A stretch of DNA of 64,000 bases, from contig JAAOMT010000563.1 of NCBI GenBank assembly GCA_016748015.1, positions 335,924 through 399,923 of the forward strand. Reading direction: 5' to 3'. Position 1 is the first letter of the stretch. Each line of letters starts with the position of its first letter. This DNA comes from Geosiphon pyriformis. Lineage: Eukaryota > Glomeromycota > Glomeromycetes > Archaeosporales > Geosiphonaceae. Shown piece after piece: positions 1-64,000 of the stretch. The position numbers and the translations under genes were made by a program. The notes below the pieces were generated by a model. It was not told the DNA's origin. It made no database searches and saw only the letters and a program-made list of their open reading frames with translations.

Positions 1-2026
1 TTCTGTTCATTAACTGCTGCATTACTAAGCAGAAATAGTAATTCATTTGCTTCAAATTCAAATGGAAATATATCTGACAGATTGGCATTTTGGGCAATTT
101 GAGCTGGTAGAATGGTGTGGTTGAAAGGATTTAATTTTGGTGCTGCAACTTCATCTTCAGAAAGTGCAGTTTGTTGAAAATCCGATTTCTTTGGTATTGT
201 AAGATAACTGGGTTGAGTGTGATAGTAATTGGGTCTTTGCTGACCCAAATTTCGGAAAACCAACTGGTTATTTGAATTGATTCTGTTGTGGTTATTCTGC
301 AATTAATTTTGGGGTATGAATTGGTTATGTTGAACCAATTTTCTTGCTGGTACTTAATATTGTTGAGTGGGTGGTGTCTGATATGGCTGAATTGGTAAAG
401 GTTGCTAATATTGTTGCTGCATTGATTGTGGAGCTGGTGGATAGTAGTTTTGATTTTGTGGTCTTGGTGAATAATAAGTTGGTGGTGAAGATTGGTAATA
501 GGATTGTTGTGGTGAAAAGTAACATTGATTACTCCTGTTTTGTTGGTCTCTTTGTAATTTCCTACAATCTCATTTCCAGTGTCCTGGAATTCTACAATAA
601 TGACAATTTTTAGATTGGTTGTTGGATGATAATCCAAAATTGTTTTGGTTGTGTTGTTGTGGTGGTTAATATCTTTGTGGTTGTTGCTGCTGTTGTTGTT
701 GGTTTGTAAAATAGCTTTCAACTTTCTTTGTGAGTTGGTCTATCTTTTCTTCAGCTGTTGAGCTGGTTTCTCCAATTGCAAGGTTTACAAGCTTGGTGTG
801 ATTTGCTTCTTCCATTGCCATTTCATAGCTCTTTGCATGTCTAATAGCAGTTGCTAAGTCTGCTGAAGCATGTGAATGGATTTTCTTAATCAGTTTGTCT
901 TTTAACCCTGCTATAAACTGATCCAGAATTTGAGCATCAGAATAGTAGTCATTGGTTTCCAATTGTCAGATTCGTCTGAAAAGTTTGTTAAATTTTCCAA
1001 GATAGGTTATAACAGATTCAAATATTTCTTGTTTGATATTGCGAAAGCAGTTTCTGAGAGTGATAGAGGTATTGTTGTTGGTAAATTGTTGTAGAAAAGC
1101 ATCTTTGAATGCTTGCCAGTTTTCAAATGGTTCTTCTAAATTTTCAAACCATTCTTCTGCTGTTCCTTGGAGAAAGTAGGGAATTGCTTTGAGCATTCTT
1201 GCTGCAATCCAACCATTTGCATCTCCTGCTTTTTGAACCTTGTCAAGCCATTTTTGAGGACTGGTATCATTGTCTTCACCCATGAATTCTGGGATTTTTG
1301 CAATGTAAGCAGTTGCCATTTCTTTGTTTTCTATAATTTCTTCTGGTTCTGATTCAGTTCTTCACTTTCCAAGCTTTTTGAGTGATTACTTTCGTTTTCC
1401 TGTAAGTAATCAATGATATTGGCATTTGTTGATATTGGTTTCTGCTGTTGAATAGGATTTCTAGGTGACTGTAAATCTTCTGGTCTGGAGAAACAGCTAA
1501 GTAGTGAACTTGGTGTTTGTGGTTGAACAAGTGAAATTGGAAATGGTGTAATAAAAAGTGGTAATTTGATACTGGTTCCTTGTTCAGGTGTTTGCAAGTG
1601 TTTGGCAGTTGTCTTTTGTAGTGTTGAAGTGTTTGGAGTGGTTCTTGAGTATTGCTTCAATCTTTGTTTGCCTTTGTTGCTTGTCTCTGATTCAAAGTCA
1701 AAAGAGTATTTAGACTGTACTGGGTATTTTTCTTCACAATACTCAATAATATTAAAATTAAGTTCTTGGAAGTAGATAGCAAGTGTTTCACTGTTCAGGT
1801 CTTCTGTTTCCAATTGTAAATAGTGCACTAAATTATTGTAGAAGTTGCTTCTAACTTCTGAAATGTTGTAGTTTCCAAAAAGATAATTGTTGATGTGGTT
1901 TTCAATGTATTGGTATACTGATTTCTTTACAACTTCAATTCCGTCTGAAATGTTGAATCTTTGCTTGCAGTGGGTGTAAATTGACTGGTAATACTCTAGA
2001 GTTGCTGTGTCTGGTGTGGTTGCCAC
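1..2026 (-). pseudogene. gag polyprotein of an LTR-family-A Ty3/gypsy retrotransposon, damaged, runs off the left edge
   Basis: Structural (nucleocapsid/capsid) protein of an LTR retrotransposon. The N-terminal part lies at 1331-2026. A frameshift near 1330-1375 moves reading into the frame starting MATAYIAKIPEF at 1319, a typical retrotransposon-gag capsid domain (…WFENLEEPFENWQAF…). That frame continues to position 1 apart from stops at 966-968, 666-668 and 570-572. A Gln run follows near 670-700, then a CX2CX4HX4C zinc knuckle at about 566-605 (CHYC…GH…DC) with one residue replaced by TGA. The start at 2026 lies 45 bp inside the LTR and primer site. Protease and pol should lie left of position 1. 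The element is dead as it stands. The gag assignment is certain; exact boundaries are not. Confidence 0.9.
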
Positions 2027-2050
2027 TTTGAATTTGTTGTTGCTGTGTTA

Positions 2051-2071
2051 TTTCTATGAGAGAGCACCAAA
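2051..2071 (-). promoter_or_regulatory. tRNA primer-binding site of the family A element
   Basis: On the minus strand the bases directly after the LTR read TTTGGTGCTCTCTC. The TGG matches the complement of a tRNA CCA end. The same TTTGGTGCTCTCTGTGAGG follows LTR B of element 1 at 38793-38811, and TTTGGTGCT survives after the decayed LTR at 10108. The primer tRNA was not identified. Confidence 0.75.
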
Positions 2072-3054
2072 TGTTACTGGAGATTTTTTGGTCTCTTTTT
2101 TTAAATGTTGTTGATGCCTGTTTGTTGTGAATTCACGTTTTCTGGATGTGGTTGAACCTCCAATAACTGAATTTATCTTTAACTTATCTCCTATAATTTG
2201 AACTGCTGGGCTTATAAGTGGAATGGCCAATTCCGTGCCAGTTACTTTGTATAGTTACATTGTAGTAAACGTCAACTCTTTCTCAGGAATTGCTCATCTG
2301 GAAGCTCACTAAAAATGTATAGTTACTTTGCTGTGAAAGTCAACTCTTCTACAAGAATTCTCGTCTGTAGGCTACCCAAAATGATTTATAATAAGAAAAG
2401 AAAGAGAAATAAGAGAAATGTAAAAAAAAAAGTAAAACTGATGATTTATGGAAGTTGTTTTGGATCCAGGTCTGGAAGTGCTTTAACAGTTTACCAAAAT
2501 TGGTAGCTAGTCAATTTCAAACTGTTAGTAGGAATTGGTTAATTTCAAGAGAAATAATTTAAGAATTTGGCTTTTCGAATTATTTGATATTTATTTGTCT
2601 TTTTGGGTGTAAAGGATTATTCTAATTGTTTTTAATCTGAAGTAAGATACATTTTCCAGAAGAGAAAAGCTCTTCTTTTATACAACTTGTTGTAGTACTA
2701 GTCTATGAACTTGCACTTTTTCTCTTTGCTCAAATTTCGGCAAACTAAAGATACATTTTGATGAACTACAAGTTATTTTGCTGAACTATTGATTAATTTG
2801 AGTGAACTATTCATAATTTCGGCGAATTTCTGTAAATTTTGGCGAATTTTTGAATGTTACAAAGTTCAGGGTATTGTGTAATTTAATCATCCTACTTTCT
2901 GTTATACTAATTAAATTATTTTAATTAAATCGTGATATGTGATAATTGATTAAATAATAAATAATAATTTGAAATGATATTAATATACTAATGAATTATA
3001 GGAATTATAAGGGTAATTTCATGCTAATTAATAGCTAAAATTCTACTGGTAACA
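2072..3054 (-). repeat. 5' LTR, family A (983 bp), intact ends
   Basis: Ends are TGTTACTGG… and …GTAACA, a perfect 6-bp terminal inverted repeat. Just inside the element (2051-2071) is the reverse complement of a primer-binding site, TTTGGTGCTCTC. A second copy, in the opposite orientation, is at 26056-27044 and aligns over its whole length. The LTR holds a 68-bp internal direct duplication (2251-2318 and about 2319-2386). It abuts LINE sequence at 3055, so the element inserted into a LINE RT domain. The other LTR and the target duplication are outside the window. Confidence 0.93.
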
Positions 3055-5652
3055 TTGGTTTAACAAATGGATATCATGTGCATAATGGCTTGGATCAAGG
3101 AAAAGTTTTCTCACCACTTTTGTAGCACATATTTTATAATTTGCTTCTTTGTGAGGTCAAGAGGCAAGAGACTGTATATGGCTATAGATTAAATTCTCAT
3201 TTTGTTTTCAAAATTGGCTGGGTGGAATCTCAAGCTGGACTGACATCATTTCTGGCCACTAGTGCTTTTGTTGATGATACAATTTGGGTAGGCAATAGCC
3301 AGTTAGCTACTCAACACATTCTCAATATTGCTAGTGATTTCTTCAAGATTAATGACATTTCAATAAATAATGAAAAGACTGTGGCCATCCCTATTAACTG
3401 TCAGGTAGTAAACCCTACTCTTAATATCAGTGGCTTGCCTATTTCTGTTGCTAAAAAGGAGGAACCTCATCATTATCTGGGAATTTTTCTTTCTTCTGAA
3501 GGTTTGTCTAGGCCTAGCTTGGTTAGGGTGCATTCAGATGTCTGGTTTTTTACCAATCTTGTCTTGAGAAAAGCAATTTCAGATAAACAATTTACATATT
3601 TAGTGTCAGCAGTTCTTGTTCCTATCATCAGTTATAGAACTCAGTTCAGTTTTGTCCCTACTAGTGTGTACAACAAATAAGATGCTCTCATTCGCAAGGG
3701 TTTGAAATCTAAGTCTGGTTTGCCTCTCGATTTTCCCAATGATGCACTCTATTATTCTTCTTTATATGGTTTAAAAACATTTGAGCAGATTCAGGCTGAA
3801 AGTAAATCAGCTTCCATTGTTTCTTTTGCAAATTCGGTTGATGTTTTGGGTCAGTTGTTTTCTCACAGATCCCACGATCTGCAGGTTCTCAGCTGGTGCC
3901 CATAACATCCATTGCTATTTCTGACTCGTATTAGGGTCAACTTTTCAAATAATTTTTTGGCTGGTGTGGTCCATATTTTTTCTGATTTGGATTTGTCTTT
4001 GGACAGCTTGGTGGCCAGTGTCTTTTGCCTTCAGTCCAGTACTCCTTTGTCTCTTGTGCTTGGTGATAAGATGTTTTTTAAGTGTGTTTCTTCACCCCAC
4101 CAGTATAGTGTTGCATTTGTGAAACAGCTTTGAGACCGTAATGGTGCTGTTTTTAGTTGGTCAGCCTTCAAGTGGTGGAAAAAGTTGAACCCCCATGGCC
4201 CGGTTCCATTTTGGTATGATACTGCTGTTTGCTTTATTACAGATACGACCTCCTCCTTTATTGGTCTGCTGTTCTTGGATGGTGGTGCATCTCATGATAT
4301 TCTTCAGTCCTGTGAGTTTGGTGTGGTCAATTCTGGTCTGTTAAATGCTAATTCTAATCGTCTTTCTGTGTATATAGATAGTTCTTTGTGCAGACTGGAG
4401 ACTCGCAATATGAAAGCTGGTGCTGCAGTGTTTTTTGAGAACTTTAATTTGGGTTTGGGTGTGAGTGTGTCTGGCTTGGTCTCTTCTATGTTGGTCGAAT
4501 TATAAGCCATTGCTCTGGCTCTTGAGTGTGTTTCTTCTCTTAGTTCTGTTGATTTGTTTTCAGACAGTTAGGCTGTTTTGGATGTGTGTGTTTTGAAATC
4601 TGTTTTGTTTTATTCAGATTTCAGGAATTGGTACTGGATTGAATGCTGCCACATTGCTAACATTATTCGTCATAAACAGTTGGACATAAATTGGGTTAAA
4701 GTTAAAAGTCATTTTGGCATTATGGACAATAAGTGTGCTGATGAGTTTGCTAAGACTGCTGCTTTTTCTGATTTTTGTCTGCCTTCTTCAATCAATGAAC
4801 GGTTTTCTAAAAGCTGGTGGTACTATGGTTTCTGGTAGTTCTAGACATTTTGTCTGTGATGTTTTCCGATCAGTACATTATGTGGGTTGAAAGGTAAGTT
4901 CGGGCTCTCGGGTCATATTGAGTGACTTGTGTTCAGATGTGGATTGGTTTAGATCTTTTTTGGTGTGACATCTGAATTCTTATTTGGCTGCTGATTTTAT
5001 CAATAAACATACTGCCAACTGTCGAACATATTTCATGAAGGTGTTGCATCACCGGCTTCCTATAGCTGTGCACAAATGTTTGTATAATAGGTGCTATTCC
5101 AGCATGATATGTCTTTATTGTGGTAATGTTGAGGTCTCTGACCATGTGTTTTCTTGCCCATTTGATGCTTCTGCCCACACTCGGTTGGTTGATGTTTATG
5201 CGTCTGCTTGAAAGGCTCACACTGGTTTTTCTCATTCTTCTTCATGTGTTTCACAGCTGTTGTCAAATTGTGTTTCTGGTGCTGTGGTTGGCATGGCTCT
5301 GTGTAAAGATTTTGTTTTCAATGATTGGTACCATGAATCAGTTATTGTTTTTAAGAATTCCAAAGTGGCGGCTCTGACCATCGTAGACTTTGTGCATAAA
5401 TTTTGTCTTGCTTTTTGAAAGAAGATTTGGCTGGTTCATGCTAAACACAAATCTCTTATGGAGAAAAATGGTTTAATTCCACATGATGGTTCTCTCCCTT
5501 TTCCTGTTATAGGCCCCTTTAAGTTACTTTCGGCTGGTGTGATTAAGTTATTAGGTATCACTGATGTCTTTGGTATTAGCTTTGGGTTTCATAAATCTTG
5601 TCTGTTTTTTTCTGGTGTAAGTAATATGGTTTCTGTTCATATAAGTGTTTAG
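3055..5652 (+). pseudogene. LINE ORF2 (reverse transcriptase, RNase H, zinc domain), broken
   Basis: Copies LINE RNA at the nicked target and degrades the RNA strand. RT motifs are visible: GLDQGKVFSPLL near 3090-3125, and the catalytic FVDDTIW at about 3266-3286 with both Asp intact. An RNase H domain follows at about 4365-4780 (VYIDSS…, then LVEL before the stop, SDS before the stop, DNKCADEFAK). Next is a Cys/His cluster of zf-RVT type (CLYCGNVEVSDHVFSC, about 5110-5160), and the protein ends FFSGVSNMVSVHISV at 5652. One frame is kept from 3141 to about 4838, with stops at about 3678, 3903, 4131, 4503 and 4568. A frameshift before 4984 leads to the second frame. Several stops are clear Gln-to-stop changes, such as SDSQ and ELQ turned into TAG and TAA. 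No endonuclease domain remains here. Confidence 0.9.
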
Positions 5653-5790
5653 TGTTGTTCTGATTGGCTTGAGTGGCTGGTCACGTGTAAAAAATGCATG
5701 ATTTGCACCTAGTTTAGATCATTTGCATGATGTATAGTACTAGGTAGCATTTGGACTTTACTCATTAAAATGTAAAAAAAAATAAAAATA
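5653..5790 (+). repeat. LINE 3' tail shared by several elements
   Basis: About 120 bp of untranslated tail, ending in an A-rich stretch. It is near-identical in layout to the tails of the half-LINEs at 18452-18580 and 47119-47252. In known LINEs this segment is what the reverse transcriptase recognises, which would let ORF1-only relatives borrow the enzyme (inference). Confidence 0.8.
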
Positions 5791-5799
5791 AAAAAATAT

Positions 5800-6393
5800 G
5801 TCAAAAAAATTATTTCAAATTAGATTTAAAAGTTATTAATAATTATTAAAATTAGTAATTAATTAATTCAAACTGAAATAATTAAAAAATTTATGGTTTT
5901 CAAAGTAAGTTTTATTAAAATTAATTTGTAAGAAAGATAATTAATTTTAAGATATCTGATAAAAAATTAATTTTGAATAAAATATATTTTTTTGAAAAAA
6001 AAACTTTTCTTTTATACAATTTGTTGTAGTACTATTTTATGATTTAACACTTTTTTTTCTTAATTTTTTAGTAAACTAAAGATATATTTTGTTAAACTAC
6101 AAGTTATTTTTGTAAACTATAAATTATTTTTACAAATTATTAAATATTTTAATAAATTATTAAATATTTTAGCAAACTTTAAATATTATATAATTTAATA
6201 TATTACATAATTTGATTATTACAATTTGGCTATATTTGTGTTTTGTATAAATTGGATTATTAATTAAATAATAATTTGAATAATTTAATAAGATAATAAA
6301 TAATAAATTGAAATAATAATATATGCTAATTAATGATAAAAATTATAAAAATAATTTTATGCTAAATAATATCTTAAATTTCGACTAATAATA
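5800..6393 (-). repeat. decayed LTR A fragment
   Basis: Aligns with 2500-3054 (same orientation). Landmarks are the TTTATACAATTTGTTGTAGTA segment and the closing CTAATAATA, in place of CTGGTAACA. Almost every difference is C to T or G to A. The outer part is missing where it meets the LINE tail. Confidence 0.8.
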
Positions 6394-8700
6394 TAATTTT
6401 TTTCTTAAAATTAAGTTCTATTAAAGTTTAAATAGTGTTTGTAATTTTCAAAATAGTAGTTCAAAATTATTGAAAAAATTTGGTTTAAAAATTGTTAAAA
6501 TTTCAGTTTTGTAAGCTTTTTAATATATTAAATCTTTAGATACTATAAAATTGGGTTTTGTAGGATGTTTTTACAAATGTAAAATAAGTTATAAAGTCTA
6601 AAAGTTGTTTTAAGTTTGTAATAGATATTTGTTAGTCTGGCTGTTGTTTTAAATTTATTGTAAAATTATTTTTGAATAGTTTTAGTTATAAAATTTATTG
6701 TTTTAAGCTTTAGTTTTCTTTTGTAAAGTGTTTTTTTAATATAAAAATATCTATAAATTAGAGAGTATTTATTGTTTTATTTATTAAAACATTGTTGAAA
6801 TTTTTGTTAAATTGTAATATTTGGTAAAATATCAATAAATATAAATATTAAATTTTCTCTTAAAGCTTGCTTTAAAAGTTTTAATAAATAAATTTTAGAT
6901 AACTTTTTATGTTTCTTTTATAAAGATAATAATTTTATAAATTTATAATTAAAGATGTAGTTAATTCTATTTAGATGTAATTAATATGTTTTTTAATAAT
7001 TATTATAAAATAACTTGAATAGTATTTTTAAGATTAACATTAATTTTTGAAATAATTGTTAAATATTTTGAGAAATAGTTATAATAACTAACAAAATATA
7101 AATAAATAAAATTATTTTTGATATATAAGATTTTTATGTTATTTTGTTTTGTTTTTCTGTGCAGTTTTTGTTTTGTTTTTGTAAAATTGGTTTTAAAATA
7201 TAAAGAATAATTATAAAGAAAATTTAAATTTAAATATTCAGATTTAAAAGTTGTTCAATAATAATTATTGATTTTAAGTTTTAAAAAATATCTTTAAAAT
7301 TAACAAAAAAATTGTGTACTAATTTGTGAAATTAAAAATTCAGAATTGGCTTTAAAATAATAATGTTTTAGTCTGTTATAATATACAATTTTTTTTAAAA
7401 TCTTATTATTAAATCTTAATTTATATAATATATTTTTTAAAATTTTATGTATATAAAATAGTTTTTCTTATTTATGATTAAATTTTCCACTTTATTGTTT
7501 TTTAGTCTTAGTTTTGTGTAAAAAACTTTATTTTTAACTTTAAATTTATTAATGGTTAGTAATAGTTTATTGTTATGTTACTTATTTTATTAAGCTTAAG
7601 AGTATTTTATATAAGTAGCTGCAATTTGTTGTTTTTTATTTAATGTATTAAGAAGTGTATAAGCTTTTTTTTGTAATATTTCTTGAAAGTTGTTTTTTAT
7701 AATTGGTTAAATTAGATAAAATTCTATTGTAAAATTAATTAGTAATATTGCTGTTCTTTTATAAATCAAATTAAATAGTATATATTTTATTGTATCTTGT
7801 TTTAATGTTTTATATGCTAATATTAATAAATAAAAAAATCTTATTTTTGCTTAAAATTTATTAAAACTTTGGCTAATAATTTACAAAGTATTTTGTTAAA
7901 ACATTTTACAAGTCTATTTGTCTATAAATAATATAATAAAAACAAAAGTTTTTTAATATTAAATTATTTACAAATTTTTTGTATTAAATTGTTTATAAAA
8001 TGTGTTTTTTAATTTAATAAATATTTAATTAGACATCTATATCTACAAATAATGTTTTTATAAATGAAATTTATAATTAATTTTATATCTGTTTATTAAA
8101 TTATTTTTGGCTATTTTGTTAAATAATCTACTATAACTACAATATATAATTTTTTTAAGTTGTGATAAGTAATGTCTAATTAAATTAATACTAACTTAAT
8201 CAAAAAATTGTTCAACTTTAATTGAATTTAAGAATTTTATAAAACATAGTTTTTTTTTAATAACTATTACATTAATAAATATATATTTTTTCATTTAAGA
8301 CTAAAAATAGTGCTCTAATATTTTTTAAATTATATTATTTTTTTTAAAGTATGTTGATAAAAAATCTGAGTACATATTATATAGAATTGTTTTTTATTTA
8401 TATTGTTAAATTACTTGAAGTAAATTGTCTGAATTTTTGTAATTTTAATAATAGATAAAATTATTGCATAAGAAATATTGTTTTGCTTAATGTTGTAATT
8501 AATGTTTTTTACTTAGAAACCAAATTTTTGGTATTATAAATATTTTTAAATATTGTTTAAAATTGTTGTAGTTTTTAGAAGTTATTATTTGTTTTGTTAT
8601 TTTTAATTAAAATAAATAATAATTGTAATTTTTAATCTTGTCTTATTCTTAAAAAACAATTAACATTTGTATAAAGCTTTCTTAATTTGTAATATTATTA
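6394..8700 (-). pseudogene. heavily AT-mutated gypsy pol relic (integrase part)
   Basis: No usable ORF remains. The minus strand can still be aligned with element 1 of this window: 7620-7980 corresponds to about 31530-31900 (distal integrase), and 8030-8200 to about 31940-32110 (integrase core, near CATCTATATCTACAAAT). Differences are mostly transitions, so the region looks like a once-normal Ty3/gypsy pol driven to nearly pure AT. It lies beside a decayed LTR A fragment and is probably the 3' half of that element. Which family the pol came from is uncertain, because family A pol is not otherwise present here. Confidence 0.7.
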
Positions 8701-9141
8701 TTTATACAAAATAAAAATAAAAACAATAAAATAAAGTAGCCAATAAAAAATAAGCATAATAAAAAGAGAAATTTTAGAAATTTACTAAACAAAAATTGCA
8801 AAATTCCAGAATTCTAGCAATTTTTAACAAAAATTACAAAATTTTCAGATTTTAAAAAAACTTATAAAAAGAATTAAAAGATTTTAAAGAATCTTATATA
8901 ACAAAAATTATATATATATAGCAGTAAAATTAGAAATAAAAAAAAACAGACTAATAATTAAAATAAATAATTAAGAAATATTTTCTATTTATATTAATAA
9001 AATACTTATTTGAAAAAAAACAACATCTAATTTATGTTATTATTCATTAATTAAAAATACTTATTACTTATATCTTATTAACAACTTATATTAATAATAT
9101 CTGATACTTAATAATACTGAAATAATAGTTTTTAATTACAA
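8700..9141 (+). repeat. decayed LTR of the B/D type, left part
   Basis: Aligns with the reverse complement of LTR D (58094-59021): an array of AAAATTCCAGAATTC-like repeats near 8800-8880, then the TATATATATAGCAG segment at about 8910 and the AATAGTTTTTAATTACAA remnant of the CAATAGCTCTTGATCATG region. It is interrupted at 9142 by a decayed LTR A. The matching right part is at 11950-12348. Confidence 0.7.
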
Positions 9142-10108
9142 TATTACTAGTAAAATTTTAGTCAGTAATTAAACATAAAATTATTTTTATAATTCTTATT
9201 AATAATTAGCATATATTATTATTATTTTATTTATTACTTATTATTTAATTAAATTATCACAATATTTCTATTTAATTAATAAACTAATTTATATAATACA
9301 TCAATATAACCAAACACAATAATCAAATTATACAATACTTTAAACTCTATAATATTCAAAAATTTGTAAAAATTTGCAAAATATTTTAATAGTACACTAA
9401 AATAATTTATAATTTATAAAAACAACTTGTAATTTACCAAAATATATTATTAATTTGTTAAAATATAACAAAAAAAAAGTTTAAATTCATAGACTAGTAT
9501 TACAACAAGCTATATAAAAAAAAACTTCTTTTTTAAAAAAAAATATTTTACTTTAAAATTATTTTTCTTAAAACAAGTCTTTTAATACAAATCAATAAAA
9601 CATTAAATACTTTAAAAACATAATTTATTTTAATTAGCTATGTATTAAAATTTTTCAAATCTCAACTAATGTTTTGAAATTAATTAGGTACTAATTTCAA
9701 TAATTTATTAGTTATTCTAAACCTAAACAGAAAACAATTTTTTAACAAAATTTTTTTTTTTACATTTTTTTTATTTTATTTTTTATTATTATTATAAATT
9801 ATTAGAATAGTTTACAAACAAAATTTCTGTAAAAAAATTGACTTTTATAACAAAGTAACTATATATTTTTAATAAGTTTTTAGATAAGCAATTTCTGAAA
9901 AAGAGTTACTTTTTATTACAAAATAACTATATAAAATAACTAGCACAAAATTGGCTATTTTATTTATAAGTTTAACAGTTTAAATTATAAGAGATAATTT
10001 AAAGATAAATTCAGTTATTAGAAGTTTAACAGCTTTCAATAATTAGAAATTATTAGCAAAATAATATTAACAATATTTAAGAAAAGAAACTAAAAACCTT
10101 TAATAATA
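9142..10108 (+). repeat. decayed 5' LTR, family A
   Basis: Full-length (967 bp) counterpart of 26056-27044, beginning TATTACTAGTA (for TGTTACCAGTA) and ending AATAATA. It is followed immediately by TTTGGTGCT, the conserved primer-binding site. The ACTAGTATTACAACAAG landmark near 9490 is intact. It is therefore the 5' LTR of a plus-strand element inserted into the older B/D-type LTR. Confidence 0.85.
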
Positions 10109-11950
10109 TTTGGTGCTTTTTTATAGATTAATATAGTAATAATAACTTCAAAGTAATAATTATTTCAAATATAATAATTCTTAAATACTATTAGTCAAGT
10201 TTATACTTATTGTAAACAATAATTTGAAATTTAAAACAAAATCACAGCTTTTAAGAAAACACTTTTTTAATATATCAAAAACTAAATCAATAATTATCTT
10301 TTTAAAAACTACAATATTACAGAAGTTAAACAAAATTTTCTTGAAAATCTTATTTACTATTCAAACAAAGACCCAAAAAATATTAATGCTAATAATTATG
10401 CTACTTATTTTAAAAAACTTGATTATAATATTATCAAATTTTGTAAAAAAAAATATCTTGTTAATTTACAATTTGTTTTTAAACTTAAGTTTGAATTTAA
10501 AACAAACAAAAAAAACAAAAAAAAAACACTCAATTAATTTATATAATATTTAATATACCAAAAACAATTATTTAACATTTACAAACATTTAAACAAAAAA
10601 TTAGTTTTAAACTACTACTTTAATACTCAAATATTAAACCAATTTATTACTGAATTTAAAAATAAATTAATCAAAAAAGTTTATCTATATATATCAAAAA
10701 ATTTAGTCACAGTTATTTAACATACTAAAACTTATAAAATAACAATAAAAGAAGCTAATTGCATAAAACTTGTTAATCTTGTAATTGAAAAAACCAGTTT
10801 AACAGCTGAAAAAAAAATCAATCAACTTACTAAAAAAGTTGAAAATTATTTTACCAATTAACAATAACAGTAATAATAGAGATATTAATTATTATAACAA
10901 CAAAACCAAAGCAACTTTTTATTATTATCTAACAACCAATCTTAAAACTGCTACTATTATAAAATCTAGAACATTGAAAATAAGATTGTAAGAAAATATA
11001 AAAAGATTAGCAACAAAAAAGTAATTAATATTATTCTCAGCTATAACAATTTTACTATTAGTCTATTATTTACTAAGATTTTAATACCAACACATTACTA
11101 CCAATCTGCTTTATAACTAATTCAATATAGTATTAACAACTATTTTCTGTTCAAAAATACCAAGTATTTGTAAAAAAAACTAAATTAACAAAACCAATTT
11201 GTATTCCAAAATTAATTTTTAATAAACAACAACAAAACTAATATTAACAATTAATTGGTTTTTCAGAACAATTTACAGTAAAAATTCACAAATTATTATA
11301 CTTAATCTAGTTATCTAACAATACTACAAAAACCAAATTTTTAATAAACTGTATTTTTCAAAGATAAAATTGCAATAACAAAACAAAACTTTTCTAATAA
11401 TAACCATATTATTTTTTTAGTTAAAATTGCTAAAAATACCAATCTATTAAACATATTTTTATTCAAGTTTAAAGTAAATAAATTATTATTTTTGTTTAGC
11501 AATACAACAATTACAAAACAAAAAACAATTACAACTATGTACACTAAAATTAAAATTAAAAGAAAAAAATTCAATTAATTTTAAATAATAGATTTGCCAG
11601 AAATATTATTATCTATTAACTAATGCAACAACTCAAACAAAGTATTAACTAACTTGTTTAAACAATTATTGTTACTGCTAATAATATAAAAAAAATTTTA
11701 ATAGAAAAATTAATGAATTTTTTTTTACAATTAATGGAATTACTATTTTGATCAAAATTTTAATTATAAATATATCTTAATATTAAACTTTTGTCCGAAA
11801 TAATTGGCTTTTTAAAACCAATGCCAATTTAAATTAAAAAATTTAAAAACCCAAAATTTTATACAAAAAACAATATGTCCAAGTATCTGTTACTTGTAGT
11901 ACTTTTAATAAATAATTTGAAAAAGCTTTAGTATTTGAATTTAAAGAGAA
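10109..11950 (+). pseudogene. decayed gag-protease of a family A element
   Basis: Downstream of the LTR and primer site lies a ghost of the gag seen at 1-2026. Reading 10800-10860 gives TAEKKINQLTKKVENYF, against TAEEKIDQLTKKVESYF in the better copy. 10900-11000 aligns with the zinc-knuckle region, and 11400-11530 with positions 1-130. From about 11520 to 11900 it aligns with the aspartic protease DNA of element 2 (40048-40400). Short ORFs such as 10224-10553 are by-products of AT enrichment, not proteins. The element is truncated in protease; RT and integrase are absent. Confidence 0.8.
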
Positions 11951-12348
11951 GAAAAAAATGCCAATTATTGAAACTTATTTCATTTTTTATTTTCTTTTAT
12001 TTTCTTTTATTTTTTTTTGTTTTGTTTCTTTGTTGTTTACTAATTAATTAAAGAAATTAAATATTAAGTAATTAATATTAAGAATAGCTTAATAAAAAAT
12101 CCAAAAACAAGAATAAAAATTTAAAAATAGCTTATTAAAAAAACACAACTACCAAAATAAACCAGCCATCATGCTAAAAAAAAATTTACAAAAGAAAAAC
12201 CATTAATTGAATCTCTGTTCATTATACAAAAAACTTAATTAAAACTTTTAGGCTCTAAAATCTTTAAAAATTACCAATATTTCCAGCTATTAAGCATTAA
12301 GTTATAAGTTTATTAGTTGTTTTAATACTCCAAATAATCATTTGTAAT
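11950..12348 (+). repeat. decayed LTR of the B/D type, right part
   Basis: Aligns with 27240-27641 (end of LTR B): the TTATTTTCTTTTATTTTC run, GAATCTCTGTTCATTATAC and the closing CCAAATAATCATTTGTAATA. Together with 8700-9141 it makes one LTR split by the family A insertion. Confidence 0.78.
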
Positions 12349-12379
12349 AATAAAAGAAAAAAAACAGCTAAATATACAG

Positions 12380-14720
12380 TCTCAAAATATGTACATAAAC
12401 TATTTTCTTGTAAAACTATGAAGATTACAAAATTTTTATGATACTATTTAGAAACTTCTTACTAAACAGTATATATTATAATAAAAAAATATTATAAAAA
12501 AAGACAAAATGTTCAGAAAGATTATAAGTTAATTAAAAAAATGTTTTAACAGATAAAATTGCTATTTTTTTATGATTTTTGGCCAATTTAATTAGAAAAC
12601 TATTCTAGTTTTCTATAATAATTGCTATTAATATTGATAATAAAAAACTTTGTAATATAATTATTATTTGGCTTATTAACTATCAACAATTATTTTTTAT
12701 AGTAAAAGATCTTAAATTAATCAAAATATTTTAATATTTGAACTTTATTTCTCAACTTGTTTGTACTAATACAATTAAGAATAAAGTTATAAAACTCTAT
12801 GTCTTAAGTAGACAAAAATTAAAAATAAGCACTACTTTTATTATGAAATGTTTTTTTTTACTCATATTTATAATATAATAGGCATACTTAAGTATTATCA
12901 AGTTCAAAATTAATAAGTAAATGACATAATAGAATAAACATTGTGAATAAATTTTTTAAAGTAATAAAAAATTATAGAATTACATTAAAGATACATATGT
13001 ATATTTTTGCATAAATTTGGATTAATCAATAGCCAATAATAAAATTGGCATATTATAAAACATATTAGTATTATCTAAGGCTCAGAGTTATTACAGTATC
13101 TATATTATTAAAAATTGTGTTTTCTTAATATTGGTTTAAATTGGTTTTTATTATTGTCTCAAAGCTAAATTTTTGGCATTAGCATCATTTAAGGCTCAAA
13201 ATTATCACAATGCTTATATTATCAAAAACTGTATTTTTTAATGTTAATTTAAGTAATTTTTATTATTTCTTCAAGCCAAATTTTTAACCAAAAAGGTTAA
13301 AAAAGAAGTTTAAAAAAGAGTTATACTTACTTTTTTTTATACAAGTTTACTATTAATTTTATTAGTTATAATTTAATTTTTTTTTAATAGCTTCTTGCTA
13401 TTATATTTAATAATTTAACAAATAATAATACTTTTATAAAAGAGTTAGTAAGAAAATTAAAAGAAAAAAATATTTAATAGAACTTAAAAGATCTTCAATT
13501 TTAATGTTTTAATTATATTCTAAACTTAACAATACAGACAGTCTTAAATAAAATAAAAAAAGAGGTTTTTAAGATATTTGTTAAAAATCCAAGCCAAATA
13601 TATTTACTTAAAATTTTCTTAATATAAACTTTATATAAATTAAAAATTAGGGAACTTAACTTTGCAATTTGTATTTCATCTTAATATTTTAAGCTTCTTA
13701 AACATATCTGTAATACATATTAAATTAAATATCATAAACTTATTCTGAATTGTTTTATCTAGTAAAATTATATTTATAATATAGTTAAAAATAAGTTATC
13801 TCTTAAATTGGTAAGTTATTTATTTCTGATTCTGTATATTTTAAATATAAAAATTCTAATTGTAAATTTATAAACATTAAACACTCTTATTAGCACTCAT
13901 ATTGATTTTTATCAATATGCTATTTTACATAATTAGTGGATTGTTTTTAATAAAATTGCTAAATTTTTTGAACTATTTAAAAATATTATGATTAAAATAT
14001 TAACCAGTTTAAATAATACTGTCTTTTCAATTATTCTTCTTTTCAATATTATTTTTAATCATATTAAAGATACAATTAATGATAATAAATCTGATAAAGC
14101 ATTATAATCTCAATTGTATTTATTTAGTTATTTATTTAACATATTTAATATTAAATTTATTACTTGTTATAATAGCTAAAACAGCAAAAGAAAAGTTGGT
14201 TAAATATTACTCTAAAACAAATACAATTGTAATATTTTGTACTGTATTAAATCTAAGAAAAAAATTCAATTATTTCACAAAGAGAAAATTTTCAAATAAC
14301 AATATTAATAAAATAAAAAAATTGTAAGTTATTAATTTATTCAAACAGTTTTATTTTTTAATTTTTACACAATAAATAAATCTTTAAAATACATACTTTT
14401 TTTAAAATAGAGTACACATTAAACATTATATTAATATCAAATAACAGTTTTTTATTGAATAGCAATTTTAATAATACTATAGTATTAGTTATATAATTCA
14501 TATTAAAGACAAATTTTAATAATAATAAGAAAAAAAACTTGACAAAATTGATTATTATATCTCTAAAAAAATGGCTAATAAAAAAATAAATATATTAACA
14601 TGTTAAAAGATATATTACAAAAAATATTTATCTAAATTAACATTTTATTAATAATTCGATATTTAGATACATTAAACACAATTTTTTCATTTTGTATATA
14701 TGACTTATAATTATTTGACA
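12380..14720 (+). pseudogene. hAT-superfamily transposase relic
   Basis: DNA transposon transposase, dead. Conceptual translation gives hAT landmarks in order. Near 12660-12800 is IIWLINYQQLFFIVKDLK followed by VCTNTIKNKVIKLY, the usual segment before the catalytic domain. At 13930-14090 is a segment starting W-IVFNKIAKFFELFKN, the helical region before the C-terminus. At about 14200-14320 is YYSKTN…VLNLRKKFNYFTKRKFS, the hAT C-terminal region, and then YYISKKMANKKINIL at about 14550. There are many stops. A block at about 12870-13320 without transposase similarity looks inserted. Terminal inverted repeats were not found with certainty. Confidence 0.68.
13064..13288. repeat. tandem duplication, two units of 114 and 111 bp
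   Basis: Unit 1 (13064-13177) and unit 2 (13178-13288) both run from ATTAGTATTATCTAAGGCTC / ATTAGCATCATTTAAGGCTC to an AAATTTTTGGC / AAATTTTTAAC end. Most differences are transitions. The pair sits inside the block that interrupts the hAT relic. Confidence 0.85.
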
Positions 14721-16299
14721 ATTTAAAAATTATCTGTTGTTTTTAAACATGTTTTTTCTGCAGATAAGAATATGATTACAAATATAAGATCTTGCTTAAT
14801 GCCTAAAACTATAAGAACAGCACAGTATCTTTTTAATAGTTAAATCTAAATATATTTATGAACTTTGAAATAAACTTAAACCAAACTTGTTGCATGTATT
14901 TGAGTTTAGTTCAAATTCAGTAATTTTAAATTTGGTTTAAATTTGAGTTTAAAATTTAGAAACTATAATAATAATTATATTTTTTGGCATGTTTATAAAA
15001 AATTTTTTAATCATCACAGTTTAATCTAACCTAATTTTTTGTTTTTTAATATTATTGTTTATAATGATTTTTTTTTTGGTTAATAATACAGTTTTTTTTA
15101 TGTTTTCTTCTAAAGTAAATATTAATTTAATGATTTCTTTAAATTTTAAAAAGCTAATGGTCTTTTCAAAACCATTGATTAATAAAAAATTTTTCTGATT
15201 GTTTTAATCTTTGCAGTTATTGATTTACTTTTTATGACTAAAAAATTAATATCCAATTCAAATAACTTTTTGACAAATACTTTTACTTAAGTTTTAGTAA
15301 TTTTAGAGTCAATTTATTTTTTGTTTAAAAATACTGAAAGATAAAAAAAAAGCAAAACATCATTATTATCTAAACTGTATTTCAATGTTCCAATAAAAGA
15401 ACTAACTATTCTATTAATGTTAATTTTTTTGGCTTTAGAAGTGTTTATATTTGAGTTAAAATGGCTCTTATTTTTATTGCCAGCTTTATATTTAGCATTA
15501 TTATTAGTAAAAAAAATTATTGGCATCTTTTTATTAATATTTATTCTATTAAATTGTTTAATTATTTGTTTAATTTTTCTAAATCTCATATCTGCTTTAT
15601 TTTTTGAATATATTATATTTTTTAAAAGTGCTTTTTGTTATTAAGCAAGATTTTTATTAATTAAACCTAATGTTAAAACTTTTGCTAACTTTTTTTTAAA
15701 TATAGAATCACTCATAATGACAGCCAACTTGACAATAAAAAAGTTTGTTTCTTAAAAAATAATAAGAGATATTGTAGTAAAACAGAAAAAAAACTTTTTT
15801 TAAAATTATTAATTCTTTTTTCTAAATTTGGAATAAAGAAGAGAAAGAAGTTTTTTTTTTTAAAAAAAAATATATTATGTATTAATTTGTTTAGTTATTA
15901 AAATTAATTTAATATTATGATTTAAAATTTTAAATCAAAAAGTTTTAAATTATAATTTTAAATTATTAAAAAAAAATTGTTTTGTTTTTTAGTTTAATCA
16001 AATTATAAGTTAAGTATTATATAAATTTTAATAATTAGTTTATTTTTTTTTAAATTTAAATATTAAAACTTTTTTAAAATATTTTAAAATATTATTCTTA
16101 ATATAAAATTTTTAAGTTATAAATTTTTAATTTAAATTTGTATTGGCTTTAAAAAGTTAATTATTTTTAATAAAAGCTTCATATTAAAATATATTTATAA
16201 TTAGAACTTTGATTAAAATGATAATTTTATTAATAATAATAAAATTATCAATTTTTTTTATTAAAATTTTTTTATAATAATAATAATAATAATAATATT
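14721..16299. other. AT-rich interval, mostly unassigned
   Basis: Contains the possible decayed gene at about 15050-15720, listed separately. 14870-14950 has repeats of a TTTGAGTTTAGTTCAAAT-like motif that could be an edge of the hAT element. 15850-16290 is almost pure A/T with an (ATA)n run just before the half-LINE. I see nothing else supportable. Confidence 0.5.
15314..15720 (-). pseudogene. decayed coding-like segment, function unknown
   Basis: The minus strand from about 15720 starts MSDSIFKKKLAKVLTLG and, after two stops, continues as MRFRKIKQIIKQFNRI… at 15589-15314, a hydrophilic Lys/Asn/Ile-rich chain. The opposite-strand ORF at 15417-15644 is hydrophobic and low in complexity, the usual mirror of such a sequence. 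Composition agrees with a real protein shifted to Lys/Asn/Ile codons by G-to-A and C-to-T changes. I recognise no family. Confidence 0.35.
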
Positions 16300-18580
16300 G
16301 TATAAAAACTTTTTGTCTCCTTAATTTTATGACCATGACCAGAACAAGAAGTAAAAAAACTATACCTGATATCTGTTCTGAAATATCTAATAAAATTTCA
16401 ATCAAAGAAGCTTTTTCTATTGTGGAAGCAACTAAACAATATTTTAGAAGCCTTTTTTTTACCCAGTAATCGTGATAAACTGCCTTTGGTAACCACTGAA
16501 ACAACTTCCTCATCTTTGGCTGGTTTCTTACCAGTTAAAGTTCTCTTAAAGAGACACACTTGAATTAGTCCCAGTGTTGCCTCTACCCCAACTAAGAGCC
16601 CAAAAGTATTTAATAATAGACTAGTAAATAAGCTGGTTTTTTCCTTTATAAATTCAACACCTGGTGCTGCTAACATTATCTCTTTAAAAAAAATGGTCAA
16701 AAAGACCAAAGATTCAGAAAAGTGGAAGCAGTTGCTTGTTTCTATTATTGTTACACCAAACTCTTTTGTGGTTCTCAATAAGATCTTAAATAAGATCTCC
16801 ATAGCATTATCCAGCACATCATCCAAGATAGGCCTAAATCTACTACTGGTTGTATTGCCAAATATGGTGTCTTCCAGTAGATCATTACTGGTTTTAGAAG
16901 CAAAACAATTTCCTCTTGTTGAGTCACCTGTTCTTGAGAACTGGGCTGATTAAATGGAAACTGAATCATCTTCTCCTCTAGTTTTTGGTGCTACTTTTGA
17001 TGGTTTTTGGAAAACTATTACTAGTTATTAAAGATTTGCTGAGTGGGTGGCCTTCATTCTGGTGCCTAGTGCTACTTTTAAGATTAAATTGGCTCATATT
17101 AAGGCTGTTTTTCAGTCAGTACATGGTTTCTTGGATGCAAAGTTGGTATTAAAAGACAATGTGAAGCTGTTTTGTATGGAATTTGCTTTTCAAGTGTCTT
17201 TAGAAACTGCATTTTTGGTTGAGCTTACAAGCTTTGTACATTTGACCACTCTCAAAATTGCCAAGTCTTTGGTAATTTCTGAGTTTGGTTCTCTTTTTGC
17301 TGCTGTTGCACTGTGTAATATGCCCTTGGATGTGTTTGCTGTTGACATTAAGACTGTTCTCAGTGTGTTTGGTAATATTACTCATGTTGTGCTAAAGCCT
17401 ATTGGCATTTGGCAGTATGTGGTGGTTTATTTTGAGAAGTTGGATTCTGCTATATCTGCTTTGAATTATTGGTTAGTCTTGATGGGCAAGGATAGTATTA
17501 AAATCCTTTCTTTGATAAATCAAAATAAGATTATTTTGTTTTATGATAAGTTTAAGACCAAATTGGTCAATCTCCTTTCTGGATGCACAGCTTTTGAAAT
17601 TAGTAATATGATTTCTCAGGTTGATAATTGAACATGTTTTATCTTTTGTTCTCTTGAGTTTGGTTGTCATTCCTAGTTTGCTCTAATTACATTTGGTTCT
17701 CAAGCTGATTTAGACTCTGTTATTGTCAAAACTGGTACACTGAAGAAATGCCATATTTGGTGAAAAATTTCTGGTTATTGGTATTGTTTCAAGTGTTAAG
17801 AGCTGGGCCATTTGGCTGTGGACTGTAAGATTTTTTTGCCTCCTCCTCCCAAGTTTTCCAAGGTGTTTACACCACATTTTGTTGATCTTAAGTCTTATGC
17901 TAAGACTTCTGCTCTCTTGAGCTCCTTTGGATTCCTATCTTTGTCACTTCTTGTCTCTTTTCCAGTTGTTATTGGTGACTTTTTGGTGCTGTCCCAATTG
18001 TCTTCTTTGGAATCTGATTTAACTAAGCTTTTTGTTTTAGTTGAGTCTATTATTAAGCCTATTGGCTCTTTGGTTACAATTTTTGAACAGTTTATTAATG
18101 GTGATTTGGTTTTAAGTAGTGTTCTTGGTCTTAGGATCAATGAAGTTTTGGTACATATGAGTTTTTTTAGTAGAACTGTTGATAAGTTGAGGAGAAAAGT
18201 GGTTTTTTTGAAAAAAAAATGCTGCATAAAGAATCTTAATATGTCTGGTAATTCAGAACTTCCACCTGTTGTGGGTGATAAGGTGTTTTCCAACTTAATG
18301 TTTCTTTGAGAGCATGAGTCTGTTGATGTTAAAACTGATCCTTTTAAAACTGCCAAGTGGCTAGTTGATTTGGTTTCTTGCAGTACAACTTTGTTTTTTG
18401 TTATTCAAAAGATGTCATCTTTGGATAATTTTTCTTCTGTAGCATTAGCATAATGTGTCTTTGACTGGTTCGAATAGCTGGTCATGTGTAAAAAATACAT
18501 GATTAGTGCCTAATTTAGATCACTTAGTTTGATGTATTGTTTTAAGTAGCTTTTGGGTCTCACTCATTAAACTTTAATAA
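16300..18580 (+). mobile_element. half-LINE copy 2: ORF1 plus LINE tail, no ORF2
   Basis: Begins near TATAAAAACTTTTTGTC and ends in (AATA/AAT)n after the LINE tail (GGTCATGTGTAAAAAATAC at 18479-18497). ORF1 ends directly before the tail; RT, endonuclease and RNase H are all missing. Copy 3 (23921-25863 joined to 46911-47252) has the same structure, so this is an amplified non-autonomous form rather than a chance deletion. Both ends touch (AAT)n runs, which may be the target duplication. Confidence 0.82.
16331..18452 (+). pseudogene. LINE ORF1-type protein with CCHC zinc knuckle, broken
   Basis: RNA-binding partner protein of a LINE. It starts MTMTRTRSKK at 16331. An early frameshift near 16440 leads to the frame that stays the same for 16693-16953, 17047-17631 and 17812-18309. 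The N-terminal third is rich in Ser/Thr/Pro. The middle (17047-17630: VPSATFKIKLAHIKAVFQ, FGNITHVVLKPIGIWQYV) looks like one or two RRM-like folds. A CX2CX4HX4C knuckle lies at 17785-17826 (CFKC, a stop for Gln, ELGHLAVDC). A long amphipathic, probably coiled-coil, segment follows (18000-18230). In-frame stops are at 16951, 17629, 17758, 17797 and 18307, most of them explicable as Gln or Trp codons lost by transitions. The protein closely matches copy 3 at 24668-25093. Confidence 0.82.
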
Positions 18581-18950
18581 AATAATAATAATAATAATAA
18601 TATTTAATATTTAATAGATTATTAATATTTTGTTTAAGTTTTTGTATTAATTAGTAAATAATAATACTTTTAGTAAAACTACTATTTAAAATTAACTAAA
18701 TTGATTTTTTTTCAATTTTTATTTTAATATACAGTTAATTTAAGATAACTTATACTTTTAGTGAATACAAATTACTATGAATTATTACAAGTTATAAGTT
18801 TTTTTAGGTTTAAGTATATATAATATATATATAATAAAAATAAATATAATATTATTAAAAAATAAATTTATTTGCATATTTTTATAAGAATTTTTAAATA
18901 ACTTAAGCAATATTAAAAAAACTTGTAAGAGCTATTTGTTTTTGTTTATT
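18581..18950. other. AT-rich spacer
   Basis: Follows the microsatellite end of the half-LINE. Almost only A/T; nothing recognisable. Confidence 0.5.
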
Positions 18951-20540
18951 TTATATTTTTTTATAAAGTATATGTTTAATATAAACAAGCTTACTAACTA
19001 TATCATAAAATTTCTTGCTATTTTTAAGCTTTATAAACTGTTCAAGATTTATAATAGCAGTTAGTATATCTTTAATACTTATTACTTTTTGTACTTCTTG
19101 TTTTTTATCAGAGCTATCATGCTTTTTTTTACAATTTGTTATAATATAATTTGCAATTTTATTATTATCTAAATATTTCAAAGTAATTGTATTATTTTTC
19201 TCAAATAGATTTATCAACTTTTTAATTAATAAGTATGTACAATTTGGTTGTATGTAATTAAACTTTTACAGAAATTTTTAATCTTTTTTAATACTATTTC
19301 TTGATTATAATTAACTATTATTTTCAAGTTTATAGTTTTATTTTAAAAGTTGTCATTTGTATTAATTGGAAGAATACTAACTTTGTGCCAATAATAAGTA
19401 ATTGTTTTATTTAAAACATTCTTTCATGTTCTATAAATTAAACACATTGCTTAAAGTTGGTTAATTACATAAATATCATTAGCACTATTATTAAAAAAAT
19501 TTAATGCATAACAAAAAAAATAGCAATAGTAATATGCCTTAAAACAATAAATAATTTCAGCATCTATAAACTTAATATATATTGTCAAATTAAGTACAAA
19601 CTATTTTACATGAATATTTATAATAAATCTTATATTAAAGTTGTAATTAGCAAAATTGTTTACTAATAACAATATTTTTTGGTTTTTTTTACATAGCTAA
19701 TAGTTCTAATTAACAAAATATTGTCGAAAAATATTACCAGTTATTTAAGCATAAGTGTTTAAATAATACTAAAAACCAAGTTGTTTTCCTGTTTTTTTTT
19801 AAAAACAGTATAAATATTTAGCATAACTAATAATAAGTGATAACAAATGCTCAGTTTTATTAGTATTAGTTGTAAAGACAAATATCAATTGTATTTTTGA
19901 TTGTTTAGTGTCATAATATAGTATTATGTAAAATTTTGATTTGGTAATATAACATAAAATATTGCATAATTTTTAATTAGTAAGAAATGTGATTACATAT
20001 ATTTACTTATTTTTAATATGTTTAATATTAGCTAATAATATATTATCATAAAAATAAAATAAATGCAATTTAACATGGTCTTTAAAATTTTTAAGCCAAC
20101 TATTAGATAGTTTTTGGTACTTATTTTCTGGAATATTTAATTAATTATAAAACTTTATGTTAACAGTTTAAATTACATTTTTAGTAAATATTATTTTACA
20201 TAATTTTGTCTCTTAAACAAAAATAATAAGTGCTTTATTAAAATCAGAATTACATACTATACATATATACTTGCTAGTTAAAGTATATATTATATTTGTT
20301 TATGTACAAAAATTTGGTTTATCTTTGATCCAAGCCAAAACTAGAAGCTGTTTTATGTATAAAAAACCGTTTTCCTTAAAATGTTTTATAGTTTTTGATT
20401 AGTTTTTATTATTTGCATAATACTAATTAAACATTATAAACTTATTATAAAGTGTAATATTTTCATAGCTTTGCAGAATACAAATTGAAAAGATAACATG
20501 TTTTTTGCTATTAAACATAATAAAATCAAAAGACAAAAGA
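18951..20540 (-). pseudogene. decayed coding-like region, possibly a DNA transposon, family unknown
   Basis: The distal end keeps an 88-codon ORF (18951-19217) ending FYDIVSKLVYIKHILYKKI, which looks like the C-terminus of a hydrophilic protein. Upstream on the same strand (19220-20340) are translatable stretches broken by stops, for example SKYICIVCNSDFNKALIIF near 20250, with a Cys pair. The amount of non-random protein-like sequence argues for a former gene of about 1.3 kb. The tail faintly recalls pogo/Tigger-type transposase ends, but I cannot support that. No terminal repeats were identified. Confidence 0.35.
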
Positions 20541-20583
20541 AAAGTATGATTAAAACTCTAATTAAATAAGACTAATTCAAAAA

Positions 20584-21069
20584 TTTGATTTGATTATTTA
20601 TATAATTAATAATAATTTAAAACTTGGAACAATTTGAAACTCTGCTTTGATTACTCACATAATCAATAATAATTTAAAACTTAAAACAATTTGAAACTCT
20701 GACTTGATTATTTATACAATTAATAATAATTTAAAATTTGAAACAATTTAAAACTCTAACTTAATTATTTACAAAGTTAGTAATAATTTAAAACTTGGAA
20801 CAATTTAAAATTCTGACTTGATTACTTATATAATTAATAATAATTTAGAATTAAAGACAATTTGAAACTCTGACTTGATTACTTATACAATAAATGATAA
20901 TTTAAAACTTGAAACAATTTAAAACTCTGACTTAATTATTTATAAAGTCAGTAATAATTTAAAACTTGGAACAATTCAAAACTTTGACTTGATTACTCAT
21001 GTAATTGATGATAATTTAAAACTTTGAACAATTCAAAACTCTAACTTAATTACTTATATAATTAATAAT
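20584..21069. repeat. minisatellite, 57-bp unit, about 8.5 copies
   Basis: Unit consensus contains ATAATTTAAAACTTGGAAC followed by AATTTGAAACTCTGACTTG. The same base of successive AACTCTG motifs falls at 20640, 20697, 20754, 20811, 20868, 20925, 20982 and 21039, so the period is exactly 57 bp with no indel. Most differences between units are transitions. 57 is 19 codons, so a former repeat-protein segment is conceivable, but all frames now hold stops. Confidence 0.92.
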
Positions 21070-22052
21070 TATTCTGTTAAATAAGTGATATTATATTATT
21101 ATATAGCATTTTTAGTCATAGAAATATTGATTTGTTTTACTGCAATTTTATCAAAATTAACAAAATTTAAACTAAATCTAATATGTAAAATAATCTATAT
21201 TAATAGTAAAAAGTTATAAATTATTGAATATTACAAGTATAGGTTATAAACATAAAAATTTTTTAATTACCAAATTGGTATATTCAAAATACTATGATTT
21301 ATTATTGATTATAAGTTATCTTAATATGAATTATCTTAAATTTGACTGTATATAATAATAATTGCTTTTTATTTTAAAATTATTATATTATTTACCAAAA
21401 TTAATAATTTATTTGTTTTAAATCTAAATAAAAAAATATTAAATAACTAAATTAAATATAAAATATTTGAATTATTATTGATTGTTATTTTAAAAAACCA
21501 ATTAATTATTGAAACTATTTTTGTTATTAATTGCTTAAAAATAATTTTATTATAGGAATTGATTTAGTTAAATTAATTTTTTTATTGGTATTTAATAATT
21601 TTAAATTAATAATAGTTGTTACTATTATTATATAAATAATAAAACAGATTAATTATAATCTAAAAAATAATATATTAATAATAATAATAAAATTACTATA
21701 ATTAAGATAAAAAACATGGATTATTTTGTTTTTGTTGAATTTTTTAAATTTTTAGTAATTTCTTTTTAGTGTTTTAATTTTACAATAATAGTAATTTGAA
21801 TTCTAAAATTAGTTATTAGATAGTAATACTAAAAAGTTGTTTTGATTTTATTGTTATAGAAATTAATACTTGTATTATTAATTAATAAAATAATTTTTAA
21901 TAATTTTTGTTAATTGTTTATTTTTTTTTAATTATTAAACTGGTTTTTTTTATAATAAAAATTAACAAGTTTAATATAATTTGTTTTTTTATTGTTATTT
22001 TATATATTATAATATATTGAATAGTAAAAACCAAGTTTTATAAAACATATAA
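21070..22052. other. AT-rich interval without recognisable feature
   Basis: Long runs of A and T with no ORF, repeat structure or element similarity that I could support. Confidence 0.5.
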
Positions 22053-23597
22053 TATTATTGAAAAAAAGTACAGATTTAATAATTTTTTTAATAATAATAA
22101 TATTTTTTTTATATATAATTACAGATTATAATATATAAACTATTTTAATATTTGAAAAAATGAAAAAAATGATAAATAAAATATTTAAAATAAAAAAAAA
22201 GTATTGTTATTATTATTTATTTTTCAATTTTAATATAAGTTTTATTAAAAAAAATAATTAAATTTTATAAAAGCACAAAAACTACAACTAGCTAAAAATA
22301 AAAACCAACTTAACAAAATTACAACCAATTTTTTTTTAATTAATTAATAAAAATATGTTATATTTAAAAATTTAATTTATAAAAAGCAAAAAAAAATTAT
22401 TAAAAAGTTAAAAAATTATAATTAAAATATTTGATTAATTAAAATACTATTATTAAATTATAATTTTAACAATAACTTTATTACTTAATTAATATTATAA
22501 CAAAAACAAGATTAGATAATAAAATTAAAAACTTGTTTATAAAAATAAAATATAATATAAAATATAAATAATATATAATTTAAAGAATATAAAATAATAA
22601 AAAACTCAAAATATTAATAATAAATATGTTATTATTAGAAGTTTTTAGTTTTTTTTCTTGAATGCTATTGTTGTTGCTTTGCTGTTAATCACTAATTATT
22701 GAAAGCTGTTAAATTTTTAATAATTAAATTTGTGATTATCACAATTTGTATATTATATAAATTGAATTATTAATTAAATAATGATAGTTAATAATTTGAC
22801 TAATTTAATACAGTTAATTAATAATATAAATTATATAAATAATTTTTATGTTAATTAATAATTCAAATTTCTATTAATAATAATGTAAAAAATAATAAAA
22901 ACATAACTTAAAATGTCAATAATAAATATAAAAACATATTTTAAATATTGATAATAAATATTTAAAACTTAGAAAAAAAGAAATATATATATAAAAAAAA
23001 CTAATTATTTACTATAAAATTATAAAAAAAAATTTATTTAATATAAAATTAACACTTTTTTAAATTAATAAAAAGTCTATATATATTAAATCTATATATT
23101 ATATTAAGATTATTTAAATATTATTTCTTTTTAAACTTTATAATTAACTTAATATAAAATATTTATATATATTAAATTAATTAAATTAATTATAAATTTA
23201 TTTAATATATTATTTTTTTTATTAATAATTAGAAATAAATCAATTAATTATATTTTTTATTAATTATTTTTGAATAGTTATTGCAAATCTAAAATATTAA
23301 ACTACATAAATAAAAATTTTAAAACATAAAAAAGTTTGTTATTATTAAATTAAATATGTCGATTTTAATTTTTATAATGTTTTTTAGTTTGTTAAAATTT
23401 TTTGTATTTAATTTAGTTAAATAGTTAAATTGTATTATATTTTTTTGTTGTAATTAAACTAATTACTAATTTTTTATTTACTGGTTGATTTTGTTAATTA
23501 AATATAATAATATAAGTTTTTTTGCATGATTTTAATAATAATTTTTATAGAATATATTGTAATTTTTGGATTAAAAACTGTAAAAATTTATTAATAA
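22053..23597 (+). repeat. decayed LTR C, interrupted by an LTR A fragment
   Basis: Aligns over most of its length with the well-kept LTR C at 54439-55851. 22190-22360 matches 54610-54790 (the AAGTATTGTTATTATT and ACAACTAGCTAAAAATAAA landmarks). 22885-23597 matches 55080-55851, including TATTTTTTTGTTGTAATT followed by the TGATTTTGTTAATTAA segment. C and G of the good copy are almost uniformly T and A here. The segment at about 22640-22884 does not belong to LTR C; it resembles the end of LTR A in reverse orientation. Confidence 0.8.
22640..22884 (-). repeat. decayed LTR A end inserted in LTR C
   Basis: Matches the outer end of LTR A (2890-3054 orientation): the AATTGAATTATTAATTAAATAAT segment in near form, then TTAATTAATAATTCAAATTT and CTATTAATAATA where the good copy has CTACTGGTAACA. 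Fragment boundaries are approximate. Confidence 0.6.
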
Positions 23598-23639
23598 CAA
23601 TAATTAAACTTTTTAATAAGTTTGTTTTTTAATTTAACA

Positions 23640-23777
23640 ATAAATTAATTTAAAATTTAAGCATTAAAATAGTATTTATTTGTTTTTAATTGCCTCATTT
23701 TTTTAAAAAATTTGTTAAATTTTTTCAGATAAGTTATAATAGTTTTAAATAATATTTGTTTAATATTTTAAAATCAG
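23640..23777 (-). pseudogene. decayed gag fragment, family A
   Basis: 23690-23775 aligns with the gag DNA at about 950-1060 (AAATTTGTTAAATTTTTTCAG against AAGTTTGTTAAATTTTCCAAG, then ATAAGTTATAATAGTTTTAAAT). It is too short and mutated to encode anything. An LTR A starts inside it at 23778. Confidence 0.6.
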
Positions 23778-23920
23778 TATTACTAACAAAAATTTAAAAT
23801 ATTATTTAACATAAAATTATTTTTATAATTCCTCTTATTAATTAGTATATATTATTATTTTAATTTATTACTTATTATCTTATTAAATTATCTGAATTAT
23901 TATTCAATTAATAATTTGAT
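23778..23920 (+). repeat. old LTR A, left part, host of the nested insertion
   Basis: Starts TATTACTAACA and aligns with the first part of 26056-27044. It stops at AATTTGAT (23913-23920) where the half-LINE begins. The LTR resumes at 47253 with the same AATTTGAT. Confidence 0.8.
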
Positions 23921-23949
23921 ATAAAAAAACTCTTTGTTTTCTTAATTTT

Positions 23950-25863
23950 ATGATTATGACCAGAGCAAAGAGTAAAAAAGCTGCACCTAATATCTGTTCT
24001 GAGATATTTAATAAAATTTCAACCAGAGGAGCTCTCTCTGTTGTAGAAGCAACTAGGCAAAATGTTTTAGAAGCCTTTTCTTTATTCAGTAATCGTGATA
24101 AGCTGCCTTTGGTGGCCACTGAAGCAACTTTCTCATCTTTGGCTGATTTCTTATCAGTCAAAGTTCCTTCAAAGAGACACATTTGGGTTAGTCTCAGTGT
24201 TGCTTCTATCTCTACTAAGAGCCCAAAAGTGTTTAATAATAGACCAGTTAACAAGCTGGTCTTCTTTTTTATAGCTTCTACATGGTGTTGCTAGCACCAC
24301 CTCTTCAAAAAAAATGGTCAAAAAGACCAAAAGTTCAGAAAAGTGAGAGCAGTTGCTTACCTCTGCTATTGTTACACCGAACTCCTTTGTGGTTCCCAAT
24401 GAAATCTTGGATGAAATTTTTGTAGCATCATCTGGTATGTTGTCTAAGATGAGCCAAGATTAACCACAGGCTGTGTTGTCAAATGTGGTGTCTTCCGGCA
24501 GATCATTGCCAGTTTTAGAAGCAAAGCAATCTCTTTCTGTTGAGTCACCTGTTCTTGGGAACTGGGCTGATCAAATGGAAACTGAATTATCTCTTTTTCT
24601 AGTTTCTGGTGCTACTTCTGGTGGTATTTAAGAAACTATTACTAGTTGTCAAAAATTTGCTGGGTGAGTGGCCTCCACTCTGGTGCCTAGTGCTACTTTT
24701 AAGATCAAATTGGCTCATGTTAAGACTGTTTTTCAGTCAGTACATGGTTTCTTGGGTGCAAAATCAGTATCAAAAGACAATGTAAAGCTGTTTTGTGTGA
24801 AGTTTGCTTTTCAAGTGTCTTTAAAAGCTGCATTCTTAGTTGAGCTTACAAGCTTTGTACATTTGGCCACCCTTAAAATTGCCAAGTTTTTGGTAATTTC
24901 TGAGTCTGGTTTCCCTTTTGCTGCTGTTGCGCTGTGTGATATGCTCTTGGGTGTATTTGCTGCTGACATTAAGACAGCTCTCAGTGTGTTTGGTAGTGTT
25001 GTTTATGTTGTGTTGAAGCCTGCTGGTATTTGGCAGTACATGGTGGTTTATTTTGAAAAGTTAAACTCTGCTGTGTTTGCTTTGAATCATTGATCAGTTT
25101 TAGTGGGCAAAAATAGTGTTAGAATCCTTCTCTTGGTGAATTAAAATAAAACTATTTTGTCTCATAATAGGTTTAAAGCCAAGTTGGTCAACCTTTTTCC
25201 TGGTTGTACTGTCTTTGAAATCAGTAATATGATTTCTCAAGTTGGTGACCAGACTTGTTTCATTTCTTGGTCTTTTAATTCTGGTTGTTGTCTTTACTTT
25301 GCTCTAGTTACGTTTGGATCTTAAGCTGATATGGATCTTGCTGTTGCCAAAACTGGTACACTTAGAAAGTGCCATATTTGGTAGGAGACTCCTAATTGTC
25401 AGCATTATTTTCAGTGTTAAGAAATAGGTCACTTGGCTGTAGACTGTAAAGTTGCTTTATCTCCCTTTCTTAAGACTTCTAAGGTGTTTAAACCATGTTT
25501 TGTTGTTATGCTAAGACATCTAATCTCCCTGTTATGTCTGAATTTTCTCTTTTGGTGGCTTCCATTCCTCCTGTAGCTATTGTTAATCCTGCTGTTGGGT
25601 CCAGATTGGACTCTTTGGAAAAGCAAATTTCGAATTTGGCTGCTTTGGTAAAGTTTATTGTTGAGCCTATTGGCTCTTTGGTTGTCTTGGTATCTCATCT
25701 CCTTGATGATAATACTGTTAAAGCTGTTTAGGTTAAAAAAAATCTTCTTTCTATGAAATATGCTTCTAACAATTTTGCCAATCTTTTGGTTAGTATGTCT
25801 AAGAACATTGCTTGTCTTAGATCTGAAGTTGACTTTGGTGACATGGATTATGATGATATGCAG
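23950..25863 (+). pseudogene. LINE ORF1-type protein, first part (continues at 46911-47118)
   Basis: Starts MIMTRAKSKKAAPN at 23950, the counterpart of MTMTRTRSKK in copy 2. Open pieces lie at 23950-24294, 24668-25093 (VPSATFKIKLAHVKTVFQ, close to copy 2) and 25495-25731 (SLEKQISNLAALVKFIVEP, probably a coiled coil). The zinc knuckle at about 25403-25446 has lost its first Cys (TGT to TAT) and has a TAA for the following Gln. After element 2 the frame resumes at 46911 and runs to LFPPPIVLT and a stop at 47118, followed by the tail. Frameshifts and stops make it non-functional. Confidence 0.8.
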
Positions 25864-27641
25864 TATTACTCATAAAAAAAAAAACAGATATAGAAAAAAT
25901 AATAGACCAATGAGTAAATAGTATGTAGCATGTAAGCACATTGCTCAGCAATATAGAGCAATGATAGAAATCATGGCACATTGCTCAAGAAATCATAGCA
26001 CATTGCTTGGGAATATGAACAATCTCATAAAACATCAATTATGTATATATAGCAGTGTTACCAGTAGAATTTTAGCTATTAATTAGCATGAAATTACTCT
26101 TATAATTCCTATAATTAATTAGTATATTAATATTATTTCAAATTATTATTTATTATTTAATCAATTATTACATATCATGATTCAATTAAATAATCCAATT
26201 AGTATAACAAAAAGTAGGATGATCAAATTACACAATACTCTGAACTTTGTAACATTCAAAAATTCGCCGAAATCTACAAAAATTCACTAAAATTTATAGA
26301 AATTCGCCAAAATTATGAATAGTTCACCCAAATTAATCAATAGTTCAGTGAAATAACTTGTAGTTCATCAAAATGTATCTTTAGTTTGCCAAAATTTGAG
26401 CAAAGAAAAAAAGTGCAAGTTTATAGACTAGTATTACAACAAGTTGTATAAAAGAAAAGCTTTTTTCTTCAAGAAAATATATCTTACTTTAGATTTACCA
26501 CTTAGAACCATTCCTATACACACAAAAAAAAAATATTAAATAATTCGAAAAACCAATTTCTTTAAATATTGCACTTGGAAAATCTCCAAAAACCCAACTA
26601 ACGTTTGGAAATTGATTAGCTACCAATATCAGTAAACTGTTAGTAACTTCAGGCCTGAATAAAAAACGTTTTCCTTGATAAAATCCTATTTCTTTTACAT
26701 TTCTTTTATTTTTCTTTTCTTTTCTTATTACAATCATTAGGGTAGTCTACAGACAAGATTCCTGTAGAAGAGTTGACTTTCACAGCAAAGTAACTACACA
26801 TTTTTTAGTAAGCTTCCAGATAAGCAGTTCTTGGGAAAGAGTTGACATTTACTACAACATAACTACATAAAGTAACTGGCAAGGAATTGGCCATTCTACT
26901 TATAAGCCCAGCAGTTCAAATTATAGGAGATAATTTGAAGATAAATTCAGTTACTGAAGGTTCAACTACTTTTAGAAAACGTGAATTTGCAATCAACAGA
27001 CATTTACAACATTCAAGAAAAGAGACCAAAAATCTCCAGTAACAGTGGTAGTGTTAGAAGTAAAAAGATAAAAATTCTTTAGTTAGAAATTTTTTATCCA
27101 CAAATATTAAATAAATAAATCATTCACTATCCAAATCCACTTTTCACTATCAATACATTATGTTAATAGTAATTGATACCTAACTCTGCTGGAACAATAG
27201 CTCTTGATCATGGCTATTGATAAAATACTAATATGCATATTACCTTGGCTTATTTTTTTATTTTCTTTTATTTCTTTTTTTTTTTGATTTTTACTGTCAT
27301 ATACTAACTGATTAAGGATTAAAGCGCTGAGTAATTGACGTTACAGATAGCCTGGTAAAAGACCCAGAAATAAGGGTAAAATTATATATATATTAATAGA
27401 TAGCTTATCAGAAGGGCACGACTGCCAGAATAAACTGGCTACCAAGCTGAAGACAGAAATTGGGAACACAACTTACCAACCAACTACATTGTCATTGAAT
27501 CTCTGTCTATTATACAAAGAACTCAACTCTAAAATCTTCAGATACAACCAATGTACCAGTATCATCAGCATTGTCAAGATATTGAGCACCAAGTTATAGA
27601 TTTGTTATTTGATTTGAGACTCCAAATAATCATCTGTAATA
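25864..27641 (+). repeat. 5' LTR B of element 2, split by a solo LTR A
   Basis: Without the inserted 989 bp the LTR is 789 bp, shorter than the 3' LTR (892 bp) mainly because the GCACATTGCT array has three units instead of five. It ends CATCTGTAATA, followed by TTTGGTACTTCC, a mutated primer-binding site. Confidence 0.88.
26056..27044 (+). repeat. solo LTR A, intact ends
   Basis: TGTTACCAGTAG… to …CTCCAGTAACA, 989 bp, near full-length match to 2072-3054 in opposite orientation. It lies just after the TATATATAGCAG motif of LTR B, next to the expected transcription start of that LTR. The flanks GCAG and GTGG do not form a clean target duplication. Confidence 0.9.
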
Positions 27642-27703
27642 TTTGGTACTTCCTGTAAGGTATAATTCTACAGAGAACAGCACCAATTATAATCATCCAA
27701 ACA

Positions 27704-29592
27704 GTGGCAGAATCCAAAGAAATAGGAACAAACCATTTAGGATTTGCAAAATCCTTATTTCAACACTATCACACTCATCTCGAATTAACAAATAATAGTT
27801 GGCCAACCAAATCAGCTTTCAATTGCTATGTCAACAAAAGAATAGTATATCACTTAAGAGGCCAAGGAGATCCAGAATCCACCTTCAACAACTTTTTCAG
27901 TGAATTACTTCAAAGAACTACCCTTCTACAAAATTACTTATTTGTATTCTTAATTATGAAAATAAATAGAAAAATTGAAAAATACACCAAACAGAGATTT
28001 CCTATCACTTTTGCAGACAAAGGCAAAGAAAGGCTACAAACATTAGCAAAAACACCAAAGCAAATCCAACTACCCACTTGGAAGAAACAAAGGTTTGATT
28101 TACTTGCTAATCCATTATATCACTATATACTCGGAAGCACTATCAATATAATAAACACAGCTATAACAGCCACTAAACAGAATTCTATTCCAAAGTAAAC
28201 AAAAGAAGGCAGAGTTATTAGGAACATACGGCAATTATTTTGAGAGATTTAAATCATGATCCCCAACGCCATCAGAAATTTGATTACCACCACCACAACC
28301 AGATTTTGGAGCCATTAGTTCTTGGAAAATAACCAACTCTGAAGAGAAAAAAAGTAGCAATCAGGAAGTTAATAAGCAAAACCTGATTCTAAAACATTCA
28401 GAAATTAAAACTCTAGTTAATCAAACTCCGGAAAATCAGAATAATCAAAACCCCAATGTAATTAATCAGCACTTACTTTCAGTAATCATGATCAATCTAC
28501 CACTAGCTCCACCAAATACCCAACAGCAACAACAGTCACAACTGCTATCTCAACAACAAATTTAGCAGCAACCACAACCCAATTTAGATCCAATGGCATA
28601 TGTACCAATAGCCAAACTTGAAAAATTCACCTGCAAAGAGGACAATGCCCAAGTATGGCTAAATAATGTGGAGAAAGCCATTGCAGCTAATGGATGGAAT
28701 AATGCCAGAGCCATGCAAATCATCCTATATTTTCTCCAGAATACTGCTAATTCATGGTACCAAAGCCTGGTAAACAAATTCCAAGATTTTAATGTATTCA
28801 AAATTGAGTTTTTAAGATATTTCAGCAACAATAATAGCATTAACAAGCTAGTAAACACATTCACTATTATCAAACAAAAAGAAAATAAAGCAGTTACTAT
28901 TTACTTAAGACACTTCCATAGGAATCTGCACCAGATTCAAGCTATCAACACCAATTATTTCACAGTAGCCCAAATTCTAAATCAGTTTATTCATGGATTA
29001 TGCAGTAGCATCTTGCAATGCATATGTCAATTGCATTCTAACAATCTGCAAGCAGCCATCACAAATGCCCAAAATTTTGAAGCTACTGAACTCAAAGTTA
29101 ACCATGTCCAAGCCATTAACTTAGTAATGAATGGATCATCTAAATTGAATTCCAAATTGAAACAATTTAGTAATTCCATCAATCAGAAATTAGAGAGATA
29201 CTTAGCTGACAATCACACAATTTATCAACCACCACAACGATGCAATAATTCTGGAAATGTGAATCATTTCCAAAATCAGTCATGTTCATCATTATCAACC
29301 AATTAACAGTGACAACAAAAAATGTGTGTTTGCCACTATTGTAGTAAACAAAGACACCTATAAATTGATTGCCACCATCATTTAAATAACCAATGATTGA
29401 GAAATCAATATTGAAACCCCAATCACCAGTTTTAAATTCCAAATAACTTACCAAACTTAGAGCCATATCATTAGAATTACATACTTATGACATAACAGCC
29501 ACTTTATCATCTACCAGTATATCAAGTGCCAATTTATCAATCAACAACACCAACAATTTATCAGCTACAGTCACAACCCATTTATTAGCCAC
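27704..29592 (+). pseudogene. gag of element 2, first part (cut at 29592 by element 1)
   Basis: N-terminal part 27704-28198 (AESKEIGTNHLGFAKSLFQ); no in-frame ATG is visible, so the true start is uncertain. The capsid-type domain is at 28593-29306 (MAYVPIAKLEKFTCKEDNAQ, WYQSLVNKFQDFNVFKIEF). It is followed by a CX2CX4HX4C knuckle near 29325-29365 (CHYC, then H, then DC). Frameshifts and stops lie between the parts. Reading resumes at 39655 after element 1, with TSD CCAC on both sides, and leads to protease at 40048. Confidence 0.87.
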
Positions 29593-30435
29593 TGTTACAG
29601 ATGATTATTTGGGGTTTCAAGTTAAATAACAAATCCGTAACTTGGTGCTGGATTGGTATTCTGGTGTTGATATCTAAAGGTTTTGTTGTGGAGTCTTTTG
29701 TATAATGGACAGAGATTCAAGTGTTGTCTTTCCTATAGCCTCTCAGAATTGCAATTTCATCGAATTTCTTTCTCAGCATGGTGGCTGGTAATCTTGGCAG
29801 AGATGTCCTTCTGACAAGTTATCCTTAAATTTTCAATTCCTATACCCTTCCTTTGGGGTCTTTTACCAGATTATTCTTGACATTAATAACTCAGCACTTA
29901 ATTTTTAATCAGTTTAATAAAACTAACAAAATGACAAAACAAAGAAAATAAAAGAAAAAAATAAAGAAATAAATGAAAGCAATTGCAAGTTAGTATTCTG
30001 TCAATAGCCATGATCAAGAGCTATTGTTCTCATATAGTTAAGTATTACTTACTATTAACATAAAGTGTTGATAATGGAGAGTGGATTTAAGATAGTGAAT
30101 AATTATTTATTAATATTTGTGAATGGAAGGTTGCTTAAATCAAATCTAAACTGAGAGATCTGTTTTTTCTACTTCTAATGCTACTGCTATATATACATAA
30201 TTTGGGTTCTATGAAATCACTCACATTCCTAAGTAATATGCTATAATTTCTCAAGCAATGCTCATATTGCTAAGCAATATGCTGTATTTTTTTGACATCG
30301 CTCCACATTGCTAAGTGATGTGCCATGATTTCTGATATTGCTCCACATTGCTAAGCAATGTGCTCACATGCTAACTACTATTTTCCTATTGGTTTTTTAT
30401 TTTCTTATATCTGTTTTCTTTTTCTATGAGTAACA
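29593..30435 (-). repeat. 3' LTR B of element 1
   Basis: 843 bp, TGTTACAGATGATT… to …TATGAGTAACA on the plus strand. Contains four blocks of the GCACATTGCT-type palindromic array (30220-30380), the TATATATACAT motif at about 30190, and the inverted repeat around CAATAGCCATGATCAAG. Confidence 0.95.
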
Positions 30436-30451
30436 TTATTTCCTCTTTTTT
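30436..30451 (-). promoter_or_regulatory. polypurine tract of element 1
   Basis: The minus strand reads AAAAAAGAGGAAATAA directly before the 3' LTR. Its counterpart in element 2 is at 46003-46018. It is the expected plus-strand primer for reverse transcription. Confidence 0.7.
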
Positions 30452-31085
30452 AATATTAAACTCCATCAAAATTTTTGTTTTGAATTAATTCTAATACTTC
30501 TTTTTCAAGTATTGTTTGTTTGACTCTGTTTCTCACATCTTTCACTTGTGTATTGTTCATTCTTCCCCATTGGTTAATGGTTATGGTTTCTATATCAAAG
30601 TGTAACAGTATTTCTGGATAGTTTCGAAATATGTTGTGTAGTCAGTACATTGTTCTAACATGTAGTGTTGAATTTGTTTTCTTTCCGATAAATTCTTCAA
30701 TTTGTTGTATTATGTCTTGGTTGAATATTTTCTTGGATTTGTTGATATACAACTCCTGAATATTCAACTTTCGACTTAATTGGTAGTAACAGTATGATAT
30801 TGGAAGTTGTTTTGTTCACTGCTTCCAATTTTTTTTTGTAAGTTCTTCTGTTGGTACTATAATAGATATTTTTCCAAATGTGTTCTTTACTTTTTCTATT
30901 ATGTTATCTGACTAGTTTTTATTATTCTTTGGTACCCACTAATATGGTGTGTTCTTTGTCTTTCTTTTAGTGTTTTGATAGCAAATTGTTTGGTTGTTAA
31001 CGATAATTTCTATGTCTAACTATTGTTGACTTAAAGCCTGGAACAGTTGTTGAGCTATAATGTGAATATGATCTGGTATTTCTAT
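30450..31085 (-). pseudogene. extra 212-codon ORF downstream of integrase (element 1 copy), function unknown
   Basis: Same length (636 bp, no indel) as the ORF at 45369-46004 in element 2. The conserved start reads IEIPDHIHT here because ATG became ATA. The chain is hydrophilic, rich in Gln/Asn/Lys and Trp, and ends …VLELIQN… just before the polypurine tract. In-frame stops occur at several codons that are probably Trp; three of them coincide with stops in element 2. I see no chromodomain, envelope signal peptide or membrane segment. Integrase ends separately, about 60 bp upstream. See findings. Confidence 0.55.
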
Positions 31086-31144
31086 TTTCTTGATTGCTTT
31101 TGTCATGTATACTGTATCTTTATATACTCTCTGATTGTTTGATT

Positions 31145-32311
31145 TTATGTGTTTGGTTTAATAACTATGGTTAGTTCTAGATCTCGTAGAATCTCATCTG
31201 GTTGAACTAGTATTCTTTGTACTCCTAGTTGTAAAATGTTATTGGTAAATGATGATGCTATCTGGTGATATTGTTTCAGTTGATTACCATGTGCTGCTTT
31301 GGCTAAGATTTTGTTGTTCCATCTTAATTTGTAAGCTCCATTTCCAAGAATTTCTTCAATGTGAAATGGTTCGTCCCATTTGGGGTCAAATTTTCCACTC
31401 CATTGTTTTTCCACTTTAGTATGATGTAGAAATACTTTGTCTCCAATCTTGAATTCAACTGGTTTGTCTGGTAGTTGGTTATTGTGTCTCTCTTTTTGTT
31501 TCTCTTGTGACTTTTGTATGTTGTCAGCTGCTTTTTGTCATCTGTTTTCTAGTATTTCTATTAAGTCATATGTTTTTCTCAACAATGTTTCTTGAAAATT
31601 ATCTTCTGTTATTGGTTTAGCTGAATATGTATTGACTTTTATCTCAACTGGTAATGTTGCTGTTCTACTGTATACTAGTTCAAATAGTGTTGCTTGTGTG
31701 GTATCTTGCTTTATTGTCTGATAAGCAAATAATACTGATGGTATAAACAAATCCCATTCATCTTGGTTTTCTTGACTGATTTTGGTGATTGCTTTACACA
31801 ATGTTCTATTGAATCTTTCAACTAGTCTATTGGTTTGTGGATAATATGGTAATAATAATGGTCTTTTAATTCCAAATCTTTAACTTAATTCTGCCAGTGT
31901 TCTGTTCACAAAGTAAGTTCCTTGATTTGATAATAGTTCTTTTGGATATCTATATCGACAAATCAAATCTTGATGAACAAATTTGGCAATGAATTTTGCA
32001 TCTATTCTTTGAATGGCTTTTGCTTTTGGCCATTTGGTAAGATAGTCCATGGCAACTGTGATATATCTGTTGTCTTTGCTGGTTATTGTTAATGATCCGA
32101 CTAAGTTAATTCCAATACAATTGAATGGTTGTCCCATTTTAATTGGTCTTAATGGTTCACTTGGTCTTGCTTTTCCTCTTCTCTGACAAGCATCACAATT
32201 TTGCATATATTGGATGATGTCTGGATACATTGCTGGCCAATAGTATCTTTTTCTGGTTTTTTCCATGGTTGCTTTTTTGTGAAAATGCCCTGCTATTAGA
32301 TCTGAATGCAT
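31145..32311 (-). pseudogene. integrase of element 1
   Basis: Inserts the cDNA into the genome. N-terminal H2C2 zinc domain (HSDLIAGHFH…, CDACQRRG) at 32311-32180. The catalytic core at about 32130-31890 reads GINLVG and LLSNQGTYF; the two catalytic Asp of the D,D-35-E core are both Asn here (element 2 keeps GIDLVG and LLSDQGTYF). The distal core continues at 31801-31538 (CKAITKISQENQDEWDLF…). The C-terminal barrel lies at 31414-31145 (KFDPKWDEPFHIEEILG). No chromodomain is visible. Stops and frame breaks separate the pieces. Confidence 0.9.
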
Positions 32312-32647
32312 ATTGAATAATATTGTTTCTTTCTTTAATTCTGTGATTACTCTGGTTGGTTGATCTGGATTTCTCTTGTTTTTCTGGTAAAGTATATTTT
32401 GATGGTTGATAAAATATTTGGATTGTTGTTTTATGTCTCTTTGTTCTTTTTGAGATAATTTTTCCTTAAATAATTGAGTCTTTATATAATGTTGTAGTTG
32501 TTAATATTTTTGTATATTCATTTTTTGTTATATTTTTGGGTTGGAATGTTTTTAGATTTGTCTTATTTATGACAATCTGTCAGCATTTCCATTATCTTTT
32601 TCCTTTTTATAATGTACTGTATAGTTAAATGGTGAAAGTTCTATTTT

Positions 32648-33960
32648 CTATCTGGCATGATGATCATCTGCAAATTCTTGTTTCTGAATTAAAGTCAGTT
32701 CCTTGTAATCCATGTATATTTCAAACTTTTGGCTCAAGTATTTTTTCCATTTTATGACTGCCCAATAGATTGCTAAGTATTCTAGTGCTGGAGTTCCATA
32801 GTTTTTTTCAGCTAGACTTAAGCTTCTACTGGCATAAGCTACTGGATGTTCTCTTTCATCTGGTTCTTTCTGCAATAGTACTGCTTCCAATGCTTGACTT
32901 AATGCATCCATAGTGATGATGAATGGTTTGCTGTGGTTTGGATATATCAACACTGGAGCTTGAATAAGCTTTTTTCTCAATGTGTTGAATGCTTTTTGTT
33001 GAGTTTTAGTCCATTTATACTTTATATTCTTAGTTTGTAGCTGGTAAAGTGGCAGAGCTAGTTTGGAAAAGTCCTTGATGAAGTGGTGATAATAGTCTGC
33101 GAATCCCAAAAATGCCTTTAGTTCTGACAAGTTTGTTGGTACTGGAAAGTTCTTTACTATTGCAATCTTATCTGGATCCGTTTTGATACTATCTTTGCTT
33201 ACAACATGTCCCAAAAACTTGAGTTCAGTTTTTTCAAAGAAACACTTTGTTGCATTTAGTTTTAATCCGGCTCTTCTTAGTCTTTCAAACACTTGCTGGA
33301 GGTAATGCAAATGATCATTAAATGTTTTTGAAAATACATTGGTGTTGTCTAAGTATACAACTACTGATTTCCATAGTAGTCCAGTATATATGATTTTCAT
33401 AAGCCGTTGAAATGTTGCTGGAGCATTTATCAAGCCAAATGGCATGACTTCAAATTCAAAATTCCCTTCTCTTGTTGTAAATACAATCTTTTTTTTGTTA
33501 GCTGGATCCATGGCTACTTGCCAGTAGCCACTATTTAGAAAACCATTTGTTTCCTCCAAAAGTGTTGAATAGTTCTTGGATCTTTGGAGTTGGGTAGCTG
33601 TTTCCCTTGGTTACTCCATTTAATTTCTGGTAATCTACACAAAAAGGAATTTTTCTATTCTTCTTCCGGACTAGTACTACTGGTGACAACTATGGACTCA
33701 TTGATAGCTGAATTAGCCCATTGTCAAGCATCTGATTGATTTCTTGATAAATAATCTCATGGCTAGCTGGTGGTACTCTGTATGCTTTTTGTTTAATTGG
33801 CATTGCATTTCTAGTTTTGATCTAATACTGGATGATGTTGGTGTGGCCAAATTCATTTTTGCTAGCAAAGATGTCATTGAAGTTGCTGAGTAATATCTTT
33901 AGTTGTATCTGTTGGAGTGAGTCTAGATTTCCCATGTTTATCTGTTCCAATTGTTTTGAT
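32648..33960 (-). pseudogene. reverse transcriptase and RNase H of element 1
   Basis: Copies the element RNA into DNA. The open part 33559-32648 runs from SGYWQVAMDP through FGLINAPATFQRLM to VVYLDNTNVF, where the YLDD catalytic box has the second Asp changed to Asn. The connection follows (KFLGHVVSKD, KAFLGFADYY), then RNase H (FIITMDALSQALEAVL, HPVAYASRSLS, EIYMDYKELT). Upstream (33560-33960) the same pol frame is broken, with a stop replacing Trp in the SMSPW motif. Order and motifs are standard Ty3/gypsy (Metaviridae-type). Confidence 0.93.
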
Positions 33961-33980
33961 TAGAGCAGATACCATTTACT

Positions 33981-35282
33981 TTATCCATAGATAGTTTGTG
34001 ATGTGATGTCCACATATTTACACAGTTGTGGAAAATCTGGAATGTAATTTGGTGGTTGATCCTCAACTTCAGTGGTTAAATATTCAATGATAGTTCTCTC
34101 TGGTATTTCAATGATGTTTTCAGTTGTGTTGTAGATGGAGATTTTAATATTTTTGGAGCTGTTGGCTGAGATGTAGAGATTGGTGAGTCTAATCTCTTCT
34201 AATTCACAAATGATGGCTTCTGCTTCAAACAATTGAGCTTGATCCTTCACTTTTCTTTTTATGACTAACATATACTGGTCATATGGTAGAATGGAAATTG
34301 CTTGATGGGTTGAGATAATTTCTCCTTTGTCAACAATTTTTTCCTCTGCCATATTGACTGGTATATTTATTCTATCTGTTGATCCAAATCTCTGTATCCC
34401 TCTAGCTGTAATTCTTAATTCCTTTCTGTTTTCCACTAACACTAATTGAGCTATTTTCACCAGAGGTAGAAATATTGTCTGTGCTATCTTTTCATTTGGA
34501 TCTATGACATATGTCTTTTCTGAATTATTTTGTAGCATAGCAATGATATTTCCTACATATTCTGCATCAATTATTTTTTCTCTAATGTTAATTCCCTTTT
34601 TTGCTAAACTATTCTTAGATGCTAGTTGAACCATTGTTGTTGCTGGAATTTCCAGTGCTATTTTCAGATTGATGTAAGTGTGCGAATGTGGTTCCAATTT
34701 GATGAGATCTTTCCCTGAATATCTCAGATCAAACTCTATATTAGTATCATGTATGTGTTTTGGCATAATACCTTCATTATTATCACTGAACCATTTTAGT
34801 TCTTGCTTCTTGGTGAGGTCAGGGAGCACGATATATTGTTTGTAGTTTGAATTAGAGTTTGAATCTGAGTTGGAATCATTGTCATTGTTATTGTCATTTT
34901 GAACAGAGCTGGGACCATTATTTTTGTTATTATTATTGTTGGAGTCTGAATTGGAATTGGAAACTGATTCCGATTCCAATGCACAGCTGTTAATTGGTTC
35001 TTCTTCCTCTGGGATTGTGTAGATTATACGTGGTAATGGATTGTAAATGAGGTCACACTCATTACAATATTGGAAGTCACAGGGAATTAAACAATGGTCA
35101 CATAATTGAGTATTGATTTCTTCCAACCATTGCTCTTGTTCCTCTTTAGTGGGTACTAATTTTTGGTAGTGTTTGTGGAATTGTTCTGGATCTAGTAGAT
35201 TTATGACTGGTTCTGGGTTCCAGTCAAGTTCTATAGATTCAGATGGGTTGTCTTTGATTGTTTTTATTTCTTCTGGTGTCAC
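33981..35282 (-). CDS. zinc-binding module and dUTPase segment of Pol, element 1 (open, 433 codons)
   Basis: The only long intact stretch of this pol. Residues 61-76 hold five Cys (CDHCLIPCDFQYCNEC), a zinc-ribbon-like cluster. 100-150 is an acidic Ser/Asn/Asp linker. 180-305 (DNA 34368-34745) is a dUTPase (dUTP to dUMP and pyrophosphate). Motif 1 is FDLRY (184-188). Motif 2 is SKNSLAKKG (222-230). Motif 3 is IIDAEYVGN (237-245), with Asp239 as the likely catalytic residue. Motif 4 is EKIAQ and motif 5 RGIQRFGSTDR (294-304). The C-terminal 100 residues (NLYISANSSKNIKISIYN…) link to RT. The frame starts at an internal ATG; the real polyprotein starts further upstream. Spacing and motif order leave little doubt about dUTPase; activity is unknown. 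Confidence 0.88.
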   Translation of the reverse strand: MTPEEIKTIKDNPSESIELDWNPEPVINLLDPEQFHKHYQKLVPTKEEQEQWLEEINTQLCDHCLIPCDFQYCNECDLIYNPLPRIIYTIPEEEEPINSCALESESVSNSNSDSNNNNNKNNGPSSVQNDNNNDNDSNSDSNSNSNYKQYIVLPDLTKKQELKWFSDNNEGIMPKHIHDTNIEFDLRYSGKDLIKLEPHSHTYINLKIALEIPATTMVQLASKNSLAKKGINIREKIIDAEYVGNIIAMLQNNSEKTYVIDPNEKIAQTIFLPLVKIAQLVLVENRKELRITARGIQRFGSTDRINIPVNMAEEKIVDKGEIISTHQAISILPYDQYMLVIKRKVKDQAQLFEAEAIICELEEIRLTNLYISANSSKNIKISIYNTTENIIEIPERTIIEYLTTEVEDQPPNYIPDFPQLCKYVDITSQTIYG

Positions 35283-35447
35283 TCCTTCGATTTTGGCAAG
35301 TGCTATTCACCAGATTTTGTCATTGTCGTGTGAACATCCATCCAGATGTTTGACAGCTTATCTTCAGGTGACATCTATGGGCATTTTTTTTCTTATCCAG
35401 TCACTTATGAGAATCATGGTTTGACACAATTTGTTGTACATTTTTCT

Positions 35448-35702
35448 TTATTCAGGAATGTCATTCCACATTCCTTTGTCCAGAAGAGTTTTACCACAAG
35501 CCAAGCATGATTCATTGTCCCATTTCCCTTTTTGTTTTGGATGTCCAAAGCATTCTATGATGTACACGCGGTAATAAAATTTGGTCACTGTTGAGTATTC
35601 CTCATTATTACCACAACACGTACTCATTGACAACAATTTCTTGCCACAATCGACGCATATGAGTTTTGGGTAACAATAGCTTGATTGTGGTATTGTGTAC
35701 AT
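35448..35702 (-). pseudogene. Cys-rich segment between protease and dUTPase, element 1
   Basis: 84 codons with CX2C pairs: ICVDCGKKLL, STCCGN, then ESCLACGKTLLDKGMW. The arrangement suggests a treble-clef or zinc-ribbon domain. Element 2 has the same segment at about 40780-40990 (ICIDCSKKLL, SCLACGETFLDKGMW). It belongs to the same polyprotein as the downstream dUTPase but is separated here by stops. I know no standard gypsy domain at this place. Confidence 0.7.
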
Positions 35703-35949
35703 ATATGTAGAATGAATAGGGATTGGTATGGAATTTTCTTCTTTCTCTTCTTTTCATTCCCAGGTTGTTGATAATTTGTCCTGATCATTATGAGTTTCTC
35801 AGTTTTGGTTAGCATTTCAGGTAAGTTCTTCTCTTTTCTTTTCTTTCCTGTTATTGTTGTCTCACAAAGGTACTGGCAGCAGCTCATTGTGTTCTTCATC
35901 AGCCCAGGACACTTGATAAGCTTTCCAGGTAGGTTTTTCTTTTTTTTCT

Positions 35950-36600
35950 TCAAACTCTATGAGTGGTGCTATCGAATTGGTGGTTGTAAAGTGGCCACAC
36001 ATGGCTGGTACATGTGTGTGTTATCTGTTCTGGCTGATTTGAAGCTCCTGCATATTTCAATCAAGCAATACATTGGTTTTAGATAGCCAATCATTACCAA
36101 TGAGTGCTTGGTATTGGGTGGCTTTCATAACTAATACTTTGATTGGTACAATAATGCCGTTGACTTCTATAAGAAAGTCATCAATCTCACCAATGAGAAT
36201 TTTGGTTGCTCATAATTCTGACACTGGCAGCACAATTAACTTAGTGACCTAATTGATCCATAAATTGCTTTGTAATAATGCTGTCAGTTGATCCACTATC
36301 TAGGATCAGTTTGATGAAATGGCCATTGACTTTGGCATCAGTGTACATAATGGTAATGGGTTTTTTCTCGAATGTGGCTCTACTGAATAATGGTGTTTGT
36401 GACAGTTCCTCAAATTCAAATGAAAATATTGCTACTAGTAATTCATCATTGGTAATGATGGCTAGAGGTATGTTGTTGGTAAGTGATTGTTTTTGGTTGG
36501 TTTTTGGATTATTGGGTGGGACATCTTCTGGGGTAATCAGGAGACTTAAATAGTTCTGGGAATTCGGATTTTGGGCATACCTGGTGCCTGAATTCCATGG
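35950..36600 (-). pseudogene. aspartic protease of element 1
   Basis: Processes Gag-Pol. Minus-strand translation around 36240-36360 gives the segment starting KLILDSGSTDS, with the D-S-G active-site triad intact, followed by KQFMDQL. 36085-36180 aligns with the distal protease of element 2. Frames are interrupted, so no long ORF shows. Confidence 0.82.
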
Positions 36601-36809
36601 TTGAGATCTTGATAGTTGTGCCGTGGAACTGGGATCAGTTGATGGACTACCATCAATGATCTCCAGCTTTGCTGTGTTAATCTTGGTCTTTGAATTCTGT
36701 TTTAAGGTAAGTTTTGTGGTGGTATTTGATGTTATTGGGACAGATAATTTACTTGAGACTGTAGCTGATAATTGGATTGGGACTATGGTTAATAAATTGT
36801 TGCTGGAAG

Positions 36810-38770
36810 CTAATAGACTGGAGGTGAGTATAATTGCTGTGTCATTGGTGTTTGATATATTGGCTGCATCATAGGTAGGTAATTTTGTTGATATAGAGCT
36901 GGATTTGATTGATTACTGACATAATTCTGAGTTTGTAGTTGGTGATCAGAGTTTTGATACTGATTAACTGATTTCTGATCACTTATCTTTTTTCGACATT
37001 CAAATTGCAAATGTTCTTGTCTACCACAATAGTGGCAAATATGTATTTCCTGCTGCCACTGTTGATTGGTCAAGGATGTTGGACACGACTGATTCTGAAA
37101 ACAATCCGTGTTTCTGGAATTATTGTGTTGTTGTGGTGGTTGATATATTGTGTGATTGTCAGCTAAGTATCCTTCCAATTTCTGATTAATTGAATTACTG
37201 AATTGTTTCAATTTGGAATCCAATTCAGATGATCCATTCATGACCAGGTTTACAGCTTGAGCATGATTGGCTTCTAGTTCAGCTACTTCGAAATCTCGTA
37301 CATTGGTAACTGCATCCTGGAGAGTTTGTGGGTGCATTGGGCGTATGCGTTGAAGGATGTTACTGTGCAACTCACGAATAAACTGGTTTAGAATTTGTGG
37401 TGCTGTAAAATAGTCAGCTTGGATTACTTGAATTTGGCGTAGATTCTTGTGAAACCATTCCAAGTAAGTGGTAACTGCTTCAGTTTCCCCTTGTTTGATT
37501 GTGATGAAGGTGTTGGCTAACTTGTTGATGCTATTATTGTTATTAAAATACCTCAAGAATTCAGTTTTGAATTTGTTAAAATTTTGGGGTTGGATGGTAA
37601 GGCTTTGGTACCATGCATTGGTGGTGTCCTAAAGAAAGTAGGAAATTGCTTGCATGATTCTAGCATTGTCTTAGTTATTGGCTGTAATTGTTTTAGCTAT
37701 ATTATTCAGCCAGACTTGGGCATTATCTTCTTCACTGGTGAATTTATTGAGCTTTACGATTGGTGCGTATGTCATTTGTTGTTGTTGTTGTAGTACAGGC
37801 AGCTGATGAATTTGTTGAAGCGGTTGTTGGGGTGGCTGTCATATGGATTTGGCTAGTGGCTGATTAATGATAATTCCAGAAGATAAGTTTTGTTGATTAA
37901 TTAAGTCGGGATTTTAGTCGTTCTGATTTGGCTGTGTTTGAAAATTTGGAGTTTTAATTTCCGGATTTTCTAAATTTAGATTTTGCTAAGTCTGGAAATT
38001 TGGGGGTTTTAATGTTTGGGTTCTTTGGAATTGGGTTCTGGTAAGTAAATTCTTGATTTTCAGATTCTTCTTTCTTTTCTTCTTGTTCTTTTTCCAATTC
38101 CATTACTTCTCAGAGACTCACGGTTCCGAAATCTAGTTGGGGTGGTAGAGATTGAAGTCCTGATAGCATTGGCAATTGGGACTTAAATCCTTCAAAATAC
38201 GTGCTGTATGGTCCTAAAAGATCTTCTTTCTTTTGTTTACTTTGAAATAGAAATTATCCAAAGATTGATGTTGCATGTAATGTGGATGTGCCTATTAATA
38301 TAATGTTGATGATGCTTCCAGATGTATAGTGATATAATGGATTTGTTGGTAATTCAACTTTAGTTTTCTTTCAAGTGGATGGTTGTATTTGTTTTGGTGT
38401 CACTGCTGGTGTTTGTAATTTTCTTTTGCCTTTACTAGCATAAGTGATTGGGTATTTTTGTTGTGTATAATATTCAATTTCTTTATTAATCTCAGTAATG
38501 ATAGATGCAAAATTATAATTTGTTGGTAGACTAGTGTTTTAGATTAATTTGTGGTAAAAAGTTTCTCTTGCTGATTCAATGTTTACTGGTGTTTCTAACA
38601 AATATGCAATTCTTTTGTTGATGTAGAAATTAAAGGCTAATTCCACTAATATATGATTTTGGTTTAATCTTAAGTGTTAACAGTAGTATTGAAATAAGAA
38701 TTTTGCAAATTCTAAATGGTTTGCTCCTATACTTTCTGATTCTGCCACTTTTAAAATGAGTGTAGTTGGT
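36810..38770 (-). pseudogene. gag of element 1
   Basis: The open part 37556-36810 holds the C-terminal half of the capsid domain (RYFNNNNSINKLANTFITIK) and the nucleocapsid knuckle CHYCGRQEHLQFEC (CX2CX4HX4C), then a Gln/Pro/Tyr-rich tail (YQTPMTQQLYSPPVY). 37560-37760 on the minus strand is the N-terminal capsid, and 37800-38770 a Gln/Asn-rich leader and N-terminal domain homologous to 27704-28590, both with stops. The first in-frame codons read VAESES… near 38750; the original start is not preserved. Confidence 0.85.
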
Positions 38771-38792
38771 GCTGGTTCTCTGTAGAATTATA

Positions 38793-38811
38793 CCTCACAG
38801 AGAGCACCAAA
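38793..38811 (-). promoter_or_regulatory. primer-binding site of element 1
   Basis: The minus strand directly after the LTR reads TTTGGTGCTCTCTGTGAGG, with TGG complementary to a tRNA CCA end. The same site is used by family A. Confidence 0.75.
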
Positions 38812-39654
38812 TGTTACAGATAATTATTTGGGGTCTTAAGTCAAATAACAAATCTGTAACTTGATGCTGGGTTGGTATTTTGGTGTTGATATCTGAAGAT
38901 TTTGTTGTGGAGTCTTTTGTATAATGGACAGAGATTCAAGTGTTGTCTTTTTCATAGCCTTCCAGAATTGCAATTCTGTCAAATTTCTTTCTTAGCATGG
39001 TGGCTGGTAATCTTGGCAAAGATGTTCTTCTGGTAAACTATCCTTAAATTCTCAATTCCTATATCCTTCCTTTGGAGTCTTTTACCAGGCTATCCTTAAC
39101 ATCAATAACTCAGCACTTAATTTTTAATCAGTTTAGTAAAATCAACAAAATGACAAAACAAAAAAAATAAAAGAAAAAAATAAATAAATAAATAAAAGCA
39201 ATTACAAGTTAATATCCCATCAATAGCCATGATCAAAAGCTATTGTTCTTATGTGGTTAAGTATCACTTACTATCAACATAAAGTGTTGATAGTGGAGAG
39301 TAGATTTAAGATGGTGAATAATTATTTATTGATATTTGTGAATGGAAGGTTGCTTAGATCAAATCTAAACTGAAAGATCTGTTTTTTCTTATTTTAATGC
39401 TACTGCTATATATACATAATTTGGGTTTTACGAAATCACTCACATTCCCAAGCAATGTGCTATAATTTCTCAAGCAATGCTTATATTGCTAAGTAATGTG
39501 CTATATTTTCTTGATATTACTTCACATTGCTAAGCGATGTGCTGTGATTTCTGACATTGCTCCACATTGCTAAGCAATATGCTCATGTGCTAACTACTAT
39601 TCTCCTATTGGTCTCCTATTTTTCTATATCTGTTTTCTTTTTTTATAAGTAACA
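38812..39654 (-). repeat. 5' LTR B of element 1
   Basis: 843 bp, same length as the 3' LTR at 29593-30435. The terminal GTAACA is followed by the target duplication CCAC. Four array blocks lie at about 39440-39590 and the TATATATACAT motif at about 39410. Confidence 0.95.
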
Positions 39655-40047
39655 CCACAGTCTCAAGTAATCTATCAGCCTCAACAAATTCAAACACCAC
39701 CACAAAACTTATCTCAAAATGGAACCCAAAGGCCGAGATTGACCCAACAAAGCTGGAAATCATCAATGGTAGTTCACCAACTGATTCTCAGTTCTTCTAC
39801 ACAACTAGCAAGATCTTGACAATGGAATTCAAGCACCGAGTATGTCCAAAACCTGAATTTCCAGAACTATTTAAGTCTTCTGGTTATTACAGAAGACCTC
39901 CAACCCAATAATCCAGAGACCAACCAACAACCAACACTTACCAGCAATATTCTACCAGCTACTATTACCGAGAACAAATCACTGGATGCCATCTTCCCAT
40001 TTAAACTCGAAGAACTATCAACCACGCCATTATTTAGTGAAGCTGCT
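39655..40047 (+). pseudogene. element 2 gag-protease junction, resumed after element 1
   Basis: Starts with the CCAC duplication and continues the Gln/Pro-rich gag tail (many CAA/CCA codons, 39660-39800), then a Ser/Thr/Pro-rich spacer leading into protease. No known domain. Confidence 0.7.
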
Positions 40048-40518
40048 TTGGAAAAAAAACCTATTACAATTATGTATACTGATGCCAAAGTTGATGGCCA
40101 TTCCATCAAACTAATCCTAGACAGTAGATTAGCTGGCAGCATTATTATAAAACAACTTATGGATCAATTAGGTCATCGAGTTGATTGCGCTGCCAGCACC
40201 AGGATCATAACTGCCAATGGAGCAACAAAAACTTCCATTGGTGAGATCAACAACTTTCCCATCAAAATCAACAGTATCATGGTCTCAATTAAAGTACTGG
40301 TTATGGAAGCCACCCAATACCAAGCACTTATTGGAAATGATTGGCTATTTAAAACCAACGCGTTGTTTGATTGGAATATGCAGAAGCTTCAAATTAGCCA
40401 GAACAGCCAACACACACACATACCAGCCACGTGTGGCCATTTCAAGACCATTAACTTGACAACCCCACTTATTGAATTCGAGAAAAAGGAGAAAAAACCT
40501 ACCTGGGAAGCCTACTAA
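40048..40518 (+). pseudogene. aspartic protease of element 2
   Basis: 156 open codons. KLILDSRLAGSIIIKQLMDQL corresponds to the active-site loop of element 1 (ILDSGSTDS); the Gly of D-S-G is Arg here, so it would be inactive. The distal part keeps ALIGNDWLFKTNALFDW, a typical retropepsin C-terminal pattern. It continues in frame after a stop at 40516 into a Lys-rich linker and the zinc module. Confidence 0.85.
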
Positions 40519-40764
40519 GTTTCCTGGGCCAACACCAAACACAACAAGCTGCTGCCAGTATCTTCATGAAATGACAACAGCAAAAAAAAGCAGAGTGAAA
40601 AACTTACCTGGAAAGCTGACCAAGTCTGGGAAACCAACAACAACCAGGAAAAACAAATAAATTGAAAATGGAAAAAAGACAAAAAGAGAAAAGGAAAGGA
40701 GAAAGAAGAAGAACCAACAACTGACAGCAACTCCACTTATAATTCTTACACTACATCTCACCAA

Positions 40765-42213
40765 TCCATTTATCACTGCCCAAAACTGATATGCATCGAT
40801 TGCAGCAAGAAATTGTTGTCAATGGGCACTTGTTGTGGTGACAATGAGAAGTACACTTTGGCAACAAAATTCTATTGCCACTCATACATCATTGAACACT
40901 TTGGAAGGCCAAAACAGGTTGGGAAATAGGACAATGAATCATGCTTGGCTTGTGGAGAAACTTTTCTAGACAAAGGAATGTGGAACAACATTCCTGGACA
41001 AAGAAAAACGTGCAATGAATTGTGTCAATACATGATTCTCATAAGCAACTGAGTGAGGAAAAGAATGCTCATAGACACTGTCTGAAAACGAGCTGTCAAA
41101 CATCTGGATGGATGTCCACACAATGATAACAAAATCTGGCAAATGGCACTTGCCAAAATTGAAGGAGTGACACCAGAAGAGATAAAAACAATTAAAAATA
41201 ACCCATCTAAACCTATAGAACTTGACTAAGACCCAGAACCAGTCATAAATCTCCTAGATCTAGAACAATTCCACAAACATTATCAAGAGCTAGCACCTAC
41301 AAAAAAAAAGCAGAAGCAATGCTTGGAAGAAATCAACACTCAACTATGTAACTACTGTTTGATTCCATGTGACTTTCAATATTGTAATGGGTGTAACCTC
41401 ATTTACAATTCACCACTACACATGATCTACACAATCCTAGAGGAAAAAAAACCAATTAGCAATTGTGCATCAGAATCAGAATCAATTTTCAATCCCGATT
41501 TAAACTTTGACAATAATGATGATGAAAATAATGGTTCCAGTTTTACTCAAAATGGCAATGAAAATATCAGCAATTCAGATTCTGATTCAAATCCCAAAAT
41601 ATATATTGTGTTTCCTGATCTATCTAAGGAGCAGGAACTCAAATAGTATAATGATAATAATAAAAATATCATATTAGTATGCACACATAATACTGATGCA
41701 GGATTTGATCTGAGATATCCGGAAAAAGAAGTCATCAAATTGGAACCAAATTTGTGCACATGTATTGATCTCAAAATAGCTCTGGAAATTCCAGCAACAA
41801 TCATGATTCAATTAACATCTAGGAGTAGCCTAGCAAAAAAAGGAATCAACATCAAAGGAGGAATAATTAATGCAGAGTATGTAAGAAATATCATTGCTAT
41901 ACTACAAAATAATTCTGAAAAGACTTATATCATAGAGCCAAATAAAAAGATAGCACAAGCAATATTTCTACCTTTGGTAAAAATAGCTCAATTAGTGTCA
42001 ATGAAAAACAGGGAAGAATTAGGAATTATTGCTAAAGGGATACAGGAATTTGAATTAACAGGTAGAATAGACATACCAGTTAATATGGTAGAAAAAGAAG
42101 TTATTGACAAAGGAAAAATTATCTCAATCTGTCAATCAATTTTCATTTCACCATATGACCAGTATATGTTACTTATAAAAAAAGAAGTAAAAAAATCAGG
42201 CTCAGTTGTTTGA
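40765..42213 (+). pseudogene. zinc module and dUTPase segment of element 2 Pol
   Basis: The zinc module with CX2C pairs is at about 40780-40990, the second Cys cluster (CNYCLIPCDFQYCNGC) at 41347-41395, and an acidic linker at 41430-41600. The dUTPase lies at about 41690-42068: motif 1 AGFDLRY and motif 2 TSRSSLAKKG are intact. Motif 3 reads IINAEYVRN (catalytic Asp to Asn) and motif 5 GIQEFELTGR (Gly and Ser lost). Compared with element 1 the damage is at other residues, and the two copies together keep all five motifs. Several stops occur before 41640. A one-base insertion in the A-run near 42185 shifts the frame against RT. Confidence 0.87.
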
Positions 42214-43900
42214 AGCAGAAGCCACTATTTGTGAATCAGGGAAGATTGGACTCACTAATCTTTACATATCAGCCAAAAGCCCCAAAAACATCAAAATTCC
42301 TATCTACAACACAACTGAAAGTGTCATTGAAATACCAAAGAGAACTATTATTGGATATTTGACCACTGAAGTTGAGGATCAACCACCAAATCACATTCCA
42401 GATTTTCAACAGCTTTGCAGATATGTGGACATTACATCACAAACCATTTATGAACAAAGTAAATGTTATTTGCTTCAACCAGAACAATTGGAACAGATGA
42501 ACATGGGAAATCTAGATCCACTTCAATGGATGCAACTCAAGATGTTACTCAACAATTTCAATGACATCTTTGCTAGCAAAAATGAATTTGGCTGAACCAA
42601 CATTATCTAGCATCAGATCAAGACTGGAGATGCAATGCCAATTAAACAAAGAGCATACAGAGTACCACCAGTTAGCCATGAGATTATTTGTCAAGAAATC
42701 AACCAGATGCTTGACAACAGGCTAATTCAGCTATCAATGAGTCTATGATCATTACCAATAGTACTAGTCCATAAGAAGAATAAAAAAATCCATTTTTGTG
42801 TAGACTACCGAAAATTGAATGGAGTAACAAAAAGTGATAGCTATCCAACTTTAAAGATCCAAGAACTATTTGATGCTTTTGAAAGAAATAAATGGTTCTC
42901 AACACTGGACTTAGATAGTGGTTACTGGCAAGTAACCATAGATCCAGCCGACAAAAAAAAAACAGCATTTACCACAAGAAAAGAAAATTTTGAGTTTGAA
43001 GTCATGCCATTTGGCTTGATGAATGCTTCAGCAACATTCTAACAGCTCATAGAAATTGTTTATACTGGATTACTATGAAAATCAGTAGTTATATACTTGA
43101 ATGATACCAATGTGTTCTCAAAAACATTCAATAATCATTTGCATCATCTTCAACAAGTATTTGAAAAGTTAAGAAAAGCTGGATTGAAACTAAATGCAAC
43201 CAAATGTTTCTTTAGAAAAACTGAACTCAAGTTTTTGGGACATGTGGTGAGCAAAGACAGAATCAAAACAGATCCAAACAAGATTGAAGTAGTTAAGAAC
43301 TTTCCAATACCAGCCAACTTGCCAGAACTAAGAGCATTTTTGGGATTCGCAGGCTACTATTGCCACTTCATTAAGGACTTTTCTAAACTAGCTCAGCCAC
43401 TTTATCATCTACAAACCAAGAATATAAAATATGAATGGACTAAAGTTCAACAAGAAGCATTTGACACATTGAGAAGAAAGCTTATCCAAGCTTCAGTATT
43501 GATGTATCCAGATCACAACAAACCATTCATTATTACTACTGATACATTAGGTCAAGCATTGGGAGCAGTACTATCACAGAAAAAACCTGATAGAAGAAAG
43601 CATTCAGTAGCTTATGCCAGTAGAAGTTTAAGTTCAGCTGAAAAGAACTATGGAACTCCAGTACTGGAACACTTAGCAATCTATTGGGCTGTCATCAAAT
43701 GGAGAGAATACTTAAGCCAAAAGTTTGAAATATATACAGATCACAAAAGATTGACTTCAATTCAGAAACAAAAATTTGCAGACAATCACCATGCCAGATG
43801 GAAAATAGAACTTTTACTATTCAATTATACAGTACATTATAAAAAGAGAAAAGACAATGGAAATACCAACAGATTGTTGTGAATGAAACAAATCTAAAAA
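42206..43900 (+). pseudogene. reverse transcriptase and RNase H of element 2
   Basis: Same frame from 42206 onward. RT motifs: HFCVDYRKLNGVTKSDSYP, WFSTLDLDSGYWQVTIDP (catalytic Asp of motif A present), FGLMNASATF, then VIYLNDTNVFSK, where the first Asp of YLDD is Asn. RNase H at about 43520-43760 keeps IITTDTLGQALGAVL, HSVAYASRSLS and IYTDHKRLTS. Stops at about 42594, 42610, 42748, 43040 and 43075. It is otherwise closely similar to element 1. Confidence 0.92.
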
Positions 43901-44129
43901 CATTTCAACCCAAAAATATAACAAAAGATGAACACACAAAAATACCAACAACTCCAGTATTATATAAATACTCAATTGTTCAAGAAGAAATTATCTCAAA
44001 AAGAACAAAACAACATAAAACAGCAATTAAAATATTTTATCAATCATCAAAATATACTTTACTGGAAAAACAGAAGAAATCCAGACCAACCAACCAGAGT
44101 AATTACAGAATTAAAAAAAGAAACAATAT

Positions 44130-45303
44130 TGTTTAATATGCACTCAGACCCAACAGTAGAATATTTTTATAAAGAAGCAACCATAGAAAGAACCAGAAAA
44201 AGATATTATTGGCCATCAATGTATCCAGATATTATCCAATATGTTCAAAGTTGTGATGCTTGTTAAAAAAAAAGTGGAACAAAACTCAGTGAACCATTAA
44301 GACCAATCAAAGTAAGACAACTATTTGATTGCATTGGAATTGACTTAGTTGGACCATTAACAATCACTAGTAGAGGCAACAAATATATTGCAGTAGCTAT
44401 GAATTATCTTACAAAATGGCCAAAAGCAAAAGTCATTCAAAGAGCAGATGCAGAATTCATTGCCGAATTCATCCATCAAGATTTGATATGTTAACACAGA
44501 TGTCCAAAAGAACTACTATCAGATCAAGGAACTTATTTTGTGAATAAAACATTAATAGAATTAAGTCAGAGATTTGAGATAAAAAGACCATTATCATTAT
44601 CATATCATTTACAAACCAATAAACTAGTTGAAAGATTCAATAGAACATTGTGTGAAACAATTGCCAAAATCAGTCAAAAAAACCAAGATGAATGGAATTT
44701 GTTTATACTATCAGTATTATTTGCTTATTGAACAATGAGACAAGATACTACACAAACAACACTATTTGAATTAGTATATGGTAAAACAACAACATTACCA
44801 GTTGAGATAGAGGTCAACACATATCCAACTGAACTAATAACAGAAGCTAATTTCTAAGAAACATTGTTAAGAAGAACATATGACCTAATAGAAACATTAA
44901 AAAACAGATGATAAAAAGCAGCTGATAACATTTAAAAGTCTCAAGAAAAGCAAAAAAAATGACATGATAACCAATTATCAGATAAACCAGTTGAATTCAA
45001 GATTGGAGACAAAGTACTTTTACATCATACCAAAGCGGAAAAACAATGGAGTAGAAAATTTGACCCCAAATAAAACAGACCATTTTACATAGAAGAAATT
45101 CTTGGAAATAAAGCTTATAAATTAAGATGGGACAACAAAAGCTTAACCAAAGCAGCACATGGTAATCGACTGAAACCATATTACCAAATAGCATTATCAT
45201 CCACCAATAACATTCCACAATTGGGAGTACAACAAATACTAGTTCAACCAAAGAAGATTCCACGAAATCTGGAACCAATCATAATCATTGGACCAAACAT
45301 GTA
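44130..45303 (+). pseudogene. integrase of element 2
   Basis: H2C2 domain at 44138-44266 (RYYWPSMYPDIIQYVQSCDAC, a stop follows). The core has GIDLVGPLTI at 44336 and LLSDQGTYF at 44514, both catalytic Asp kept, and VERFNRTLCE at about 44625 with the likely Glu. The distal part has DEWNLFILSVLFAY. The C-terminal barrel is at about 45000-45200 (KIGDKVLLHHTKAEKQW), ending near 45303. Stops are at several Gln/Trp codons. Together with element 1 it shows a complete D,D-E integrase without a chromodomain. Confidence 0.9.
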
Positions 45304-45368
45304 AAATTAAACAATAAAAGAGTATATAAAAACACAGTATACGTGACAAAAGCAACCAAGAAAAAAAA

Positions 45369-46004
45369 ATGGAAATACCAGATCATATTCACACTATAGC
45401 TCAACAACTGTTTCAGGCCTTAAGTCAACAACAGTTAGACATGGAAACTATCATTAACAACCAAACAATTTGCTATCGAAACACTAAAAGAAAGACAAAA
45501 AACACACCATATTAGTGGATACCAAAGAATGATAAAAACTGGTCAGATAAAATAATAGAAAAAGTAAAGAACACTTTTGGGAAAATACCTATTATGGCAT
45601 TAACAGAAGAACTTACAAAAGAGAATTGGAAGCAATGAACAGAACAACTTTCAATATCATACTGTTACTACCAGTTAGATCAAAAGTTGAATATTCAAAA
45701 GTTGTATATCGACAAATTTAAGAGGATATTTAACCAAAACATAATACAGCAAATTGAAGAATTTATTGGGAAAAAAATGAACTCAACACTACATGTGAGA
45801 ACAATTTACTAACTGCACAATATATTTCAGAACTATCCAAAAATACTATTACACTCTGATATAGAAACCATAACCATTAACCAATGGGGAAGAATGAACA
45901 ATATACAAGTAGAAGACGTAAAAAATAAAGTCAAACAAACAATACTAGAAAAAAAAGTATTAGAGCTAATTCAGAATGAAGATTTCGACAGAGCTCAATA
46001 TTAA
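45369..46004 (+). pseudogene. extra 212-codon ORF downstream of integrase (element 2 copy), function unknown
   Basis: Begins MEIPDHIHTIAQQLFQ at an ATG 65 bp after integrase and ends at TAA (46002-46004), exactly where the polypurine tract starts. Three internal stops (TAG after TPY, TGA after NWKQ, TAA after RTIY) are shared in position with element 1. Otherwise the frame is open and aligns without a single indel to 30450-31085. The protein would be hydrophilic, with several Trp (WSDKIIEKVKNTFG, NQWGRM) and probable helices. It is too short and too polar for an envelope. It may be an accessory protein or a C-terminal extension of Pol. Confidence 0.55.
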
Positions 46005-46018
46005 AAAGGAAGAGATAA
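46003..46018 (+). promoter_or_regulatory. polypurine tract of element 2
   Basis: AAAAAGGAAGAGATAA immediately before the 3' LTR; it overlaps the stop codon of the preceding ORF. Confidence 0.75.
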
Positions 46019-46910
46019 TATTACTCATAAAAAGAAAAACAGATATAGAAAAAATAGTAGACCAATAAGTGAATAGTATGTAGTATGTGAGCACATTGCT
46101 CAGCAATGTAGAGCAATGATAAAAATCACAGCACATTGCTTAGTAATGTGGAGCAATGTCAAAAAACATGGCACATTGCTTAGCAGTGTAGAATGATGTT
46201 AGAAAATTAGGGCACATTGCTTAAAAAATTATAGCACATTGCTCGAGAATGTGAATGATCTCATAGAACATCAATTATGTATATATAGCAGTAGTATTAG
46301 AAGTAGAAAGAGCAGAATCCTTCCATTAGAGACATCTCAGTTTAAATTTGATCTAAGCAACCTTCTATTCACAAATATCAATAAATAATTATTTACTATC
46401 TCAATCCACTCTTTATTATCAACACTTTATGTTGATAGTAACTGAAACTTGACTACACTGAAACAATAGCTCTTGATCATGGCTATTGACGGAATACTAA
46501 CATGTATATTGCCTTGGCTTATTTCTTTATTTTCTTTTATTTTATTTTTTTTTTGATTTTTACTGTCATATACTAACTGATTAAGAATTAAAGTGCTGAA
46601 TAATTGACATCATGGATAGTCTGGTAAAAGACCCAGAAATAAGGGTAAAATTATATATATATTAACGGATAGCTTACCAGAAAGACATGACTGCCAGAAT
46701 AAACTGGCCATCAAGCTGAAGACAGAAATTGAGAACATAACTTACCAACTAACTACATTGTCATTAAATTTCTGTTTATTATACAAAGGACTTAACTCTA
46801 AAACTTTCAGATACAACCAACATACTAGTATCACCAACATTGTCAAGATATTGAGCATCAAGTTATGGATTTGTTATTTGATTTGAGACCCCAAATAATC
46901 ATCTATAACA
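46019..46910 (+). repeat. 3' LTR B of element 2
   Basis: 892 bp, TATTACTCAT… to …ATCTATAACA. Five blocks starting GCACATTGCT at about 46092-46250, a TATATATAGCAG motif at about 46280, then the stem-loop regions at 46395-46435 and 46465-46490. Confidence 0.93.
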
Positions 46911-47252
46911 GTAGGCTGTCAAACCTTCTCTCTTAAGTGAGAACACTGTTGAGCATGTTATAGCTTTGTAGCAGATGTCGGGTGCTGAAGTTAGGAGTAG
47001 TGTTGAATCTACTAGATTATTTCTTAGTGAGTTTATTTTTGATTCTAGAAATCTGAATGATGTTATTGAAAAAATTCGTGGGTTGGGATTATTCCCACCT
47101 CCTATTGTTTTAACTTAGTTAGTGCCTTGACTGATTCAGGTGGTTTATCACATGTAAAAAATATGTGATTCATGTCTAATTTGTAATTTCTTAGTAACAC
47201 ATAGTATTAAATAGTGTTTGAACACACTTTGTTAAAATGTAAAAAAAAAAAA
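46911..47252 (+). mobile_element. end of half-LINE copy 3 (ORF1 C-terminus and tail)
   Basis: GTAG duplicates GCAG left of element 2. The ORF1 C-terminal codons (…SEFIFDSRNLNDVIEKIRG…) run to a stop at 47118, then the LINE tail and poly-A (47241-47252). Confidence 0.82.
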
Positions 47253-48047
47253 AATTTGATTTGTACAGAACACAAATAAAACCAAATTGCAATAATTAAA
47301 TCATGCAATATACCAAATTATATAACATTTAAAATTTGCTAAAATATTTAGTAATTCAATAAAATATTTAATAGTTTACTAAAATAATTGTTAATTTACA
47401 GAAATAACTTGTAGTTTAATAAAATATATCTTTAATTATTAAAATATTAAGAAAAAAAAATGTCAAATCATAGAATAGTATTATAATAAGTTGTATAAAA
47501 AAAGAGCTTTTTTTTAAAAAAAATATATTTCAATTAGAATTTATCTTAATTAGAATTAATATTTTTTCTAGTATCTTTTATACAAATTAATTTCAAAAAA
47601 CTTACTTTAAAAAACACAAAAATTCTTAATTATTCTATATTAACATATTAAAATTGATTAACTATTAATTTTAATAATTGTTAACAATTTTCTTAACACA
47701 TTTTCTTATTTTTTTTTTCTTTTTTTATATTATTAAGTAATTTACAGTCAAGATTTTTTGTAAAAAAGTTGACTTTTACAACAAAATAATTATACATATT
47801 TTGAAAAGCTTACAAATAAGATTTTTTTGTAAAAAAATCAACTTTTACTATAAAGTAACTATATAAGTAATTGGTATAAAATTGGTTATTTCATTATAAG
47901 TTTAATAGCATATATAGTTTAAAGTATAAAAAAATACTTTAGAAGAAAAATTAACTTATTAGAAGTTCATTAATTTCTATTAACAGCAAAATTAACAACA
48001 AAAACAGCATTAATAATATTAAAAAAAATAAAAAATTATTTTTAATA
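47253..48047 (+). repeat. old LTR A, right part
   Basis: Resumes with AATTTGAT, continues the alignment to 26215-27044 (CATAGAATAGTATTATAATAA against TATAGACTAGTATTACAACAA), and ends near TTTTTAATA. It is strongly AT-mutated, far more than the elements nested inside it. Confidence 0.78.
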
Positions 48048-48439
48048 TTTTAACTGTATTTTATTAATTTATATTTTTTGGTTTTATAATTTTGTTAAAT
48101 TATTCTTAAAAACTAGTTTTAAAATTTTTTCTTAAAAATTTTATAATCTTAATAATATATATCTTTGTTTTTATTTTTTAAAATTTTTTTTATTTATTTT
48201 TTAATAAATTGTTTTTTTATGTTTTTATTAGTTTTTGGTTTTAATTCTAAATTAAAAAAAAATTTTTAATTTAATTTTTAATATATAAGAAATTTTATAA
48301 CTGTAATTTTATCTTAAATTTTAAATTTTTGTTTATAATATATATAAATTAATTAATATATTTTAAAATTGTTGTATTAAATATAATTATTACTTTGAAT
48401 AATTTTTATTATTATGTTAATTCTTAAAAAAATACCAAA
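48048..48439 (-). pseudogene. AT-mutated gag leader of a family A element
   Basis: Lies between an LTR end on the left and, on the right, AATACCAAA (48431-48439), the decayed primer-binding site next to LTR 48440-49154. The reading frame is lost. It is assigned to gag and leader by position and weak similarity to 1840-2071. Confidence 0.5.
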
Positions 48440-49154
48440 TATTATTAAAAATTTTAATTTTTTTTTTAATATTATTAATAAAAACTTTTAATAGTTAATT
48501 TATCTTCAAAGTATTTTTTTATATTTTAAACAGTTTATGTTATTGGACTTATAATATTAATTTTATATTAATTATATTATGTAATTATTTTGCAATAAAA
48601 ATTAACTTTTTTATAAAAAAATATAAAAAAAATGTTTTTTATTTAGGTCTAAAATTGATTAAATAATTATTTAAATTAGTAACTAATTAATTTTAGAATA
48701 TTAGTTGGAATTTATAAATTTTAAAACAATAATAAATATTAAAAAGTTTGGTTTTTAAAGTAAATTTTATTTTGTTAATTTATTGTAACTAATTAATTAA
48801 TGTTTTAAATTTAAAGAAAAAAGCCTTTTTTTATATATAATTTGTATTTTTTTGTTAATATTTTAGTAAACTATAAATTAATTTTATAACTTATTAATTA
48901 TTTTAGTAAACTATTAAATATTTTATTGAATTTTTAAATTTTTTGGCAAATTCTTATATAATTTAAAGTATTATATAATTTAATTATATTTAATTTTTGC
49001 ATATTATAAAAATTAGATTATTAATTAATAATATTAATTAATAATTTAATTAAATAATAAATAATAAAATGAACTAATAATATATGTTAATTAACAATAA
49101 AAATTATAAAAGTAATTTTATACTAATTAATAATTCAATTTTTTATTAATAATA
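48440..49154 (-). repeat. decayed 5' LTR A
   Basis: Starts TATTATTAAAAATTTT after the primer-site remnant and ends TATTAATAATA (for TACTGGTAACA). It follows the order of 2072-3054 but is shortened to 715 bp. This is the 5' LTR of the old minus-strand element whose gag fragments are at 48048-48439 and 23640-23777. Confidence 0.75.
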
Positions 49155-49839
49155 GTTTTATTTTTAATTTAAATTAATTATTAAAATAATAATTTGTTAA
49201 GTTTTAAAGATAAATTAAAATTATTTATTTTTGTTATTAAGTTTATTATTATAGTTATAGATTTTTTAATATTCAACTTTATTTTTTTTAAATTAAATAA
49301 TTTTTTTTTATTAACAATCTAATTATTAATAAATATATATAAATTTTATATTGTTATATTATTTACTTAATTTTATTTAAAAAATTTCATTAATAATTTA
49401 TATTTAAAATAAGATCAAAAAATCATTAATATAAATGTATTAAATTTCTTTATTAATTTATTTATTTGTTTTATAAAATTAACAAATTAGTAAATTATAA
49501 TTTTATAATATTTATAATAAATAAAAAAAAGTTTAACATTTATAAATAAATTAATACCAAAAAAATAGAATAAACAATTAAAATCTGTTTTTTAATATAT
49601 ATATATTAATTATTGTTTAGTAACTTCAAAAACATTTTTATTAGAATTATACTTAATAATAATATGTTTAATCTATATAAACTTAATATAAAATAATAAA
49701 ATTAAATTAATTTAACACAAATCTATTTTTTTGAAAACAAAAACCATATAAATAATATTTTTTTAAGATTTTATGATTATAAAATACATAATTATATATT
49801 TAATATAAGTATAAAATACAAAGTCTTAATTAATATTAT
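49155..49839. other. AT-rich interval without recognisable feature
   Basis: Only A/T-rich low-complexity sequence; no ORF, LTR or LINE similarity that I could support. Confidence 0.5.
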
Positions 49840-49965
49840 TTTTTTATTTTTTTATTATGAAATTTATAAGTGAAATTCAACTGTTATCTAATATATAAAC
49901 CCAAACTAAATACAGCTTATGCTCTTACTATATGTGACCAGCCACTTAAACTAGACAAAACAACA

Positions 49966-50556
49966 TTATACATCTATATCAATAAATAGAACTTCATTTA
50001 AACCAGAAAAAAAATAATATATTTTGTATTTACCAAAACTAATAGTTAAAGATTCCATAATACCAAGCATATAAACCACTCTATTTAACAACATAAACAC
50101 TATATAACAAGACAACTCTAAAACCACACTATTATTTTTGACTAATCCAGTTTTTTCCATATTCATTCTATGTTTAAACTTAACAAATCATATCTTAGTA
50201 TAATACAATTCTATCACAAATTTCATGTATTTGACAAGAGCCAGAGCAGTTTTTCTCTTTTTATTAAAAACCAAAACAGTCTTAATATATCAATCTCTTA
50301 ACACAAGACTCTTATAAACTGTAGTGTACAGACTTATGTTTGAAGAACACAATAAAAGAGGACATAAAACAGCAGAAGTTAGTAAGCAAGAAAAGTTTGT
50401 TAATAATATCTACTTCTCAACAGTCTCAGCCAAAACATCTCCATGGAGATTAACATTACCAGCACAAGTAAAAACATGATTAGACATTTCTACTTTATCA
50501 CACAGTTAACACAGTACTCCAAAATAATCTTTATTATACAATTTCTTTTTAACTAC
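49966..50556 (-). pseudogene. LINE copy 4 ORF2, zinc domain and C-terminus
   Basis: 49966-50166 reads MEKTGLVKNN… to FFSGLNEVLFIDIDV, aligning with MEKNGLIPHD… to FFSGVSNMVSVHISV at the end of copy 1. 50400-50556 gives LCDKVEMSNHVFTC, the zinc domain (copy 1: CLYCGNVEVSDHVFSC), with one Cys lost. It is interrupted at 50557 by LTR B. Confidence 0.82.
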
Positions 50557-51452
50557 TGTTACAGATGATTATTTGGGGTCTTAAGTCAAATGACAAATTC
50601 GTAACTTGGTGCTTGATTGGTTTTCTGGTGTTGATATCTGAAGGTTTTGGTGTGGAGTTCTTTGTATAATGGACAGAGATTTAGTTGATGGTTTTTTATC
50701 CATAGCTTCCCGAAATCACAGTTTCATCAAATTTCTTTCTTAGCATAGTGGCCAGTAATCCTTTTGGTAAGCTATTCTCAAATCTATGAGTGTTTTACTC
50801 TTGTTTCACAGGTTTTTTACCAGTCCCTATGACGTCTGTAACTCAGTGCTTAATCCTTAATCAATTTAGTAAAACCAAAGAAATAACAAAAGAAATAAAA
50901 AAAATAAAAAAAACTAAAAGAAAATAAAGAAACAAGTAAAAGTAATTGCAAGTTAGTATTTCGTCAATAGCCATGATCAAGAGCTATTGTTCCAGTGTGG
51001 TCAAGTTTCAGTTACTATCAACATGAAGTGTTGATAATAGAGAGTGGATTGAGATAGTAAATAATTATTTATTGATATTTGTAAATGGAAGGTTGCTTAG
51101 ATCAAATTTAAACTGAGATGTCTCTAATGGAAGGATTCTGTTCTTTCTACTTCTAATGCTACTGCTATATATACATAATTGATGTTCTATGAAATCACTC
51201 ACATTTCCGAGTAATGTGCTATGATTTTTTGAGCAATGCTCACATTGCTGAGCAATGTGCCCTAATTTTCTAACATCACTTTATACTGCTGAGCAATATG
51301 CTATGTTTTCTGATATTGCTCTACATTGCTAAGCAATGTGCTGTGATTTCTATCATTGCTCTACATTGCTGAGCAATGTGCTCATATGCTACCTACTATC
51401 CACTTATTGGTTCACTATTTTTCTTATATCTGTTTTCTTTTTATAAGTAACA
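50557..51452 (-). repeat. solo LTR B in LINE copy 4
   Basis: 896 bp, TGTTACAGATGATT… to …TATAAGTAACA. Flanking 4-mers CTAC (50553-50556) and CTGC (51453-51456) are a target duplication with one transition. Five palindromic array blocks lie at 51190-51400. No internal element sequence remains, so it is the product of LTR-LTR recombination. Confidence 0.93.
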
Positions 51453-54438
51453 CTGCTACTGGTAGTTGTTTATGTACTGTCTTTATTAAATACATATACA
51501 AATTAGCCAATTTCTTGCTAGTAAACTTTGAAAACATGTGTGAGTCAGATTGTCAGATTTTTATAATAGCAGTTCAATCTATCTTTCTAATTATAATACT
51601 TGGAACTATGTTATAACTAAGACTAGTCTTTCAATAAGCATGGCAAATTAACTGGTACAGATTACAAATAAAATAATAAATATTACCAGACACAGCTGTA
51701 TTTTTAGCCACTAAAAACTGTTTCTAAATCCCAATTGACAAAGAAAAAAAAGAGAAAGTGGCTTTATTAGTCAATGGATTAGTTCTAATATTGTTTAGAA
51801 TCTTTGAATGGTTTTTGATCTTTACTTACTTAACCAAAATATCTTTATTCCTAATAAAATTAGCTATATGTCTTTTTTTAATCTAATATTGACTGTAAAA
51901 ATTAAACATGGCAAATAAAGTCTCAAATATATATGTATCAATTGCAGATTGGCTGTCCAAATACAGAACTATAACACATAAAAGCAAAACACATTCCAAA
52001 GCCAAAATAACAGCTTGTAACTTAGCCAAAATAGAAGACAAAAGTCTATTCACTCTAATACCAATATTTATATTCAAAACCAGAAAGTAAGCAGCTGATT
52101 CACTTGTCATCACAATAGAATTAGCATTTTTTAGAAATCTATTCATGTAAATCTCAATACTATTAGATCAAATCTCTATTAAATCACTATGTATATTAGA
52201 AAACTTCTTGGATTTTAAGATATTTAATACAGACAATTCAGAAATAGTGGCAAATTTGATCTTCAAAGGAACATTCTTGTTTATAAACTTAAATGCCAGT
52301 GTAAACCAACAAAACACAGAACTTTTCGGATCCAATTTCTTTTATTGCCAAAACATTTTTCAATTCATTATATTTTCTTTCTTGTTCAAAAGTTTGTTAC
52401 TAAATGCAATACCAAACCACTTCAAAAAAAAACAGAATTGTAATACAAAAGTTGCTCTAAAATACCAAACATTAGAAATTTATCTAATCCATAAAAAACA
52501 TTAGGCAAATTGTTTACCAAAAATAATCCAATTTTCAAAAAAAATTTTTCCACCTTAGCCAAAAAATTATTTATTAAACTAACATGCAACTTGACAGGAA
52601 ACTGTAAAGAATTCATAAAAGACCACTTTAGAACTTGCAAATTCAAAAACCTATGCTTAAATAAATGCCTAAAAATGCTATAAATATTGGAAAAAAAAAC
52701 CAATAAAGCCAACTTTCCTTTAGATTGCACTTGCTCAAAAAGTTTCAAACCATACAAAAATAGATGATACAAAACATTACTAAGAAAGTCATGTGATAAA
52801 CCAGCTTTGGTTCTAAGACTTTTCCTAATTATAACATCTTACTTGCAATATACATCTAATAAAACAAAACTGAATTGTATCTGATAGTTAATTATAAACT
52901 GCAGAATAGCTGAAACCAAATAAAAAAATTGTTTATCTGTAATAGTCTTTCTTAACACTACATTAAAAAAGAATCTAATATCTATATGAGCTTAAAAACT
53001 GGGCTTAGAAAGACTCTTAGTAAACAAAAAAATGCCCAAGTATCTGTGTGATTCATCTTTTTTAGTAATCATGATTAATAAATTATTAATTAATAGTAAT
53101 ACAATCTTAACATCTTAATTGATAGGAATTACTACTGTTTTATTATTATTAATTAAAATGTTATTAATATTAAAGAACTTGCTGGCAATGTTCAAAATAT
53201 ATTGCAAAAAAGCTTGACTATTTTTGACCCAAATTGTGTTATTAACAAAGACATTAGCAGCTAAAAAAAAAGTTATCTCTCCAATAGTTTCAACTCTACC
53301 AGTTTTTGCTACAAATCTAGTATCAATTTAATATCTACACAAATGTTTATGTCTCTTTACTTTACACAAAAGTAGATCATAGAAAATTCTTTAAAGAAAT
53401 GGAAAAAAAATTTCACCCTAATTCAAACTATTATACACTCTATAACCACTTAAAAATTTAAAATCTGTTATTACTTTGTTAATTTTATCCTTATAAATAC
53501 TGCCAAAAAACTTAACAAACTAATTACACATTTTAATGTAATGCAAATTAGCTCTCAAATGATACCAGTCTACTAAATTATAAGCTTTGTACATATTCTG
53601 TAATATTAACCAAAGCTCTCTTTTTTTTTCAAAGTATTTTTAACAACTGATCCAATGACAAAAATAAGAAATTGAATCAAAGTATTCTTCAACACTAAGA
53701 AATTATCACTACAAAAAACATCAAATTTGCTATATGCTAATAATATTTAATCAGAAAAGATCTTAGATAAAATCTTTCTGGCTGTCTCAATTAGTGTAAT
53801 AGATCTAATATTTATTAAAACACCATTTTATTTATAAGGTTTTGGGATTATCAAAACCCATGCTCTTTTCTGAAGAATTAGAATCACACTTAAAGTTAAA
53901 CATAAATTCAACAGTCTCAAAAGACAAATTAATATCTCTTTACTACAATGTTTTCAAAGTTTATTAAGTATCCCCAACAATTCAGCAGTCTTATTATTCA
54001 GCAAATTATTAATGACTAAAGACAACTTTTCTATATCAATTTTCTTTATCACACCAAAAAAAGTATTATTATTTATATAATTCAGAGGCATATATTAACA
54101 AAATTAAAGATCAGACATTCTTGAAAGCACTAACTGCTTCTTTGTTTACTCTTCTATGATCTTATTTATCTTAAACTTCACTTTATTAGACTTAATTACC
54201 AACTTGTCTTCCATTACCAAATGATCTAAAACAATCTTGTAAAATAGATATTCTAAAATGTTTTTTATTATCTGCTTTTTATTAAAACAGAAATTTTCCA
54301 TATAATAATCAATTACTTTTCTAATAATTATATTCTTAGATGTTTTTAATTCATAATATTAAAATTTCCAATACTTTTTTTTCACCATTGACAAATATTT
54401 AACTAAATCCATTAAACTTATACTATTTAGGATCATGT
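51453..54438 (-). pseudogene. LINE copy 4 ORF2, reverse transcriptase and RNase H
   Basis: RT motif at about 53228-53253 (minus strand) reads FVNNTIW, both catalytic Asp of FVDDTIW replaced by Asn. It is followed by KDESHRYLGIFLF, as in copy 1 (HHYLGIFLS). 52422-52772 (LYGLKLFEQVQSKGK, RFLNLQVLKW) aligns with 3760-3905. RNase H at 51883-52146 has AKLQAVILALECVLL and LYLDSQSAIDT; these Gln codons are stops in copy 1 but intact here. 52920-54430 is heavily stop-ridden but on the same strand. Confidence 0.82.
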
Positions 54439-55851
54439 TGTTACCAAGTGAAAGTTACAGATTTGTAACTTCTTAGCAATGACAATAACTTTTACCTGGA
54501 ACACACATTATCATGATCATGCTATGGACTATAGTATATCATAGGTGTATGGATTATTTTAGTAAGTGGGAGAGCAAAAAAAGGTATGTGATAATGTTAT
54601 TAAAAGTGAAAGAAAGTATTGTCATTATTGTTTGTTTTTGAGTAAGAACCAGTTTTAGGTATTTTAAAAGGGAAAAGAGAAGTTACATCTCTTTATATGT
54701 ATCAGAAGCACAACCAGCAACAAGCAGAAACCAAAACTACTTAAGAAAATTGTAACCAAAATTTTTTTAATTAGTTGTCGAAAGAGTATAGTATTCAAAT
54801 GCCCCTTTGAAAACAAAGTTATAAAAATTATAAAAGATTATAAGAGCAAAACATAACTGAAATAGATTTAAACTTTTTATTGTTGAGACCACTCTTTAAC
54901 AACATGATACTTTATTACTTATTTTAATATTACAACAATTTGTTTGGTAAAATAAGACTTAATGTGAAATAGTGATAACATATGATTTGAAAGATTGAAA
55001 GTAATAGAAAGCTTGATGATTTTGTTAGCAAGTAAATAAGAAGTTCTAAATAATGTGATTCCAAATGGTGATAAGAAATATGGAAAGACATACTTAAGAT
55101 TGTGATAACAAATATTTAGAACATAGAAAAAGGGAAAAAAAAGAGTGAGAAATAGAGAAGAGAACTAACTGCTCACTATAAAACTATAGTGAAAAGTTGG
55201 CTCAGTATTGAACTGATGCTTTTCTGAGCTGACAGAAAGGCTGTATATATAGCTAAATTATATCAGATCTACATACTATATTAGAACTATTTAAAATATA
55301 TTAATTATTTATATACATTTAATTAATCAATTCATGATAAGCTTACTCGGTCTGTTATTTATCCAAGAGCTAATAATTTAAATGATCAGATTTTAGATGG
55401 CTGAATCTAGAACATTGATTGTAAATCAATAATACCAATTGTGATTATGATCAATATAATCAGAAGTAGATCAATTAATTACATTTCTTAATAACTACTT
55501 TTAACTATTAATCGCAGATCTGGAATGTTAAATTGTTCCAATAAAGACATATAAGAATTTTGAAGCATAACAAAACCTGCTGTTATCTGATTACATGCGT
55601 CAATCATTTATTTCCATTGGTGTTTTTTCATTTGCCAAGATTTCTTTGTGTTCAACTTAGTTAAATTGTTGGATTGTGCCATATTTTTTTGTTGTAATTG
55701 GATTGATTACTGATTATTTATTTTCAGATTGCCGGCTGATTTTGTTGATTAAGTGCAATGATATAGGCCTTTTTCACATGATTTTGATGTTAATTTCTAT
55801 TGTATGTGTTGTAATTTTTGCATTGAAAGGTGTGAAAATCTTCTAGTAATA
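54439..55851 (+). repeat. solo LTR C, 1413 bp, with target duplication
   Basis: TGTTACCAAGTG… to …CTAGTAATA, with ATGT at 54435-54438 and 55852-55855. The richest-in-GC copy of this family in the window; its decayed twin is 22053-23597. It interrupts LINE copy 4 between the endonuclease and RT parts. Orientation follows the decayed copy and is otherwise arbitrary. No coding sequence. Confidence 0.85.
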
Positions 55852-57190
55852 ATGTTAACAATCTTAGATGCTTCAATTTCATCAATAGCTGACCAAATTC
55901 TAATAAGACAGTCAAAATTCAACAGATCCTCAGAATTCCAGATTTTTACAATCTTTGCAATAAACAGTTCTAATTTAAAAAATTTTGAAAATTGTTTGTT
56001 TTTTGAACAATTATATTTGCTATATCAATGTTTAAAAAACACCATATTAGCAGTTTGTATTATAGCATCTTTCAATACTATTTACATTATATTCAAATTA
56101 CTATTGCTTTTTATATACTTAAATATGTCTGATTTTATCAACAACTTAGTAGAAAACTGTTTCTTAAAACACAATTATTAGACTTCATCTGCATTTCTCA
56201 ACTTGAACTTTTACCAGTTCCAATTGGTCTGTTTATAAGCACTGTTAAGATGAGTATTCAATAGTCTACTCAAACCAATTATGATTGAAATTGCCTTATA
56301 ATCTGTATTAAAAAACTTTAATACACAATCAACTTTATAATATGCAATTGTAGATACCAAGTTTTTACTTACAAAAATAAAATCCAGTATCTTTTCAACT
56401 CCTCTAAAATTGTTTCAAGTAAAAATATTAGTTAACAAATATCTATTAAAGATATTAACCAGACTCAAATTCAAGCAAAACTTAAAACTCACACTCTTCT
56501 TGGATCTAATTTTATTAAAATTACCACTCAAAACTGTAAAGAAGCTAAAATTGACTGTTTTAAAGATCATGAAATTGATATTAAAAGCTTGGCTAAAACA
56601 ACACCAATAGATGTACCAGTATACAGACCCAAAATCATAACCAAAAACCTGCTCTTAAACAGAAAGCATATAAAAATTAGCCAGCCCAGAATCTTGTTCA
56701 TTCTTAAAACATGTCAAGCCAAAAACTTGTTCATAATTATGACAACTCCAGCACTAAAAAAACCTACACCCAAACCAGAAGTAAAAATCTGAATCTTATC
56801 AACTTATTTATGATTTATGGTTTAATATTAGACTTTAATTTTGTCTTAATAATAATGAAAACTATATTATCCAAATTCTTATATTATTAAACAATGTCTT
56901 CTTATTTTGCAAGGACATTAATATCTTGAATATTGTATATAGTAAATTTTCAAATTAGATTTATTATTAAGAAGAAAAATCTTTTTTACTTAAACCTATA
57001 TTGTTTATTTTGGTTATTAGGCCCATAATTATGTTTAATAAATTGTTTATAGTTTCTTTCAATTTTGAAACAATTAAAAAACCAATACCTACTGCTCCTG
57101 CAACAGTCTTATCATTAGTAATCACACTTAAACCTTTACTTATTATTGTATCTGTTCTTTGATTCTATAATAAAAGAGTCACTAATAGTT
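55852..57190 (-). pseudogene. LINE copy 4 ORF2, presumed endonuclease region
   Basis: By position (between ORF1 and RT) this should be the apurinic-type endonuclease of ORF2. The minus strand gives only short stop-ridden stretches such as LNIDIANIIVQKTNNFQNFL near 55990-56040. I cannot point to catalytic motifs. Plus-strand ORFs at 55804-56181, 56410-56610 and 56589-56792 are taken as shadows. Confidence 0.45.
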
Positions 57191-57191
57191 A

Positions 57192-58093
57192 TTATTCAGG
57201 ATTAAACTGGAAAACTGTTGGCCCAAGTGCATTTAAATTTTTAGCCAGCTTACTAACTTCCTCTGCAAGACTGGTAAGACTGCACTTAAAAGCAGCAAAT
57301 CTATTATCTATTTTATTAAACACAAGTAGAAAAGACTTCATTTCTGAAAAAAAGCCAAAATTCAACAGACTATTATGTAAAAGAAGAGAAAAAAAAGACT
57401 TATCAGCAATCTTAGCCCAAGAAACATTACCAAAAACAATTGGACAAGCAACAAAAATTAAGTGTTTAGCATAGATAGCTGTTAGTTTACTTTTATCAAT
57501 ATTTGAAAAAACTCTTTGAAAAGAAACACCAGAGAAAAAGTTCTTACCTACAACACAGCCCAATGATATATGACTCATATTTTTATATTTTGCACACTTG
57601 GCATAATCCAAACAAAGACCAATAAAAATTAGCATCCTTTAAAACTAAAATGGTATTTATGACAGTATCTAAAGACTTAGCAAAGTTAAAACAAACAATT
57701 ACACATCTAACCTAAACATAAATAACTAGTTGACAGTTAATAATACAAGTTTTCTTATTCATTAAAATGATATAATCTCAAATATTATGTGTATTTGTTC
57801 TTATTAATAGAATATATAACAGTATCTTATAATTGTTCTTTGCATTCTATGATTCTTTGTCTTTATTAGACTTAACAATACATATTATATCTTTTTCAAT
57901 AAGAATAGACTATCTAGCTGTAACTAATTCAACATAATTAATCTGTTCAAATTTAACCACAGCTTTTTGTCAAAGTCTTACTAACTATATCTTGATCGAT
58001 TTAATTGGTCTAAATTCAAAAAATACAGTACATACAGTTTTAATTAATGTTCCAATTGGAATTTTTTTTACAATTACAGTCCAATTTAAATGC
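57192..58093 (-). pseudogene. LINE copy 4 ORF1, C-terminal part with zinc knuckle
   Basis: 147 open codons at 57635-57192. They start after a knuckle CAKYKNMSHISLGC, where the second Cys of CX2CX4HX4C is Tyr (TGT to TAT), and continue SFQRVFSNIDKSKLTAIYAKH, aligning with FSKVFTPHFVDLKSYAKT of half-LINE copy 2. They end in a helical, coiled-coil-like part (SLTSLAEEVSKLAKNLNAL). 57640-58093 is the preceding RRM-like region with stops, cut by LTR D at 58094. Confidence 0.75.
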
Positions 58094-59021
58094 TGTTACA
58101 GGTGATTCTTTGGGGTGTTAAGTGAATAACAAACTCATAACTTGGTGCACAAAGTAATTGGTGACAATGATAATTTGAAGGTATTTTATCTAAAGGTTTT
58201 CCAATTGAGTTCTTTGTATAATAGACAGAGATTCAATAGTAACAGTTTATCAATAGTTTCCTGAAACCGTAGTTTTGTCAATGGCTTGATCAGCTTAATG
58301 GATGATGATTCTCCTGGTATGATATTCTCTGTAAGGTATACTAGTGCTGTTTCCTGATGTCAGTTCCTTCATAAGTCCTTTAAGAGTAAGTATTGTTTAA
58401 GCAAGTTTATTCCTTCATAAGTCCTCTAAAAATAAGTATTGTTTAAGTAAGTTTTATTCTTCTGTAAGTCCTTCAAGAGTAAATCTTTTAATCAAATTAG
58501 TAGACAACAAAGAAAAATAAAAAAAAGATAAAAGAAAAAATAAGAAATAAGCCAAGACGATTTACAAGTTAGTATTCCATTAATAACCGTGATCAAGAGC
58601 TATTGTTCCAGTATGATTAAGTATCAGTTACTATCAACATGAAGTGTTGATAGTAAAGAATAGATTTGAGATAGTGAATAATTATTTATTTAAGAATTGT
58701 GATAACTAAGCTAAGGATTCTTGATGTCAATTCTGTCTTTTCTGCTTCTAACACTACTACTATATATACATATTTGAGATTTCTCAATTTCTCAATTTCT
58801 TGCAACAAGAATCTTGGAATTTCTGGAATCCTGCGATTCCTAATGAGAAGAATCCTGGAATTCTGGAATCTTGTGATTTCTTGCTGGAGAATCCTAAAAT
58901 TCCTGGAATCTTGCAATTTCTCTAAGAGGAATCTTGGAATTCCACATTTACTACATCTACATCTGATTGGCTAATATCTACTGACTAATAATATTATATT
59001 TCCTATATTTTATGAGTAACA
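58094..59021 (-). repeat. solo LTR D, 928 bp, perfect 4-bp target duplication
   Basis: TGTTACAGGTGATTC… to …TATGAGTAACA, flanked by ATGC at 58090-58093 and 59022-59025. It shares its primer-site-side half and stem-loops with LTR B, but the promoter-side array is made of AGGATTCCAGGAATT-type repeats (58780-58945) instead of GCACATTGCT blocks. Confidence 0.92.
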
Positions 59022-59640
59022 ATGCTTAGCAGATTTTTTGAGATTGGCATTTATTATAATTATTGTCTTCTTTGCCATATTAAAAGCCTAAACTAAGTTT
59101 GTTTTATAAGTAAATATTACTTTAATAATTCCAGCAAATTTTGAAAGGGTAGAAATCTCTCCAAAACTATTGATTTTCAAAAACAATTTCTTAACTACTA
59201 TTAACTTTTCTTAAAAAAATTTCTTAACCACTTTATTTAAGCCAATATTAAGTGTAAATAACTTTTTAATAGAAACATTAACCAAATTTTTCAAAAAAAG
59301 AGAAAGAACTAAAAAAGCATTCAATAAGATATTATTATTATTATCATTACTTAAGAAATTGATTTTTCTTAATAATTTTTTCAAAGTCTGTTTAGTTTTA
59401 ACTCACAAGTCTTTTGGAGTTTGGTTGATATTTTTACTATTAAAAACATTACTCTCTCCATAGTCAATATTAGTCTCTTTAATCAAACACTTTTTTTCTA
59501 TGTCTATACTATCAGATTCAATAGTATTACTAGTATTTAAATCTCAAAAACAACCACTTAACTCTTTCTTAGAAGTGTTTTTTATACTAATAACATTTTT
59601 TAAAATATTATCTCTCTTTTTTTTTCTTTTAATATTTATT
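59022..59640 (-). pseudogene. LINE copy 4 ORF1, N-terminal part
   Basis: The minus strand reads through …KKLFLKINSFGEISTLSKFAG…, then …NMAKKTIIIINANLKKSAK up to the LTR D junction, with few stops. Similarity to copies 2 and 3 is weak except around the FAG motif and the following segment, so it may be a different ORF1 subtype. The start codon is not identified. Confidence 0.5.
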
Positions 59641-60640
59641 TTATTAAATTTAAAAAAAATTAATTTTATAATTAATTTTATAATTAATTTTAAATTTTTT
59701 TTTAATTTAAGTACATATTTATATGTTTTAAATTAGTATTTATTTTGATATTTATTATTATAATCAATTTTTTAATCTTATTTAAATTTAATTTAAAAAC
59801 ATTATTATTGTTTAAAATAAATTTTTTAACAAAAAAACTAAATACAAATGTTTTAAAAATTTATATTTATATTTTTATTAATTATAAATTTAGTTTCTTT
59901 AATATTTAAATTTTTTATGTTTTTAATATTTAAATTTTTATTAATATTATTTTAAAAGCTGTTAATTTTATTATTTTAAAACACAAATTTAAAATTTTTA
60001 TCCAACTTGAATATTTTTATGTTTAAAAAACCAATAAAAAAATTTATAATTAATATTTTAATATTAAGCTTTTTGGTTTTTTTGGTTATTTTATCTAAAA
60101 TATACTTAAAAATATCTTTTTTAATATTAAAACAAATTTTTATTATTATTATTTTTAATTATATTAACAACAAAAATATTTATTGTATTTAGTTTTATAA
60201 AAAAATATATATTAAAAGAAATAACTTAAAAAAGAAACTAAAAAAAAATAAAGTATTAAAATATTTTTTCGGCTTTTTTTTGTTCTTTTTATAATTAGAA
60301 AATTAATAATAAAAAGAGTTTTTTTATATATACATAATATCATATATTAAATTTATAACTTAATAATAATAATTTTAATATTGTACAAATTTTTTTTAAA
60401 TCATTAAATAATTTAAATATATAATACAAAATTTAAAAAATAATAAATAATAATAAGTTACAATTTAATGTGTTTTGAAAAAATTTATTATATATTATTT
60501 TCATATTATTTTATTATTGAGCTTAATATTAAAATATTTACATAATTATTATTAAATAAAACAAATGTGTAAAAAATAAATAAATGATTATTATAAAATA
60601 ATTAATATAGTTTGTAAGATTGTAACAGATTAAAAAATTT
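59641..60640. other. AT-rich interval at the edge of the repeat cluster
   Basis: Nearly pure A/T, with short chance ORFs such as 60007-60192. I see no element signature. Composition changes abruptly near 60640. Confidence 0.55.
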
Positions 60641-60907
60641 TCATTAATGCTGGCTAGAATTATAGTTTTGCCGTAATAATAAATAACGGAGTTTACAAAT
60701 TGCGATGTGAGAATCTACTCTAACCTCAAGGTTTAGGCTGTCATTCCTAAGCTTATACTCCTCTAATTATTACCATAATATATCCACCTCGCGAGTCGCG
60801 AAATAGCTGATAGTATCGGCAAAGGGCACCAATCTTCAAATTAGCGCGCTGAACTCGGTTCACTATCTTAAGCAAAGATATTTTATGGTTTGAAACCAAG
60901 ACGAATC
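60641..60907 (+). promoter_or_regulatory. upstream region of the SNF2-type gene
   Basis: Composition returns to normal. Notable is TCGCGAGTCGCGA at 60789-60801: two copies of the palindrome TCGCGA one base apart, in a sequence where CpG is otherwise rare. No TATA box is evident close to the start. No tRNA or other RNA gene was seen. Confidence 0.45.
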
Positions 60908-63900
60908 ATGAACTCTCAAACGGTCATACCTGGGACCCCTTCCGTCCCTTCTCCCAATACTTTTACAAGGGACAATTTGCAGACTATTTTAGCGGTAAAT
61001 ATGCAAAACTATTTGCCTTTGGACCGTTTTAAATTTTGGTCATATGCAAATTGCCCTTGATCTACTTTTTAAAACGTTCCAGCATTTGAGGAAAACAACT
61101 AATAGATCCAAAAATCATAGAATGTTCAGGCGATGAAGGCACGGGGGGCTACGGAGGCCACTGACCCTGAATACGCCAATCTCCTCAATCTCTTAAGGAC
61201 TTACCAACAGCAAAGTTTCTCAAACGCTCAAAATAAAAGCGCTAGTAATGCCCTTGCTGTTGGGCAATCCCAAACTACCTCTTCTGTTGTCGGACAAACT
61301 ACGGCTTCAGCAGCTAACATGCCTTCTACCGCTCCCGCAGCCAATTCTACCCCACTATCTTCTGAACAATTGATGTCGTTAAAATATCAGATATTAGCAT
61401 TCAAATTAATATCAAAAAATATACCTGTTCCGGTTCATCTTCAACAAGTTATGTTTCAATCAGGGCAAATCAACAATAATAACACTCCCAAACAGGAACC
61501 AGTGACATCTATACCAGCCAAAATCGTTGAAGCAGCATTCAATCATCACAATGTTAATCGAGAAAATCCCCCTTCTGCCGATTCACCTGCACCCTCTATA
61601 TCCTCAGCTGGATCGAACTACAACGCTTACACGAATCCGTACGATTATCTTCAAAGACTAAATACTGCAGCCCATGGAAACATTTCGCGACAGCAAAGAA
61701 TGTTAATTCCAAGTATTACTCCTGTAGGGCTTGATCCGTATGCTATTGCTCAAGAAAGAGAGCACAATATTCGTGCAAGGGTTCTAAATCGGATAAGGGA
61801 ACTTGAAATGCTTCCCTCTAATCTTTCCAATTATCCTCTCAAGTTTGGTGATTTTAATAACGGAGAGGAGAAATTATCGGGAGCCAAATTAAAAGCCATA
61901 ATAGAATTGAAGAGTCTTCGTTTGCTTGAAAAGCAAAGAAAGGTATATTTTTTCTTGAAGTAGATTTATGAAAATCTTATCTTTTTTTTTCACTGAAACT
62001 CTCTAAAGCGCGATACTTTTTTTAATCCATAAACAGTTACGTCAAGAAATCATTAAGAGCATGTCAAAAGCTACGACATTAGCAACTTCTACAGATCGTG
62101 CCGCTTATCGAAGAATGAAAAAACAATCTCTACGCGATGCCAGAATAACCGAGAGACTCGAACGTCAACAACGTATTGACCGTGAACGTAGGGAAAAACA
62201 GAAGCACTTGGATTACCTCCAAAGCATTTGTAACCATGGACGCGAAATGTTGAAATGGCACGCCACGCATCAACAAAAACAAAGCAAGTTGGGTAAAGCT
62301 GTTTTATCTTTACACGCTCAAGTTGAAAAGGATGAGCAAAAAAGATCACAACAAACCGCTAGAGAACGTTTACAAGCTCTCAAAGAGGATGATGAGCAAA
62401 AATATCTACAGCTTATTGATGAAGCTAAAGATAAACGAATACACCACTTGCTTAAACAAACGAATTCATATTTGGACTCCTTGGCACAAGCTGTGGTTGC
62501 CCAACAGAATACGGAGCTCCATCACGATCCATCGGTGAGGGGTGGTATAGAATTAATGGACGAAGAAGAAGAGGAAGAAGAAGAAGTAGAAATTTCGGTA
62601 TTTACTGTCAGAGCCTTCCATTTTTTAAAGGAATTTTCTCGCCTATACATCTTTAAATTTACCCTCTCGATTCATATAGGATGGCAAAAAGATTGATTAT
62701 TATGCCGTGGCGCATAAAATCAAAGAAGAAGTTGAACAACCTGGTCTTTTGAATGGTGGTACCTTGAAGGAATATCAGGTCTGCTAGATTAATATTTAGT
62801 ATATTTCTTGAAAATATTTTTCTAAATCCCTTTTTTATATAAGGTGAAAGGTTTACAATGGATGGTTTCTTTGTATAACAATCGATTGAACGGTATTCTT
62901 GCTGACGAAATGGGACTTGGCAAGACAATTCAAACTATTTCTTTGATCGCATATTTGATTGAAAGAAAGAAACAAAACGGACCTTTTTTGATCATTGTAC
63001 CATTATCGTAAGTTGTGGTGTTCTTTATATTTATATTATTGAATCTCATTAATTAAAGACATATCACTCTTCTCAGCACTTTGACCAACTGGACGATGGA
63101 ATTCGAAAAATGGGCCCCAACCATTGTTAAATGTGTCTACAAAGGCGTGCCTCATGCCCGCAAAGAAATTGAAAAGGCCTACATCAGACACAGCAATTTC
63201 CAAGTGCTTCTTACCACTTATGAATATTCCATTAAAGATAAATCTGTCTTATCTAAGATCCGATGGGTCTACATGATTATTGATGAAGGTCATCGCATGA
63301 AAAATACCAATTCAAAATTATCCATGATCTTGACCAATAATTATCAATCGCGTTATCGCTTAATTCTGACTGGGACACCCTTACAGGTATATTTGTTATT
63401 ATCTTTTTCCAATTTATCATAATTTAAACTATTAAAAATCCACCTATATATCAATTTAGAACAATTTGCCAGAACTTTGGTCATTGCTAAACTTTGTATT
63501 GCCGAAAATTTTTGATTCCGTTAAAAGTTTTGATGAATGGTTTAACACTCCATTCGCAAATGCTGCCGGTCAAGATAAAATTGAGCTGAACGAAGAAGAA
63601 AAACTTTTGATTATTCGACGTCTACATAAGGTATACGTGGTTAATCCCGACGAAACCTGCTGAAATTGAAATCGAATCCTCACACTTTTCACAACTTTAA
63701 ATTAGGTTCTGCGTCCTTTCCTTCTGCGTCGTCTAAAGAAAGATGTTGAATCCGAATTGCCTGATAAAATAGAAAGGGTCGTTAAATGCAAGCTCTCCGC
63801 TCTCCAGCTTCGACTCTATAATCAAATGAAAAAATATGGCCTACTTTTCGTAAACACAGGTGAAAAAGGGTAGGTGGTACACTGAATCTTCGTAATCGGA

Positions 63901-64000
63901 TGTATATAATTCTGAAGCTACTTTCTTCATTTATCTGAATTTCTACAGCAAAACCGGCATAAGGGGGCTAAACAACACTATAATGCAATTGCGTAAAATT
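60908..64000 (+). CDS. catalytic ATPase of a SWI/SNF or RSC chromatin-remodelling complex (SNF2/STH1 type), 5' part, at least 9 exons
   Basis: Nuclear ATP-driven nucleosome remodeller. Proposed exons: 60908-60994, 61130-61942, 62037-62597, 62680-62778, 62844-63007, 63077-63386, 63460-63630, 63706-63869, 63949 to beyond 64000; all introns are GT-AG, 65-135 bp. They join in frame into 807 residues. Domains: QLQ about 106-140 ([16 protein letters not shown]); HSA from 301 (LRQEIIKSM…[11 protein letters not shown]); SnAC-like linker and an acidic Glu run; helicase Walker A DEMGLGKT at 541-548; DEGH box at 644-647; LTGTPLQ at 672-678; [14 protein letters not shown] after 735. Exon 1 ([11 protein letters not shown]…) is inferred because it splices in frame; the next ATG is 61133. 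The helicase C-lobe and bromodomain should lie beyond the window. SNF2 and STH1 cannot be told apart here. Confidence 0.93.

Follow-up and report, generated by a model that had tools for sequence, protein, structure and literature searches.

Does a retrotransposon of the fungus Geosiphon pyriformis carry a dUTPase inside its polyprotein and, if so, how was the enzyme acquired and why has it been kept? The question is raised by a stretch of 64,000 nucleotides (contig JAAOMT010000563.1; here the window, with all positions counted from its first letter), for which an earlier note, made from the sequence alone, had claimed two Ty3/gypsy elements with a dUTPase between protease and reverse transcriptase (RT).

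Structure of the two elements

Self-BLAST and exact termini have placed element 1 at 29593..39654 on the minus strand, bounded by LTRs of 843 nt each (29593-30435 and 38812-39654) and by the target-site duplication CCAC (29589-29592 and 39655-39658). The LTR pair has TG...CA ends and is 89.4% identical without gaps. Element 2, an older copy on the plus strand (25864..46910, from self-BLAST and termini), is split by element 1; its LTRs lie at 25864-27641, with an insert of about 1 kb inside, and at 46019-46910, and its flanks read GCAG and GTAG. The two do not form a side-by-side inverted pair, element 1 being nested in element 2.

In element 1, gag has been detected at 36813..37628 (minus strand) through Pfam profile matches to Ty3 capsid-like and Retrotrans_gag families, and a CCHC-like knuckle can be seen by eye in it, with the knuckle families below their Pfam cut-offs. 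The start of the aspartic protease, with its DSG, lies in the frame at 36244..36912 (minus strand; matches below Pfam cut-offs), and the remainder extends through other frames as far as about 36060. Pfam matches at 32651..33559 (minus strand) cover RT, from profile position 76 onwards, and RNase H, followed by the integrase at 31148..32500 (minus strand; H2C2 above the cut-off, core and Tf2-1-like SH3 below it). The corresponding plus-strand features of element 2 are a gag profile match upstream of the nested element 1 (28566..29303), a protease frame (39820..40515, with a Pfam match of 40048-40518) with DSR in place of DSG at the active site, RT and RNase H in two frames (42749..43879, from Pfam and the frames), and a broken integrase region (43922..45301) traced by frames, a weak core match and tblastn. 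No Pfam match to a chromodomain was obtained at E <= 0.05 in the scanned pieces of the window and a piece of locus L024, the tails being decayed or partly scanned.

The assignment of both elements to the Ty3/gypsy LTR retrotransposons is upheld by these sequence features, namely the LTR ends and short target-site duplication of element 1, the Ty3-type gag and the order protease, RT, RNase H and integrase, with RT judged by Pfam matches and some single domains of the decayed window copies scoring under the Pfam thresholds. The RT catalytic site reads YLDN in element 1 and YLND in element 2 and, because the frames are broken and these sites altered, both window copies would be dead relics. A variant lineage with a true YLDN site was also considered. 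It was rejected, since the site is scattered across the tree by eye and CpG in two Asp codons explains part of it: among 17 copies with YLDN, nine have GACAAC, one change from GACGAC, and eight have GATAAC or GATAAT, which need a second or third change.

The dUTPase domain and its place in Pol

The predicted dUTPase of element 1 (34395..34739, minus strand) occupies residues 182-296 of the ORF 33981-35282, which matches PF00692 with an E of 3.5e-15 and 56.3 bits (cut-off 22) and has matches to 40 different PDB sequences (E <= 0.001), those at the top being named dUTP nucleotidohydrolase. In element 2 the decayed domain extends over 41635..42072 (plus strand; whole-domain extent by tblastn, with Pfam), and the ORF 41740-42213 matches PF00692 with an E of 3.6e-12 and 46.6 bits, so that a dUTPase in both elements is confirmed at the level of the profile. 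The five motifs reported for both copies fare less evenly: those quoted are the motifs of element 1, and element 2 is altered in motif 3 (Asp to Asn) and motif 5 (R to K and S to L), with a stop just ahead of the domain. Four residues with roles in trimeric dUTPases (Asp and Tyr in motif 3, Gln in motif 4, Phe in motif 5) are intact in element 1, whereas element 2 lacks the full set through its Asp to Asn change. Motif 2 of element 1 reads K-N-S, its K and N replacing the R and S found in most copies. Two AlphaFold models, with mean pLDDT of 41.6 and 41.3, were too poor to judge the jelly-roll fold and the trimer.

In both elements the protease lies upstream of the dUTPase and RT/RNase H downstream, in separate broken frames. 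At locus L009 of the same genome, a single unbroken frame of 1307 aa holds protease (123-212), dUTPase (566-697), RT (931-1090) and RNase H (1179-1283), and the domain is for this reason regarded as part of Pol; on this sequence evidence, its position between protease and RT, as originally described, is not a matter of chance.

Two further conserved stretches adjoin the domain. The stop-broken stretch from protease to dUTPase in element 1 (35055..36038, minus strand), traced by tblastn with L009 and L019, includes a conserved Cys-rich segment; a Pfam scan of 35451-35753 gave no match, and a PDB search with the L019 Cys-rich region gave nothing of note (best E 0.17). A broken stretch resembling the L009 Cys-rich region is found in element 2 at 40393..41499 (plus strand, tblastn). 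Between dUTPase and RT, a conserved segment of element 1 (33984..34364, minus strand) has been delimited in alignment A1 of 30 copies; it matched no known family and no PDB sequence, a weak MreC match being below the cut-off. A tandem dUTPase origin of this segment gained no significant support from a profile comparison: the alignment is in register, but with a probability of 0.3% and a P of 0.23.

Genome-wide copies, conservation and selection

The domain was also found in other genomic copies, as the earlier note would expect, with 150 of 150 scored hits (from 3181 candidates) above the PF00692 cut-off. Searches with the window segment and with a family B segment gave 97 (window segment included) and 119 matches, respectively, among those listed, and stops are present in many listed copies. 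Three element families (A, B and C) carry the dUTPase, with 49-59% identity between families; judged by these matches, the putative enzyme is a feature of the element lineage in this genome.

Among the copies analysed, which are the best-scoring of the matches listed, these four residues of motifs 3, 4 and 5 occur together in 30/33 of family A and 18/19 of family B (48/52), and none of them varies in alignment A3, composed of 10 copies from the three families. All nine checked motif residues are kept in only 12/33 and 9/19 copies, respectively. Motif 2 reads R-S-S in most copies, not R-S-G, with Ser at the Gly position in 52/52; R-S-G occurs in the host gene and in five PDB dUTPases of the tree set, and R-S-S also in a remote bacterial match (L064).

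For the dUTPase of family A (33 copies), omega is 0.405 in frame and, with the trees unchanged, 1.461 and 1.237 out of frame; for family B (19 copies) it is 0.561 versus 1.364 and 1.199. In the copies used, these values are diluted by post-insertion decay. The RT of family A (35 copies, without an out-of-frame control) has a close omega of 0.389. This pattern indicates that the predicted domain has been under purifying selection.

Origin of the domain

The host's own dUTPase is encoded by a multi-exon gene on contig C262, which is 54-63% identical to the four PDB dUTPases grouping with it in the tree and 29-33% identical to the element dUTPases. The phylogeny against the host enzyme, a check proposed at the outset, sets the element domains apart from the host gene as one clade (support 100) on a long stem (length 0.96), and no host dUTPase gene close to the element domains was seen in the genome. 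As the identity to the host enzyme is only 29-33%, the element domain is an old acquisition, and its capture probably preceded the division of the lineage into three or more families.

Loss of the host dUTPase had been considered when a query with PDB 2okd, presumably a Candida dUTPase, gave 150 scored hits resembling element copies, and was rejected once the C262 gene was found. Of two matches to a motif 3 pattern, one is this gene and the other (C309) falls within a hit of family B. With a motif 2 pattern there were eight matches, versus four for its backwards control; no match fell on C262, whose gene has an exon end within this motif. In scans seeded by short patterns, remote relatives outside the genome were found twice in viral contigs and once in bacterial genomes, with 30-32% identity.

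Function of the dUTPase

This lineage carries a dUTPase domain in Pol, and it is probable that the domain was acquired before the family split and has been kept by selection for lowering cDNA uracil by dUTP hydrolysis. Pol, following gag, is ordered as protease, Cys-rich segment, linker, dUTPase, conserved segment, RT, RNase H and integrase. The dUTPase, freed by the protease or working within Pol, may form a homotrimer that turns dUTP into dUMP near the reverse transcriptase; less uracil would then enter the cDNA, and less cDNA would be lost to uracil repair before integration. Counted against this explanation are the Ser at the motif 2 Gly position in all 52 copies, the incomplete motif sets of most copies and the low confidence of both AlphaFold models, and against the need for a second dUTPase, the host's own gene.

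The same Ser, the Cys-rich segment directly upstream and, in element 1, a motif 2 lacking the common R and S are what might be expected had retention of the domain served a structural or nucleic-acid-binding role, in trimer formation or Gag-Pol assembly, and not for catalysis. Such a role is nonetheless unlikely, given that a scaffold would not need the four motif 3, 4 and 5 residues kept in 48/52 copies. That the domain is a functionless passive relic within Pol could be argued from the stops in many listed copies and the decay of both window copies, yet this is very improbable in view of in-frame omega values of 0.41 and 0.56, compared with 1.2-1.5 for the out-of-frame controls and near the 0.39 of the family A RT, and of motifs kept across families only about half identical. 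Recent capture from the present host can be given almost no credence: the host gene belongs to the same superfamily, but is far closer to the four PDB dUTPases than to the elements, whose domains form one clade on their long stem.

Keeping uracil out of cDNA is taken as the most likely role of the enzyme. The earlier note had tied this role to the heavy loss of cytosines in the genome, a link that is not sustained. The LTRs of element 1 are 86 transitions and 3 transversions apart and have no intact CpG in common. LTRs are identical at insertion, and these changes are therefore later than insertion. A dUTPase works on free dUTP, so that U does not take the place of T in newly made DNA, and cannot prevent deamination of chromosomal C; it would consequently not prevent this loss.

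Relation to known systems

The order protease, dUTPase and RT, presented in the earlier note as a third arrangement, is already known, and the set of known arrangements is unchanged. As described in part of PMC2864245, PosPlaTy3-5 of Postia placenta has a dUTPase between PR and RT, and earlier Phanerochaete and Tuber cases are cited there. By description, the present elements resemble it as fungal Gypsy Pol proteins with the dUTPase in that position, and differ in that the article surveys chromodomain elements, whereas the pieces scanned here gave no chromodomain match. According to a passage of PMC5408684, Juno, Vesta and TelKA of bdelloid rotifers all have a dUTPase between PR and RT, with an extra zinc knuckle after the dUTPase in Juno; compared by description, these differ in their animal host, and the present elements in the Cys-rich segment before the dUTPase. 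Few LTR retrotransposons with a dUTPase have been published, and the present lineage joins them as one of high copy number in which selection has been tested. The dUTPase has been kept through a split into three families despite the host's own enzyme, so that the lineage is well suited to testing the reason for its presence in retroelements.

In betaretroviruses, a zinc-binding part of the nucleocapsid is fused to dUTPase, as a section of PMC4531489 describes. The Cys-rich segment beside the dUTPase is reminiscent of this, zinc binding being a guess; here, in another virus family, the dUTPase lies on the RT side of the protease and the Cys-rich segment is unclassified. It is conceivable, though rather doubtful, that a three-part module stands between protease and RT, composed of a Cys-rich, probably zinc-binding segment, the dUTPase and the conserved segment, maybe a second, degenerate dUTPase-like barrel, as an independent counterpart of the betaretroviral nucleocapsid-dUTPase. 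If so, nucleotide cleaning would be tied to the nucleic acid being copied.

In Glomeromycotina, dUTPase has been reported among transposon-derived domains, in a passage of PMC11878562 that does not give the element anatomy described here. The proteins in that passage combine PF00692 with low-complexity regions, and an Asn/Ser-rich linker likewise precedes the dUTPase in the window copy.

The dUTPase as Part of the Pol Frame

Both decayed Ty3/gypsy copies in the window carry a domain that scores over the cut-off of the Pfam dUTPase profile PF00692 (56.3 and 46.6 bits, cut-off 22), which bears out the proposal of the earlier note that a dUTPase lies between protease and reverse transcriptase (RT). 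Since one intact frame of 1307 amino acids at L009, an element locus elsewhere in the genome, runs through protease, dUTPase, RT and RNase H, the dUTPase is part of Pol. The domain has also been sought in other copies of the element in the genome (124.7 Mb, 406 contigs) and is present there, with all 150 scored PF00692 matches, from 3181 candidates, lying over the cut-off. A 433-amino-acid segment from the window has at least 97 matches, its own included, and those listed start at or before residue 10 and end at or after residue 432, while a family B segment has at least 119 (117 candidates scored). As the copy lists are ranked by score, these counts are lower bounds skewed to full-length, well-preserved copies, and they cover copies found by domain-bearing queries. 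A third family, C, has been found at loci L004, L015 and L019, and dUTPase identity between families is 49–59%.

A Cys-rich segment with several CxxC pairs, common to families A, B and C, separates protease from dUTPase (35055–36038 and 40393–41499 in the window); a Pfam search with it gave no match and a PDB search no meaningful one. The segment between dUTPase and RT is conserved across 30 aligned copies, with no match in a PDB sequence search and none over the cut-off in Pfam. In a profile comparison, the segment after the dUTPase fell in register with the motif 3–4 part of the dUTPase, without significance. Structure models were of low confidence, so that the predicted strands prove nothing.

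Arrangement of the Two Copies

The earlier note recognised both dUTPases and missed that one element is nested inside the other. Element 1 (29593–39654, minus strand) has 843-nt LTRs that align at 89.4% identity with no gap, and its target duplication is CCAC. Element 2 (25864–46910, plus strand) is the host copy into which it inserted, with gag at 28566–29303 (plus strand) and a protease-to-integrase part that restarts at 39655, past the nested element. The 5′ LTR of element 2 contains an insert at 26053–27044, 85% identical to 2072–3057 in inverted orientation, which belongs to a separate repeat family. An LTR-like stretch at 50546–51453 is a possible solo LTR: it shows 78% identity with the LTR of element 1 and, over part of its length, 88% with the 3′ LTR of element 2. 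A shorter LTR-like match occurs at 58482–58705.

Constraint on the Domain and Its Neighbours

Codon models run on the same trees gave a dUTPase omega of 0.405 in frame versus 1.461 and 1.237 out of frame for family A (n = 33), and of 0.561 versus 1.364 and 1.199 for family B (n = 19). The segments on both sides are under constraint as well: omega is 0.483 upstream (n = 31; out of frame 1.155 and 1.867) and 0.526 downstream (n = 32; 1.397 and 1.721), the downstream segment of family B giving 0.644 (n = 17; 1.065 and 1.307). RT omega is 0.389 (n = 35, 6 from family B; fast tree, in-frame reading only). Duplicate loci and rows with coverage below 90% or low identity were removed. These values are point estimates, kappa estimates are extreme (from 10.6 up to the bound of 50), and internal branches contribute 15.7% of the dUTPase tree for family A, so that omega is diluted by post-insertion decay.

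Motif names and residue roles are those customary for dUTPases. The motif 3 Asp is retained in 30 of 33 family A and 18 of 19 family B copies. All 52 copies have the Tyr of motif 3, the Gln of motif 4 and the Phe of motif 5, and the four residues occur jointly in 30/33 and 18/19. The nine checked residues are all present in only 12 of the 33 and 9 of the 19, the most variable being the Arg and Ser of motifs 2 and 5 and the motif 1 Asp, and several are no more conserved than an average column (0.83 for family A, 0.93 for family B). Ser replaces the motif 2 Gly in every one of the 52 copies. The host dUTPase and PDB sequences carry the same motif residues as those checked.

Decay of the Window Copies

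In element 2 the dUTPase no longer has its motif 3 Asp, and the protease active site reads DSR in place of DSG. The YxDD site of RT is YLDN in element 1 (RT at 32651–33559) and YLND in element 2; across 35 copies from the window and related loci (L030–L058), there are 17 with YLDN, 15 with YLDD and 3 with YLND, which by eye are dispersed across the tree. GACGAC is retained at the RT Asp codons by locus L049 alone. A single change at its inner CpG yields GATGAC or GACAAC, a route that fits 9 of the 17 copies with YLDN; the remaining 8, with GATAAC or GATAAT, require at least two changes. Between the element 1 LTRs there are 86 transitions and 3 transversions, and they share no CpG position; the elements have CpG observed/expected ratios of 0.20 and 0.16. 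CpG accounts for only part of LTR decay, because most C/T differences precede A, T or C. The earlier note had tied cytosine loss to uracil in the cDNA; the changes between the LTRs are post-insertion decay and are uninformative on that point.

Origin and Published Relatives

The host is probably a fungus, since its genome gives two above-cut-off matches to the N-terminal domain of chitin synthase 1, a fungal domain; the absence of this domain from 14 control genomes adds nothing, those of them that are named being prokaryotic throughout. Going by the AT-richness, it may be an arbuscular mycorrhizal fungus. Its own dUTPase is encoded on contig C262 by a gene of several exons (judged by eye), with GVIDADYRG at motif 3, and is 54–63% identical to the four PDB dUTPases placed beside it in the tree versus 29–33% to the element dUTPases. 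The latter form one long-stemmed clade (support 100) in an unrooted tree of 18 sequences, some partial, in which deep support is weak. Given these identities and the single long-stemmed clade, the capture took place before families A, B and C diverged and was not a recent one from this host.

The window elements are of a known kind, and the observation is sound. Several Postia placenta elements are reported to have a dUTPase, placed between protease and RT in PosPlaTy3-5, and earlier reports from Phanerochaete and Tuber are cited (PMC2864245); rotifer elements show the same placement (PMC5408684) and fungal chromoviruses with dUTPase are mentioned (PMC2774666). dUTPase domains are also reported as enriched among transposon-related families in Entomophthora muscae (PMC11105155) and listed among transposon-derived domains in Glomeromycotina (PMC11878562). 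A literature search over a limited set of journals, mostly at the level of listings, found no published account of the anatomy described here.

Other Features of the Window

A 1.6-kb direct repeat (16290–17884 and 23909–25505) is 81% identical, and self-comparison revealed a tandem array with a period of about 57 bases at 20567–21073. Two ORFs at 61133–62696 resemble, by eye, the N-terminal part of a chromatin remodeller, presumably of SNF2/STH1 type. Remote similarity to gag (32% and 27%) and to integrase (30–41%) marks 348–1163, 10610–10858 and 7970–8462 as probable relics of other elements.
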